DNA of 64,000 nucleotides from Deroplatys truncata. Taxonomy: Eukaryota; Arthropoda; Insecta; Mantodea; Mantidae. Numbering within the stretch: the first letter of the stretch is position 1; the number at the start of each line of letters is the position of its first letter. Below, piece after piece: positions 1 through 64,000 of the stretch. The position numbers and the translations under genes are program-made. The stretch covers positions 58,512,364-58,576,363 of the forward strand of contig CM060980.1 of NCBI GenBank assembly GCA_030765065.1, in the 5' to 3' direction. Below the pieces are notes generated by a model. It did no database searches, had not been told where the DNA came from, and saw only the letters and a list, made by a program, of their open reading frames with translations.

Positions 1-39
1 CAATTTTGTGTAATAATGATGGACATCATTAACAATGAT

Positions 40-275
40 CCAGTTAAGACAAGTTGCATTCTCAGATGAAGCCATATTGCGTTTAAATGGATTTGTAACA
101 GACGGAACTGCCGATACTGGTCAGACATAAATCCTCAATGGATGGAGGACAACCATACGCAGTAACCACAGCACTTAATTTTTGGGATAGTATTGTTGGT
201 GGCCATACTATTGGTTCTTTCTTCTTTAGAGAAATGCTAATAATAGATACTGGATTGCCATGAAATGAAGTAGTA
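40..275 (+). pseudogene. DDE (IS630/mariner-like) transposase fragment
   Basis: Three short reading stretches in three different frames line up in the order expected of an IS630-Tc1-mariner-type DDE transposase. FSDEA is read from position 59, NCRYWSDINPQWMED from 106, and NFWDSIVGGHTIGSFF from 177. The SDEA segment and the later W-D/G-I-V...I-G-x-F-F segment flank the second catalytic aspartate region in this superfamily. At least two frameshifts and an in-frame stop break it, so it is dead. The 5' part lies outside the window. Family assignment rests on motif recognition only. Confidence 0.65.
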
Positions 276-830
276 CCGGCCATCGTAAACTTGTCTTCAT
301 ATCCAACCATAATTAAAATTAGAATCCTTTCCATTTCACTCAACATCGGATAGAATATTACTTAACAGAGATTCAGTTGCATAGATCAGTTAATCAGTAT
401 CAATAAACATGACATAAAGAAATGACAGTCAAACATGTTTCTATGGTCATAAATAAAGAACAATAAAATAATTATGCTTTCGTGGATAAAAACAAAGAAC
501 AGTCAAATCACAGAAAAAAAAGAAAAAGATTTACTCCCTTAAGCCTAAAATTTTCTGTTATTTTATATAGTAGCAATGAAGTGCATAGAAGTACTATTGT
601 GGATACTTGTTGAAAACTATTGAAGAGCACTATCCGAATCTGTTAAAAAGGAAGTGTTCGATTTGAAATAAGAAAATTGCAAACACTTCCGGTTAAACAT
701 CGAGTTTCGTGTTAATCAGACACATACTCAAAAGTTATTTGGGTGGGGCGGGACTTTTAACTAGCCCTGAATATCTTATCATAAGATACGTTGGAAAGTT
801 TTTCTCTAACCACACATTCTTAGCATCTTC
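276..830. other. AT-rich stretch, no recognised feature
   Basis: Apart from possible decayed continuation of the transposase at the left edge, I see no coding or RNA signal. The reverse-strand open frame at 83-346 is the shadow of the transposase remnant. Confidence 0.6.
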
Positions 831-953
831 TCAGAAAATTTTCATGCGCAATTCAGTATCCGGAATGGAGTGAATTTCACGGGTGATGTTTTCTTTTAGC
901 TCTTTGGGGTTTGTTACACACACCTTATTTTTCAGGTTTTCCCACAGATGAAA
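831..953 (-). pseudogene. DDE transposase C-terminal fragment
   Basis: The reverse strand has an uninterrupted 40-codon stretch beginning FHLWENLKNKVCV and continuing through REIHSIPDTEL to a stop. The F-x-L-W-x-x-L-K-x-x-V pattern followed by E-L-K-x-x-I-x-x-E-I is the typical C-terminal end of mariner/IS630-type transposases, just after the last acidic catalytic residue. There is no start codon and no upstream catalytic core in frame. It shares REIHSI(P/S)D-x-EL with the forward fragment at 1810-1908, so both derive from one family. Confidence 0.65.
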
Positions 954-1114
954 TCATATACAGTTTTATCAGGGATCATACTAACTATTCTGTCTTCAAG
1001 AATCCCCTGAATTAAATGTAATTCCTCATCAGCTGTTTGCGCGGTAGCAAAGTCTTATTGGAAAAATCAAGACTAACATTCGGCGTCGGTTAGCTGTTCA
1101 AAAAATGCCACGAG

Positions 1115-1545
1115 TAAGTCATTCATTTCGTGGTTCTCCTATGGTCGCCTAGGCGAATTCTGGTGTGGTGTATTCTACCACGATTGCTAATCATTTCCTG
1201 ACATTTCATATTTCAGGGCAGTGTCTCCAGGTTCCATAGTGTGCCTGGTGATAGGCAAGTGCATGGTCGCTTCACTTTGTAAAGATTTCTCACCGCGACA
1301 GGACGCGTTGGCCTGCCTCCAAGGGCCGCTTCGTCACCCTCTCGCGGGACTCTTCGCGTCTACTGGCCGAGAGCGGATGTTTCGTATTGGAAATGATAGG
1401 GACTTCCGTGCGTTTCTGCAGTCCGTCTGCCTGCCGACCTGCGACCTTCTGCGGTTCCTTCACTTCATTCCTGCCTCCCGGGGGATATGGTCACAATAGA
1501 TCTAGTTAGTCGCAGTGGCGAGTTGCCCCACCTCCGGTAAATACC
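1115..1545 (+). repeat. SINE family C, copy 1 (head missing)
   Basis: This GC-richer block matches in order the SINE-C copies at 40.4, 50.5 and 55.7 kb. It has a G/T-rich 'gtggttctcct...taggcgaattctgg' segment, then a 'ttctaccacgatt' segment, then a longer body ending 'ggtaaatacctcatacctc'. The tRNA-like head is absent or decayed. The 92-residue frame at 1221-1499 lies wholly inside it and is not treated as a gene. Confidence 0.7.
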
Positions 1546-1809
1546 TCATACCTCAAGTCACTCTTGTATCTTTTTGCATTTATTGTCTTTTTTTAAAAAA
1601 AAATCAGGTCATATTATTCTGTATGCATTTACTGCATATCAATTTTCGCGTCATACAAGGGAGTCCTGTGTGTAAGGAAGGATATTCTGCGTGGATCAAA
1701 TTACTCTATAATTTCACAAAATCCAATTACTTAAATTTACTTGATTCTGATTAGCTCATGAAAAATAAGATGCACGTAACAAATTCCATACATTGGAAGA
1801 ACTAAAAGA
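1546..1809. other. AT-rich stretch between SINE-C and transposase fragment
   Basis: It contains A and T homopolymer runs near 1591-1602 and no recognisable gene or repeat family. Confidence 0.5.
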
Positions 1810-1908
1810 AGACACCAGGCGAGAAATTCACTCCATTTCAGATATTGAACTCTCGAGTGTGAACGAATATTTCCTGAGAAGATGCGCAAATGTATGTAGA
1901 GAAGGATA
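1810..1908 (+). pseudogene. DDE transposase C-terminal fragment, second copy
   Basis: A 32-codon stretch reads DTRREIHSISDIEL...FLRRCANVC and then stops. It parallels the reverse-strand fragment at 831-953 but extends a little further toward the C terminus. The opposite orientation shows two separate insertions or an inversion around the SINE-C copy between them. Confidence 0.6.
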
Positions 1909-4900
1909 ACATTTCCATCACGCCTATCTCCTATGATAAGCTATGTGCTTATTATCATTGTATCTATAACTATGAAAACGTGAGGCCGTTACGGGGATAT
2001 TGAAACTGTTTCGGCGGGAGTCCGAGCTTTGGCGACCGGCATGCAAGGCGCCGTGCACTGGCCACAGTGTGAAGGAAAAACACTGCATATTGCGACTAAT
2101 ACGTTAGTTCCTGAAATGTATAAAACGTTTATACTGTGATTCATTTTGTGGATTATAGCGAATATCAAAAATACTTACACCTCCCATGAAAAGTAGAAAA
2201 AAATGGTATTTCTCAGATTTGTTCGATCTATATAAACACTAAAACACCAGAAAGGAGGGGAGATAGAAGCCATAAACACCCATGATCCCTCTGGTAGAAC
2301 TTCTAATGAAAAGGAAGGAGTAGAAGTGAAGGCGGAAAGCAGAAAATGGAACCCGGATGCAAGTCGGACGGCTTGTGTTACATTGCGACCTATAAAGTGG
2401 ATTCGGCAGACGATGTATCGCGATACATGGGTTAGATATCGCAAGGGAGTGGTTCTGGATAAAATCAAACCAAAAGCACCGACAGAAAGCTTCCTGGAAA
2501 CGGGAAAGGAAGCAGGACATATCGCGATCTGAGAACGGCAGCACAAAAACTGAGCAGCATACGATATCTAGATTTTTTCCTCAAACACGTGCAATGGGGG
2601 CGTTCTGCTTTATTGGTGGATTTCGCTGCCACTGTTTTAAGCGAAATCGAAGCATACACTTAATTAGCATATTATGCAACAACACTATAATGGTAGCTCG
2701 TTTCATAATTTTCATACGAGCGTCTGAATTACCATTACAGTCAAGCTGCATACAACTTTTTGGTCGACCAGGCTATAATTTCAAAACCTTGAGTTTTTAC
2801 ATGAAGATCTTAGCTTGTTAATTGTGTGTAATTAAATGCTTATCAGTTAGTAGCATGATGGCAGGGCCTTGGGCATGTTTGCGAGAACTGCAACTGATGG
2901 CAGTAATGTTGAGTCCAAGCCGTATTTATTGATTTTTTGCAGATAACGCATATTGAACAATATGAAACCAAGAAAACGTACTCAAATTATTAGAATATTA
3001 AAATTACAATGAACATAATTTATTTTATTTTAAATACACATATTTCATTCTTTTTCTGTGGAATGGATCCCAATGAACTGCTGCTTTGAAGGTGTTATAA
3101 GGTATGTGCGATAGGCCATCTGCGCTCGCTGCCGAGTAGGATCATAACGAGTCGCTGAAGTATAATGGATGCCATTATAGTTCAGTTATGCCAATATGCA
3201 ATCAGGGTATTATAATGAGGTCGACCAAAAAGTAATTTATGTATGTAACAAGGGGATTAGACTTGATCATGAGAGGCGTGAATGTTTTTCTGTCCCGTTT
3301 GTCAATTTTCACGGTGTGATTTTAAGACTACTCAGGAGTTGGACACAATATTTCATGCTATTTTAGTAGTGTAAATTGTAGGAAAGAAATTATGACATAA
3401 TTCGCATCCATAGCCAACATAACTGATAGTGGTTTCATATGATTTTTAAATAAGACGTTAGCTTCTCTCTCTGCGCTTCATTTACTATTACCTGGCATGT
3501 TGAAGCGATAAACAAGACAACCAAACTGCATCCTTTCCCTTCCTGGGAGAGAAGTGAGCAGGTGTTACGGACTGTGATGTAGCCTATTATCAACACAGCA
3601 TGGTAAGTAATTATAAATTCAGGTGTTAATTATTCTATATTTAATAATATACAAGAGGTTTTTGCATCTGGATTACTGAGAGAAAGGAATGTCACAAAAT
3701 AGTTTATTCTTCTCTCTTTTAGCCAACCAACTTGGAATACTGATATTAGGCCATTACTGTTGATACATTTATAACTCATATGCCATAATGAGCCAATTAT
3801 TTACGATATTTAATACATTAACAACCTTTTTATAATGGTAGGATTGCATAAAATCATTTATTAATCATAGATTATCTCTATATGACATTTGGTAGTAACT
3901 CATTGCCTAACATTTACTTGACTTGTTCTACTAAATAGGTATCATACAGCGTAAATTATACAGGTACAAAAGGCTTACTTTCTCTACGGCTTACTTATTC
4001 GATATTTTCTTGAGCCAGCTTCTTCTATTCTTCCCTTCTTTTCCATAATAAGCTGCTCCTGTGAAAACCCCAAACACCATACAGATAAACTGCTGCTAAC
4101 CTCTATGTTTTGTAATTATTTAATTATGTTACAGCAAACTCAGTTGCATTTGGTGTGATAATTCAATATCGAGATTTAAACAGAAATACGTGTTTTGAAC
4201 AAACCTGATTTCAAAAACAGTATACTTAGAAAAAACGTGGCCCGCGTGCGCATATATATGTAAACAGCGTAACTAAGTGTGAAAATACGGTAAATTCATA
4301 CATATTACAGACTTGACGAATAATAGGTATAACTTGTATTTTCTGCAAATAGCCTAAAAAGCCCTCTTAATTCTCATTGAAACTTACTCGGGAAGAATAA
4401 GAGATACACAAAAGATACTGCAGAATAAAAGTAGAAGACATTTGTTTAACATACTTGACAATTTGCGATTTTTCTTTATTTCTAAAACAGCTTGTGATAT
4501 GAACATGTTTGTTGATTCCACATGTTTTAAGTAACTACGCCCGTATTTCTTAATATAAAATCATTTCTTGTCAAACATTTATCGTGAATAACATAACGTG
4601 GACGAAAAAATCACTTCATATAAGGTGAATATAAAACATTCGTTCCAACTAAAAAAATATCCTTATGTGCTGTATCATAAGACTTCCACTACTCGTTCTT
4701 TTAAAAAATAGTCTTTCAAAAGTTCATTCTTCTATCTGCTTCTTGTTAATAGAGATACATTTTCATTAGGTACACATTTCATTGTAGGCACAAGCAGGAT
4801 GCAGTGGGCTGAAGCGGTAACGTGACTACAAGTAAAAATAATTTATAGCGACTTACCACTTTTTTTGAAAGAGTCCGTTTCCTTAAGCTCCGGCATGCAC

Positions 4901-5090
4901 TACAGCGATTGCCTTATTGCGATGCTCTACGAAGTGTTATGTACCAGTGTTTGTTTGATTTATTTTCTATATTTTTTTTTCCATCCAGGAGTGACCCCTT
5001 ACCCACTAGTAACCTTGTAACAATATATTATGGAAACACAAAGGTAATGGATCGTAGGGGTAAACAACGTGTGCAAAGCATAAGTAAGCT
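1909..5090. other. Long AT-rich unassigned stretch
   Basis: I see no confident feature in these 3.2 kb. The segment 2170-2560 is somewhat richer in GC and open in several frames on both strands, but no frame resembles a known family and there is no start or splice context. It may be an old repeat fragment. Confidence 0.5.
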
Positions 5091-6112
5091 TGAGGCAGTA
5101 TTTTTAACACTTAAATGATATCATTCTAATTATATAATATAAAATATAATAACAGTCCGCCTTAAAGCAATGTGTGTATAATATATGTAAAGTGTATGTT
5201 ACAGTCATTGTATTATGTTTATATTATTAAGTACATGTATAATAATCTTATGAGAATATATTACGTAATTTAACAATGTAGGAGCTGTGAGAATAGAAGC
5301 CGAAAGTTGCTAACAATGAGGTAACAATGAGGTAACCTTGAGACAACAGTGTATTAGAAAGTTTAATAAAGGCTACTAATAATTCTTAGAACAATAATGT
5401 AATATTTAAAATAGTTTATAAATAGCCAATCAACAACTAGAAAAAGCTTAAGTTAAATAAAAGTATTCTATTGGAGTAGGATTAACCAATCAGGGACTTG
5501 AAAAATAGTAAATGTACAAATTTAAGCGGTAAACGCTAGACGCTAGAAGGCAGCGTTCCCGAGCACTTCGCTCGGTGCGTATTCTGTGTGAGACAAAAAA
5601 AATTCATTACGGCTTGAATAATATAACGTTTACGTGTTAAAAAGTACAAGTAACAATAATCTCACAGCTCTACAGTAGGATATATCAGTGAAGTGTTATT
5701 TAATCTGTGAAACATTACTAAAACGAAGTTAAAAACCATTATGATTTGTGTAAGCCTTCATTCTTTAGCCGTACTACCCCTGCTAAGAGATACGTGTTTC
5801 TGCAAATTACTACTGACGCAGCTGAGGCATACATATATGTAATATTTAAATAAACATTAAAATACAAAGTTGATTTTTAAACGTTGGGGCGAAGGCCACC
5901 GGAAACTTTTTACCGTACGTGGGGCGAACACTCCAAGAAACATATCTCCCGCAATACGTGGTGCAACCACAACAACAATTAAATCACTTCAAGTTTGGCT
6001 CTCTAACAGTGGAACTACAAGACAACACCTTCAAGATTGGTACCATACGTGGGGCATCAACCCTTTCAAATTGGCTCTCCAACAGTGGGGCAACAACAAC
6101 CTCAAGTTGTAG
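5091..6112 (+). mobile_element. LTR-B copy 1 (solo-LTR-like)
   Basis: It begins TGAGGCAGTATTT, like the better-bounded copies at 9245 and 34249. Inside are a TATA-like TTTATAAATAG near 5415, a polyadenylation-type AATAAA near 5456, and an inverted pair AGCTGTGAGA (about 5283) and TCTCACAGCT (about 5660). The 3' part has the family landmark TGGGGCGAAGGCCACCGG, plus an extra local duplication of the 'tacgtggggc...ggctctccaacagtgg' region that other copies lack. Superfamily is unresolved. Confidence 0.6.
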
Positions 6113-7010
6113 ATTAAAAATATATTCAATAAGCAATATAAAAGTTGCTCAATATCAAGGTAAACATTTTGCAATAATGAATTAACCTTAAAGAGGTTAC
6201 CACAACACCACAGTGTCAAAGGTTGACCTTTAAATAAGTGCTCACTTAAAACGTTAAATGGGATTTCCCCCCGGTACTAAATGCCAAGAATCAACTATAT
6301 AATTTGAGTCTTTTGTTACGTGTGGCTGTTGCTCCGTTATTTCTTGGAATGATTAATTTTAGTAATACTTCTAAAACACCTTTTTAGTGAATACAAAGTA
6401 AATCAGCTACTAACCAAAGCAAATGGGACTATCGCCCATCGTTTACTTATATTAACTTTCCATAAGTAACGTCTGCTTCCTTCTATACAACCAAACCCTT
6501 GAACAGCACTTTCAGCTCTCTCAACTGAATTCCATCAGGCTTAATTTGAATTTCCCAACCTCCTAAGCAAACTTGCAGTTTTACTGTTGTGATTGCAACA
6601 AACAAACAATTCAAAAGGTTCTACTGTAAGAGAATAAAGCATTATAAATAGAATTCTCCTTTATCAGTGACAGAATGTTTTTCTTACAAACCCATTTAAT
6701 TTGTGTTTACTTGGACTTTATAATACTATTCTAAAACAAAATACCCTATCATAAGCTATTTGAAGGAATTCATACTTTGTGAACAAACGTTGTTATAAGC
6801 CATTTAATAGAGGCTTGCCCTTCTATGTCTTGACTTGAGAAGTTAGAAGTTTAAGTTCAAAGATGATCTTGTCCTAAGTCACTTGAATAACTTCTTCGCG
6901 GAACAAATAGCATTTTACAAAACTATTAAACCGTGAGATAATCAAACTCGGAAAGCTATTCACATCTGCCTAATGTAAAACAAAAGCCGCAACACTACAC
7001 AGTAACTCTT
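6113..7010. other. AT-rich stretch, no recognised feature
   Basis: No coding, RNA or repeat signal could be supported here. Confidence 0.5.
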
Positions 7011-7014
7011 GTCC

Positions 7015-7212
7015 TCTATGGCTTTTTTCGGGCGTAAAATCCTTCTTCCTTCGGAAGAAAAGTAAAGCCGGTGGCCCCGTGTCGTAGGTGTAAGGCACGT
7101 AAAAGAACCTCAAGTCTGATAAAGAAGCCTCTGAACAAAACTTCCTGTCTTTCACGTCCAATGTAGAAACGTATGCTAAGAACCACAGTAGTTAAAGAGT
7201 GTCCATAAATAA
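7015..7212 (+). repeat. SINE family D body, copy 1 (head missing)
   Basis: It matches the body of the reverse-strand SINE at 43955-44215. Shared landmarks in order are 'ttttcgggcgtaaaa', 'ccttcggaag', 'aagtaaagccg', 'gtgtcgtag', 'ggcacgtaaaagaa', 'ctgataaagaagcctctga' and 'gttaaagagtgtc'. The tRNA-derived head seen in the other copy is absent. Confidence 0.75.
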
Positions 7213-7403
7213 AACTCAGTTTTGTTGTAACCCTTGTTGTGGTTTATTCCTTATATACGATGATTCCAGGTTTCCCGATTCTGAAGGTAATTTGCCCTTT
7301 TGTGCTACTGTCGGCTCTGAGTAGGCTTACTCAACGTTGTAGTGTCGTCGTGTAGTGAACTGCTCATCAATGTTACCTCCTTTGAAGGTCGTAGAGCCTC
7401 TTT

Positions 7404-8060
7404 TTACTTTCTCTACTACGTATAGTAAGTAGGGGAAGTATTGTGTTCCACCCAAAAATTCGATAGCGAGATTTTACCGGAAATATATGTTTTGAGGCCC
7501 CTGAATCCAAAAAAAGCATTTTTGGAAACATGTCCGTGTGTGTGTGTCTGTGAACAGCATAACTCAGAAACGAACAGTCAGATAAACACCAAAGTTGGTA
7601 TTTAGCTTCAGTATCTTCCAGAGATGCGACACGAAAGTTTTCAAGAAAATCCCCCCACCCCAGATTACCGTTTACATGGAACATTTTTCGAAAATTTTAA
7701 TTTTCCCAAAAATGGCTATAACGATTTTGATTAAAATATCATATGTTGAAGATATTTTCATGACAAATGAAATGCATATCTCGAATTTTCTCGGAATGTC
7801 TCCAACTGTATTCTTCATTGTGAACGATTTTTGCATAACTGGTAAACCATAAGAGATAGATAAAATTTTACTACACAAAAAATGTAGATCGCGTTAAAAT
7901 ACACAATTTATGTCATATACATTTTTGTTGTTGTTGAGTGAACGATTTTCGAGATATTGCTTGTTATTCCCTTAAATTTTCCAATACTTATACTTTTTCT
8001 CAAATTCGTTATTCATTTTTTTTGTCCTGGTAATGCAAAGAGAATGGAATACTTGACTTG
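7404..8060 (+). repeat. Rep-A dispersed repeat, copy 1 (3' truncated)
   Basis: The head is typical of the family: TACTTTCTCTACTACGTATA, then 'cacccaaaaattcgata', a T/G-rich microsatellite point near 7535, 'gaacagcataactcagaaac', 'ccccaccccagatta', and the middle 'gtagatcgcgttaaaatacaca'. The copy stops before the terminal AGTAGAGAAAG and runs into an LTR-B fragment. The reverse strand holds a 103-residue frame (7373-7684) also open in other Rep-A copies. Element class is unknown. Confidence 0.85.
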
Positions 8061-8064
8061 ATAT

Positions 8065-8425
8065 AGATCAAATTTGCAAATTTAGGCGATCATGTGAAGG
8101 GTAAATAAATGGAATGAAGTAATTATTATAATTTGTGCAAGCCTACATTTTTTAGCCGCATCACCCCCTGCAAGGAGACACATGTTTCTACAAATTAATA
8201 CTGACGCAGCCGAGGTAAACATATATATATATATAATATTTAAAGAAAACATAAGAATACAAAGTTGATTCCTAAACTTGGGGCGAAGGGCACCGGAAAG
8301 TAAACTTGGGGCGAAGACCACTTTGGGAGAAGGCGACCGGAAACTTTGTACCATACGTGGGTCTGCAAATACTTTATCAAGTTCGGCTCCCCAACAGTCG
8401 AACTACAATACAACTCCTAAAATAA
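8065..8425 (+). repeat. LTR-B fragment (3' third only)
   Basis: It matches the last third of LTR-B: 'gaatgaagtaattattataatttgtg', 'atttttagccgcatcacccc', 'aatactgacgcagccgagg', the 'cttggggcgaagg' landmark (here locally duplicated) and 'ggctccccaacagtcgaactac'. The 5' two thirds are missing. Confidence 0.75.
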
Positions 8426-9244
8426 ACCTTCCACAAAATATATCGTTTCATGAATAAGGATACGAACGTTATTTGCTACGCTTGGTCGGTTTTTCTAAGA
8501 GAAATGTTGGTAATGTGTTTAAATAGCAATATAGTCTCGTATTTTAAAATCCTCCTAGTTCTCCAATGATACACGCATTATGCTTGTATCACTGTATACT
8601 ATTTGGCAATTCACTTTCTATCACTCCACGAGCATTTTGGGCAATACTTCCTAGAATAAAACGTGAAGTAGATCTATCGCCCTCTTACGTAACTTAGCAT
8701 AAAAACGGAGCGCGGCCACTTCCCTAAAGCTAAGTAAGTGGAAGTCAGTCATTCCAGATTGATGAAGTGCAATATTTCCCATCAGAGAGCCTGGGCGGCA
8801 GACAGCTGTGACACGAACTCTGTCTGTCAGTCGGTATAATCAAAAGCGGAGACTGGACTCTATCGGAGGCTGGCATCAGCCCTATCAGCCGCCTCCAAGC
8901 GCCGACTGCACATTCCGGTCCCACTTGAGTTACGGATTTCTGGGTTAAACCTCCTAAATAAGAACTGTATCGGTTAACCTCATGCTAACGAAATTTAAAA
9001 TAAGTGGCAACAATTTTAGTTAGAGAAAACTCAATATTCAATTTTGTATACATTAAAGTGAAACAATATGGGCAAGGCAAAGATGAATGTCGCGAAGACA
9101 ATCCCAAAAGTTATGCTGTCTATACGTAGTTCCATCACCACGAAGTGTGTGGTTGTCGTCAATGTTACAAGTGTTATTTTTTCTGAACAAGTGTGTATGG
9201 TTTAACCCAAGATGACATTTAGAATGACTATTTCACCCATGCCG
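8426..9244. other. Unassigned stretch with a GC-rich patch
   Basis: Most is AT-rich. Positions 8695-8935 are clearly GC-richer than the surroundings, but I see no long frame, tRNA fold or match to other repeats in the window. It could be an unclassified repeat or an exon-like patch. Confidence 0.4.
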
Positions 9245-10139
9245 TGAGGCAATATATTTTAACACTTAAATGATTTCAGTCTAATTATATAATATAAAAT
9301 ATAATAACAGCCCACCTTAAAGCAATATGTGTATAAATAACTATAAAATGTTTGTAACAGTCTTTGTATTAATGTTTATATTATTGTATACATGTTTAAT
9401 AATATTATGTGAATGTATTACGTAATTTAACAATATTCAGCTATGCTAATAGAAGCCGAAAGTTGCTAACAATGAGGTAACCTTGAGGCAATAATGAATT
9501 GAAGATTTTAATGCTAATAGTAATTCTTGGAGCAACTATAATGTAATTTTTGAGACACTTTATAAATAGCGAATCAACAACCAGAAAAAAGCTTTAGTTA
9601 AATAAAAGTATTCTATTGGAGTACGATTAGCCAATCAGAAACTTAAATAGAGCAAAATTTACAAATTCGGGCGGTAGAAGTGAGTTGCTTGTAGACAGCG
9701 TTCCTAACCGGATGCTAGACGCGTATGTATCCAGTGTGAGACGAAAATTCATTTCGGCGAATATTATAAAGTTTACGCCTTAAAAGGTGCAAGTAATTAA
9801 TAAGTAATCTCACAGCTCTCTATATCAGTGAAGTGTTGTTTAATCGTGTCAAGGATTAATAAAAGGGTGAAGTAAAAATTATAACCTGTGTAAGCCTACA
9901 TTCTTTAGCTGTATCACACCCCGCTAAGAGAGACATGTATCTACAAATTAGTACTGACGCAGCCGATGCATATCTAAATATATAATATTGAAAGAAACAT
10001 TCAAATTACAAAGTTAATTTTTTAAACTTGGGGCGAAGGCCACCAGAAACTTTGTACAATACGTGGTTGCAACTACTTCAAGTCCGGCTCCCCAACAACA
10101 GAAATACAATACAACTCCTCCTCAAATTAAACTTCTTCA
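9245..10139 (+). mobile_element. LTR-B copy 2: solo LTR with 4-bp TSD
   Basis: This copy has the clearest ends. It starts TGAGGCAATATATTTT, ends AAACTTCTTCA (5'-TG...CA-3') and is flanked by GCCG at 9241-9244 and 10140-10143. Inside are a TATA-like TTTATAAATAG near 9560, AATAAAAG near 9601 and the TGTGAG/CTCACA inverted pair. An LTR-length unit with TG...CA ends, a short TSD and no internal region fits a solo LTR of a Gypsy-like or Bel-like element. No pol sequence is present to confirm it. Confidence 0.6.
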
Positions 10140-10143
10140 GCCG

Positions 10144-12440
10144 TAAGTGCAGCAAATGACTAATCACGTTTAAAGTAATGCTGTTTTTTTAACCAATCAC
10201 GGCCATTATTCTACTCAATGTTTATCGAAGTATTATCACCTCCTGCTTTGGACTCCTCCTTCGTTTAATACTCTGAAGTGGTTGAAGTAGAATTTTGCAG
10301 TGACTCAGCTACCAACAATCAATGCCACCACGTTTAAACATAAAAATGGAGAAACGAGATTTGATAAGGCTTCAAAAGAAGATATAGGCGAGATTATTAA
10401 TTAGGCATGCAAATTCTAGTGCAGCGATAAGGAATAACTTCATTTTTAATCCTTCAGGAGTATTCTTATCACATAAATTGATCATTATTTTATATTCTTC
10501 GGAGTTTATAGCCACTGCAGTAACCTTTTTTTCGGTACGTTTTGGAGCAGTTTTCTTTTCGTGTTCCTTTATCTCTCGCTGCTTGAAACTCTGGTCTATA
10601 AATGAACTTTATATAATATTCCTTAGAATACATTTCTTGTAGCATTTTAGCTGTGACATACCACGTTGTTTTTATAGATCAATATGAGAATCAATACGGA
10701 GAAGAGTACTATAGAATTATGAGATATTGTGTTTTTAAATACTGTTCATAATAAACCTATGAATTAAAACAAGTTAACATTTATCAGCTTTTGTCTGTAA
10801 AGAAAGTCATCGCCTATAATGTTGATAATATATATTTTATTTGTTTCATATCTTCTCTTCTACGCATTATTGTAATCACACTGCAAGTTCCATATGCCAG
10901 AGACAGAAAATTATATCTGTATGATCAAGTTGCACTGATCAAACAAAACGTGACGACACGATTCTAACTTGTTATCGAAAACAACGCAACTTATATTGCA
11001 AATAAATATTTTATGATTTTATTATAATGATCATTATTTTTGGATAAATCACTTCATTTTATTCCTAAAATAGTTTTATCAAATACAGGTATGATTTCCA
11101 AATCCTCCAGATAATTAAGCATTAACATTACTAAGTAAAACAAACATGAACACGTTATATTGCCATTCCCAACACAAAGAGAAAATTAAACGGCAGCTAA
11201 TCGCAAGAGAACGTGAAACAGCTGAGCTAATATGCAAAGCGAGCACCGACAGTACACACGACAAAAGAGGTAGGTACAAGTATCAAATGAACAAGAGCGG
11301 CTACCCGGTTAAAGGACAATAAATTCACAAAAAAGCAGTATTCTGCATCACAATTTATTTTGCTGAGATTTTTATAGATATTCCGGTGATTCCTGGCCCG
11401 TGATCTTACACTGAAAAGCAGTTAGCAAGTCAATACGTGGCAACGGAATATCTGATGTGCGATGGCAGAATAATCACAAGATGAGAATCGCTTACTGATT
11501 GGCCAATTTCTAGACATACACTTGAAAGTTTGAACCTTGCAAGCTTTAAGTTTGCGATTAATCCAGTGCTCATTTTTGTGTTTAGGTGATGCAATGTGAA
11601 CGGTTCCATTACAATTCTTATCGTCTAGTTTTTAAGTTTACTTATGCTTGCTCTTAATTTTATTGTGAATGGAGCATAAGCATCTGATTGTCCGAGGGCA
11701 TAAAAATCTGAAACGAAAATCACGTAGATCACTTTAATGATCTTGAATTGATGGTGTAGCATTACATAGGTGTACGTAGACAGAAATTAATGAACTCTTC
11801 AAGAATGACTCTACAGCAGGGATAATGAAAATGCCTTTCTTCCTTGAGTCACCAAGCATGCAACACGCGTTACATCACTCAGCAGCACATGAAAAACTTT
11901 AATGGTCCGAGAGGGAGCGCCACTTTCGACTCAAAGTGCCTCGCGAATTTCGTCTGCAAAGCACGCATATAGTGCCAATGTGTAAACGCTTTTGTAAAGG
12001 TCCTGGTATTACATCCAAGTAACTCCCCGGAAGACCGAAATTATTTTAGGATTTCACAACATAGATCAATGTTGTCCATGTTTATAAAAGGAACAAAGAA
12101 TTACTTGTGAGAAAATAGCCCTTGAATGCAGTATATCCAAGTCAGAATTTTTTGCAACGGCAAATGCAACCTAAAATTTCTATAAAAATTCCACAGTTTT
12201 TAAGTCTGGTGTTCTACTTGTCATAACACCACATACTGGTGAATCTATCGGTCACCGCAACTGTAACTTTTTCCCGAAACTGAAAACTCCACTTCGGAGT
12301 GAGCTTTTCACAGAGTGACATGATCTGAATGTAACTATGATCTGACGTATACAAGAGTCAGGCTTATTTTTTTAAGTAAATGGAATCTCAAAGCTAAAAG
12401 AAGGCTGAGAAGCAGACAAACTTCAAAGGAACCATTTTGA
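10144..12440. other. Long AT-rich unassigned stretch
   Basis: No feature could be supported. A 58-codon ATG-initiated frame at 11146-11322 is charged in composition, but has no recognised homology or context and could be chance. Confidence 0.45.
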
Positions 12441-13112
12441 AATATGTTATTGTGAAAAAACTTTCTGGTGTGCTACATTCATATGGATTTCTCAACCCAT
12501 AATCATTTATTTTTATATAGTTCCTACAACTATTCTTACGAAAGCTTATTGTACTTCATGTTAATCGAGATAACACTTTGCAGAAATATGTTCATTACAC
12601 ATTTCGTTGTATGTTCAAGGGAGATTGAGGAAACCGAATCTATAGGCAGATGTTTAAATGTAAGTCACTATATACTGACCTTAAAGTTCAATATTTCCAT
12701 AACACCGCGTGATACAACCGAACAGCGACGGCATTTAAAAAACGACTTACTATTAAAAAATACAAACATATAATAACTAATATTTTGCCAATGGATAATG
12801 CCACAAAACGTTATCCGAAATAGGGTTTTCTTTGGCTTTTGTGTATATCTTAAGTTTAACAGTTATACAAATTATTTAAAATTCCTTCCGAATGAAGTAC
12901 TTCACAATATATTCCCAGAAAGTTCAAGTTATACATTTTATTTGTCATTTAAATATCTTAAATATATGATATTTTATCCAAACTGGTATGTTAACTAAAA
13001 AAACATGTTTTCAGAAAAGCATGTATATGTAGTTTTGGGGTGGGGGTTTCTCTTGAAAATCTTCGTATCGCATCTTTGGAAGATATTGAGTTTAAGTACC
13101 AAATTTGGTACT
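12441..13112 (-). repeat. Rep-A copy 2, left part, split by the palindrome
   Basis: It reads as Rep-A in reverse: tail (shore of 'catgttaatcgagata'), middle, then 'tttggggtgggggtttctcttgaaaatcttcgta' and 'accaaatttggtact'. At that point the 17.7-kb palindrome interrupts it, and the copy resumes at 30851. The final six bases GGTACT are duplicated on the far side. The copy is more diverged than the Rep-A pieces inside the arms, so it is an older resident. Confidence 0.85.
13107..13112. repeat. Left 6-bp target-site duplication GGTACT
   Basis: The bases immediately before the palindrome's AGTAGTATTAG terminus are repeated directly after its CTAATACTACT terminus at 30851-30856. Collapsing the two restores a continuous Rep-A sequence. 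Confidence 0.9.
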
Positions 13113-13122
13113 AGTAGTATTA

Positions 13123-13271
13123 GTCCCGGATGAGCCAATTGTTTTAACGATAATCCTGCCGCTAGGGGCGCTAGTGTCGCTAGTGTCGCTGCGTGCGACG
13201 GCGGCGGCGGTAAGTTTGAAAAGCGCCCTGAGCGTTAGGATTATCGTTAAATCGGTTGGCTCATCCGGGAC
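13123..13271. repeat. Left terminal hairpin (149 bp)
   Basis: GTCCCGGATGAGCCAA at the start is mirrored by TTGGCTCATCCGGGAC at the end, and the inner parts pair imperfectly through 'acgataatcct' and 'gcgccct/aggggcgc'. The apex holds a tandem GCTAGTGTC and a CGG run. It could fold into a long stem on each single strand, only 10 bp from the element tip. Confidence 0.9.
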
Positions 13272-13292
13272 GAGTTGAAAGAATTGAGGAAG

Positions 13293-13314
13293 TGACGTGG
13301 AGTGTTTTGATTGG
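13293..13314 (-). promoter_or_regulatory. TGACGT-n11-ATTGG module 1, left arm
   Basis: TGACGT (CRE/ATF-like) and ATTGG (reverse CCAAT, NF-Y-like) sit in a fixed 22-bp frame. The same spacing recurs in modules 2-5. Read outward this is the minus strand. Confidence 0.55.
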
Positions 13315-13471
13315 TTCGTTAATTTGGGGTGGGAGATGGAGGAAGGGAGATGGAGGAGTATGGAGGTCGCGTGATGGAGAGGAGCTGGGTGGCGAGGTGT
13401 TGTCTGTGCGGAGGTCGGTACTGAAAGAGGGGTAAAGATGGGGAGCGAGGGATAAAAAGTGTAAAGGAAAG

Positions 13472-13493
13472 TGACGTGTGAAGTTGTGATTGG
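13472..13493 (-). promoter_or_regulatory. TGACGT-n11-ATTGG module 2, left arm
   Basis: Same 22-bp spacing. It is preceded on the plus strand by GAGGGATAAAAAG, and several further ATTGG sites follow within 100 bp (near 13514, 13545 and 13570). Confidence 0.55.
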
Positions 13494-14543
13494 TGGGAGT
13501 AAGAAGTGATTTTATTGGTGGAAAGGAGCAAATGAGAGTTGTTGATTGGTAAGAATAAGAGGGATTATGATTGGTGGAAAGAAAAAGGTGTGGGAGTGGG
13601 GTATGTTGGAGGTGATGGGAAAGGTGAGTTTTGCTAGCAGCAAGATTTGCAAAAGCCTGTCTTGAACTGATCAGCAATTTTTGAACGTCGGATGGTAGTT
13701 TTCTTGAGTGGATAGAGAGATGGGGGCGATATGAGATGCGGTGGCGAAAATGGGGACTAGACAAGGTTGTTGAGACAAGAGGTTTAAGGACGAGGAAATT
13801 TGGAGGTTAGTGGTGAACACGGCGGTCGCAAGAGGTGGGGGTAAGGAGATGCAGTGGTGAGAATGGGAACTAAAAGAAGATGGGGGTAGCAAGAGTTTTA
13901 GAAGAGTAGATTTTGAGGTTAAAATAGTGGGAACTAAAAATGGCGGAGGGTCTACGACAAGGAGATGCGGTGAGAACTAAACAAGATGGCGGTCGCAAGA
14001 GGAGGGTAAGGAGATTTGAGGTTACAGTACGAAAACACGAAAGGATATATTCCTACGCCAAGCAGGTCCGAAAAATAATTATGCGTGTGGTACTTACCTG
14101 TTACCGGTGTGGATGCGTCACCAAAAGCGCGGCACGCGAGGCGGAAAAATAAAAGCAAACTGTTTTTGAAAATGCTTAACCAGCTTTAAGATCAACCAAC
14201 ATCACTACGCACTGATATACCTAGGTTTTTAAAGCGGTACAGACACCCTTTGCAGAGGCGTAATTTAACTATACCAAAAACCTGGTACTGGACCATCGTG
14301 ATGGACGCTAGCGTACGTAGGAGCAGGGTTCTCAAGCCGGTCGAAAGCGGTCAAAAACGTGTACGACGTAGGTGTTCGCAGTAGCTGCTGTCGAGTCAAC
14401 CGTCGAGGTGTGAATAAACGAGATCTGTTCTCGCCGGCAATTTGGTTCGGAGATGTGAGCAGCGGCGAGGTGTTGTCTGTGCGGAGGTCGGGACTGAAAG
14501 AGGGAAAAGATGGGGAGCGAGGGATAAAAAGTGTAACAGAAAG

Positions 14544-14565
14544 TGACGTGTGAAGTTGTGATTGG
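14544..14565 (-). promoter_or_regulatory. TGACGT-n11-ATTGG module 3, left arm
   Basis: Copy of module 2 in the second 1.06-kb repeat, again preceded by GAGGGATAAAAAG and followed by three ATTGG sites. Confidence 0.55.
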
Positions 14566-15666
14566 TGGGAATAAGAAGTGATTTTATTGGTGGAAAGGAG
14601 CAAATGAAAGTTGCTGATTGGTAAGAATAAGAGAGGTTATGATTGGTGGAAAGAAAAAGGAATGGGGTATGTTGGAGGTGATGGGAAAGGTAAGTTTTGC
14701 TAGCAACAAGATTTGCAAAAGCCTGTCGTGAACTGATCAGCAATTTTTGAACGTTGGATGGTAGTTTTCTTGAGTGGATAGAGAGATGGGGCGATATGAG
14801 ATGCGGTGGCGAAAATGGGAACTAAACAAGGTGGTTGAGACAAGAGGTTTAAGGACGAGGAAATTTGGAGGTTAGTGGTGAACATGGCGGTCGCAAGAGG
14901 TGGGGGTAAGGAGATGCGGTGGTGAGAATGGGAACTAAAAGAAGATGGCGGTAGCAAGAGGTTAGAAGAGTAGATTTTGAGGTTAAAATAGCGGGAACTA
15001 AAAATGGCGGAGGGTTTGCGACAAGGAGATGCGGTGAGAACTAAACAAGATGGCGGACGCAAGAGGAGGGTAAGGAGGTTTGAGGTTACAGTACCAAAAC
15101 ACGAAAGGATATATTCCTACGCCAAGCAGGTCCGAAAAATAATTATGCGTGTGTTACTTACCTGTTACCGGTGTGGATGCGTCACCAAAAGCGCGGCACG
15201 CGAGGCGGAAAAATAAAAGCAAACTGTTTTTGAAAATGCTTAACCAGCTTTAAGATCAACCAACATCACTACGCACTGATATACCTAGGTTTTTAAAGCG
15301 GTACAGACACCCTTTGCAGAGGCGTAATTTAACTATACCAAAACCTGGTACTGGACCATCGTGATGGTCGCTAGCGTACGTAGGAGCAGGGTTCTCAAGC
15401 CGGTCGAAAGCGGTCAAAAACGTGTACGACGTAGGTGTTGGCAGTAGCTGCTGCCGAGGCAACCGTCGAGGTGCGAATGAACGAGATCTGTTCTTGCAGG
15501 CAATCTGGTTGAGAGATGAGAGGCGCGGTGGTAAAAATGTGAACTAAATAAGATGGCGGAGGCACGAAGTTGAGGTTAAGGAGCGGCGAGGTGTTGACTG
15601 TGCGGCGGTTGGGGTCTGAAAGAGGGGGAAAGATGGCGAACGAGGGATAAAAAGTATAACAGAAAG

Positions 15667-15688
15667 TGACGTGTGAAGTTGTGATTGG
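15667..15688 (-). promoter_or_regulatory. TGACGT-n11-ATTGG module 4, left arm
   Basis: Copy in the third, partial repeat, again with GAGGGATAAAAAG just upstream on the plus strand and ATTGG sites after it. Confidence 0.55.
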
Positions 15689-15892
15689 TGGGAATAAGAA
15701 GTGATGTTATTGGTGGAAAGGAACAAATGAAAGTTGCTGATTGGCGAGAATAAGAGAGATTATGATTGGTGGAAAGAAAAAAAGGTGTGGGAGTGGGGTA
15801 TGTTGGAGGTGATGGAAAAGGCAAGTTTTGCTACCAACAACATTTGCAAAAGCCTATCCAGAACTCATCAGCAATTTTAAATAACTAGTGTT

Positions 15893-16640
15893 TCGGGGGT
15901 TTTCTCTGGTTGGTAGACGAATGCAAGCTGTTTCTACCATACTTATATTATTCGTCTTTTTCCTTTTTTTTTTTTAAAATGACTAGTTTTTTTTTTTTTT
16001 TTTTTTTTTTGGGAGTTTTCTGCGGATGGTAAACAAATGCAAGCTCTTTCTGCTTTTTCATAGGTTTTCCCTGGTTGGTAGGCGTTTTCTGTACTGGTTG
16101 ACGAAGGCGTTTCTAATTTTGGAGGTTTTCTCAGGTTTTTAGCGGTTGTCCCTGCCCGGTAGGCAAATGATGAAGTTTTACCTTGTCGGCGCACGGATAC
16201 TAGGCACGTACTGGCGCGCACACACACACACACACACACACAGAGAGACAGACAGACACACAGACAGGCACACACACACGGACATGTTTCCAAAAATGCT
16301 TTTTTTTTTTTTTTTTTTTTTTTTTTGATTCAGGAGGTCTCAAAACGTGTATTTCCGGTGAAATTTCGGTATCGAATTTTTGGGCGGAATGCAATACTTC
16401 CCCTACTTACTATACGTAGTAGAGAAAGTAAAAAAGTATTGAAAAATTTAAGGAAATAACAAGCAATATCTCAAAAGTGTACTATCTTGTTTTCAAGGGT
16501 TTTCCAGATCGGTAAGCGTTAGAATACTCTTAGAGCTTTTTTCAGGTTTTTTAGCGGTTGTCCCTGGCCGGTAGGCAATTGATAAAGTTTTTCTATAACG
16601 ACGTCGTTTTGGCTTGTGGCGCACGGTTCCTAGGCACGTA
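15893..16640. repeat. SINE-C-like body motifs and microsatellites, left arm
   Basis: At least five degenerate copies of a 'gttttc-ctgg-t-ggtag-cgaatgc' motif occur, near 15899, 16017, 16067, 16125 and 16498. They resemble the body segment of the SINE-C copies elsewhere in the window. They alternate with T runs (15987-16011, 16300-16326) and a CA/GACA microsatellite (16218-16280). The blocks before each microsatellite (about 16141-16217 and 16545-16640) are copies of each other. Confidence 0.6.
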
Positions 16641-16646
16641 CTCGCG

Positions 16647-16695
<49 letters not shown>

Positions 16696-19120
16696 ATAGT
16701 AGCGTATAAAAAAAACTGATTTGTTACACTCACATAACTTTCTCTACTCTTGTACAATCTAATTGGTAGCTTTTAAGCGATAGTCAAATATTTTAACGCT
16801 GGTTGCTATGTGGCGAATTCCATTCTGTTTGCATGTTCAGGACATAAAAAAAATGAATAAACGAATTTGAGAAAAAGTATAAGTATTGGAAAATTTAAGG
16901 AAATAACAAGCAATATCTCGAAAACGGTTCACTCAACAAAAGAAACGTATATGACATAAGTTGTGTATTTTAACGCGATCTACATTTTTTGTGTAGTAAA
17001 ATTTTGTCTATCTCTTATGGTTTACCAGTTATGCAAAAAAGTCGTTCACAATGAAGAATATTTTTGGAGACATTCCCAGAAAATTCGAGATATACATTTT
17101 ATTTGACATGACAATATCTTAAACATATGATGTTTTAATCAAAATCGTTAGAGCCGTTTTTGAGAAAATTAAAATTTTCGAAAAATGTTCCATGTAAAGG
17201 GTAGTCTGGGGTGGGGGGATTTTCTTGAAAACCTTCGTGTCGCATCTCTGGAAGATACTGAACCTAAATACCAAGTTTGGTGTTTATCCGACTGTTCGTT
17301 TTTGAGTTATGCTGTTCACAGACACACAGACACACAGACAGACACACACACGGACATGTTTCCAAAAATGCTTTTTTTTTTTTGGATTCAGAGATTCTCA
17401 AAACATGTATTTCCAGTGAAATCTCGGTAACGAATTTTTGGGTGGAATGCAATACTTCCCCTACTTACTATACGTAGTAGAGAAAGTAAAAATGAATAAC
17501 GCATTTGAGAAAAAGTATAAATATTGGAAAATTTAAAGGAAATAACAAGCAATATCTCGAAAAACGGTTCACTCAACAAAATAAATGTATATGGCATAAG
17601 TTGTGTATTTTAACGCGATCTACATTTTTTGTGTAGCAAACTTTTGTCTATCTCTTACGGTTTATCAGTTATGAAAAAGTCGTTCACAATGAAGAATTCT
17701 TTTGGAGACATTCCCAGAAAATTCGAGATATACATTTCATTTCTCTCGACATTATCTTAAATATATGATATTTTCATCAAAATCGTTAGAGCCATTTTTT
17801 AATACAAAGAGAACGGGATTTCACAAGTGAAACAGTACTGTGATAACGATACCACTGAAACAAAAAAAAAAATCTGATGTGTAACACTCACATGACTTTC
17901 TCAACTCTTGTACAAAGTATTTTTACAAACGCTTATTCCCCATCTAGTTCATGTTAATCGAGATAAACATTTGCAAAATCTATTTTATTGCTAATTTTCT
18001 TGTATAAAAAAAAAAAAAAATCTGATGTGTAACACTCACATGACGTTCTCTACTCTTGTACAAAGTATTTTTACAAACGCTTATGCTCCATCTAGTTCAT
18101 GTTAATCGAGATAAACATTTGCAAACTCTATTTTATTGCTAATTTTCTTGTAGATGTAGGGGAAAATATATTTACAAGGGGAATATAGAAAAACAGTAGC
18201 CTTTAAGCACATACATATCTCTTAATAGCTGGTTGCTATGTGCAACACCATTCTTTTTGCCACAGATTAATACTGTTTGCATATCAAAGACAAAAAAAAA
18301 ATGAATAACGAAGTCGCATTTGAGAAAATAAATATTGGAAAATTAACAAACAATATCTCGAAAACGGTTCACTCAACAACAAAAATGTATATTACATAAG
18401 ATGTGTATTTTAACGCGATCTACATTTTTTGTGTAGTAAAATTTTGTCTATCTCTTACGGTTTTTCAGTTATGAAAAAGACGTTCACAATGAAGAATACT
18501 TTTGGAGACATTCCCAGAAAATTCGAGATATACATTTCATTTCTCACGACATTATATTAAACATACGATATTTTTCATCAAAATCGTTAGAGCCATTTTT
18601 TTTAATACAAAGAGAACGGGATTTCACAAGTGAAACAGTACTGTGATAACGATACCAACAAAACTAATTATTATTCACCCACTGAAACACATAAAAAAAA
18701 TCTGATGTGTAACACTCACATGACTTTTCTCATCTCTTGTACAAAGTATTTTTACAAACGCTTATTCCCCATCTAGTTCATGTTAATCGAGATAAACATT
18801 TGCAAACTCTGTTTTATTGCTAATTTTGTTGTAGATGTAGGGAAAATATATTTACAAGGGGAATATAGAAAAACAGTAGCCTTTAAGCACATACATATCT
18901 CTTAATAGCTGGTTGCTATGTGCAGTACCATTCTTTTTGCCACAGATTAATACTCTTTGCATATCAAAGACAAAAAAAAAAAATGAATAACGAATTCCCA
19001 TTTGAGAAAATAACTATTGGAAAATTTAAGTAAATAACAAGCAATATCTCGAAAACGGTTCACTCAACAATAAAGATGTATATGACATAAGTTGTGTATT
19101 TTAACGCGATCTACATACTT
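16320..19120 (-). repeat. Nested and partly tandem Rep-A pieces, left arm
   Basis: It includes one nearly complete reverse Rep-A (about 16705-17487, from 'ttacactcacataactttctctact' to 'tacgtagtagagaaagta'), a head piece at 16327-16435, and middle and tail pieces repeated about every 0.6-0.7 kb up to 19120. The tail block 'ctgatgtgtaacactcacatgac' occurs near 17875, 18022 and 18705. The 81-codon frame at 17185-17430 equals the reverse-strand frame of outside Rep-A copies. Confidence 0.85.
16641..16691. repeat. CG/CA dinucleotide microsatellite, left arm
   Basis: An alternating CG tract grades into a (CA)n tract. Such alternating purine-pyrimidine DNA is a classic potential Z-DNA former. The mirror tract is 27271-27318. 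Confidence 0.85.
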
Positions 19121-19580
19121 TCGTACTCACCTATAAGATATAGAGGGTAGAGGTCGTACGAACGTAGCACTTTGAGAATCTATATTCAACAGTTGGTGTT
19201 ACTCCTTAGAAAGGAAGTATCTGCTGATTTTTATTTAATTCTTTACATTTTACATAACACGTATGCACTGGCACAACACAAAAGCACTACACACAATACT
19301 CAGTTTTAATATTTGCACTAATAACATCAGGAATAACTGAAGTCTGCAAACAGTCATTTCCCATGTGCAGCCTTACGTACAGAAAACGTGTGTGGCTGAT
19401 CTATGTGTAAAAAGAGCCTGAGAGCGGATGTACGTCAGCGGTAAAATCTTTTAAATGCATTTTTATTGGCGATGGTAGAAATCGTGCAGTGGTGGATCGT
19501 GAAAATTCATATAAATGGATGTATCACCTCATAATAAGCCTCTATATACCAAGAATATTGAGTTTTTAAAAAGTCAGCAA
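19121..19580. other. Unclassified AT-rich segment between Rep-A cluster and satellite, left arm
   Basis: I see no repeat family or coding signal; the mirror is 24385-24841. It could be native sequence of the element. Confidence 0.5.
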
Positions 19581-21671
19581 CTGTACCTGTGTTTCTATAC
19601 GTGAACGTCAGATGGCAGCTTCGATACGTGTCCACGGAGACCTTAGTGCTAGGCAACTGTACCTCTGTTTCTATACGTGAACGGCAGATTGCAGCTTCGA
19701 TACGTGTCCACGGAGACCTTAGTGCTAGGCAACTGTACCTCTGTTTCTATACGTGAACGGCAGATTGCAGCTTCGATACGTGTCCACGGAGACCTTAGTG
19801 CTAGGCAACTGCACCTCTGTTTCTATACGTGAACGGCAGATTGCAGCTTCGATACGTGTCCACGGAGACCTTAGCGCTAGGCAACTGCACCTCTGTTTCT
19901 ATACGTGAACGGCAGATTGCAGCTTCGATACGTGTCCACGGAGACCTTAGTGCTAGGCAACTGTACCTCTGTTTCTATACGTGAACGGCAGATTGCAGCT
20001 TGGATACGTGTCCACGGAGACCTTAGTGCTAGGCAACTGTACCTCTGTTTCTATACGTGAACGGCAGATTGCAGCTTCGATACGTGTCCACGGAGACCTT
20101 AGTGCTAGGCAACTGCACCTCTGTTTCTATACGTGAACGGCAGATTGCAGCTTCGATACGTATCCACGGAGACCTTAGTGCTAGGCAACTGCACCTCTGT
20201 TTCTATACGTGAACGGCAGATTGCAGCTTCGATACGTGTCCACGGAGACCTTAGTGCTAGGCAACTGTACCTCTGTTTCTATACGTGAACGGCAGATTGC
20301 AGCTTCGATACGTGTCCACGGAGACCTTAGTGCTAGGCAACTGCACCTCTGTTTCTATACGTGAACGGCAGATTGCAGCTTCGATACGTGTCCACGGAGA
20401 CCTTAGCGCTAGGCAACTGCACCTCTGTTTCTATACGTGAACGGCAGATTGCAGCTTCGATACGTGTCCACGGAGACCTTAGTGCTAGGCAACTGTACCT
20501 CTGTTTCTATACGTGAACGGCAGATTGCAGCTTGGATACGTGTCCACGGAGACCTTAGTGCTAGGCAACTGTACCTCTGTTTCTATACGTGAACGGCAGA
20601 TTGCAGCTTCGATACGTGTCCACGGAGACCTTAGTGCTAGGCAACTGCACCTCTGTTTCTATACGTGAACGGCAGATTGCAGCTTCGATACGTATCCACG
20701 GAGACCTTAGTGCTAGGCAACTGCACCTCTGTTTCTATACGTGAACGGCAGATTGCAGCTTCAATACGTGTCCACGGAGACCTTAGTGCTAGGCAACTGT
20801 ACCTCTGTTTCTATACGTGAACGGGAGATTGCAGCTTCGATACGTGTCCACGGAGACCTTAGTGCTAGGCAACTGCACCTCTGTTTCTATACGTGAACGT
20901 CAGATTGCAGCTTCGATACGTGTCCACGGAGACCTTAGTGCTAGGCAACTGCACCTCTGTTTCTATACGTGAACGGCAGATTGCAGCTTCGATACGTATC
21001 CACGGGGACCTTAGTGCTAGGGAACTGCACCTCTGTTTGTATACGTGAACGGCAGATTGCAGCTTCAATACGTGTACACGGAGACCTTAGTGCTAGGCAG
21101 CTGTACCTCTGTTTCTATACGTGAACGGCAGATTGCAGCTTCGATACGTGTCCACGGAGATCTTAGTGCTAGGCAGCTATACCTGTTTCTATACGTCAAC
21201 GGCAGATTGCAGCTTCGATACGTGTTCACGGAGACCTTAGTGCTAGGCAACTGTACCTGTGTTTCTATACGTGTCCACGGAGACCTTAGTGCTAGACAAC
21301 TGTACCTCTGTTTCTATACGTGAACGGCAGATTGCAGCTTCAATACGTGTCCACGGAGACCTTAGTGCTAGTGCTAGGCAACTATACCTCTGTTTCTATA
21401 CGTGAACGGCAGATTGCAGGTTCGATACGTGTCCACGGAGATCTTAGTGCTAGGCAACTATACCTGTTTCTATACGTGAACGGCAGATTGCAGCTTCGAT
21501 ACGTGTCCACGGAGACCTTAGTGCTAGGCAACTGTACCTGTGTTTCTATACGTGAACGTCAGATGGCAGCTTCGATACGTGTCCACGGAGACCTTAGTGT
21601 TAGGCAACTGTACCTCTGTTTCTATACGTGAACGGCAGATTGCAGCTTCGATACGTGTCCACGGAGACCTT
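19581..21671 (+). repeat. 76-bp satellite array, left arm (about 27 units)
   Basis: The monomer is 76 bp, with landmarks 'ctgtacctctgtttctatac', 'gtgaacggcagattgcagct' and 'gatacgtgtccacggagacc'. Three sparse variants recur exactly 532 bp apart: TTAGCG (19871, 20403), CTTGGATAC (about 19999, 20531) and GTATCC (about 20160, 20692). This shows a 7-monomer higher-order unit present twice. One shortened unit near 21260 lacks 27 bp between two ATACGTG motifs. There are no unique spacers, so it is not a CRISPR array. Confidence 0.95.
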
Positions 21672-21877
21672 TCGCTTCAGGTGACAAAATAACACTAGGC
21701 ACTTGTGTGCCGTGGTGTAAGCCGCAATCACGGTATTGGTAGCGTGGATCTCCTTGGGGCTCTCCTCGGAGTTACCTCAACACCACGTACATGACCTGGT
21801 TCGTCACGGGTACGCAGGTCTGCACTACCACTTCCTCGGCGTTGAGCAGGCCCAGGAGGCGATCGTACCGGTACACC
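21660..21877 (-). pseudogene. PolB-like fragment, left arm (mirror copy)
   Basis: This is the minus-strand mirror of the fragment at 22621-22834 and carries the same frame break and stops. The plus-strand frame at 21736-21984 is its antisense shadow and lacks an ATG start. Confidence 0.5.
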
Positions 21878-21984
21878 AGCTAGCACGTGGACATGTTATC
21901 GCGCTGTGGTGTTGCGTGTGCGAGGTATGGAAACTCAAGGACGCAAAACATGCACGACCGAGGGTTAAAAAGCAGAACAAGTAG

Positions 21985-22006
21985 TGACGTGGAGCGTTGT
22001 GATTGG
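21985..22006 (-). promoter_or_regulatory. TGACGT-n11-ATTGG module 5, left arm
   Basis: It lies far from the 1.06-kb repeats but keeps the same 22-bp spacing and the GAGGGTTAAAAAG companion. On the minus strand it lies just upstream of the PolB-like fragment, so it may have been that gene's promoter. Confidence 0.55.
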
Positions 22007-22233
22007 TGTAAATAAGACGATCTCTGATAGGTGGACAAATTGAAATAACGTGATGTGATAGGCGAAAATAAAATCAAAGGTGATTGGATGAAAAATGACG
22101 AGAAGGAATTAGCGGTGAATTTGTGAACTAAGATGGCGAAGATTTTTTTTTTTTTTAAAAAAAGGATAATATAAGTACGGCAACTGTAACGGTTTACGGC
22201 AAACGCGCGCCGCGCAATGCGTCACGCCGGGCA

Positions 22234-22260
22234 TCTTGCTCAATATGATTTTTGTTTTAT
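22234..22260. other. 27-nt loop at the palindrome centre
   Basis: The only non-mirrored sequence between the arms. The adjoining stems are GC-rich (CGCGCGCCGCGC), which would stabilise a hairpin or cruciform. One arm has an additional G close to the loop. Confidence 0.9.
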
Positions 22261-22490
22261 TGCCCGGGCGTGACGCATTGCGCGGCGCGCGTTTGCCGTA
22301 AACCGTTACAGTTGCCGTACTTATATTATCCTTTTTTTAAAATAAAAAAAAAAATCTTCGCCATCTTAGTTCACAAATTCACCGCTAATTCCTTCTCGTC
22401 ATTTTTCATCCAATCACCTTTGATTTTATTTTCGCCTATCACATCACGTTATTTCAATTTGTCCACCTATCAGAGATCGTCTTATTTACA

Positions 22491-22512
22491 CCAATCACAA
22501 CGCTCCACGTCA
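22491..22512 (+). promoter_or_regulatory. TGACGT/CCAAT module 5, right arm
   Basis: Mirror of 21985-22006. It reads CCAATCACAACG...ACGTCA on the plus strand, about 110 bp upstream of the PolB-like fragment in the same orientation. Confidence 0.55.
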
Positions 22513-22620
22513 CTACTTGTTCTGCTTTTTAACCCTCGGTCGTGCATGTTTTGCGTCCTTGAGTTTCCATACCTCGCACACGCAACACCACAGCGCGATA
22601 ACATGTCCACGTGCTAGCTG

Positions 22621-22834
22621 GTGTACCGGTACGATCGCCTCCTGGGCCTGCTCAACGCCGAGGAAGTGGTAGTGCAGACCTGCGTACCCGTGACGAACCA
22701 GGTCATGTACGTGGTGTTGAGGTAACTCCGAGGAGAGCCCCAAGGAGATCCACGCTACCAATACCGTGATTGCGGCTTACACCACGGCACACAAGTGCCT
22801 AGTGTTATTTTGTCACCTGAAGCGAAAGGTCTCC
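22621..22834 (+). pseudogene. Protein-primed family-B DNA polymerase-like fragment, right arm
   Basis: Two adjacent GC-rich open stretches lie in frames offset by one base, 22621-22725 and 22724-22834. The first reads like hydrophobic core sequence (for example LLGLLNAEEVVV and NQVMYVVL). The second contains TNTVIAAYTTAH. An N-x-x-I-A-A-x-T-T-A segment preceded by short beta-rich stretches is what I associate with the region between palm motifs B and C of Maverick/Polinton-type PolB. Codons are strongly G/C-ending, unlike all flanking DNA. A stop precedes the first stretch, the second runs into the satellite, and the catalytic Asp motifs are absent, so it is non-functional. The call is by eye and could be wrong. 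Confidence 0.55.
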
Positions 22835-24384
22835 GTGGACACGTATCGAAGCTGCAATCTGCCGTTCACGTATAGAAACAGAGGTACAGTTGCCTAACAC
22901 TAAGGTCTCCGTGGACACGTATCGAAGCTGCCATCTGACGTTCACGTATAGAAACACAGGTACAGTTGCCTAGCACTAAGGTCTCCGTGGACACGTATCG
23001 AAGCTGCAATCTGCCGTTCACGTATAGAAACAGGTATAGTTGCCTAGCACTAAGATCTCCGTGGACACGTATCGAACCTGCAATCTGCCGTTCACGTATA
23101 GAAACAGAGGTATAGTTGCCTAGCACTAGCACTAAGGTCTCCGTGGACACGTATTGAAGCTGCAATCTGCCGTTCACGTATAGAAACAGAGGTACAGTTG
23201 TCTAGCACTAAGGTCTCCGTGGACACGTATAGAAACACAGGTACAGTTGCCTAGCACTAAGGTCTCCGTGAACACGTATCGAAGCTGCAATCTGCCGTTG
23301 ACGTATAGAAACAGGTATAGCTGCCTAGCACTAAGATCTCCGTGGACACGTATCGAAGCTGCAATCTGCCGTTCACGTATAGAAACAGAGGTACAGCTGC
23401 CTAGCACTAAGGTCTCCGTGTACACGTATTGAAGCTGCAATCTGCCGTTCACGTATACAAACAGAGGTGCAGTTCCCTAGCACTAAGGTCCCCGTGGATA
23501 CGTATCGAAGCTGCAATCTGCCGTTCACGTATAGAAACAGAGGTGCAGTTGCCTAGCACTAAGGTCTCCGTGGACACGTATCGAAGCTGCAATCTGACGT
23601 TCACGTATAGAAACAGAGGTGCAGTTGCCTAGCACTAAGGTCTCCGTGGACACGTATCGAAGCTGCAATCTCCCGTTCACGTATAGAAACAGAGGTACAG
23701 TTGCCTAGCACTAAGGTCTCCGTGGACACGTATTGAAGCTGCAATCTGCCGTTCACGTATAGAAACAGAGGTGCAGTTGCCTAGCACTAAGGTCTCCGTG
23801 GATACGTATCGAAGCTGCAATCTGCCGTTCACGTATAGAAACAGAGGTGCAGTTGCCTAGCACTAAGGTCTCCGTGGACACGTATCGAAGCTGCAATCTG
23901 CCGTTCACGTATAGAAACAGAGGTACAGTTGCCTAGCACTAAGGTCTCCGTGGACACGTATCCAAGCTGCAATCTGCCGTTCACGTATAGAAACAGAGGT
24001 ACAGTTGCCTAGCACTAAGGTCTCCGTGGACACGTATCGAAGCTGCAATCTGCCGTTCACGTATAGAAACAGAGGTGCAGTTGCCTAGCGCTAAGGTCTC
24101 CGTGGACACGTATCGAAGCTGCAATCTGCCGTTCACGTATAGAAACAGAGGTGCAGTTGCCTAGCACTAAGGTCTCCGTGGACACGTATCGAAGCTGCAA
24201 TCTGCCGTTCACGTATAGAAACAGAGGTACAGTTGCCTAGCACTAAGGTCTCCGTGGACACGTATCGAAGCTGCAATCTGCCGTTCACGTATAGAAACAG
24301 AGGTACAGTTGCCTAGCACTAAGGTCTCCGTGGACACGTATCGAAGCTGCCATCTGACGTTCACGTATAGAAACACAGGTACAG
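22826..24384 (-). repeat. 76-bp satellite array, right arm (about 20 units)
   Basis: Reverse complement of the left array but 532 bp shorter. The marker variants TATCCAAGC and CTAGCGCTAAG occur only once each here (near 23960 and 24088), against twice on the left. The shortened unit is also present (near 23225). Confidence 0.95.
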
Positions 24385-24841
24385 TTGCTGACTTTTTAAA
24401 AACTCAATATTCTTGGTATATAGAGGCTTATTATGAGGTGATACATCCATTTATATGAATTTTCACGATCCACCACTGCACGATTTCTACCATCGCCAAT
24501 AAAAATGCATTTAAAAGATTTTACCGCTGACGTACATCCGCTCTCAGGCTCTTTTTACACATAGATCAGCCACACACGTTTTCTGTACGTAAGGCTGCAC
24601 ATGGGAAATGACTGTTTGCAGACTTCAGTTATTCCTGATGTTATTAGTGCAAATATTAAAACTGAGTATTGTGTGTAGTGCTTTTGTGTTGTGCCAGTGC
24701 ATACGTGTTATGTAAAATGTAAAGAATTAAATAAAAATCAGCAGATACTTCCTTTCTAAGGAGTAACACCAACTGTTGAATATAGATTCTCAAAGTGCTA
24801 CGTTCGTACGACCTCTACCCTCTATATCTTATAGGTGAGTA
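24385..24841. other. Unclassified AT-rich segment, right arm
   Basis: Mirror of 19121-19580. It begins 'tgactttttaaaaactcaatattc' right after the satellite; no family recognised. Confidence 0.5.
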
Positions 24842-27266
24842 CGAAAGTATGTAGATCGCGTTAAAATACACAACTTATGTCATATACATCTTTATTGTTG
24901 AGTGAACCGTTTTCGAGATATTGCTTGTTATTTACTTAAATTTTCCAATAGTTATTTTCTCAAATGGGAATTCGTTATTCATTTTTTTTTTTTGTCTTTG
25001 ATATGCAAAGAGTATTAATCTGTGGCAAAAAGAATGGTACTGCACATAGCAACCAGCTATTAAGAGATATGTATGTGCTTAAAGGCTACTGTTTTTCTAT
25101 ATTCCCCTTGTAAATATATTTTCCCTACATCTACAACAAAATTAGCAATAAAACAGAGTTTGCAAATGTTTATCTCGATTAACATGAACTAGATGGGGAA
25201 TAAGCGTTTGTAAAAATACTTTGTACAAGAGATGAGAAAAGTCATGTGAGTGTTACACATCAGATTTTTTTTATGTGTTTCAGTGGGTGAATAATAATTA
25301 GTTTTGTTGGTATCGTTATCACAGTACTGTTTCACTTGTGAAATCCCGTTCTCTTTGTATTAAAAAAAATGGCTCTAACGATTTTGATGAAAAATATCGT
25401 ATGTTTAATATAATGTCGTGAGAAATGAAATGTATATCTCGAATTTTCTGGGAATGTCTCCAAAAGTATTCTTCATTGTGAACGTCTTTTTCATAACTGA
25501 AAAACCGTAAGAGATAGACAAAATTTTACTACACAAAAAATGTAGATCGCGTTAAAATACACATCTTATGTAATATACATTTTTGTTGTTGAGTGAACCG
25601 TTTTCGAGATATTGTTTGTTAATTTTCCAATATTTATTTTCTCAAATGCGACTTCGTTATTCATTTTTTTTTGTCTTTGATATGCAAACAGTATTAATCT
25701 GTGGCAAAAAGAATGGTGTTGCACATAGCAACCAGCTATTAAGAGATATGTATGTGCTTAAAGGCTACTGTTTTTCTATATTCCCCTTGTAAATATATTT
25801 TCCCCTACATCTACAAGAAAATTAGCAATAAAATAGAGTTTGCAAATGTTTATCTCGATTAACATGAACTAGATGGAGCATAAGCGTTTGTAAAAATACT
25901 TTGTACAAGAGTAGAGAACGTCATGTGAGTGTTACACATCAGATTTTTTTTTTTTTATACAAGAAAATTAGCAATAAAATAGATTTTGCAAATGTTTATC
26001 TCGATTAACATGAACTAGATGGGGAATAAGCGTTTGTAAAAATACTTTGTACAAGAGTTGAGAAAGTCATGTGAGTGTTACACATCAGATTTTTTTTTTT
26101 GTTTCAGTGGTATCGTTATCACAGTACTGTTTCACTTGTGAAATCCCGTTCTCTTTGTATTAAAAAATGGCTCTAACGATTTTGATGAAAATATCATATA
26201 TTTAAGATAATGTCGAGAGAAATGAAATGTATATCTCGAATTTTCTGGGAATGTCTCCAAAAGAATTCTTCATTGTGAACGACTTTTTCATAACTGATAA
26301 ACCGTAAGAGATAGACAAAAGTTTGCTACACAAAAAATGTAGATCGCGTTAAAATACACAACTTATGCCATATACATTTATTTTGTTGAGTGAACCGTTT
26401 TTCGAGATATTGCTTGTTATTTCCTTTAAATTTTCCAATATTTATACTTTTTCTCAAATGCGTTATTCATTTTTACTTTCTCTACTACGTATAGTAAGTA
26501 GGGGAAGTATTGCATTCCACCCAAAAATTCGTTACCGAGATTTCACTGGAAATACATGTTTTGAGAATCTCTGAATCCAAAAAAAAAAAAGCATTTTTGG
26601 AAACATGTCCGTGTGTGTGTCTGTCTGTGTGTCTGTGTGTCTGTGAACAGCATAACTCAAAAACGAACAGTCGGATAAACACCAAACTTGGTATTTAGGT
26701 TCAGTATCTTCCAGAGATGCGACACGAAGGTTTTCAAGAAAATCCCCCCACCCCAGACTACCCTTTACATGGAACATTTTTCGAAAATTTTAATTTTCTC
26801 AAAAACGGCTCTAACGATTTTGATTAAAACATCATATGTTTAAGATATTGTCATGTCAAATAAAATGTATATCTCGAATTTTCTGGGAATGTCTCCAAAA
26901 ATATTCTTCATTGTGAACGACTTTTTTGCATAACTGGTAAACCATAAGAGATAGACAAAATTTTACTACACAAAAAATGTAGATCGCGTTAAAATACACA
27001 ACTTATGTCATATACGTTTCTTTTGTTGAGTGAACCGTTTTCGAGATATTGCTTGTTATTTCCTTAAATTTTCCAATACTTATACTTTTTCTCAAATTCG
27101 TTTATTCATTTTTTTTATGTCCTGAACATGCAAACAGAATGGAATTCGCCACATAGCAACCAGCGTTAAAATATTTGACTATCGCTTAAAAGCTACCAAT
27201 TAGATTGTACAAGAGTAGAGAAAGTTATGTGAGTGTAACAAATCAGTTTTTTTTTTACGCTACTAT

Positions 27267-27313
<47 letters not shown>

Positions 27314-27632
27314 CGCGAGTACGTGCCTAGGAACCGTGCGCCACAAGCCAAAACGACGTCGTTATAGAAAAACTTTATCAATTGCCTACCGGCCAGGGAC
27401 AACCGCTAAAAAACCTGAAAAAAGCTCTAAGAGTATTCTAACGCTTACCGATCTGGAAAACCCTTGAAAACAAGATAGTACACTTTTGAGATATTGCTTG
27501 TTATTTCCTTAAATTTTTCAATACTTTTTTACTTTCTCTACTACGTATAGTAAGTAGGGGAAGTATTGCATTCCGCCCAAAAATTCGATACCGAGATTTC
27601 ACCGGAAATACACGTTTTGAGACCTCCTGAAT

Positions 27633-27642
<10 letters not shown>
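24842..27642 (+). repeat. Nested and partly tandem Rep-A pieces, right arm
   Basis: Mirror of 16320-19120. The Rep-A copies therefore predate, or were duplicated together with, formation of the palindrome. Confidence 0.85.
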
Positions 27643-27664
<22 letters not shown>

Positions 27665-28070
27665 CATTTTTGGAAACATGTCCGTGTGTGTGTGCCTGTC
27701 TGTGTGTCTGTCTGTCTCTCTGTGTGTGTGTGTGTGTGTGTGTGCGCGCCAGTACGTGCCTAGTATCCGTGCGCCGACAAGGTAAAACTTCATCATTTGC
27801 CTACCGGGCAGGGACAACCGCTAAAAACCTGAGAAAACCTCCAAAATTAGAAACGCCTTCGTCAACCAGTACAGAAAACGCCTACCAACCAGGGAAAACC
27901 TATGAAAAAGCAGAAAGAGCTTGAATTTGTTTACCATCCGCAGAAAACTCCCAAAAAAAAAAAAAAAAAAAAAAAACTAGTCATTTTAAAAAAAAAAAAG
28001 GAAAAAGACGAATAATATAAGTATGGTAGAAACAGCTTGCATTCGTCTACCAACCAGAGAAAACCCCCGA
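27271..28070. repeat. Microsatellites and SINE-C-like motifs, right arm
   Basis: Mirror of 15893-16691: a GT/GC tract at 27271-27318, a GT/CTGT tract near 27683-27745, A runs near 27635-27663 and 27953-27976, and the same degenerate SINE-C-like motifs. Confidence 0.8.
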
Positions 28071-28274
28071 AACACTAGTTATTTAAAATTGCTGATGAGT
28101 TCTGGATAGGCTTTTGCAAATGTTGTTGGTAGCAAAACTTGCCTTTTCCATCACCTCCAACATACCCCACTCCCACACCTTTTTTTCTTTCCACCAATCA
28201 TAATCTCTCTTATTCTCGCCAATCAGCAACTTTCATTTGTTCCTTTCCACCAATAACATCACTTCTTATTCCCA

Positions 28275-28296
28275 CCAATCACAACTTCACACGTCA
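28275..28296 (+). promoter_or_regulatory. TGACGT/CCAAT module 4, right arm
   Basis: Mirror of 15667-15688. On the plus strand it is followed by 'tttttatccctcg' and CGCCATCTT, a YY1-like core. Confidence 0.55.
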
Positions 28297-28798
28297 CTTT
28301 CTGTTATACTTTTTATCCCTCGTTCGCCATCTTTCCCCCTCTTTCAGACCCCAACCGCCGCACAGTCAACACCTCGCCGCTCCTTAACCTCAACTTCGTG
28401 CCTCCGCCATCTTATTTAGTTCACATTTTTACCACCGCGCCTCTCATCTCTCAACCAGATTGCCTGCAAGAACAGATCTCGTTCATTCGCACCTCGACGG
28501 TTGCCTCGGCAGCAGCTACTGCCAACACCTACGTCGTACACGTTTTTGACCGCTTTCGACCGGCTTGAGAACCCTGCTCCTACGTACGCTAGCGACCATC
28601 ACGATGGTCCAGTACCAGGTTTTGGTATAGTTAAATTACGCCTCTGCAAAGGGTGTCTGTACCGCTTTAAAAACCTAGGTATATCAGTGCGTAGTGATGT
28701 TGGTTGATCTTAAAGCTGGTTAAGCATTTTCAAAAACAGTTTGCTTTTATTTTTCCGCCTCGCGTGCCGCGCTTTTGGTGACGCATCCACACCGGTAA

Positions 28799-28807
28799 CA
28801 GGTAAGT
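28799..28807 (+). promoter_or_regulatory. Consensus 5' splice-site-like motif CAGGTAAGT (inner repeat)
   Basis: A perfect CAG|GTAAGT lies about 510 nt downstream of module 4 in the same outward orientation. The mirror lies on the minus strand of the left arm near 15156-15164. Whether it is used is unknown. Confidence 0.35.
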
Positions 28808-29397
28808 AACACACGCATAATTATTTTTCGGACCTGCTTGGCGTAGGAATATATCCTTTCGTGTTTTCGTACTGTAACCTCAAACCTCCTTACCCTCCTC
28901 TTGCGTCCGCCATCTTGTTTAGTTCTCACCGCATCTCCTTGTCGCAAACCCTCCGCCATTTTTAGTTCCCGCTATTTTAACCTCAAAATCTACTCTTCTA
29001 ACCTCTTGCTACCGCCATCTTCTTTTAGTTCCCATTCTCACCACCGCATCTCCTTACCCCCACCTCTTGCGACCGCCATGTTCACCACTAACCTCCAAAT
29101 TTCCTCGTCCTTAAACCTCTTGTCTCAACCACCTTGTTTAGTTCCCATTTTCGCCACCGCATCTCATATCGCCCCATCTCTCTATCCACTCAAGAAAACT
29201 ACCATCCAACGTTCAAAAATTGCTGATCAGTTCACGACAGGCTTTTGCAAATCTTGTTGCTAGCAAAACTTACCTTTCCCATCACCTCCAACATACCCCA
29301 TTCCTTTTTCTTTCCACCAATCATAACCTCTCTTATTCTTACCAATCAGCAACTTTCATTTGCTCCTTTCCACCAATAAAATCACTTCTTATTCCCA

Positions 29398-29419
29398 CCA
29401 ATCACAACTTCACACGTCA
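29398..29419 (+). promoter_or_regulatory. TGACGT/CCAAT module 3, right arm
   Basis: Mirror of 14544-14565, with three CCAAT boxes upstream on the plus strand and 'tttttatccctcg' downstream. Confidence 0.55.
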
Positions 29420-29862
29420 CTTTCTGTTACACTTTTTATCCCTCGCTCCCCATCTTTTCCCTCTTTCAGTCCCGACCTCCGCACAGACAACACCTCGCCG
29501 CTGCTCACATCTCCGAACCAAATTGCCGGCGAGAACAGATCTCGTTTATTCACACCTCGACGGTTGACTCGACAGCAGCTACTGCGAACACCTACGTCGT
29601 ACACGTTTTTGACCGCTTTCGACCGGCTTGAGAACCCTGCTCCTACGTACGCTAGCGTCCATCACGATGGTCCAGTACCAGGTTTTTGGTATAGTTAAAT
29701 TACGCCTCTGCAAAGGGTGTCTGTACCGCTTTAAAAACCTAGGTATATCAGTGCGTAGTGATGTTGGTTGATCTTAAAGCTGGTTAAGCATTTTCAAAAA
29801 CAGTTTGCTTTTATTTTTCCGCCTCGCGTGCCGCGCTTTTGGTGACGCATCCACACCGGTAA

Positions 29863-29871
29863 CAGGTAAGT
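29863..29871 (+). promoter_or_regulatory. Consensus 5' splice-site-like motif CAGGTAAGT (outer repeat)
   Basis: Second copy, in the next 1.06-kb repeat and at the equivalent distance from module 3. The mirror is near 14092-14100 on the minus strand. Confidence 0.35.
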
Positions 29872-30469
29872 ACCACACGCATAATTATTTTTCGGACCTG
29901 CTTGGCGTAGGAATATATCCTTTCGTGTTTTCGTACTGTAACCTCAAATCTCCTTACCCTCCTCTTGCGACCGCCATCTTGTTTAGTTCTCACCGCATCT
30001 CCTTGTCGTAGACCCTCCGCCATTTTTAGTTCCCACTATTTTAACCTCAAAATCTACTCTTCTAAAACTCTTGCTACCCCCATCTTCTTTTAGTTCCCAT
30101 TCTCACCACTGCATCTCCTTACCCCCACCTCTTGCGACCGCCGTGTTCACCACTAACCTCCAAATTTCCTCGTCCTTAAACCTCTTGTCTCAACAACCTT
30201 GTCTAGTCCCCATTTTCGCCACCGCATCTCATATCGCCCCCATCTCTCTATCCACTCAAGAAAACTACCATCCGACGTTCAAAAATTGCTGATCAGTTCA
30301 AGACAGGCTTTTGCAAATCTTGCTGCTAGCAAAACTCACCTTTCCCATCACCTCCAACATACCCCACTCCCACACCTTTTTCTTTCCACCAATCATAATC
30401 CCTCTTATTCTTACCAATCAACAACTCTCATTTGCTCCTTTCCACCAATAAAATCACTTCTTACTCCCA

Positions 30470-30491
30470 CCAATCACAACTTCACACGTCA
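30470..30491 (+). promoter_or_regulatory. TGACGT/CCAAT module 2, right arm
   Basis: Mirror of 13472-13493, with the same upstream CCAAT cluster and downstream TA-rich motif. Confidence 0.55.
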
Positions 30492-30648
30492 CTTTCCTTT
30501 ACACTTTTTATCCCTCGCTCCCCATCTTTACCCCTCTTTCAGTACCGACCTCCGCACAGACAACACCTCGCCACCCAGCTCCTCTCCATCACGCGACCTC
30601 CATACTCCTCCATCTCCCTTCCTCCATCTCCCACCCCAAATTAACGAA

Positions 30649-30670
30649 CCAATCAAAACACTCCACGTCA
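30649..30670 (+). promoter_or_regulatory. TGACGT/CCAAT module 1, right arm
   Basis: Mirror of 13293-13314. It is the outermost module, about 20 bp inside the terminal hairpin. Confidence 0.55.
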
Positions 30671-30691
30671 CTTCCTCAATTCTTTCAACTC

Positions 30692-30840
30692 GTCCCGGAT
30701 GAGCCAACCGATTTAACGATAATCCTAACGCTCAGGGCGCTTTTCAAACTTACCGCCGCCGCCGTCGCACGCAGCGACACTAGCGACACTAGCGCCCCTA
30801 GCGGCAGGATTATCGTTAAAACAATTGGCTCATCCGGGAC
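30692..30840. repeat. Right terminal hairpin (149 bp)
   Basis: This is the exact mirror of 13123-13271, again starting GTCCCGGATGAGCC and ending GGCTCATCCGGGAC, 10 bp from the right tip. Confidence 0.9.
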
Positions 30841-30850
30841 TAATACTACT

Positions 30851-30856
30851 GGTACT
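30851..30856. repeat. Right 6-bp target-site duplication GGTACT
   Basis: Matches 13107-13112 exactly. The Rep-A sequence continues from here. Confidence 0.9.
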
Positions 30857-31065
30857 TAACTTATCGTTTTCAGTTATGCTGTTCACAGAAACACACTCAC
30901 ATATGCACGCACACACACACCGACGGAACTTTTTCTAAAACTGCTTTTCTGGATTCAGAGGACTCAAAACACGTATTTGCGGTGAAATCTCAATGTCAAA
31001 TTTTTGTATGGAGTACAATAACTTACTCTACTTACTTGGTACGTGATAAAGAAAGTAATAACATG
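30857..31065 (-). repeat. Rep-A copy 2, right part, after the palindrome
   Basis: It continues the reverse Rep-A interrupted at 13112: 'cagttatgctgttcacagaa', an AC microsatellite near 30890-30920, 'ggattcagaggactcaaaacacg', 'ggtgaaatctcaatgtc' and a decayed 'gataaagaaagtaa' end. Confidence 0.85.
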
Positions 31066-31680
31066 TTTAGCTGTTAAGCAAACCTGCAATCATTCTTGAG
31101 ACCACGTGGACCAGTTTATTGTTATATTAAATTATTTTATTCGTATATGTAGGTTAAACGCAAGTAATTTTAAAGTTGTGTCAGCACTTTCACGTCTAGA
31201 TCGCTTCCTCTTCAATGTTCAGTGTATTTATAAAATTAATGGAATCCAACAAACTTCAAATCTTACCAGAATGTGTATATAACGATGCATGCAGGCATAA
31301 TGTTGTAATGAGGATTGAATTTACAAACATTTATTATATACCCAAAAGAAATTTCATCCCATATTGATAAATGATCGGCAAAGTAGTAGTATTTTATTTA
31401 CTGAAATTCTAAGGCAACCGTTTAGAGAAGATTCTTAAATAGTTCGAAAGAACAGCTAATGCATTCACAACCGTGCTATATTGGTATACTCTACTACGTA
31501 ATGCTGTAGCATAATGACTTGGAACGAATTAGAAATAACTATGATGATAGCAATTAATTGTGTTCATTGCAATTTTTTTCTAATTCTCTTAATGCCATCA
31601 CTGTATCTAGGATATCTAATCAAACACCTTGTGCGCTATTGCGTAAAATGGATTTATCTATGATAAATTATTTAATTGTC
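31066..31680. other. AT-rich stretch, no recognised feature
   Basis: No coding, RNA or repeat signal could be supported. Confidence 0.5.
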
Positions 31681-32545
31681 AATTTTATTTTCTCTACTGC
31701 TTACGATAGCAAGTAGAGGAGGTAGTGCATTGCACCCAAAAATTAAATACCATGATTTCACCGAAAATACACGTTTTGAGACTCCCTGAACCCCCCAAAA
31801 ATGTATATTTTAGAACAAAGCATGCGTATATGTTTGTGTGTGCGCGCGCGCGCGTGTGTGTCTGTCTGTGAAAAGCATAACTTAAAAACGAAAAGTCAGT
31901 CGAATACCAAATTTATTATTTTAAATTCGGGTTTTTCATAGAAGCAACACAAAGATTTTTAAGACAATCCTCCCACACAAAACTACACTTTACAAGGAAT
32001 TTTTTTTTTGTAATTTTTAATTTTCTGAAGTATGTCTCTAATGTTTTATTAAAATAGCACATGTTTTGATATTTACATTACAAATAAAACATGTATCTTG
32101 AATTTACTGAAAGTAGACTGTGAAGTCCTCTTTATTCCAATGAATTTTGTATAATTGGTAAACCGTAAGAGATGGACAAAAACTTACGCCACAAAATAGA
32201 TATCGTTAAAACGCACAGTTTATTTCAAATAAATATTTTTGTGGCTTTAACGATTTCCGAGATATTCCTTGTTATCGCTTTAATTGTCGGATACTTAGTC
32301 TCTTTTCAAGGAGTAAGTCGCAATTTGTTTTTTTCTCTTTGTCATGTAAAGAGACCGAAAGTTCAAAGCCATCATATAGCGACCCACCTTTAAAAGATTT
32401 GAATATCGCTTGAGCCGAGTATTCTCCTTATGCCTGCAACCAAATGCATAATAAACCATTCTTACAAATGTTAAACTTGATTAACATTTGTCCAGTTAGT
32501 CTGTTCCTTGTGATAACAAACTTGTACTTTCTTTGTTCTGAGTCG
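31681..32545 (+). repeat. Rep-A copy (diverged)
   Basis: It has the head 'tttctctactgcttacgatagcaag', 'cacccaaaaattaaata', a TG/CG microsatellite near 31835-31868, and the full middle and tail. It is one of the more diverged copies. Confidence 0.85.
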
Positions 32546-33319
32546 TTATTCCTTTATCTGTGACCTGAGTAGTGGATAAAATGGCGGCAGATGAAACTGA
32601 ATTCCAAGGGCCGGACGAAATTCTGGAAACTGCAGCAAGGATAACATTAGAATTGCTATACAAAAACACTCCAGAAAACTGTACGGTATAGCATACGAAT
32701 ATAATAATACATTGACTGGCTTAAGATAAGCACTGCTATACTCTTCCCGAAATAAGAAATACACTTGAGGTAAATAAAGACGAGAGGCAGCCCCAAGCAC
32801 GTGATCACAGTGAATGCTCTCATTGGCTGCTGACCGTAACACTTAGCCTAAGAGTGGAAAATAGATCTCGTTTTTTCTTTATGTTATTACTTTTAAAATG
32901 CCCTAATGGATACCTTTAATAATTTCATTGAAATGTGCTATATTTTCAGGTTATTTTGAAATAGAAACCAATCATTCATTGAAAATGAGCAATTATCATA
33001 CACACGCTGTGCACGTGTTGCGCGGAGTAATATAAAGATGTGCTTCTTAGAGGTGATCCAGTATAGCGAATCAATAAAACATCAATACATCGATATTCTC
33101 CTGCACACGTCTGTTGATATTGCTCTAGTTGTCATTTCCCTTAGCTGCATCTAGGCCTGGAATCAATATGGTATTTTTATTGTTAGCTTACAGATTTTAG
33201 GGCTGTCAAAATAAAAACAAACAATGTAGCCAAATATTTTAAAAGTGATTTCATTTTACTCGTAAGATTGCTATACGCAAAACAAAGGCTGTTTTTAACA
33301 CTTGTATCTTAAATATTTT
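32546..33319. other. Unassigned stretch
   Basis: No feature could be supported. Open frames here are short and antisense to nothing recognisable. Confidence 0.45.
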
Positions 33320-33540
33320 ACTCTCTGGATTGTAGGATTTTTAACGTTGATTTTTCATTAACTTTTACATTGAAGACACTCACATGAACTCCCGTATTCA
33401 TACTACCAGACTCTAGGAGCATAAGGAATGAATGACTTTGTATAAAGAAAAATTCCCCTAGCCAGAATTCCAACCTGGGACCTCTGTGTTGAGAAGTCTT
33501 GAGCGCTAACCACTCGACCACAGAGGCAGCCTAAGAGTTG
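33320..33540 (-). repeat. tRNA-headed SINE, family G copy 1
   Basis: On the minus strand it starts GGCTGCCTCTGTGGTCGAGT, with an A-box-like TGGTCGAGTGGTTAGC and a B-box-like GGTTGGAATTC, then a body reaching into the 33320s. The head is shared with 60800-61010. The anticodon arm does not fold convincingly, so it is a SINE and not a tRNA gene. Confidence 0.75.
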
Positions 33541-34198
33541 CGTTTAATTGCATTATCATGTTTGTTTTGTTTTATTTTTACACAACATAAGGAACACTAA
33601 CCAACATTAGCAAATTCTATCCCATCCCATCTCAATCCAATCCAGCCCATCCATACACGCCGAAACTGTAAACAGATTTGTAAACGCAATTTAGTACACA
33701 TATTTTGGAACACCCGATAGTCATTAAAATTGTCTTGTCGTTAACAATATCATGTTGCAATAAGTGAGAATGGGAGGAGAGAAGAGTGAACTCGTGAATT
33801 AGTAATTATATAGCTATTTGGTAGGCAACTGACCTTGAACCCAGGATTAATTCCGAGCAAATGTGAGATGACTGTGTAGAGGAAACGGGGGGAGGGACAG
33901 GCCTCATGCCATGTCATGAATTAACAAACTGAACGCTGGTCATAATTCAAGGCCTCTGAAAAAAATAAGTGTAATGATCTGCATACTATGTATTTCTGCA
34001 CATGGCGTCTCCGAGAAATTTGGTCCTTGGTACAGAATTGTACAATGCGCTGAATTCACTGCAACAATTGGTGATTCTATGCATGTGACAACGCTTATGT
34101 ATACAGAACATAAATGCGTCACAACAGCAAACCAAGCATCTTTATTAGAAATTTGACTTTGCCTATGGCAATGATATTACATTTGGAGTTCTGTACAT
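33541..34198. other. AT-rich stretch, no recognised feature
   Basis: It includes a 'tatcccatcccatctcaatccaatcc' degenerate short repeat near 33620-33650. Nothing else is supported. Confidence 0.5.
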
Positions 34199-34248
34199 TT
34201 TTACTTTCTCTACTGCTTATAGAGTAAGTAGAGAAAGTTCAGAAAGTA
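34199..34248 (+). repeat. Rep-A head, separated by LTR-B insertion
   Basis: TACTTTCTCTACTGCTTATA begins a Rep-A copy whose remainder resumes at 35151 after a 902-bp LTR-B insertion. ACTTTCTCTACT and AGTAGAGAAAGT form a small hairpin here. Confidence 0.75.
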
Positions 34249-35150
34249 GTATTTTAGAAGTTGTATCGTATTTCAACTGTTGGGGAGCCGAACTTGTAGT
34301 AGTTGCAACCGCACGTATGGTAAACAGTTTCTGGTAGCCTTCGCCCCATATGTACTTTCAGATGGCCTTTGCCCCAAGTTTAAAGAAATATTAACTTTGT
34401 AGTTTGACTGTTTCTTTAAGTATTAAATATTTATGTTTGCCTCGGCTGGGTCAGTATTTTTGTTAGAGACACGTTTCTCTTAGCAGGGTTGTGATACGAC
34501 TAAGAATGTAGGCTTACACAGACTATAATTTTACTTTACTCCTTTTATTAATACTTGATATGATTTAAATAACACTTCACTGATATAGAGGGCTGTGAGA
34601 TTCTTTGTTTAATAACTTGCACTTTTTTAACACGTAAACTTATTTTTCGTCTGACACGAATATTATATTTCTTGAGGACACTTATTGCGTCTAGTTAGTA
34701 ACTCTGTCTCAGGCAACTGACTTCTAGATTTGTAAATTTTGCTATATTTCAGTTTCTGATTGGCTAATCGTACTCCAATAGAATACTTTCATTTAACTAA
34801 AGCTTTTTCTGGTTGTTGATTGGCTATTTTATAAACTGTCACAAAAATTAAATTATTGTTACTCCAAGAATCACAAGTAGTACTGTTAAACTTTCTTACT
34901 CATTACTGACTCAAGGTTACCTCATTGTTAGCAACCTTTAACTTATTATTCTCACAGCTCCTACAATATTAAATTACGTAATATATTCACTTAACATTAT
35001 TACGCATGGATACAATAATATAAGCATATGCAATGACTGTTACATACATTTTGCAAATTATTACATACACATATTGCTTCAACACGGGCTGTTATTGAAT
35101 TTACATATATATTAGACTGAAATTATTTAAGTGTTAGAAATACTGTCTCA
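34249..35150 (-). mobile_element. LTR-B copy 3, nested in Rep-A with 5-bp TSD
   Basis: On the minus strand it starts TGAGACAGTATTTCTAACAC and runs through the family landmarks (TATA-like, AATAAA-like, TGTGAG/CTCACA pair, 'ggggcgaagg', 'ggctccccaacagttg'). AAGTA flanks it on both sides (34244-34248 and 35151-35155), and the interrupted Rep-A resumes in register. This fixes the element length at about 0.9 kb. Confidence 0.7.
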
Positions 35151-35920
35151 AAGTATTGTATTCCTCCCAAAAATTCGATACGGAGATTTCAGGGCGAATG
35201 CACGTTTTGATATCCCCTGAATAAAAACAACATTTTAGTAAACAGTCTGTGTATGTATGTTATGTATGTGTGTCTCCGAAAAGCATAGCTCAAAAGCGAA
35301 AAGTCGGTTAAATACTAAAATTGGTATTTAAGTTCAGAATCTTCCACAAATACGGCACGAAGATTTTCAACAAAATTCCCATTCTAAACTATTCTTTGCA
35401 CGGAAAAATTTCATATTCTTTTTATTTTCTCAAAAATGGCTGAAGCGATTTTGATTAAAATACCGCAAGTTTAAGATACTTTCACTAAAAACGAAATGTA
35501 TATCTTGAATGTTCTGGGAATAACCTTTGAAGTGGTAAATCGTAAGAAATATATAAAATCTTACTTTACAAAAAATTTAGATTTCGTTAAAGCACACGAT
35601 TTATGCCAACTATTTTTTGTGGAGTTAACTATTTCCGAGATATTCCATGTTTATGGTTTGAATTTTCAGATACTTAATTTTTTCTCAAATGGAAAACGGT
35701 CATGCAAAGAGAACAGAATTTAAAAGCCACCGCAGAGCAGCCAGCTCTTAAAAGATTAAGCTATCGCTTAAACCTATTGTATTCATCAATTCCCACTGTA
35801 CCTACAAGGAACATTTCTACAAACGTTTATATCGATTAACACGAAGTAAATAAGCTTTTGTAAAAACACTTCGATGAATAATATTGTAGAGAAAGTCATA
35901 TCAATGAAACTTAGAATAGT
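35151..35920 (+). repeat. Rep-A copy, remainder after LTR-B insertion
   Basis: It continues 'aagtattgtattcctcccaa' through the middle to the tail 'gtagagaaagtcatatcaatg', with a TGTATG-type microsatellite near 35245-35270. Confidence 0.85.
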
Positions 35921-37384
35921 GCCTATGCAAAGGTACAGTTTATTTTAATGCAGTTCCAGAACAGCTGAAATTTCTTAATGAAAATACATTTAAATATGTA
36001 TTTAAAATATTTAATAAACCAATGTCTTTATAGGTTGCTCTATAATGCAAGCCAGGTTATTTAAAATTTGAAAGAGCTTTATTAAAGTATAGCTGTTTAT
36101 TGTAAAATTTTAAGAATTATACACTCCTATTAATTATATTTCAGCTATATGTACACAATGTAACAATGTTCTATAGACATGTATTATGTTACGGATTAAT
36201 GTTATTAAACTGTATAAAACACTTTATTATAAGAAGCGACTATGTTTATGTATGCAATTTGCGTGTTTCAAATAATAAATAGATCTGAATTTGACTTGAG
36301 AGCTAAACAAGTGTATAAAATAAAGTTGTATTTCCTAAAAGTGTTTACCATAATGACTGTAAACAGCCCGCGGATTTAAAGGCCAAGTCCGTCAAAGTTT
36401 CTGAAAAAACAACACACTATCTATATAGAATACAATTTAATGAAACAAATTTAACCTAATTTTTTATTAACTCAGGTTTCCTGATATTGATTCGTATCAT
36501 TTGATAGCATAAAAATTTCAGAATGTATTAAAATAATTAAAATGTGATTACCTCGGTGATTTACACCTATTTAGGCACATTGAAATTAAAAGTACACTGA
36601 GTTTCATATAGTTCACAACAATTGATCTATTTTCTTCACTATGTTTTAATATTCATGTATTCTTTCTCAAACATGGAACGAGATTTATATGGAATTAAAT
36701 TCAAAATAGTATCTTTCGCTTTAAACGTTTCTGCAATTTCAGACATTTCCAGTATTATTAAAAAACAACTAAACCTCTTACTATACCGACCAACCCAAGG
36801 TAACCTATATCCTTAAAACAACTTCGTAACGTGACAATCTTTGATTTAAGGAGACCGATCGGTGAAATTTGGGCAAAAATGATACAAAGTTACAGTATAG
36901 ACATTTGAATTTTTTTATGTCCGATTCTCTAGGAACGTTTTCGTGTAAATATTTTTGCCATCAGAGTGAAAATGAGAGAGAACGTGGTTGCACGTGAGTA
37001 TTTTTCTTATATTTCTCACACTTTTTTTTGTTTCAAAATTTCTAAAAGTGTTCTTGCAAAATGTACTGCGCATATGTTAATCAATTTCTAAATTATGTAT
37101 TTTAAGTAATGATATACACTTTTTAAAGTAAACATACATATACAATATCGGGTTAGTTTTTATGAATAAGCTTTGCGGTGCGTTTTAAGATATCAGAATG
37201 AAACTTTGGGAATATTTTCCCCAGAATGTGCTAACTAAAACTTGCTATGCAATTATTAATATAAGATAATGTTTTATGCCCACATAATCATCCAATTTTG
37301 ATATGTATATATTTTTACAAAAGTGGAAATTCAGAATTGAACAAAATAAACTTAACAAATTTATTTAAAAGTATTACGACACAG
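35921..37384. other. Long AT-rich unassigned stretch
   Basis: No gene, RNA or repeat family could be supported. Confidence 0.5.
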
Positions 37385-37460
37385 GGGCTATGGCCCAAGG
37401 TTATCGGGGGGTCGGCAAGCAAACAGCGTAACCACCGGGCGTGCTATCGGGAGATAACTA

Positions 37461-37549
37461 GAACCTTCTGGAAGCTTTAATTCCCCTCTTCCTCAGAAAG
37501 TGTATCTAAACAATTCTAGAATGTTCGAGAACCTTCTGTGGAATATTCC
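37461..37549 (+). promoter_or_regulatory. Heat-shock-element array
   Basis: Alternating TTC/GAA pentamer units run almost continuously from 37513 to 37549 (TTCtaGAAtgTTCgaGAA, then ccTTC, GAAtaTTC). A second, weaker cluster (CCTTCTGGAAGC) lies at 37464-37475. Three or more contiguous inverted nGAAn units is the known HSF trimer binding site. The array ends only 7 bp before a TATA box. Confidence 0.7.
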
Positions 37550-37556
37550 AACTGTC

Positions 37557-37564
37557 TATATAAG
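37557..37564 (+). promoter_or_regulatory. TATA box TATATAAG
   Basis: It lies immediately downstream of the heat-shock elements and is followed by GC-rich 'cgagcgctctcgcgggcaga', so transcription would start near 37587. Confidence 0.65.
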
Positions 37565-37586
37565 CGAGCGCTCTCGCGGGCAGACA

Positions 37587-37935
37587 GGCTATGCGTATCG
37601 AGTGGGACAGAGTGGAGTTCGAGTCAGTTCGTGTGTGAACGAGTTAGCGACTGCGTTTCTGGTGCGACATCAAACGATTCTCCGAGCGAGTTGATGAAGG
37701 TTTCTACAACGTACAGCATGTGCTATTGTGGAGCCACGATTGTGGAGGACTTGTGTTCAACTCTAACCGTCCGGCGTGAAGAGGCTGCGTCACGACGGAA
37801 GTGAAGTGACGGCGAACTGAATAGTTCAGCTTAGTGAAATGACTTAGTGAAGTGAACTCCCAGTGAACTTGAACTATGTAGATAGGAACCTAAACAGTGG
37901 TAGTGAGAACATAGAAAAGCGACAACTGAAAAAAT
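37587..37935 (+). other. GC-rich leader-like segment downstream of the HSE/TATA
   Basis: This 350-bp segment is GC-richer than the flanks and rich in 'gtgaa' and 'gagcgagt' motifs, like an insect heat-shock 5' UTR or an LTR R-U5/leader. The two overlapping frames at 37500-37694 and 37538-37804 start upstream or within it and match no family I know. The first ATG beyond it (37935) opens only a short frame. Either the gene body is lost or this is a retrotransposon promoter. Confidence 0.4.
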
Positions 37936-38269
37936 GGACAAAGTTACAGTATATTTCTTAGCAAACTCACTTTATAGCTCAATAAGGAACTAAATATGAA
38001 CTGTCGTTTAAAAATTATGAACATTGCATCCTAAGGAGCATTTTTTGGAAATTAACTTAAATTTGTGTTTTTAACAATCTAGGAACGACTAAATATGTGC
38101 ATCAAACTAGCAACCACACTTCCTTAGGCATATAACAAATGTGGTAACAAATTTAAAACACTCAGAGAAACAATTTTGGTTTTTGAGAATTTACCAACGG
38201 GTCCTCTTTACCTGTTGATACATTGAAATCAAATATATTATTAACTTGAATTACTGTAATTTAGAAAAC
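37936..38269. other. AT-rich stretch, no recognised feature
   Basis: No heat-shock protein coding sequence is found downstream of the HSE promoter in any frame. Confidence 0.5.
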
Positions 38270-39092
38270 TTATGAAAAAATCTAATGTGATGCATTCACA
38301 TAATTATCTCTACCCCTCTGTTGTTTATTAGTAGGTATACTCACTATGCTTACGAAAGACAAACATTTTCAGAAATACCTACATTACACATTTCGTTATA
38401 ATACAAAGTAAACACCGATAGTCAAATGTTTAAAACTGGGCGCTATATGCTAGTTTTAAAATTCCACACTGTTTCCATGCAATCACAAGAAACAACTGAA
38501 TGTTGACAGGGCTTTAAGGAATAACCAGGTAATGAACAGCGGAACAATTAATAAAACATATCTCAGAAATGGCTTGCGCCACAAAAAATTATTTTAAATA
38601 AAAGTGTTTGTTTTAAAGAGATCCACATTTTCTGTGTAGTACGTTTTCGTCTATTGTTTAACAATAATGCAAGATTAGACAACATTCCTTCCAAATGAAG
38701 AGGTCTTCATAGGCTCTTCTAATAAAACCCAAGATCTACCTTTTTTGTCATGAAAATATTTTATTACATATTTTATTCAAAATTGTTAGAGCCATTTTTT
38801 AGAAAATAAACAATTCGAAAAATATATCATGTAAAGCGTAGTTGAGCTTGTGAATCTTCTTGAAAATCTTCGTGTCACATATTTGGAAGATACTGAACTT
38901 CAGTACCAAGTTTGGTATTTATCCGACTCTTTGTTTTAAATTATGCTATTAACTTATACTAAAAATGCTTTTTTGGATACAGGGAGCCTCAAAACATACA
39001 TTTCCGGTGAAATTTCAACATCGAATTTTTTGGTGGAATACAATGCTTCCCCTGTATTTACTAATTGTAGTAGAGAAAATAAAAATATTTAG
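38270..39092 (-). repeat. Rep-A copy (reverse)
   Basis: It runs from 'tgatgcattcacataattat' (tail) through the middle to 'ttgtagtagagaaaataaaa' (head). The microsatellite point is lost in this copy. Confidence 0.85.
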
Positions 39093-39849
39093 TGTACTCT
39101 TCTGATATCAGGGACTGGGCTAGTGTCTCGTCCATGAACATCTAAATTCCTCCGCTAAAGCTCTATTTACGTACCTGACACATAAAATTATTTTCGGTAA
39201 CTTAACCTTATACTTTAGGTATAAGATATTTAAACCTCACTGGATACATATGATATCCTGTTTTGTTAATCATTACTGAATGCTGTTGAAGCTGGTAAAT
39301 ACAAAATATTACCAGTCGATATTAAAATTAAACCCTTATTGTGTGCCAGAAACCATGGTGATGCACAAAACAACTTTATCTATCCATTAAAAATTCGAAT
39401 AATACTTCATATGTGTATTTAAAGATCAAAGGGTGGTTCCTCTATCCATGTTAACACATTCGCAATACGTTTTAGTTCACACATGATTTCAAGTACAACA
39501 TGCGGAAACAGCCTTCAAATGTTTACACAAGTAGCATGGAGGAATAAATTCGCAAGTCGAGCTCTTAAATATTATGTCAGATGTTCCACTTAAAATTTAA
39601 ACATACAGTATAAAATATATCGAAAACGGCTGATATTGTTTCACTAAAACTGTATATATTAACAAACTCAACTTCTTTCCTGTAATTTTGGCGTATAGAT
39701 TTAATTATCAAAATTGATAAAATATTCAGTTAGATTGAAGAAGACTTCACAGCTGTTCAAAGAAAATTAAGATATATATTGTGTTCCTCATATCAAATCT
39801 CGAGCGTATAAACTTTATTAAATTATTATAGTCGTTTTTGAAAAATCGA
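39093..39849. other. AT-rich stretch, no recognised feature
   Basis: Nothing supportable. Confidence 0.5.
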
Positions 39850-41180
39850 AAATTTCTTCTTCTGCCTTCAAGGATTAGATCATATCATCTATTCCGGTCT
39901 CTATCATCAAATCACCTCTTGCGAGATTTACCCAAACTTCTGTTCCTTGCCTTGCCATTCTGTCGACATGATCATTCCAATTTGTTTTATTTGCATCAGT
40001 CTTGTCATTAACTGGGAAAATATTCAAATCTGATCTTATTGTTTCATTTCTTATTTTAACTTGTGTGTTTCATAAATTTCATTTACGCAGGCTGTATAGT
40101 GATCTCTCTCTTTTTTTATTGTCTACGATTCGGAGTCATAAAATACAGTAGGGACATCCATAATATTATAGAATTTAATTTGCGTTCTTTTTTAATTTTT
40201 CTTTCTAAAGCTCTTCTAATTTTTCCATAAATACTTTGAAATTTATTAACTTTAATCTCAATGTCTTTGTCAATTTAAAACTAATATTACATTCTAGATA
40301 ATTGAAATGGGAACTTGCTGCAAAGTTTTTCTATTTACTAGATCTTCGATCTCACAGGGTTCTTCCCTTTAAAGGACGGGGATCGCTCAGAGGGCAACGT
40401 ATGTGGCCCACACTCGGGAGGTCCCTTTGTTCGATTCGTGGTTTTCCTCTGGTCATCTAGGCGAATTCTGGGATGGTTTATTCTACCATGATTTCTCCTT
40501 TTCCTCATTTCCTGTCGTTTAATCTCTCTCCCTTTTGTCTTTCAGGCAGTGTCTTTGGGTTCTGTAGTGCAGCTAGTGTCGGGCAGATGGCATGGTTGCT
40601 GCCCTTTGTAAAGGCTTATTCCCCGTAAAATGTCAGGGTGGGTCGGTCCACTAACGGGATGCTTCGTCTCTGCTGGTGCCGGGGGGTGTTTCAACTGGAA
40701 ATATTAGGGACTTCGGCGCGTCTCTGTGGATGTGTCTGCCTGTGGTCCTGCAACCTCCTGCGGCTCATCCTTGCCTCCCAGGAGTGTAGTCACAATAGAT
40801 CTAGTTGATCGTAGTGGCGAGGTCCTCCGGTAAATACTTCATACCTCATAAAGGCCATTATCTTTCTTTTATTTGTAGATATACTTAAATTATAATGCAC
40901 AGCACTTTGGCTTAATCTATACCCTGCTCTATGAAGACTGCCTCGTGCTTCTTGGATGAGTATTTACTTGTCAGCATATAGTAAGTGCTTAAAGATATGT
41001 TTACTTTTATTTTCATCCCAAACTGTATTTCATCCATCTACTTCATAATTAGATCGTCAATATATAAATTAAATAAAGTGGGTGATATACTACACCCTTG
41101 TGAAACGTCTTGTTTACCCATTGATGTAAAAGAAAATCATAACTCTTAAGTCTCTAAGGCATAGGCCGGACAGAAATCTA
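39850..41180 (-). pseudogene. Non-LTR retrotransposon (LINE) reverse transcriptase pseudogene
   Basis: On the minus strand, 41041-41100 reads QGCSISPTLFNLYIDDLI. This is the palm motif just before the catalytic Y-A-D-D, whose position follows as a frame-broken remnant (near 40965-40985). After the SINE interruption the frame remnants continue to the typical C-terminal end, including NWNDHVDRMARQG and a stop near 39872. Numerous stops and frameshifts make it dead. The SINE-C copy at 40375-40865 is inserted within it. Clade is uncertain. Confidence 0.85.
40375..40865 (+). repeat. SINE family C copy 2, inside the LINE remnant
   Basis: The tRNA-like head has 'gatcgctcagagggcaacgt' and a B-box-like GTTCGATTC. 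The family body follows ('gtggttttcctctggtcatc', 'taggcgaattctgg', 'ttctaccatgattt') and it ends 'ggtaaatacttcatacctc'. Confidence 0.8.
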
Positions 41181-41404
41181 AATGAAGCTTTATAAAAGCT
41201 TTACCCTGTAAAGGTTAGTTTGGAGTGCATGAATTTCCAACGATGTATGCTCGTTTATATAAAACAACATAACAACATATTTAAAAAATATTTCCAAAAA
41301 CACAACGTTCATGGCTGCAATGATATCATGTGTTACTATATGTCACTTCTATAATGACAATTCCACAACGTTTTCAATATACACAACACAAACTTATGTA
41401 TAAA
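41181..41404. other. AT-rich stretch, no recognised feature
   Basis: Nothing supportable. Confidence 0.5.
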
Positions 41405-42592
41405 AAAACTGATGTATTACACTCACACTCTTGTACAAACTATTTTTACAAACGCTTATTCTCCATCTACTTCATGTTAATCGAGATAAACATTTGCAGA
41501 CTCTATCTTATTGCTAATTTCCTTGTAGATGTAAGGGGAATATATAATTACAAGGGCAATATAGAAATACAGTAGCCTTTAAGCATATACATATCTCTTA
41601 ATAGCTGGTTGCTAGGTGCAGCACATTCCCTTTGACACAGATTATAACTCTTTGCATATCCAAGACAAAAAAATGAAAAATCTGATGTGTTACACTCACA
41701 TGACTTTCTCTACTCTTGTACAAACTATTTTATAAACGTATTCTCCATCTACTTCATGTTAATCGAGATAAACATTTGCAGACTCTATCTTATTGCTAAT
41801 TTTCAGGTAGATGTAAGGGGAATATATATATTTACAAGGGCAATATAGAAATACAGTAGGCTTTAAGCATATACATTTTTCTTAATAGCTGGTTGCTAGG
41901 TGGAGCACCATTCTCTGTGCCACAGATTAATACTCTTTGCATATCCAAGATAAAAAATGAATAACTAATTCCCATTTCAGAAAATAAGTATTGAAAAATT
42001 TAAGGGAATAACAAGCAATATCTCGAAAATGGTTCACTCAACAACAAAAAATGTATATGATATAAATTGTGTATTTTAACGCGATCTACATTTGTTGTGT
42101 AGTAAAATTTTGTCTATCTCTTTATGGTTTACCAGTTATGCAAAAGTCGTTCACAATGAAGAACACTTTTGGAGACATTTCCAGAAAATTCAAGATATAC
42201 ATTTTATTTGTCATGAAAATATCTTAAACGTAAGATATTTTAATGAAAATCGTTAGAGCCATTTTTGAGAAAATTAAAATCTTTGAAAAATGTTCCATGT
42301 AAAGGGTACTCTGGGGTGGGGAGATTTTGTTGAAAACCTTCGTGTCGCATCTCTGAAAGATACTGAACCTAAATACCAAGTTTGGTGTTTATCCGACTGT
42401 TCGTTTCTGAGTTATGCTGTTCACAGACAGACTCACAGACACACACACGGACATGTTTCCAAAAATGCTTTTTTTGGATTCAGGGGTCTGAAAACATATA
42501 TTTCCGGTGAAATCCCGGTATCGAATTTTTGGGTGCAATACAATACATCCCCTACTTCCCCTACCGTAGTAGAGAAAGTAAAAATAGTGATA
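41405..42592 (-). repeat. Rep-A copy (reverse) with duplicated tail
   Basis: The tail segment occurs twice (41405-41670 and 41685-41960), followed by the middle, the 103-codon plus-strand frame at 42290-42601 and the head ending 'ccgtagtagagaaagtaaaa'. The CA microsatellite point is at 42420-42450. Confidence 0.9.
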
Positions 42593-42967
42593 ATATTCTA
42601 AAGATTCACTAATTTAATTAGCTAAAGGATTTAGGAAAGAAAATTGTGTATAAATTATATAAATCCATAAAATTATCATGATAGTCGCATACAAATATTT
42701 TCAAATTGTGAAGCTTTCAATACCTAAAAATGTAAAAAACATTCTTCTTGCACTTGTAGAATTGTAATTTAATGAAAAACTGTTCTGCTGATGTTATGTG
42801 ATTTTTTAATGTCTCTAAAGAATCATAGCTATAAAATTTGTTAATTATTTTAACCATGTAATATGATTAAGTTTCAGACAGACATTTACGTGCCAGTTTG
42901 AATGTACTTGGTTGAGACGCATATGCTCCTATTGTGTATAGCTCTCTCCTTATTTATTAATCTATAT
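42593..42967. other. AT-rich stretch, no recognised feature
   Basis: Nothing supportable. Confidence 0.5.
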
Positions 42968-43945
42968 TTTTACTTTCTCTACTAGGTTTTAGTTTTTACT
43001 TTCTCTACTACGTATAGTAAGAAGGGGAAGTATTGTATTCCACCCAAAAATTCGATACCGAGATTTCACCGGAAATGCATGTTCTGAGACCCCTGAATCC
43101 AAAAAAAAGCATTTTAGGAAACATGTCCGCGTGTGTGTCAGTCTGTGAACAGCATAATTCAGAAACGAACAGTCGGATAAACACCAAACTTCGTATTTAG
43201 GTTTAGTATCCTCCAGAGATGCGACACGAAGGTTTTCAACAAATCCCCCCACCCCATATTACCCTTTACATGTAAGATTTTTCGAAAATTTTAATTTTCT
43301 CAAACATTGCTCTAACGATTTTTATTAAAATATCATATGTTTAAGAAATTTTCATGAAAAATAAAATGTATATCTTTAATTTACTGGGAATGTCTGCAAA
43401 AGTCTTCTTCATTGTGAACGACTTTTGCATAACTGGTAAACCATAAGAGATAGACAAAAGTTTACTACAAAAAGAATGTAGATCGCGTTAAAATACACAA
43501 TTTATGTCATATACATTTTTTTTGTTGAGTGAACCATTTTTGAAATATTGCTTTTTATTCTCTTAAATTTTTCAATACTTTTCTCAAATGGGAATTCGTT
43601 ATTCATTTTTTTGTCTTGGATATGCAAAGAGCATTAATCTGTGGCAAAGAGAATGGTGCTGCACCTAGCAACCAGCTATTAAGAGATATGTGTATGCTTA
43701 AAGGCTACTATATTTCTATAATGCCCTTGCAAATACAAAACAAGGGGAACATATTACGGCTTAAGCGATAGTCAAATATTTTTAGAACTTGTCGCTATGG
43801 GTAAAATGTAATTCTCTTTTCATGTCAAAAGATCGTTTCTGTTAATACTGATTAATATGAAATAGATGGAAAATAAGAGTTTGTAAAAATAGTTTGTACA
43901 TGAGTAGAGAAAGCCATGTGAGTGTAACACATCAGATTTTTTTAT
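42968..43945 (+). repeat. Rep-A copy with duplicated head, nearly full length
   Basis: The head TTTTTACTTTCTCTACT occurs twice (42968 and 42995). The copy ends AGTAGAGAAAGCCATGTGAG and 'acacatcagatttttt'. This is a good guide to the family's full extent of about 0.95 kb, with inverted termini ACTTTCTCTACT and AGTAGAGAAAG. Confidence 0.9.
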
Positions 43946-43954
43946 TTTATTTAT

Positions 43955-44215
43955 AGACGCTCTTTAACTACTATGGTCCTTAGCGTTCCATTCTATATTG
44001 GGCGTGAAAGACCGGTAATTTTGCTCAGAGGCCTCTTTATCAGGCTTGAGATTCTTTTACGTGCCGTAAATCTACGACACGGCTTTACTTCCCTTCCGAA
44101 GGAAGCCATGCTAATGATTTTTACGCCCGAAAAAATCCATCGCCCTCCGCCGGGTTTGAACCCGCGACCTTGGGAATTAGAGGCTAGCGTGATAACCACT
44201 ACACCACGGAGGACG
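43955..44215 (-). repeat. tRNA-headed SINE, family D copy 2
   Basis: On the minus strand the head (about 44215 to 44145) has TGGTGTAGTGGTTATC (A box) and GGGTTCAAACCC (B box and T-arm), with pairing acceptor-like ends CCTCCG/CGGAGG. The anticodon stem does not pair, so it is not a functional tRNA. The body matches 7015-7212. A degraded second head lies near 44340-44385. Confidence 0.8.
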
Positions 44216-44385
44216 ACGAAACTGACCTTTCTCATCCTAGTTTGGGACATGAATTTATAACTGTAATAATAACTGCTACCTTGACAATAGCCACTCCTCC
44301 GCCCTCAAGCAAACTCTTTACTTTAAATATGAATTACCTTGGGAACTAGAGTCTAGCACGGTACCACTAGTCCACGAAGGACAAC

Positions 44386-45150
44386 TTTCTCTACTATGTT
44401 ATTGCATTCCACCCAAAATTTCGAATTGACATTTCACCGGAAATTCATGTTTTGAGTCCCCCTGAATCCAAGAAAGAATTTTTTAAAAACAATTCCGCGT
44501 ATGTCTCTGTGTGTCTGTGAACAGCATAACTCAAAAAAGACTTATACTGCCACGCCACCCCAACTTATCTTTACATAAAACATTTTTCGAATATAATCTT
44601 TCTGTGAAAGATTACTCTAATGTTTTCATTAAAATACCGTATATTAAAGCTATTCACATGACAAATAAGATGTATATCTTGAATTTTCTGTGAATAGTTT
44701 GTGAAATCCTCTTCATTCGGAAGTAATTTTGCACAACTAGTAAACGTTAGGCGATAAACTAACGTGCTGCACAAAAAATGTAAATTTCTTAAAAACACAT
44801 AATTTATTTTGAATAACTTCTTTTATTGCATTAGCCGTTTCTGAGATATCCGATGGTTCGAGTTCTTCAATACTTAGACATTCTTTTAAAGTCCTGTCGA
44901 TTTTCAGTTGTTTCTCGGAATGTCATGGAAAGATACGTCATGGAATTCCAGGACAATGTTAGTATATAGCGTCTAGTTCTTAAATATTTTATTATCGCTA
45001 TTCTCTTTGTGTCTATAACGAAATGTGTAATACGGCTATTTCCAAAAAGGTTTATTTCGATTAAAATTAAGTAGGCAGAGAAATGAACTTTCACAAGAAT
45101 TATTTGTATGTCCCACTAATGTGAATGTAACACATCAGTTTTTATGTAAT
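44386..45150 (+). repeat. Rep-A copy (diverged)
   Basis: The head is 'ctttctctactatgttattg'. The middle includes 'acatttttcgaatataatct', and the tail ends with 'gtgaatgtaacacatcag'. Confidence 0.8.
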
Positions 45151-46469
45151 TCGCTTTGCTATCACTTTTCACTGAAGGTTTGCCAGTGAAGTAATGTTAC
45201 ATTATTCCATGTACCTAGTGTATCACAGGTCTTCCCAAGAGTGACATTCCATATCCCCTCCTCATTGAGTTAGCTATGGCGCTTAGGGGTCCCTACATCC
45301 TCTGCGTTTAAATATTTCACTTGTTCTTCATTCGTGGGGGTTCGTACAAGTACCACCTGATTGGCAGACACTGGCATGATATAAATGTCAACTTCCTGCT
45401 TTCACAGCAGTTAGAACATTACAATAATTGGGCATGAAGTTGTTGCCAGCGATTGACCATATGACACAGCACAATAGAGTTCCTATCTGAGAGAACTATT
45501 TGATCTGTGGGATGTGGGTCGCCCTATTTAAACTGGCAGACGCTACTCCCTCTCCCAAGTGGTTCCTTGTTAAAAAGAACTTGGGTCATTTCCTTCAATA
45601 AACTCAATAGCCATCTGGTGTATGGAGGTTTCCCTGCTACAGCGATAGGAATTCACGAGGGTTCGTAATAATAAAGTGATTTGGGCTCGAGGGACATCGT
45701 TCTGTTTTCTTCTGTGCGTTCAGTGGAAAACGAAGGCTCGTACGTTACGCTTCGAGATCGTCTTGGGAATAAACGAGTTGTAGGAAACTCTCCGGCGGAT
45801 GAAATATTTAAAATGCCAGCAAGACTAATGTTATTGCCAGGTTGACTGCCGTTTTCGTATGCGAATAATAATGGCAATCGTTAATATATCAGCGTGCCAC
45901 TTACAATCTTGAAGCTTTGGCACGGACCAGAAGCATAATGCATATTTATCCACCTGTCTACTGTCAGCTTCAGTATGAGAACAACGTGTTCCATAAAATA
46001 GTCGTGTTTGCATTCCTCATGTGTCTTAGGATATAATACCCCAAATATATCTCCATACAGTTAATCATCTTCTTATTTATCCCATAACAAGCCCTATATA
46101 ATTTAAAGCTCAAACATATAATTTGCAGACCTTCAAAAACAGACCGGTGTGCTTCTTTGCATTAAAGGGAGATTAAAAGCCCTATACAGTCAACGTTAAA
46201 TCTGCTAAATTTCTGACCAACTTCTTAAAAAAACTTTAAAACATTAAACTGAAATTTTTGCAGAATGTACATGTATGCCTTCTAAGTTCACTGATTCACT
46301 TGTTTATTACGGAAGACTTTGATTACAGTTTATCAGCAAGTACTTCTTAAAATAACAAATCGTGTCATTAATACCAAAGTGGTTCCAGAACAACACTTAT
46401 AGATCGTTCCTATCATCCCAAAATGTAATTATTCTTCTATAGTTTCTGGGAAAACGAATCATCTATGAC
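45151..46469. other. Unassigned stretch
   Basis: Base composition is mixed. Several 30-80-codon frames occur on both strands, but none is recognisable and none has a supportive start or splice context. Confidence 0.45.
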
Positions 46470-46760
46470 AGAAAATATCACTTGCAGAAAAACCTGTTCA
46501 AAGGAAAAATTGAGAAAACAAAACCACGTGTATTTGCAAGGAAAGAAACGACACGTATTGAGCAGACATAAACTGCTATGCTTAATAGTGGTACCAATGT
46601 ATATAGCAAACTTTCCCTAAAATATGTCGTAAAGTTTTCCTCTCTATTCCAAAGCGTGTAGGAATTGAGATTTTTTTTCCAGTGAAATGGTGCAGAATTC
46701 ACAGTATAAAATGGAAAATGCAGTACCATTTTTAAAAATATATTTAAATATAAGTATTTT
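46470..46760 (-). repeat. Rep-F copy 1
   Basis: A roughly 300-bp family shared with 56480-56800 and 59440-59700. On the minus strand it contains an 83-codon frame beginning MVLHFPFYTVNSAPFHWKKN that is partly alike in the third copy. Confidence 0.7.
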
Positions 46761-47304
46761 ACTTACAGTAATCTGTATTTATTTACAATAATCTATTTAA
46801 TATATAGCTAAGACTGGTTGTACAATTAATTACAGTTGTCAAAACTGACAAAAATTAAAACTGCACAAAAAAATAAAAGTTTCCTTTTTGGCCATTTTCA
46901 TCATTTAGTCTCCACTTAAAAAATCAGGAGGCATACAGTGGAAGACTTCTATAGCTGCTCACTCCATATAAATGCTGTAACATCACTTAGCTTTTCATAG
47001 ATTGTAAGCAAAACCAATGTCTTATATGTAAGCACAATCCACTCACTTGACTCCGCATATCTTCTCATCCTCAACTGTTTCTTTAAGCTGATTTCGTTTA
47101 ATATTTAAATAATTTATACTTTCAAAATGTACAATATATTGCAGGTTTGTAAAAACTTATATTCAAACCTCGAGCTCTAGTAAAACGTCTATTTATATTA
47201 CTCATATCAATCTTTAGTATATAATAGTTATAGAGTTACTTCATTGTATTTTCATTTGTCATTTAGAAAATTTTAAACTTCTAATATTTCAATAAATATT
47301 TTAT
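46761..47304. other. AT-rich stretch, no recognised feature
   Basis: Nothing supportable. Confidence 0.5.
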
Positions 47305-48030
47305 ATGTTTATATTATTGTGCACATGTATAATAATGTTACGTCAATCTATTACGTAATTTAATAATGTAGGATCTGTGAGAATAGAGGTCGAAAGTTGC
47401 TAACAATGAGGTAACCTTCAGACAATAAAGAATTGGAAAGTTTAATAATGCTACTGGTAATTCTTGGAACAATAATGTAATTTTTAAAAGTTTATAAATA
47501 GCCAATCAACAACCGGAAAAGTTTAAGTTAAATAAAAGTATTCTATTGGAGTAGGATAAGCCAATCAGAAACTTGAAACAGAAAAATTTGCAAATTTAAG
47601 TGGTAAATGCCAGTCGCTGAATAGTTCGTTCGCTCGGTACGTATTCAGTGTGAGACATATAAAATTCATTACGGCGAGAATATTACAGAGTTTATTGTTA
47701 AAAAGTGCAAGTAATTAATAAACAATCTCACAGCTCTCTACATAAGTGAAGTGTTATTTAATCGTGTGAAGGATTAATAAATGGAGTGAAGTAAGCCTAA
47801 AATTCTTAGCCCCTGATAAGAGATGTATGTTTCTACAAATTAATACTGACCAAGCTGAGGCAAACATAAATATATGTAATATTTAAAGAAGCATTCAAAT
47901 TACAAAGTTGATTCCTAAACGTTGGGGCGAAGGCCACCGGAAACTTTGTACCATGCGTGGGGCAGTTACTTCATCAACTTTGGCTCCCCTTCAGTGGAAC
48001 TATAATACAACACAACCTTCAAATTGACAC
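47305..48030 (+). repeat. LTR-B copy 4 (5' truncated)
   Basis: It starts inside the family at 'tatattattgtgcacatgta' and continues through the TATA-like, AATAAA-like and 'ggggcgaaggccaccgg' landmarks to 'ggctccccttcagtgg'. Confidence 0.8.
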
Positions 48031-48524
48031 TTAAACGTGGTGCTAATAACGTAAAGATTAACCTTATCTCAAGTTCCACACTCGTTACTATTTTCGGAAA
48101 GGAAAAGCAATTTAAAATGGTCCTGTGTTTCAAAACACTCACTAACTAAAAGTAATTTTATAAGTTACACAGATTATACAGCTTGTATTTTACATTAACG
48201 CGAATCACAGCATGTGTTTACTTGAATGAGCATCAGTGTTCGTAAAATGTTTTCTCGTTTCAAAGCATAGTTAAACGCTTTTTGTACCCTCTTTTCATGA
48301 AAACAACACTCATTTGTCTGCATTATAAGCGACTGTATTATTTTTCAGCGGCTAAAGCGGAAAAAAGAACTACGACTTATTTCCGACAGACAACATAGGT
48401 GGCCACCAGTTTCAATCTGGAAAATTCAGACGTGCACTAATAAATATTTCAGAAACAATTAATGATGTGAAAACTGTGTTTCACTTAAGTTGTATATTTT
48501 AATTAATTTTAGTTGCAATTCATC
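48031..48524. other. AT-rich stretch, no recognised feature
   Basis: Nothing supportable. Confidence 0.5.
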
Positions 48525-49085
48525 ATTTTTACTTTCTCTACTACGCAGGGGAAGTATTGTATTCCACCCAAAAATTAGATACCGAGATTTCACTGGAAAT
48601 ATATGTTTTGAGGCCCCCTGAATCCAAAAAAAAAGCATTTTTGGAAATATGTCCGTGCGTGTGGCTGGGTGTGTGTGTGTGTGTGTGTGTGTGTCTGTGA
48701 ACAACATAACTCAGAAACGAACAGTCGGATAAACACCAAACTTGGTATTTAGGTTTAGTATCTTTCAGAGATGCGACACGGAGGTTTTCAAGAAAATCCC
48801 TCCACTTCAGATTACCCTTTACATGGAATATTTTTCTAAAATTTTAATTTTCTCAAAAATGGCTCTAACGGTTTGATTAAAATATAATGTGTTTCAGATA
48901 TTTTCATGACAAATCAAATGTATATCTCGAATTTTCTGGGAATGTCTCCAAAAGTATTCTTCATTGTGAAACATTTTTGCATAACTGGTAAACCATAAGA
49001 GATAGACAAACATTCACTACACTCAAAATTTAGATCGCCTTAAAATACACGATTTATGATATATATATTTTTGTTGTTGAGTGAT
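48525..49085 (+). repeat. Rep-A copy (3' truncated)
   Basis: The head is 'tactttctctactacgcagg', with a TG microsatellite at 48660-48695. The middle breaks off after 'atatttttgttgttgagtga'. Confidence 0.9.
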
Positions 49086-50454
49086 TTTAACTCTCGAGAT
49101 TCTGCAAAGCAGTTAACGCATAAGTATTGCATACTGTTTCTTTTTCACTCTAGTGTAGATATAATAAAAATCTTTACGCGATAATAAAATTAATTATCAT
49201 CAGCTTTTCAAAAGTTAGACTCTGTGAACTGGTGATCATATAGTCAACACCTGGTAGTTTTGACCAAGCCAGTTAACGACTGAAGGTGAGATGGATGCTT
49301 GCGTTCAAAGAGTTATGTTTAAATGCTTCATAACTTAAATGGTAAGTAGATATTAACAAATAAAAAGAAGTAAGTAAGGGAGTAAAACTTAAATGATAAT
49401 ATTCAATATCAAGTACGCTAATAATGTATGTTTGCAAAAATAAATTTACATGTAAATAGTTAGAGAATTAAATATTTATTAACATCTGTAATAAAAATGA
49501 AAAACGCACACGGTGCAGAAATAACAACTTCCCACGCATGATAGCATGAGAGGGGAGTGGCTAAAAATCACTATCACGAGAAATATATTTAAATGCTCTT
49601 ACGTGAAACACAGTGAATGTTCAGACAAACAGGTACAACTTTAGTTCGGAATTGGAACAGACTGAAGTAGACTGAAGGATTGTTACTATGTAGAAAGGAT
49701 TATGAAGACGCCGAGGAATAATCAATAATTACCCAAACCATCTTACTCTATTAAGAACACAGAGGAGAGAACATCAATTCTCGTAAAGTTTCAAACATCA
49801 AAACTAAGATATTACCTCTCAATAAAATATAAACAGTTTACTTCCCTTAAACGGCTAAACTTATTGGCCTACTAAAAGCGAACTTGGTCTTTAACGACCT
49901 TAAAGCGCTCATTTTTAGATCTATGTGAAATGTTAAAAAAGCAATGAAGTGTTGTTAGATATTCACACCTGAACTCCGGTACTCTGAACGTCAAATACGA
50001 AATGAAAAAATGACATCCGCTTTATTCTGTTAAAAGCTTTACTTTTTAAACCAAGGTTTACTTCCTTTTTTACCGCTTTATGCCGTTAAAACTGTTTTGA
50101 CTTTTGACGAGAAAACGTCGGAGCTAATAGACCATTTTCTTCCAATCTATATAACTTTGCCAATGAGGGGCATCATAAAAGTGATTTTTTTTAAAACTCC
50201 AGGTTGACCGTGTAGCAGATTCACACTTTGCAGTGTCATTAAAATGTGATGGGATTTCCCTGTACTGTCAAGAGTTTTATTTCCCCTTTCCGGAACTCTA
50301 AAGAGAAATGCGATTTTTATTACAATTATCTTTGGAAAGAACTTTGGTTAGAACTTTACCCTTCCCAGATATTGAACTAAACATTTACATATACATTTCA
50401 AACGAAGTGTTCAAAAATTATAAAATATAATACTGATGGAACCTCTTTGTTGCT
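49086..50454. other. Long AT-rich unassigned stretch
   Basis: Nothing supportable. Confidence 0.5.
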
Positions 50455-50960
50455 TTACCGAGCGAGATTCGGGAGGTCATGGATTCGATTCACGTGGCCG
50501 ACCTTCCTGACCCATGGGTTTCTTCGGGGGTTTCCCCGGCTCACTAGGTGAATGCTGGAAGCTTCATTACATCCCCCGAATGGCTTGTCCTTCGATTTCA
50601 CCTCTATTATCATTTCACTTCATCTTTCATCTGTTTGGTCTGTTTTAGGGTTGCAAGGGCCGGCGGGAGACTCGGCGTTGCATGGCAGGGGAAACGGATG
50701 CTCTATCTAACACTCTGTGCCCCGGAATGGGAGCGGTCCTCTCAGGCCCCAGTGGATGTGCAACCCGGTTGTACCAGCTGTCATTCGGGGAGTTTTAATC
50801 TGGAGGCCCTCTGGCTCGTTGTGCCTCCTAGACCGGCCGCCGTGTCTCCTCTAACCTCACCCTTCCCTCCCGAGGGCGCCCCGTCAGGGGCGTAGGCACA
50901 AATGCACCTTTACCTTCGTAGGGCAAGGTGCTAAGTCCCTCTCGGCTCCTAGTCCTAGTC
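50455..50960 (+). repeat. SINE family C copy 3 (long, GC-rich body)
   Basis: The head is 'gagcgagattcgggaggtca' with a B-box-like GATTCGATTC. The body has 'gggtttccccggctcactag' and 'gtgaatgctgg'. The extended GC-rich body ends 'cagggcaaggtgctaag'-like sequence. The 115-codon frame at 50548-50895 lies inside it and is not treated as a gene. Confidence 0.75.
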
Positions 50961-50984
50961 CATTTGTCACTTATAAAGTTATAT

Positions 50985-51650
50985 CTCGTTTTAACTCTGT
51001 CTACTACGTAACCAAAAACATATCTTTTTAAAAAACCCGTAGTAATCCATATCTTCCAATGACGTGACAAGAACATTTTGAAGAAAATCCCCAACCCCAA
51101 ACATATCTTTGCATAAAAACGGTTTCGTTATTTACTATTTTCTCAAGAATAGCCCAAACTATTGTGAATAAAATGTATATCTTGAATTTTCTGGCATTAG
51201 CCTCTAAACTCCTTTTCATTTTGAATGACCTTTGTATAATTGGAACACCATAAGAGACAGACTAAATCATACTACACGAAAAATGTAGTTCTCGTTAAGG
51301 AACTCAAGTTATACCAAAAACATTCTTGTGGCGTTAACCATTCCGAAAGTATTCTTTGTTATTGACTTGAATGTTCAAATACTTGCACTTTTCTCAAGCG
51401 GAAAATCACTAATCTTTTGTGCTCGTGGTCATGTATAGAGCATGGAATTTCAAAGCCACCACACAGCGATAGGTTGCATTAGCTGTTAAGCTGTAATTCC
51501 CTTATTGTAGTATAATGGGAATGCTGTATTCCCTTACTGTATTCCCCGTATACCTGCAACTAAATGTGTAATAAATCCATTTTTGTAATTGTTTATCTCA
51601 AACATGAAACAGATAGAAGAATAAGGACAAGGTACATCAAAGTCTGTTAA
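50985..51650 (+). repeat. Rep-A copy (5' part missing)
   Basis: It begins at 'gtctactacgtaacc', lacks the microsatellite section, then follows the middle ('gaagaaaatccccaacccca', 'atgtagttctcgttaag') and tail. Confidence 0.75.
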
Positions 51651-53374
51651 TATCTAACGTGAGCAAACTGCTGTAAAATGTTTACATTTATTAATTCAAA
51701 ATACAGGTGCACCAAAGTTTAAGACCGTTTGCTGATTTGTTTAGCCTATATGCACTCACTATAGTGTGAATTCCCTCAGGAGCTGAAAGAAATGCATTTT
51801 CATCTAGTTTCGATAGTCGATTTGTTTTGAGATTTTATTAACTGTTGACAGCCTAACCTGAAGGTATTTAATCGTGGTTATGGAATTAAGAATGCAGCTT
51901 GTGAAAAGAGGCAAAGAACCCCAATTTTACAGAATTGGAACAGGAATTCTTATTGAATATTTTCTAAAATACAAGAACATTTTAGAAAATAAGAAAAGAT
52001 GGAATTATCATACAAAATGGTCACAACCGGCTCATTAACTAGACTGAAACCTTCCATCACTTTCCTCTGTTCAGCTTGGGTCATTAGAAATTTTACTATG
52101 TAAAACTCAAATATGCTATTGCAGCAGAAAAACTGTGAAAAATTAGTACTGCACTTTTTCAGGCATCACGAATTACAATATTAAATGCTCCTGTAGCATA
52201 ATATCGTAAGTTGTAAGTATTTGATTCACTGAAGACATTGGGTGATTTCTTTGAGTAGGGTACTTTAACCCTATTTAATTGTTCAACTATTGAGAACACT
52301 TGGTTTAAATAACCTGTACCTTTCACGGAATTTCCTATCGTTCATGTCGTTCAAATACAACAGCTCGCACTTGTTCTCCGTTACGCTTATTTAAATATTC
52401 GATATACAATAGCTCATCTTGAAAGTAATCTCTTCTAAACAACTCCATCCCTTTATTCAGATTTAACGCGGAATATTTAATTTACACTGGCGGAATATTT
52501 CCGTTTAAAATTTGCGGGCGTTAGGTATTTATTTGAATCTGGTTAGGGTTGATGCGCCAAAGAAATAAGTTTACATGCCTAGACAAACAACTTTCGACCG
52601 TTAATTACTAACGACGATTGGTGCCCCTGACCTTAAGATTTTGTAAGAATAATTTTCAGAAGAATGAGTAGATAGTCATTTGAAAGCTGCACATCAGATT
52701 TTTTTCCCTTTAAGTAATGAAAGTTAGGTAACCGTTTAAAAATATAAGTACAGTAAGAGGCACTCTTGTTTACAGAACTCGAGCCATTTTAAACTTCAAA
52801 GAAGTTTGTTAAGGAAAAGTTTGTTTTTACCTATTTTCTGATTTATATTTATTTTTTATTTATCTTTTAGCGTGAACAAATAATGTGGCTCTTACTTTTT
52901 GTGCTGCCACTTTTTGTGCGACTGATTAATATAGAAGACAGTGGGTACCATCAAGATGTTAGAAGGTCAATACTATATATGTAACATGCTGGGTAGACGC
53001 CTAAAAGTTCACACGAAAATTAAATTAATTTCTAATACTCAGCACACACATTGAAGGGACGTATACTGACTTGGCTGCGTGGAATCGAAACGTGGTGTGG
53101 AGGTTAAGAGGAAGGCGTGGGTTTTTCACTGTACAAAATCCATAACACAAATCTACTTACACATTCCTAAATTTATTTCCCAACCGTTTGGGGTTCCTAC
53201 ATTATTAAATATGAAAGGTGAGAGGAGATGTCCACCGATCCAAAAGCCGGCTTCTACACGCGATTCTCTTCTCACGGAATCCAAAGTAAGACAGACGCTA
53301 TATTCCCCACCACTCATGGCTAGCAAAGTTACCAGCCAGGAGTGACGTAAACAACAATGTGTCTGGTAATGACA
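51651..53374. other. Long unassigned stretch
   Basis: Nothing supportable. The 88-codon frame at 53079-53345 has no ATG start and no recognisable similarity. Confidence 0.45.
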
Positions 53375-53465
53375 ATCTAGAACAGTAATATGTTTGGTAG
53401 TGATAATGAAACCCCCAAATTATTAATACGCCACATTATTAATACCAGACATATTACTGTTCTAT
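53375..53465. repeat. Small inverted repeat
   Basis: 'agaacagtaatatgt-tggta' near 53379 is mirrored by 'taccagacatattactgttct' near 53440, followed by a (TA) run. It may be a MITE remnant. Confidence 0.55.
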
Positions 53466-54404
53466 TATATATATATATATATAAAATTAAAATCTTGGTT
53501 TTGAAAAGGATTCAATATCTGGTTATGAAAAACATTGTTCTTGTCTTATAATCTCTCTTTAATTCTTTATAAAACTATTAATGTATCAAAATTTATATGG
53601 CCATTTAACAAATTGTTGTATTTATAAGTTCAATTCATTTAATTAATTATAAGACGAAACTGCATTGGAAACCTTAACTTACATCATGACATGATTCCTC
53701 TGTAATTGCAGGACCAGCATAAAAGTGTTGCTGCTCTTGGTCCTCCGTAAAAAGAGGATTGCAGAGACCCTCTGAATCTGCTAGAATGACCTCGAAACGT
53801 TTACCTGCCAGTCTTATCCGTAGAACGAATAAGACAGACAGGCAAAGAAGAAGAGGTAAATAGCACAGGTTACTGTCGCAAACTCGATAATGAGCGGTAA
53901 AAGCTTCCTTACTTTTGGGATAGAAGAGGTAACTAATTTTAATTTCAGCACTGAAAGTATCACATGTTAGGACTTTGTCATTATTTAATTTTCACTCACA
54001 ATGTTATTTACTTTAAAAGTTTGTTGAAACTCTCACTCTGACTTAATCACACCACTATGCATCACAGCTTCGTTTTTGTCTAATAATTTGAAGCAGCTTT
54101 TTGGAACGTTCAAAACTTAAAGCCAGTTTGTTGTGATATGATTTATACACTAAATGAAAGGGAAAATAGTTTTAAACGTTCGACTGAAGATAATGTGAAT
54201 TACTACGTATACGTGACAGGCAGCAGTTTTGTAATATTCAAATAAATGTATAAACGTTTAAAATAAAGATACTTTAAGACCCTTTTAATATCCGATATAA
54301 ATTGCCATAGTAATGATTGTGCATTTGTTTCTAGTTTTATGCGATTTAAGCTGCCTGTGTATTTTGTGTTTAATTTACGCTCTTATTACAGTCCGCAACA
54401 CACG
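53466..54404. other. AT-rich stretch, no recognised feature
   Basis: Nothing supportable. Confidence 0.5.
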
Positions 54405-54690
54405 CATTAGCCTATGAACAAAGGTCAGCCTAGGTGAACGGCGAAAGGGGAGAAGCACGGAAGCATTTCCCCTGAGTGACTGCAACGTCGGTCCATACTA
54501 GCCCTTGACTGAGTTCGTCTCGTGTTGGTTTAATATCAGAACCTATGAACACAGGTCGGCTCAGGAGCGAAGGAACCCCTTGGAGTAGACAAACATTAAG
54601 TGGAGTGCTAGATCCAGGTAAGTGTGGGGGCTGGGCCTGGCAGAGGCGGATTAGTATTTCATTACCAACATAAACCACTGAGAATTATAT
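54405..54690 (-). repeat. GC-richer repeat-like block with 82-codon frame
   Basis: An internal repeat ('cctatgaac-aaggtc-gc' at about 54412 and 54541) and the compositional contrast suggest an unclassified repeat. The minus-strand frame at 54430-54678 looks protein-like, but I cannot assign it. Confidence 0.4.
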
Positions 54691-55584
54691 CAGTATGATT
54701 CCATGCACTCGACTGTGCACACTAATAGAATATAATGCATAAATAGATTGATACACATAGTATGTCGGTGACAGGAAATAATAAAATAACAAAATCTCAT
54801 TTGATTCACATAATTATATCGGCAAATCTTTTTCTACCCCGACTATTGCAATGTCCTACGCATTGAAAATTGTTAACAACGCTGTTAGAGTTAATTTATG
54901 TTCTGAGCCAAAGATCCGTGACATTGAAATTTTAAAATGTAATCCAAATTTCCAAACTGAGCCTACGCACGACCATTGTGAAAGAACATTTATGTAAAAA
55001 AGATCAAACTAACAGATTAAAGAAAAGTTCAGAAAAGCAGACTAGAAGGCTGCTAGTCTGAGATGGAACAACAAGCGTTGAATGACTCGGATTTGAAGCT
55101 GCCAACGCCAGTTTGAAGCCATTTTATTCATTTAACTGTTATGAAGCATTATAAAGACGATGACAAGACCCTCCACAATGCTTTCCTTCCAATGAAATCT
55201 ACGGCCCGGAGATTCAAATTGCATGTCAGGATGGCGTGTAAGACCGGGGAGCGGTTCCCTTCCGATGACATAAATCAATGGATGGATGAGTAGGTGGAAT
55301 TAGTATGGATAAAAAAATGAGGGCGTGAAAAAAAATGTGGCAGCAGGATTTAGTTTTTATGGTGCATGTGGGATGAAAGAAGTGGTAATATAAAGTGAGG
55401 AGAAAGGGAAGAGCAAAGGGATCGAATGAAGGGTGAACGGCGTATCCGGAACTATTGATTCTTTGCTGAAGAGGGTAATGTCGGCTGATGTAGAAGACTT
55501 TGATTCCTCAGCTGCCGCTCAAAGCTGCAAATCTACCGCAGCAAATGTTAGAATTCACCCGGAGAATAAATAAAAACTTAGTAA
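54691..55584. other. Unassigned stretch
   Basis: Nothing supportable. Positions 55180-55290 are GC-richer, without a recognisable family. Confidence 0.4.
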
Positions 55585-56215
55585 TCACTCAACCGAGCGA
55601 ATTGGCACCGTGGTAATGTGTAAGACTCGATTCGGGAGGTCCCGGGCTCGATTTTCGTGTACCGCTCAATCTTATCTTAAGTTTTTCGTGTTTTCTCTGG
55701 TCGTTAGTCGAATACTAGGGTGGAAAACACTTATAAATCACTCAACCCAGCTAGTTGGCTCCGCGGTAACGTGTGAGCTCGCATTCGGAAGGTCTTGGGT
55801 TCGATTCCCGTCTACCGCTCATTCTGACCTTAGGTTTTTCGTGGTTTTGCCTGGTAAGTAGGCGAATGCTGGAGTAGTTTCTCTTCTACCACGATTTTCA
55901 AATCTCATGTTTGAGGTATGAGGCGGTGCATGAGGTGGGGCTAGACAGATGTCGCTTGCTCCAAAGAAACGGTACACCAGAATGCTACCTGGTTGCAATG
56001 GTCATTCATCGATCTCTCTGGGCAGCTCCAGTAGCGGTCGGGTCTTCGAGACAGGAATTGTTAGGGTCATCTGCGCGCCTCTGTCGCCTGTTTGCCTGCG
56101 TCTCCAGTGGTTTCTTCACTTCATCCATACCTTCTAGGGAGTGGTAGCCTCTATAGCTCTCTGTAGGTCCCATTGTGTCCCCCTGCGTTGTATAACCTAT
56201 GTTAATCACTCGGAA
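55585..56215 (+). repeat. Tandem SINE family C, copies 4 and 5
   Basis: Two heads occur in tandem: 'aatcactcaaccgagcgaat' (55586) and 'aatcactcaacccagctagt' (55736). Each has B-box-like sequence (GGGCTCGATTTTC and GGGTTCGATTCCC). The first is a short copy and the second has the full body ending near 56215. Confidence 0.85.
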
Positions 56216-56479
56216 AAAGACTTCAACTATTATAACTGCACTTACTATTCTTTTATATTTAACATATCAGAATGAAATTGTGAAAGATTAGATGCATGCC
56301 TTAGTGGTTAACCGATGTAATGTTACAGAATATGCTTGTTTAGTAAAAGATTTAGCGGATTATTTCCTTAATTATATAAACTTTTGATTAAAATTCATTT
56401 TCTTAAAAGTAACCATCCAACTTATTAACATAACAACAGATAAGCAGCAGCACAAAGAGTTTTTTACTACCCTAAAATT
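56216..56479. other. AT-rich stretch, no recognised feature
   Basis: Nothing supportable. Confidence 0.45.
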
Positions 56480-56800
56480 TAATTTAGTTATCTTCAATAA
56501 CTTCGGAGAAAACGGTTCATTTATGGCATCATAGAAAAAGCTGTAGAAGCAAAAATACATAAACTGGCATACATTTCCAAAGAAAGAAATCACAAACCGC
56601 TTGAGCACTCATAAAGCGCCATATTTAAGAATAATGCCATCTTGTAGTAGAAAACTTTCCCTAAAATATGGGCTTACCTCTCTACTCCAAAATATGTAGG
56701 CGTTACTAAACATCTTTTCTGTGGAATGACGCAAAATTTGCAGTACAAAAGAGCAGATGCAGTCTCATTTTTAAAAATTTACTTAGAATATAAGTATCGT
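56480..56800 (-). repeat. Rep-F copy 2
   Basis: It matches copy 1 through 'gaaaactttccctaaaatatg', 'cctctctactccaaaatatg' and 'aaaattt-ctta-aatataagta'. Confidence 0.7.
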
Positions 56801-57464
56801 GCCGAAAATGATGAAATAAATATAAAATTAATTCAAAATTCCAATTAGTTCCTCAAAAATCTCAAAATGTTACCTTTGGCAGTTTTTTCGTTTATTCTTC
56901 ATTTCATGAAAAAAATTGCTGGTGATATAAATAATTGAGCCTTCTATCTGCATAGTACGTAGAGAGGATTGCCTAATACGAAAGCATTTCAATGTGAATC
57001 TGGAAAGATGAATGGATGTTTCAAATTAAAAGTGTGCTTGTGGTATTTTTTGTTCAAAAAATGTATAGTGGATCAGTTTTAAAACAGGGTATGTATCAAT
57101 TTTAAAACCAGTAATGGGTTACTTTTAAAAAAGATAATATAAGTAAATCGAAAGAATGGCCCCGCCGTCTAAAGAAACCAAATTCTTCCTAAATTCGATT
57201 TAAAGGATCTTTTAAAGCAATGGTGTAACTATAGTATTTTATTCCTATAATAATAGATGCCATTTTTGGAAAAATCGTGTGACTATTATACAAAGGTTTT
57301 TCGGTCGTCTAATTTGGGTGCCTTTTTCATTGCGTGCCTCTGTAACCGAAAGCACTCGTAAAAAGGAGGAAGAAGAATTAGAATCGTGCTGAATGACGAA
57401 CTTTGGGAACTAGTGAGCAGTTTCAAGAATGAACGGAAGAGATAGATGATTTATATACTGGGAT
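56801..57464. other. AT-rich stretch, no recognised feature
   Basis: Nothing supportable. Confidence 0.5.
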
Positions 57465-57535
57465 CGAACTAGCACGACCCGTGTATGAGACCAGCAGGCT
57501 AACCACTGCGCCTCTTCCCGATAATAATCTGACAT
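57465..57535 (-). repeat. tRNA-like SINE head, family H
   Basis: On the minus strand it has GCGCAGTGGTTAGC (A-box-like) and AGTTCGATCCC (B-box-like) with the right spacing. Only the head is clear, and there is no second copy in the window. Confidence 0.55.
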
Positions 57536-58399
57536 GCTATTCTGGAAATCTCCCACGCCTGGTATATCCCCAGCCAATACTCACGTTCCCACATAAACTC
57601 TTATCTGCTTACTCCACATATACACACCATATGTACAAAGTAGTCCAGATGTGGAAGCGATAAAGGTCAAGTTTGCGTGTTATGGTAGCTAATATGAACC
57701 TCTATTAACGATCATCTTCATTCGATGTGGGCGCCCTTTCTTCGAACCCCACCATTGCCCTCCCCTCCAAACCGTTTTACTATTCAGCCTTTTGATTTTT
57801 TTACAGTTCTTCCTCGGATCTCCTCCCTCCCCACCCATCCCCCGCCTTCCTCACAGCGACGCCGGGTCGTCCTACCATAACAGAAACTGACATACAATGA
57901 GTAATGTCTTCCTGTTCAAATCTATCTTACTAGAACTGTGGAGAAGAGACTGTCTATATCTGTGTCTCTTTGTCGGCCTCTCCGACGCACGCTATGCTTG
58001 TTTTTCTCCTACTCATTTTCACCACTGGTGATTAGTTTTAATTAAGAATAGGTCAAAAACGATTGGCCAGCTCGCATTATAAACGTGAGGCGGTGTGCTC
58101 AAAGCATAAGAGGTGACAAATTTACGCCCCGTTTTGAACTAGTACTGTCACTGAAGAAGACGTATCATTTAAACACTCACATCGATGTTTTGCATTGGAA
58201 GAGGCGGTAGATAGAATCGCTCACATTCAAATTAGCTACAAACTCGTGTTACAAAAACTAACTAATATAAAACAAATTTCAAAATGATTACGTCTACGTT
58301 ATTATATTTCAAGTTTTTTTCATCCCAAAAAGCGTTTAGTTAATGTAAATTAAAAGGAGACGATGGGAAAACTGCCAAAAATATTAATTTACTTGCAAC
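57536..58399. other. Unassigned stretch with a pyrimidine-rich patch
   Basis: Positions 57720-57880 are C/T-rich and GC-richer, possibly a SINE body. Nothing firm. Confidence 0.4.
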
Positions 58400-59395
58400 G
58401 TACCTGGTATCCAGAGAAGGTATTGCATTCTACCCAAAAGTTCGATATTGAGATTTCACCGGAAATACGTGTTTTTAGGCCTCCTGAATAAAAAAAAACA
58501 AATTTCTCTCTCTCTCTCTGTCTCTCTCTATCTGAGTATATGTGTGTCTGTGAACAACATAATTCAAAAATGAAAAGTCGGATAAACACCGCCGGCCCTC
58601 CTAGCCGTGGTCGCTCCGCCAAGCTGAGGGTCGCGGGTTCGAGGCCCGCCATGGGCATGGATGTTTATTGCGGTAATAAACGGTTACGAAAACAGTAAAA
58701 ACACAGTATTATAACCTGGGTAAAATAAGGGAACTTTAAAAAAAACACCATACTTGGTATTTAGGTTCATACCTTCCAAACATGCAACACGAAGATTTTT
58801 AAGAAAATTCCTACCCCAAATCATCCTTTACATGAAACAGTTTTCGAAATTTTTTATTTTCTGAAATGGCTCTATGGATTTTCATTATTAAAGATATTTA
58901 TATGACAATTAAAATGCATATTTTAAACTTTATGGGAATAGCCTGTGAAGTCTACCTCATTTCGAAGGAATTTTGAATAAACTTGTGAATGCTAAGCGAT
59001 ATACTACACAAAAAATGTAGATCCCTTTAAAACACACAATTTATTAAAAATAACCTTTTTGTGGCGTCACCTATTTCCGAAATATCGGTTATTAATGGTT
59101 CAAGTTCTTCAATACTTGGTCATACTTCTAAACTCTTTTCAACTTTCAAATGTTTCTCGTGATGTCATAAAAGGGTATGGAATTAAATGGCAGCGTATAG
59201 CGACTAGTTCCTAAACATTTTACTGTCACTATTCCTTTGTATTTATAACTAAATGTGTAATATAGCTATTTATGCAAATGTTTATTTTGATTAAAATGTA
59301 AGTGATAGAAAAAAAGTTTTCGTACGGATAATTTGTGTACCAGCTGAAACGATAGAGGAAAGGTTATGTGAATGTAACATATCAGAATTTAGTTT
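58400..59395 (+). repeat. Rep-A copy interrupted by a SINE
   Basis: The head decays into 'agagaaggtattgcattc'. A CT/GT microsatellite lies at 58505-58550. After the SINE insertion (58591-58742) the copy continues 'atacttggtatttagg' through the tail 'ggaaaggttatgtgaatgta'. Confidence 0.85.
58591..58742 (+). mobile_element. tRNA-headed SINE, family E, with 7-bp TSD
   Basis: AAACACC at 58584-58590 is repeated at 58743-58749, and removal restores Rep-A. The head carries TAGCCGTGGTCGC (A-box-like) and GGTTCGAGGCC (B-box-like), and the tail is A-rich. Confidence 0.85.
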
Positions 59396-59439
59396 TGTGT
59401 GCAGTCGTATTGATTAAAACTTCCTCTTTGATTTTACAT

Positions 59440-59700
59440 ATATTTTATCATTGTAGGCATTATACTTATATTCTAAATATATTTTAAAATGGTACTGCAT
59501 CTGCTATTTTGTAGTGTGAATTCTGCAACACTTCACAGAAAAAATTCATATAACTCCTACACACTTTGGGGTAGAGAAGTAAACTTTAGCTCATCCGTTA
59601 GGGGAAGTTTCTTACTACAAATTGGTACTACTGTTACGTATGAAAGCTTCTGTGTGCTTAAGCCGTATGGTTTCTTTCTTTGCAAATATATGTGACTTCT
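59440..59700 (+). repeat. Rep-F copy 3
   Basis: Plus-orientation copy of the family. The 68-codon frame at 59489-59695 begins MVLHLLFCSVNSATLHRKNS, clearly related to the frame in copy 1. Confidence 0.7.
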
Positions 59701-60056
59701 AAGACATCGCAGATGAAATTGCTACGTCCAATTGCTGGATACACCCTTCTGGATTATCAAAAGAATGAACATACAAGTAAACAATTAGTAATTACAAGTA
59801 TAGTAGGAACGATAGAAAACAAATGAAATGAATGGTATACGGACCTTCGTGGAATGGACTCGCACCGTAGTCCTCTTTAAGTGTTAAATCACCGTCCAGC
59901 TGGTAGAATAGGAAGCCCCAAGAAGCGATGGAGAGATTAGCTGTAACTCCGGTAACCGGAACGGATCTTAAGGTCCAAACCATGCGCTTTATGATGCGAG
60001 TTATTTTCTACAGTTTTGCTTTGAGCAGCCTTTTCTGCGAAACACACTGGTATTAT
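59701..60056. other. Unassigned stretch
   Basis: Nothing supportable. Confidence 0.45.
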
Positions 60057-60399
60057 ACAGGGTGGACCATTTAAGCTGAAACTATACAATATCTCCAAAA
60101 CTAAGTGTTTTAGAAGGAAATGTCTCGAATAAAAGTTGCGTGATATTATGGGGGAAAGTAAATGCCATTAGTCGTGTTTTATTTGAGGATATGAGGATAT
60201 TGTGATGGTCATTTTAGGGTCAATTTAATTTGTTTAAATGGAGAACTTACAATTAGGGCCAAATTAAATTGATTCTAAAATGACCATAATATTCTATTAT
60301 CCTCCATAATAATATTCTACAACTTTTATTAAAGACATATCTTTCTACAATGCTTAGTTTTGGATATTATACAGTCTCAACTTAAATGGTCCACCCTGT
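60057..60399. mobile_element. Fold-back MITE (343 bp)
   Basis: The termini are ACAGGGTGGACCATTTAAG and its reverse complement CTTAAATGGTCCACCCTGT. Pairing continues inward ('aatatctccaaaact', 'cattttag', 'aatttaatt'), so nearly the whole element can fold. The flanks are TA-rich and a clean TSD is not evident. Related superfamily unknown. Confidence 0.85.
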
Positions 60400-60799
60400 G
60401 TATAACCCGTTTTTCAGAAAGTATTGAAGATAGTTAAACTAAACTTTAAGATTATGAAAAAAAATTAAATACTGTTGTGGATCCAATTTTGTGTGAACAA
60501 CATAGTTGTTTATTTTAAAAAGAATAATTGCTAATAAGTTTTTCCAAAGATGGCATAATAAGAAAATAATCTTATATTCCTTAATAAACAGACCTATTCT
60601 ATAAAAGTAGATCAGCAAACTTATTAGCTGTTCATTTACGTCCAGTAAAAGGTTCAGTCTAGTATCTTAAATAAGTATAAGAAAACGAATTATGAATTTA
60701 TTAGATTTAATATTCGTGGGATAGGTCTTTTAATCTCTCCTTAAAGTGTACAAATCGCATCGTAATACGACAACAATTAGCTCAAAAGAAGCCATCTAA
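60400..60799. other. AT-rich stretch, no recognised feature
   Basis: Nothing supportable. Confidence 0.5.
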
Positions 60800-61010
60800 G
60801 ACTGCCTCCGTGGTCGAGTGGTCAGCAAGCTGACTTTACAGAGGTTGCGGGTTTGATTCCCGGCCGTAGGGTATAAATTTTGCTTTAATTATGATTATTG
60901 CCTATCCTCCATACAATCTGGAAGTGAGGATGTGAGAGTGAATGTGCGTGTAAAAATAAGTAAAAAGAAATAAATTATGAAAACCTACAGTAACCTAATG
61001 TAACCTAACA
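60800..61010 (+). repeat. tRNA-headed SINE, family G copy 2
   Basis: It has GCCTCCGTGGTCGAGTGGTC (A-box region) and GGTTTGATTCCC (B box), matching the head at 33540-33460 (minus strand). The tail ends in an A-rich run and 'aacctacagtaacctaatgt'. Confidence 0.8.
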
Positions 61011-62769
61011 CATCAAAATGTTTCAGCCAAACCATGGTAGTTAAAGGGGGCTATAGAAATGTATATAGAACAGTAGCTATATTTTATTACGTATAGACTG
61101 TCACTGTCACCGTTAAATTCAGTTTCCTTTTTCATTTCACGAATAGAAGCTGTTTTACAGTTTTCAGCCATTAAAATCCTGTAACCTAGCCGTTAATGAT
61201 AAACTGTATATGCTAATAAATTACGCAAGAGAAGTTTTTAATATATAACGTGACTTTGGAAGATATAAGTCAACTTATTTAATAAAATCTTAAATTACAA
61301 AAAATTAGAAAACGCGGATTCGAAAATTTCCGCAGTACACTTTTTAGTGTGCTTGTAAGCTTCTATTTAACCCCAAAATCAAGAGTAGAGAAGTTCATTA
61401 ATTTTATATCTGCAGTTGCATTTCTTTTGTTTTCTTTATGTGGATAAGAGACACTTGGTCCTGAAAAATGAAATCAGTGTATTTCTGCATACTTGTATGC
61501 CATTTGAACATAATAATTTATTACACTGTCTTCGTAAAAGGTAAGCAAATAGGTTCATTCCCTTAATTAGATAATCTTTAGCATTATGGTTTCCAAGTTT
61601 ATAATCTGAGGAAAACCTTTGTATTGTATAACAGTCATATGATTTTCTTCCTTGTCATTAAAATTGGTAACATCAATTCCTCTGTCCAGTTTACGTTGAT
61701 CAAGATTAATATGGCCTTGAAATGATTCATACAAAGATAAACAGACTTATTTTATGCGTAGAATGTATAAAATTCTATCACGAGAATTAGGCTGTTATGG
61801 TTTCCCCTTTAAATAAAATTCAATAAAAAGTGAAAAGGACTTTAGTGTTTATTTATAGAAAGTTCAAGATACATTTCTTTTTAAGCCAATTTTTCAAACA
61901 TAATGATACTAATCCTCGGAGCTATTTTTGAGTATGTAAACAAAATAAATAATGAAGAGTTATTTGGCGGAGGAAATTCCAAGGAAAATTTTGCCTTTCA
62001 TCAATAAAACTTAAATACAAAGCTTATTATTAATAACCCGAATATTCAAATTTGAACAATATTGTTCTCTGATACACAGTCAGACAGAGAAATAAAAAAG
62101 GTATGCACCCGCAGATTTCCTAAAAAATCATTTTCAATGCATTCGGAGGTTCTCGTAACATTTATTTTTAATGAATTTGTTGTATAGAGTTTCTGGTTTA
62201 AAACTTTCTGTGTAGCATTTGGGTGCTAAGCGCTAGTAAACGTAAAATTTTGAAATCGGGAAGCTTTAGATGGAAATGCTGAGATGTCACTGCAAGGCTC
62301 CAACTACAGATCTTCGGTTTCCGCTCGGTAGAACTGATTCAGTTTTCCAACTTAGTACCTACACACAGTAGGTGAAGGAAGAGTTTTCCTCTAGCACTTA
62401 TAGAAGAGGCGTCACTTGATCATTCAAGTGCCATGTCCATGAGGCTTCCATGTTTTCATATTGTTGTTTGTTTGCTTTTTAAGTTTAACTATTCCGCTTA
62501 CATGTGATGCGCAATTATGAGATTTCTTTAATTTATTAATAAAGTTCGAAATTACATCAGTAGAAGATATGTACCTTATTTTTTATTTATTCTCTGAATA
62601 AAACTATTTTATCATGAAGAATTCGAAATCCAAAGATGACAGCTATAATATTTAATTCTTTTCATATATTGAAATCAATGCAACGGACAATTTCTACCTC
62701 ATTAGGAACCGAATAAAAGCAATGTCGTATTAACTGATTTTCAGAATTGCAGCATGGAGCATTTTTATA
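61011..62769. other. Long AT-rich unassigned stretch
   Basis: Nothing supportable. Confidence 0.5.
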
Positions 62770-63650
62770 TTCTCTACCATGTATCTCGTAGGTAGAATGG
62801 GTACTACATTTCACTCAAAAACTCGATACCCGATTCACCGAAAATACATTTTTGAGATTCCTTTAATTGTAAAAAAAGAATTTCTAGAAAAATGTGTGTG
62901 TGTTTAAACAATATAACTAAAAACGAAAAGTGGATTAAATACCAAACTTAATATTTAAGTTCAGCGACTTCTAAGGATGCGACAAAAAGATTTTTAAGAA
63001 AATCTCCCACCCAAAGGTACTCACGACATGGAATTTACTTCATTTTTGTATTTTCTCAGAAATGGCTCTAACACTTTTGATTGAAATATCCTATCTTTAA
63101 ACGCATCTTTAAATGTATACGGAGAATGTTTCTGGTATGGGTCTGTGAAGTACTCTTCATTCTGAACGACTTTTGTATAATAGGTAAGTCTACTCTACAA
63201 AACATGTAGATCGCGTTAAAGTACACAATTTATGTAAAACAAAATTTTTTGTGCCATTAACCATTTACGAGATATTCCTTGTTATTGATTTGAATTTTGA
63301 AACAGTTTATACATATCTCAACTGAAAATCGCTATTTTTTTCTTCCGTATTCATGCAAAGAGATCAGAATTCAAACAGATTATATATAGCTACCGCTTTG
63401 AAAAGACTTGACTATCGGTTTAGCAAAATGTATTCTTCTTATACCTTTTTATTTAAAGAAATTTTAAATTCATTGGATTGGTTAAATAATTTATTAAATT
63501 ATGTTAAAATTACTAACTTTTCTGCAAAGAAATGTGTAATGGAAATTTATCTCGATTGACAAGAAATAGGTAGAAGAATAAGCTTTTGTAATAATCGTTT
63601 GCAAAAGAGTGAGTAGAGAAAGATATGTGAATGCAATACATCAGATTTTT
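62770..63650 (+). repeat. Rep-A copy (diverged)
   Basis: It follows the family from 'tctctaccatgtatctcgta' through 'aaaaactcgata', a short TG run near 62893, and 'atgtagatcgcgttaaagta' to the tail 'gagtagagaaagatatgtga'. Confidence 0.85.
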
Positions 63651-64000
63651 AATATTTCTTTCGTATATGGCATTTAAAAACTGTTTTGAGTAGAGTACTA
63701 ATCTCTAAATCCAGGTTTTGCAATAAATTTACATATAAGCTAAACCGTGTAAGTATTTCATTTATATCTTATTTAATTTCGGTTATTTAGTTATTATGTT
63801 TCACTTTAAGCAGAATGTGCTATCGAAAGCTGCAAGTAAATCTAATACAATCTGACAGTTTTAGCAATGATTATATTTCTTCTTTTAAATCAGGAATTCT
63901 GATAATATTAACAGAGGAGTAGTTCACCAATTGATTCTTACAAGCTGCACTCTCATTGATTGATTAGTACTGACAGGATGATGACGACTTATCTTCTTCT
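63651..64000. other. AT-rich end of window, no recognised feature
   Basis: Nothing supportable. Confidence 0.5.

Follow-up and report, generated by a model that had tools for sequence, protein, structure and literature searches.

We found that the 17.7-kb near-perfect palindrome in the window (the 64,000-nucleotide stretch of the Deroplatys truncata genome analyzed here, positions 58,512,364 to 58,576,363 of contig CM060980.1, assembly GCA_030765065.1) is one copy of a high-copy mobile family with hundreds of related copies, and that the two arms of each copy evolve as one in the seven copies examined. Its identity as a nonautonomous satellite of the Maverick/Polinton family is well supported. 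The family is probably a recently active Maverick satellite that was founded by snap-back, is mobilized in trans, and has its arms equalized via a full-length hairpin, a scenario in which we infer the replication steps from sequence comparison.

The palindrome is a discrete insertion

An earlier note on this DNA had described positions 13107-30856 as a palindrome whose arms mirror each other around a 27-nt loop. Self-alignment bears this out: the arms mirror each other from end to end around the loop (Table 1), and the span given then comprises the element proper (13113-30850, 17,738 bp) plus both copies of a GGTACT duplication, at which the mirror symmetry ends exactly. The arms (13113-22233 and 22261-30850) differ by four substitutions in ∼8.6 kb (15095/28868, 16039/27924, 16365/27595, and 16707/27255). 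These account for four of the ten mismatches in the arm-to-arm alignment, which also has four in the duplication and flank and two at the loop. Beyond these, the arms differ in homopolymer and (CA)n length, and the satellite accounts for a further 532 bp (76 + 456, equal to seven units of 76 bp). The left and right termini are identical over 20 nt; with up to three mismatches allowed, this terminus had a mean of 0.00 matches in 100 shuffles of the window, which excludes chance. The window contained no Rfam and no tRNA matches.

The claims that GGTACT flanks both ends and that excision restores a copy of the Rep-A repeat stand as well. When the flanks were joined with a single GGTACT, they aligned across the junction (BLAST) with seven further Rep-A copies from the window, of which one lies within the palindrome; a gap of 5 bases occurs in the restored empty site, ten bases past the duplication. 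None of ten flank frames scored above the Pfam cut-off. Matching 6-bp duplications were found in all eight copies read at both ends (the window copy, six others, and one with a truncated arm), supporting the notion of a discrete insertion that is almost all inverted repeat and is bounded by 6-bp target-site duplications (TSDs).

Table 1. Features of the palindrome and its borders (window coordinates)
Feature	Position	Strand	Evidence or remark
Left 6-bp target-site duplication GGTACT	13107..13112	.	
Left terminus AGTAGTATTAG, then ∼149-nt imperfect hairpin (13123-13271)	13113..13271	+	Fold, self-inverted BLAST; (AGT)2 motif as in an excerpt of PMC8097293
GC-skewed subterminal region with two direct 1.07-kb units (95% alike) and part of a third	13391..15878	+	
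Rep-A-type repeat array; captured host DNA	16246..19116	.	Best matches 85-89% to other window copies
76-bp satellite array, left arm	19577..21671	.	Seven units longer than right
Broken palm-region fragment of Maverick protein-primed DNA polymerase B	21675..21906	-	76% DNA identity to L064
Center-proximal left arm, ends in GC-rich stem	21907..22233	.	21889-22035 71% like subterminal unit
Asymmetric 27-nt loop at fold point	22234..22260	.	Closed by GGGCA/TGCCC
Right arm, mirror of left arm	22261..30850	.	
Polymerase fragment, mirror copy	22591..22822	+	
76-bp satellite array, right arm	22826..24388	.	
Subterminal units, mirror copy	28085..30572	-	Coordinates by reflection of 13391-15878
Right terminal hairpin and terminus CTAATACTACT	30692..30850	-	Coordinates by reflection
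Right 6-bp target-site duplication GGTACT	30851..30856	.	

The palindrome belongs to a high-copy family

A genome search for the termini had been suggested in the earlier note. In the same 4.29-Gb genome, a 24-nt end pattern with one position A or T gave 3,520 matches, the loop gave 590, and the adjoining stem gave 1,704 (≤2 mismatches), while each reversed control gave 0. All 20 terminal loci, including the window's own two, start with AGTAGTA[T/A]TAG, and all 12 center loci fetched, among them that of the window, are inverted around the center. Of the seven other facing end pairs on the scored list, six form palindromes from end to end, 15,062 to 18,092 bp long; the seventh (the C2 copy) has one truncated arm. 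The fold point and loop are common to all seven copies examined, apart from single bases. Loops are offset by up to 922 bp from the midpoint.

On 155 Mb of one chromosome (C1), we counted 46 facing end pairs. Palindrome markers are present in 25 of them (median, 17.7 kb) and a Maverick polymerase motif in 12 (median, 19.1 kb), and no pair has both. The 25 marked pairs were scored by short patterns, and one (C1:43027315) was read through. Nine pairs have neither marker, which we count against our main reading.

The two arms of each examined copy evolve as one

Per ∼6.2 kb, the arms differ at 1 to 11 positions within a copy, versus 17 to 54 between copies. In a tree of the arms, those of the same copy are sisters in 7 of 7 cases, strongly supported in five and weakly in two (75/72 and 79/79), the latter counting against the pattern. 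In these copies, an arm is thus most closely related to its own partner, which means that changes are passed from one to the other. Informative sites agree on both arms at 78 of 83 positions, compared with a mean of 9.8 and a maximum of 51 in a re-paired control (200 shuffles). A 454-bp indel is mirrored on both arms, and every one of the seven copies has changes, 1 to 20 each, that no other copy shares but that occur on both of its own arms. Among 38 differences between arms, 34 are private to a single arm and scattered along it; the other four, whose two states both occur elsewhere, count against this picture.

Arms of Y-chromosome palindromes are kept alike by gene conversion, and the same Maverick-derived family could have had its arms homogenized in this way within the chromosome after insertion, with no hairpin intermediate. 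The sister arms, the mirrored indel, and the copy-private changes on both arms fit this explanation, too. However, the 34 scattered private differences look like post-insertion mutations without conversion, and unmirrored differences remain, namely, the 532 bp of satellite, the truncated C2 arm, and the loops displaced from the midpoint. We therefore consider homogenization by conversion unlikely, though it is the strongest competitor of equalization in a hairpin.

Relationship to Maverick elements

Intact vertebrate Mavericks average 16,862 ± 1,678 bp in length and have (AGT)2//(ACT)2 ends and TSDs of 6 bp, according to an excerpt of PMC8097293. The AGTAGT...ACTACT ends and 6-bp duplications of the palindrome family are thus typical of Mavericks (Polintons), whose polymerase-bearing members are abundant in the same genome. 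Among the polymerase-bearing elements that share the palindrome's 24-nt ends, one, a 19,115-bp pair, was read in its middle 1 kb, which encodes protein-primed DNA polymerase B (pPolB; locus L064); since its TSD and any integrase would lie beyond this part, calling it autonomous is an assumption. The palindrome itself contains this gene as a broken 232-bp fragment only, which is why we file it as a satellite or derivative and not as an autonomous Maverick. DNA identity between the fragment and L064 is 76% over 232 bp, so that no exact progenitor was found. Two pieces of the fragment (21775-21879 and 21660-21776) match pPolB separately, and the two pieces agree with that of L064 at 63% and 59% of amino acids. 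Among the first-fetched polymerase loci (L024-L035), 0 of 12 had a DNA match to the palindrome arm, and C7, a Maverick whose two ends were read, has a different terminal inverted repeat (TIR) sequence behind its AGTAGTAT end; both results weigh against our main reading.

The longest stop-to-stop frame in the palindrome is 181 amino acids, versus a 363-amino-acid integrase frame in C7. Pfam hits of ten arm and center frames all fell below the curated cut-offs; the eight frames other than the polymerase pieces had no integrase match, and no capsid or packaging gene was matched among the scanned arm and center frames. One polymerase piece found nothing in PDB and phage searches (tblastn), and a 58-amino-acid frame had no candidate among 5.8 billion proteins. 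In viral contigs, two terminus patterns and a pattern made from a polymerase motif gave 0 hits, while a pattern back-translated from the window's polymerase piece gave three stretches with frames that are not polymerase-like.

The palindrome resembles Mavericks in its (AGT)2//(ACT)2 ends, 6-bp duplications, hairpin-bearing TIRs, length, and polymerase fragment, but it differs in that it has no intact gene, its inverted repeat is the whole element, it carries captured host repeats and satellite, and it presumably depends on helpers. A foldback-type cut-and-paste transposon (FB, Galileo, or Mutator-like) with very long inverted repeats would share the long repeats, internal tandem repeats, and tiny unique center, as far as foldback titles and abstract openings describe them. 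Duplications in Galileo and FB are 7 to 9 bp long, and the 6-bp duplications, (AGT)2 ends, termini common to polymerase-bearing elements, and Maverick polymerase fragment make this origin highly improbable. No foldback-type transposase was matched in the ten scanned frames (Pfam), although a nonautonomous copy would lack one anyway. Ginger, considered for its shared integrase type, was ruled out because its termini are TGTNR and its duplications 4 or 5 bp long (excerpt of PMC2836005).

Proposed origin and replication

Near-perfect palindromes are a known class of assembly or library artifact produced by fold-back chimeric reads. Such an origin is scarcely credible here: six other palindromes sit at separate places in the chromosomes, each flanked by a matching 6-bp duplication of its own, the loop has 590 matches, the symmetry ends precisely where the duplications begin, and the arms show differences in satellite length and private substitutions. 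Two head-to-head Maverick insertions, fused later by recombination at each locus, could also yield inverted arms, but the fold point and loop common to all seven copies, and the fact that each element as a whole is bounded by a single matching duplication, render this just as implausible. The shared fold point and single duplication pair argue for one founding event, followed by movement as a unit.

In the Maverick satellite scenario, the founder would be a single strand displaced from a Maverick already stripped of most genes and carrying acquired host DNA. This strand may have snapped back at the 5-nt match GGGCA/TGCCC and served as its own template, so that the resulting molecule had one end, and thus the origin, twice. 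From then on, autonomous Mavericks would have supplied the polymerase, terminal protein, and integrase for its replication and integration in trans. Each displaced strand could then self-anneal over its full length into a panhandle spanning the entire genome, which would restore the duplex origin at once and allow differences between the arms to be corrected or copied; the arms would then be equal at integration.

The palindrome is similar in length to the polymerase-bearing elements, which may be a consequence of packaging in Maverick particles, although the similarity is possibly a coincidence because the satellite array varies. A more speculative extension, which we regard as possible but on balance doubtful, is that the family is a germline-inherited satellite virus with ∼850 centers, a self-complementary defective Maverick genome that autonomous Mavericks replicate and package and whose arms stay identical because it passes through the full-length hairpin in each cycle; its transcripts, once folded, could also provide long double-stranded RNA that acts on the helper.

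Comparison with known systems

The palindrome has the hallmarks of a snap-back defective genome, i.e., one end duplicated around a short loop and a partial replication gene. SYREC, the symmetric recombinant of adenovirus type 12, is a palindromic protein-primed genome in which host DNA is flanked by two copies of the same viral end, but it is a cell-culture variant and not an inherited mobile family. Foldback elements (FB, Galileo, and Tetris) share very long inverted repeats and tandem repeats, in the parts of their literature covered, but have other duplication lengths and enzymes; at the level of titles and abstract openings, that literature describes no end-to-end palindromes of ∼18 kb. 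The snapback genomes of adeno-associated virus (AAV) are self-complementary, with one part of the virus duplicated around the turn, and the 5' kind, with a partial replication gene, replicates when Rep and helper functions are supplied (excerpt of PMC8235507). The palindrome shares this self-complementarity, the part duplicated around the turn, and the partial replication gene, but it involves another virus and replication chemistry and is an 18-kb chromosomal element at hundreds of copies. A palindromic miniature element (MITE) of Atlantic cod is likewise a nonautonomous palindromic family at several sites, yet it is derived from hAT instead of Maverick (excerpt of PMC12368964). No palindromic Maverick appears in the titles and abstract openings surveyed; excerpts of PMC4046053, PMC12368964, and PMC6431247 were also covered.

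Palindromes of ∼18 kb at hundreds of copies constitute a natural age series for palindrome decay. Long perfect palindromes are usually considered unstable in eukaryotic chromosomes. Maverick replication, in turn, is known mainly by inference from Maverick genes; in a palindromic satellite with coevolving arms, the sequences themselves agree with a single-stranded intermediate that anneals to itself, and they allow a direct test for it. The size of the palindrome, near that of its polymerase-bearing relatives, offers a handle on possible Maverick DNA packaging. Finally, the palindrome resembles a defective snap-back viral genome that has succeeded as a transposon, and it thereby connects the evolution of transposons with defective interfering genomes.

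The palindrome is a discrete insertion with nearly identical arms

The earlier note had described a near-perfect palindrome around a 27-nt loop, inserted as a discrete unit with 6-bp target-site duplications. Both points were confirmed: the arms (13113-22233 and 22261-30850) mirror each other, and a GGTACT copy (13107-13112 and 30851-30856) immediately adjoins each end of AGTAGTATTAG...CTAATACTACT. Excision was likewise found to restore the interrupted Rep-A host repeat: when the flanks are joined by one GGTACT, the alignment to seven other Rep-A copies in the window runs across the junction and shows a 5-base gap ten bases past the duplication. Alignment of the two arms with MAFFT gave 8,591 matched columns and ten mismatches, of which only four fall in the arms proper, the duplication and flank accounting for four and the loop for two. 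Beyond these, the arms of this copy differ in the lengths of homopolymers and (CA)n runs and by seven 76-bp satellite units. The longest stop-to-stop frame of the palindrome is 181 amino acids. Inspection by eye showed TGACGT and ATTGG (CCAAT) boxes repeated in one constant order within the subterminal units and next to the center, an arrangement resembling repeated promoters. Arrays of Rep-A-type repeats, direct as well as inverted, also occur beyond the palindrome (41400-43735, 7401-8050, and 48523-49084), and the translated frames at 43928-44304 and 55574-55858 resemble tRNA-derived SINE fragments, which may offer a hint of the host group.

Features of the window palindrome, further copies in the host genome, and a Maverick on contig C7
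Feature	Location	Length	Flanking duplication	Remarks
Terminal hairpin	13123-13271			Within arm
Subterminal unit		1.07 kb		Within arm; two copies and a partial third
Rep-A-type host repeat array				Within arm
76-bp satellite				Within arm
GC-rich block	Adjoins center			Within arm
TGACGT/ATTGG (CCAAT) box sites	13290-13310, 13480-13560, 14540-14620, 15670-15750, 21983-22010			By eye
End-to-end palindrome copy		18,092 bp	AGCACC	
End-to-end palindrome copy		18,073 bp	TGCGTC	
End-to-end palindrome copy		18,065 bp	GAGGAA	
End-to-end palindrome copy		18,055 bp	GAAGTG	
End-to-end palindrome copy		17,965 bp	GTCGTC	
End-to-end palindrome copy		15,062 bp	GGTACC	
Seventh facing pair	C2	About 10 kb	TTGCTT both sides	One arm shortened to about 2 kb
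Maverick (L062-L063)	C7:205668364-205686300	17,937 bp	GAGGTG both sides	Starts AGTAGTATATG

The palindrome belongs to a large copy family

A search for the terminus across the host genome (4,289,915,091 bases in 818 contigs, with the window at C6:58512364-58576363), as the earlier note had proposed, yielded 3,520 matches to the 24-nt end, one position of which was A or T. A 33-nt pattern over the loop gave 590 matches and the loop-adjoining stem 1,704 (up to two mismatches), and reversed-pattern controls for the end, loop, and stem gave 0 each. If there are two stems per center, the genome holds roughly 850 centers. With the terminal 164 bp as the query, 1,010 first-look candidates were obtained, of which 40 were scored, all of these 40 being 99 to 100% identical; this scored list contained seven facing end pairs besides the window, six of them end-to-end palindromes. 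With the 569 bp adjoining the center (835 first-look candidates, 40 scored), both orientations were found around the center in all 12 fetched loci, including the window and one with a single-arm deletion. Since these searches favor the most similar sequences, all the copies are biased toward young ones. At C1:191230331-191230550, two center stems of the same orientation lie 189 bp apart, perhaps a rearranged center.

The two arms of each copy evolve together

Arms from seven copies were compared along their first ∼6.2 kb: the two arms of one copy differ at 1, 3, 4, 4, 6, 9, and 11 sites, and arms from different copies at 17 to 54. IQ-TREE placed the two arms of every copy as sisters, with strong support in five copies and weak support in two. 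For 34 of the 38 within-copy differences, one state is absent from every other arm, while for the other four both states occur elsewhere. Informative sites agreed between the arms in every copy at 78 of 83 positions, against a mean of 9.8 and a maximum of 51 when right arms were randomly re-paired (200 shuffles). A 454-bp indel (arm alignment columns 4397-4851) splits the window copy and C10a, another palindrome copy, from the other five and is mirrored on the left and right arm of each copy. Despite their common indel, these two are not grouped in the tree, which points to recombination between lineages of the element or to a change that happened repeatedly. All seven copies share one loop and fold point, save single-base changes in two. 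The simplest account is a single founding of the palindrome, which was then copied as a palindrome, with the changes of one arm passed to the other during the life cycle; the main rival for this homogenization step is in-place gene conversion between the arms.

The family is derived from Mavericks

Intact vertebrate Mavericks (Polintons) are reported to end in (AGT)2//(ACT)2, to have 6-bp duplications, and to average 16,862 ± 1,678 bp in length (PMC8097293), and the palindrome has such Maverick-type ends and 6-bp duplications in common with them. A genome search for the polymerase domain DNA_pol_B_2 (G000) found 11,882 candidates, 76 of which were scored, with 152 matches reported; many of those listed lie in frames of ∼1,260 to 1,315 amino acids, most of those listed lack internal stops, and the Maverick load of the host is apparently large and recent. 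One of these polymerase-bearing elements, the C7 Maverick, has a ∼190-nt hairpin-forming inverted repeat, whose likeness to that of the palindrome stops after the first bases; its integrase frame contains rve and chromo domains. In these two Maverick families of unlike terminal sequence, long hairpin inverted repeats lie directly behind the AGTAGTAT end.

Two stop-free pieces near the palindrome center, searched separately, matched consecutive stretches of these polymerases in each of 12 loci, which are mostly near-copies of each other, with best scores of 33.9 and 39.7 bits versus 19.6 and 20.0 for the best of 100 shuffles. None of these 12 loci gave a DNA-level match to the arm. We conclude that the palindrome family is Maverick-derived.

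On C1, the first 100 ends listed (0 to 155 Mb) formed 46 facing pairs. The exact loop pattern occurs in 19 of them (in 11, at most 8 bp from the midpoint), and six further pairs have at least one exact stem and no exact loop; the median length of these 25 pairs is 17,726 bp, one (C1:43027315) having been read as a palindrome and the others assigned by markers. Another twelve pairs match the polymerase motif exactly, and their median length is 19,085 bp. No pair has both kinds of marker. Nine pairs carry neither; the stem and polymerase motif were listed as exact matches only, so that copies with mutated markers may sit among them. A third element class with the same ends is possible for these nine, which fall within 9,963 to 19,647 bp. 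Six polymerase motifs in this part of C1 lie outside such pairs, and the genome has 1,138 occurrences at up to two mismatches.

One polymerase-bearing pair of 19,115 bp (L064) has 65% GC in its middle kilobase, where a 333-amino-acid frame contains a polymerase palm (DNA_pol_B_2; E value of 0.0017, below the curated cutoff). Window positions 21675-21906 are 76% identical to this kilobase in DNA over 232 bp, and the two stop-free pieces of the window share 63% and 59% of residues with it. The palindrome is thus a defective relative of the family that includes L064.

A probable origin and life cycle

We infer that the palindrome was most likely founded when a displaced strand of a deleted Maverick containing host DNA snapped back on itself at GGGCA/TGCCC and served as its own template, which would make both ends the same replication origin. 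The panhandle of the palindrome would be the whole molecule, and immediate regeneration of a duplex origin could favor it over its helper. Full-length self-annealing would expose arm mismatches to correction, and a Maverick integrase would integrate the palindrome, giving 6-bp duplications. The proposed founding palindrome is similar in design to AAV snapback genomes, which are described as replicating with helper functions (PMC8235507), and in vitro duplication is reported for panhandle-bearing single strands of adenovirus (cited in PMC9863843).

No palindromic Maverick was found in the literature searched; a palindromic hAT-derived MITE is described from Atlantic cod (PMC12368964). Mavericks, nonautonomous transposons, and snap-back defective genomes are already known, and what is surprising is their combination, the scale, and the homogenization of the arms.
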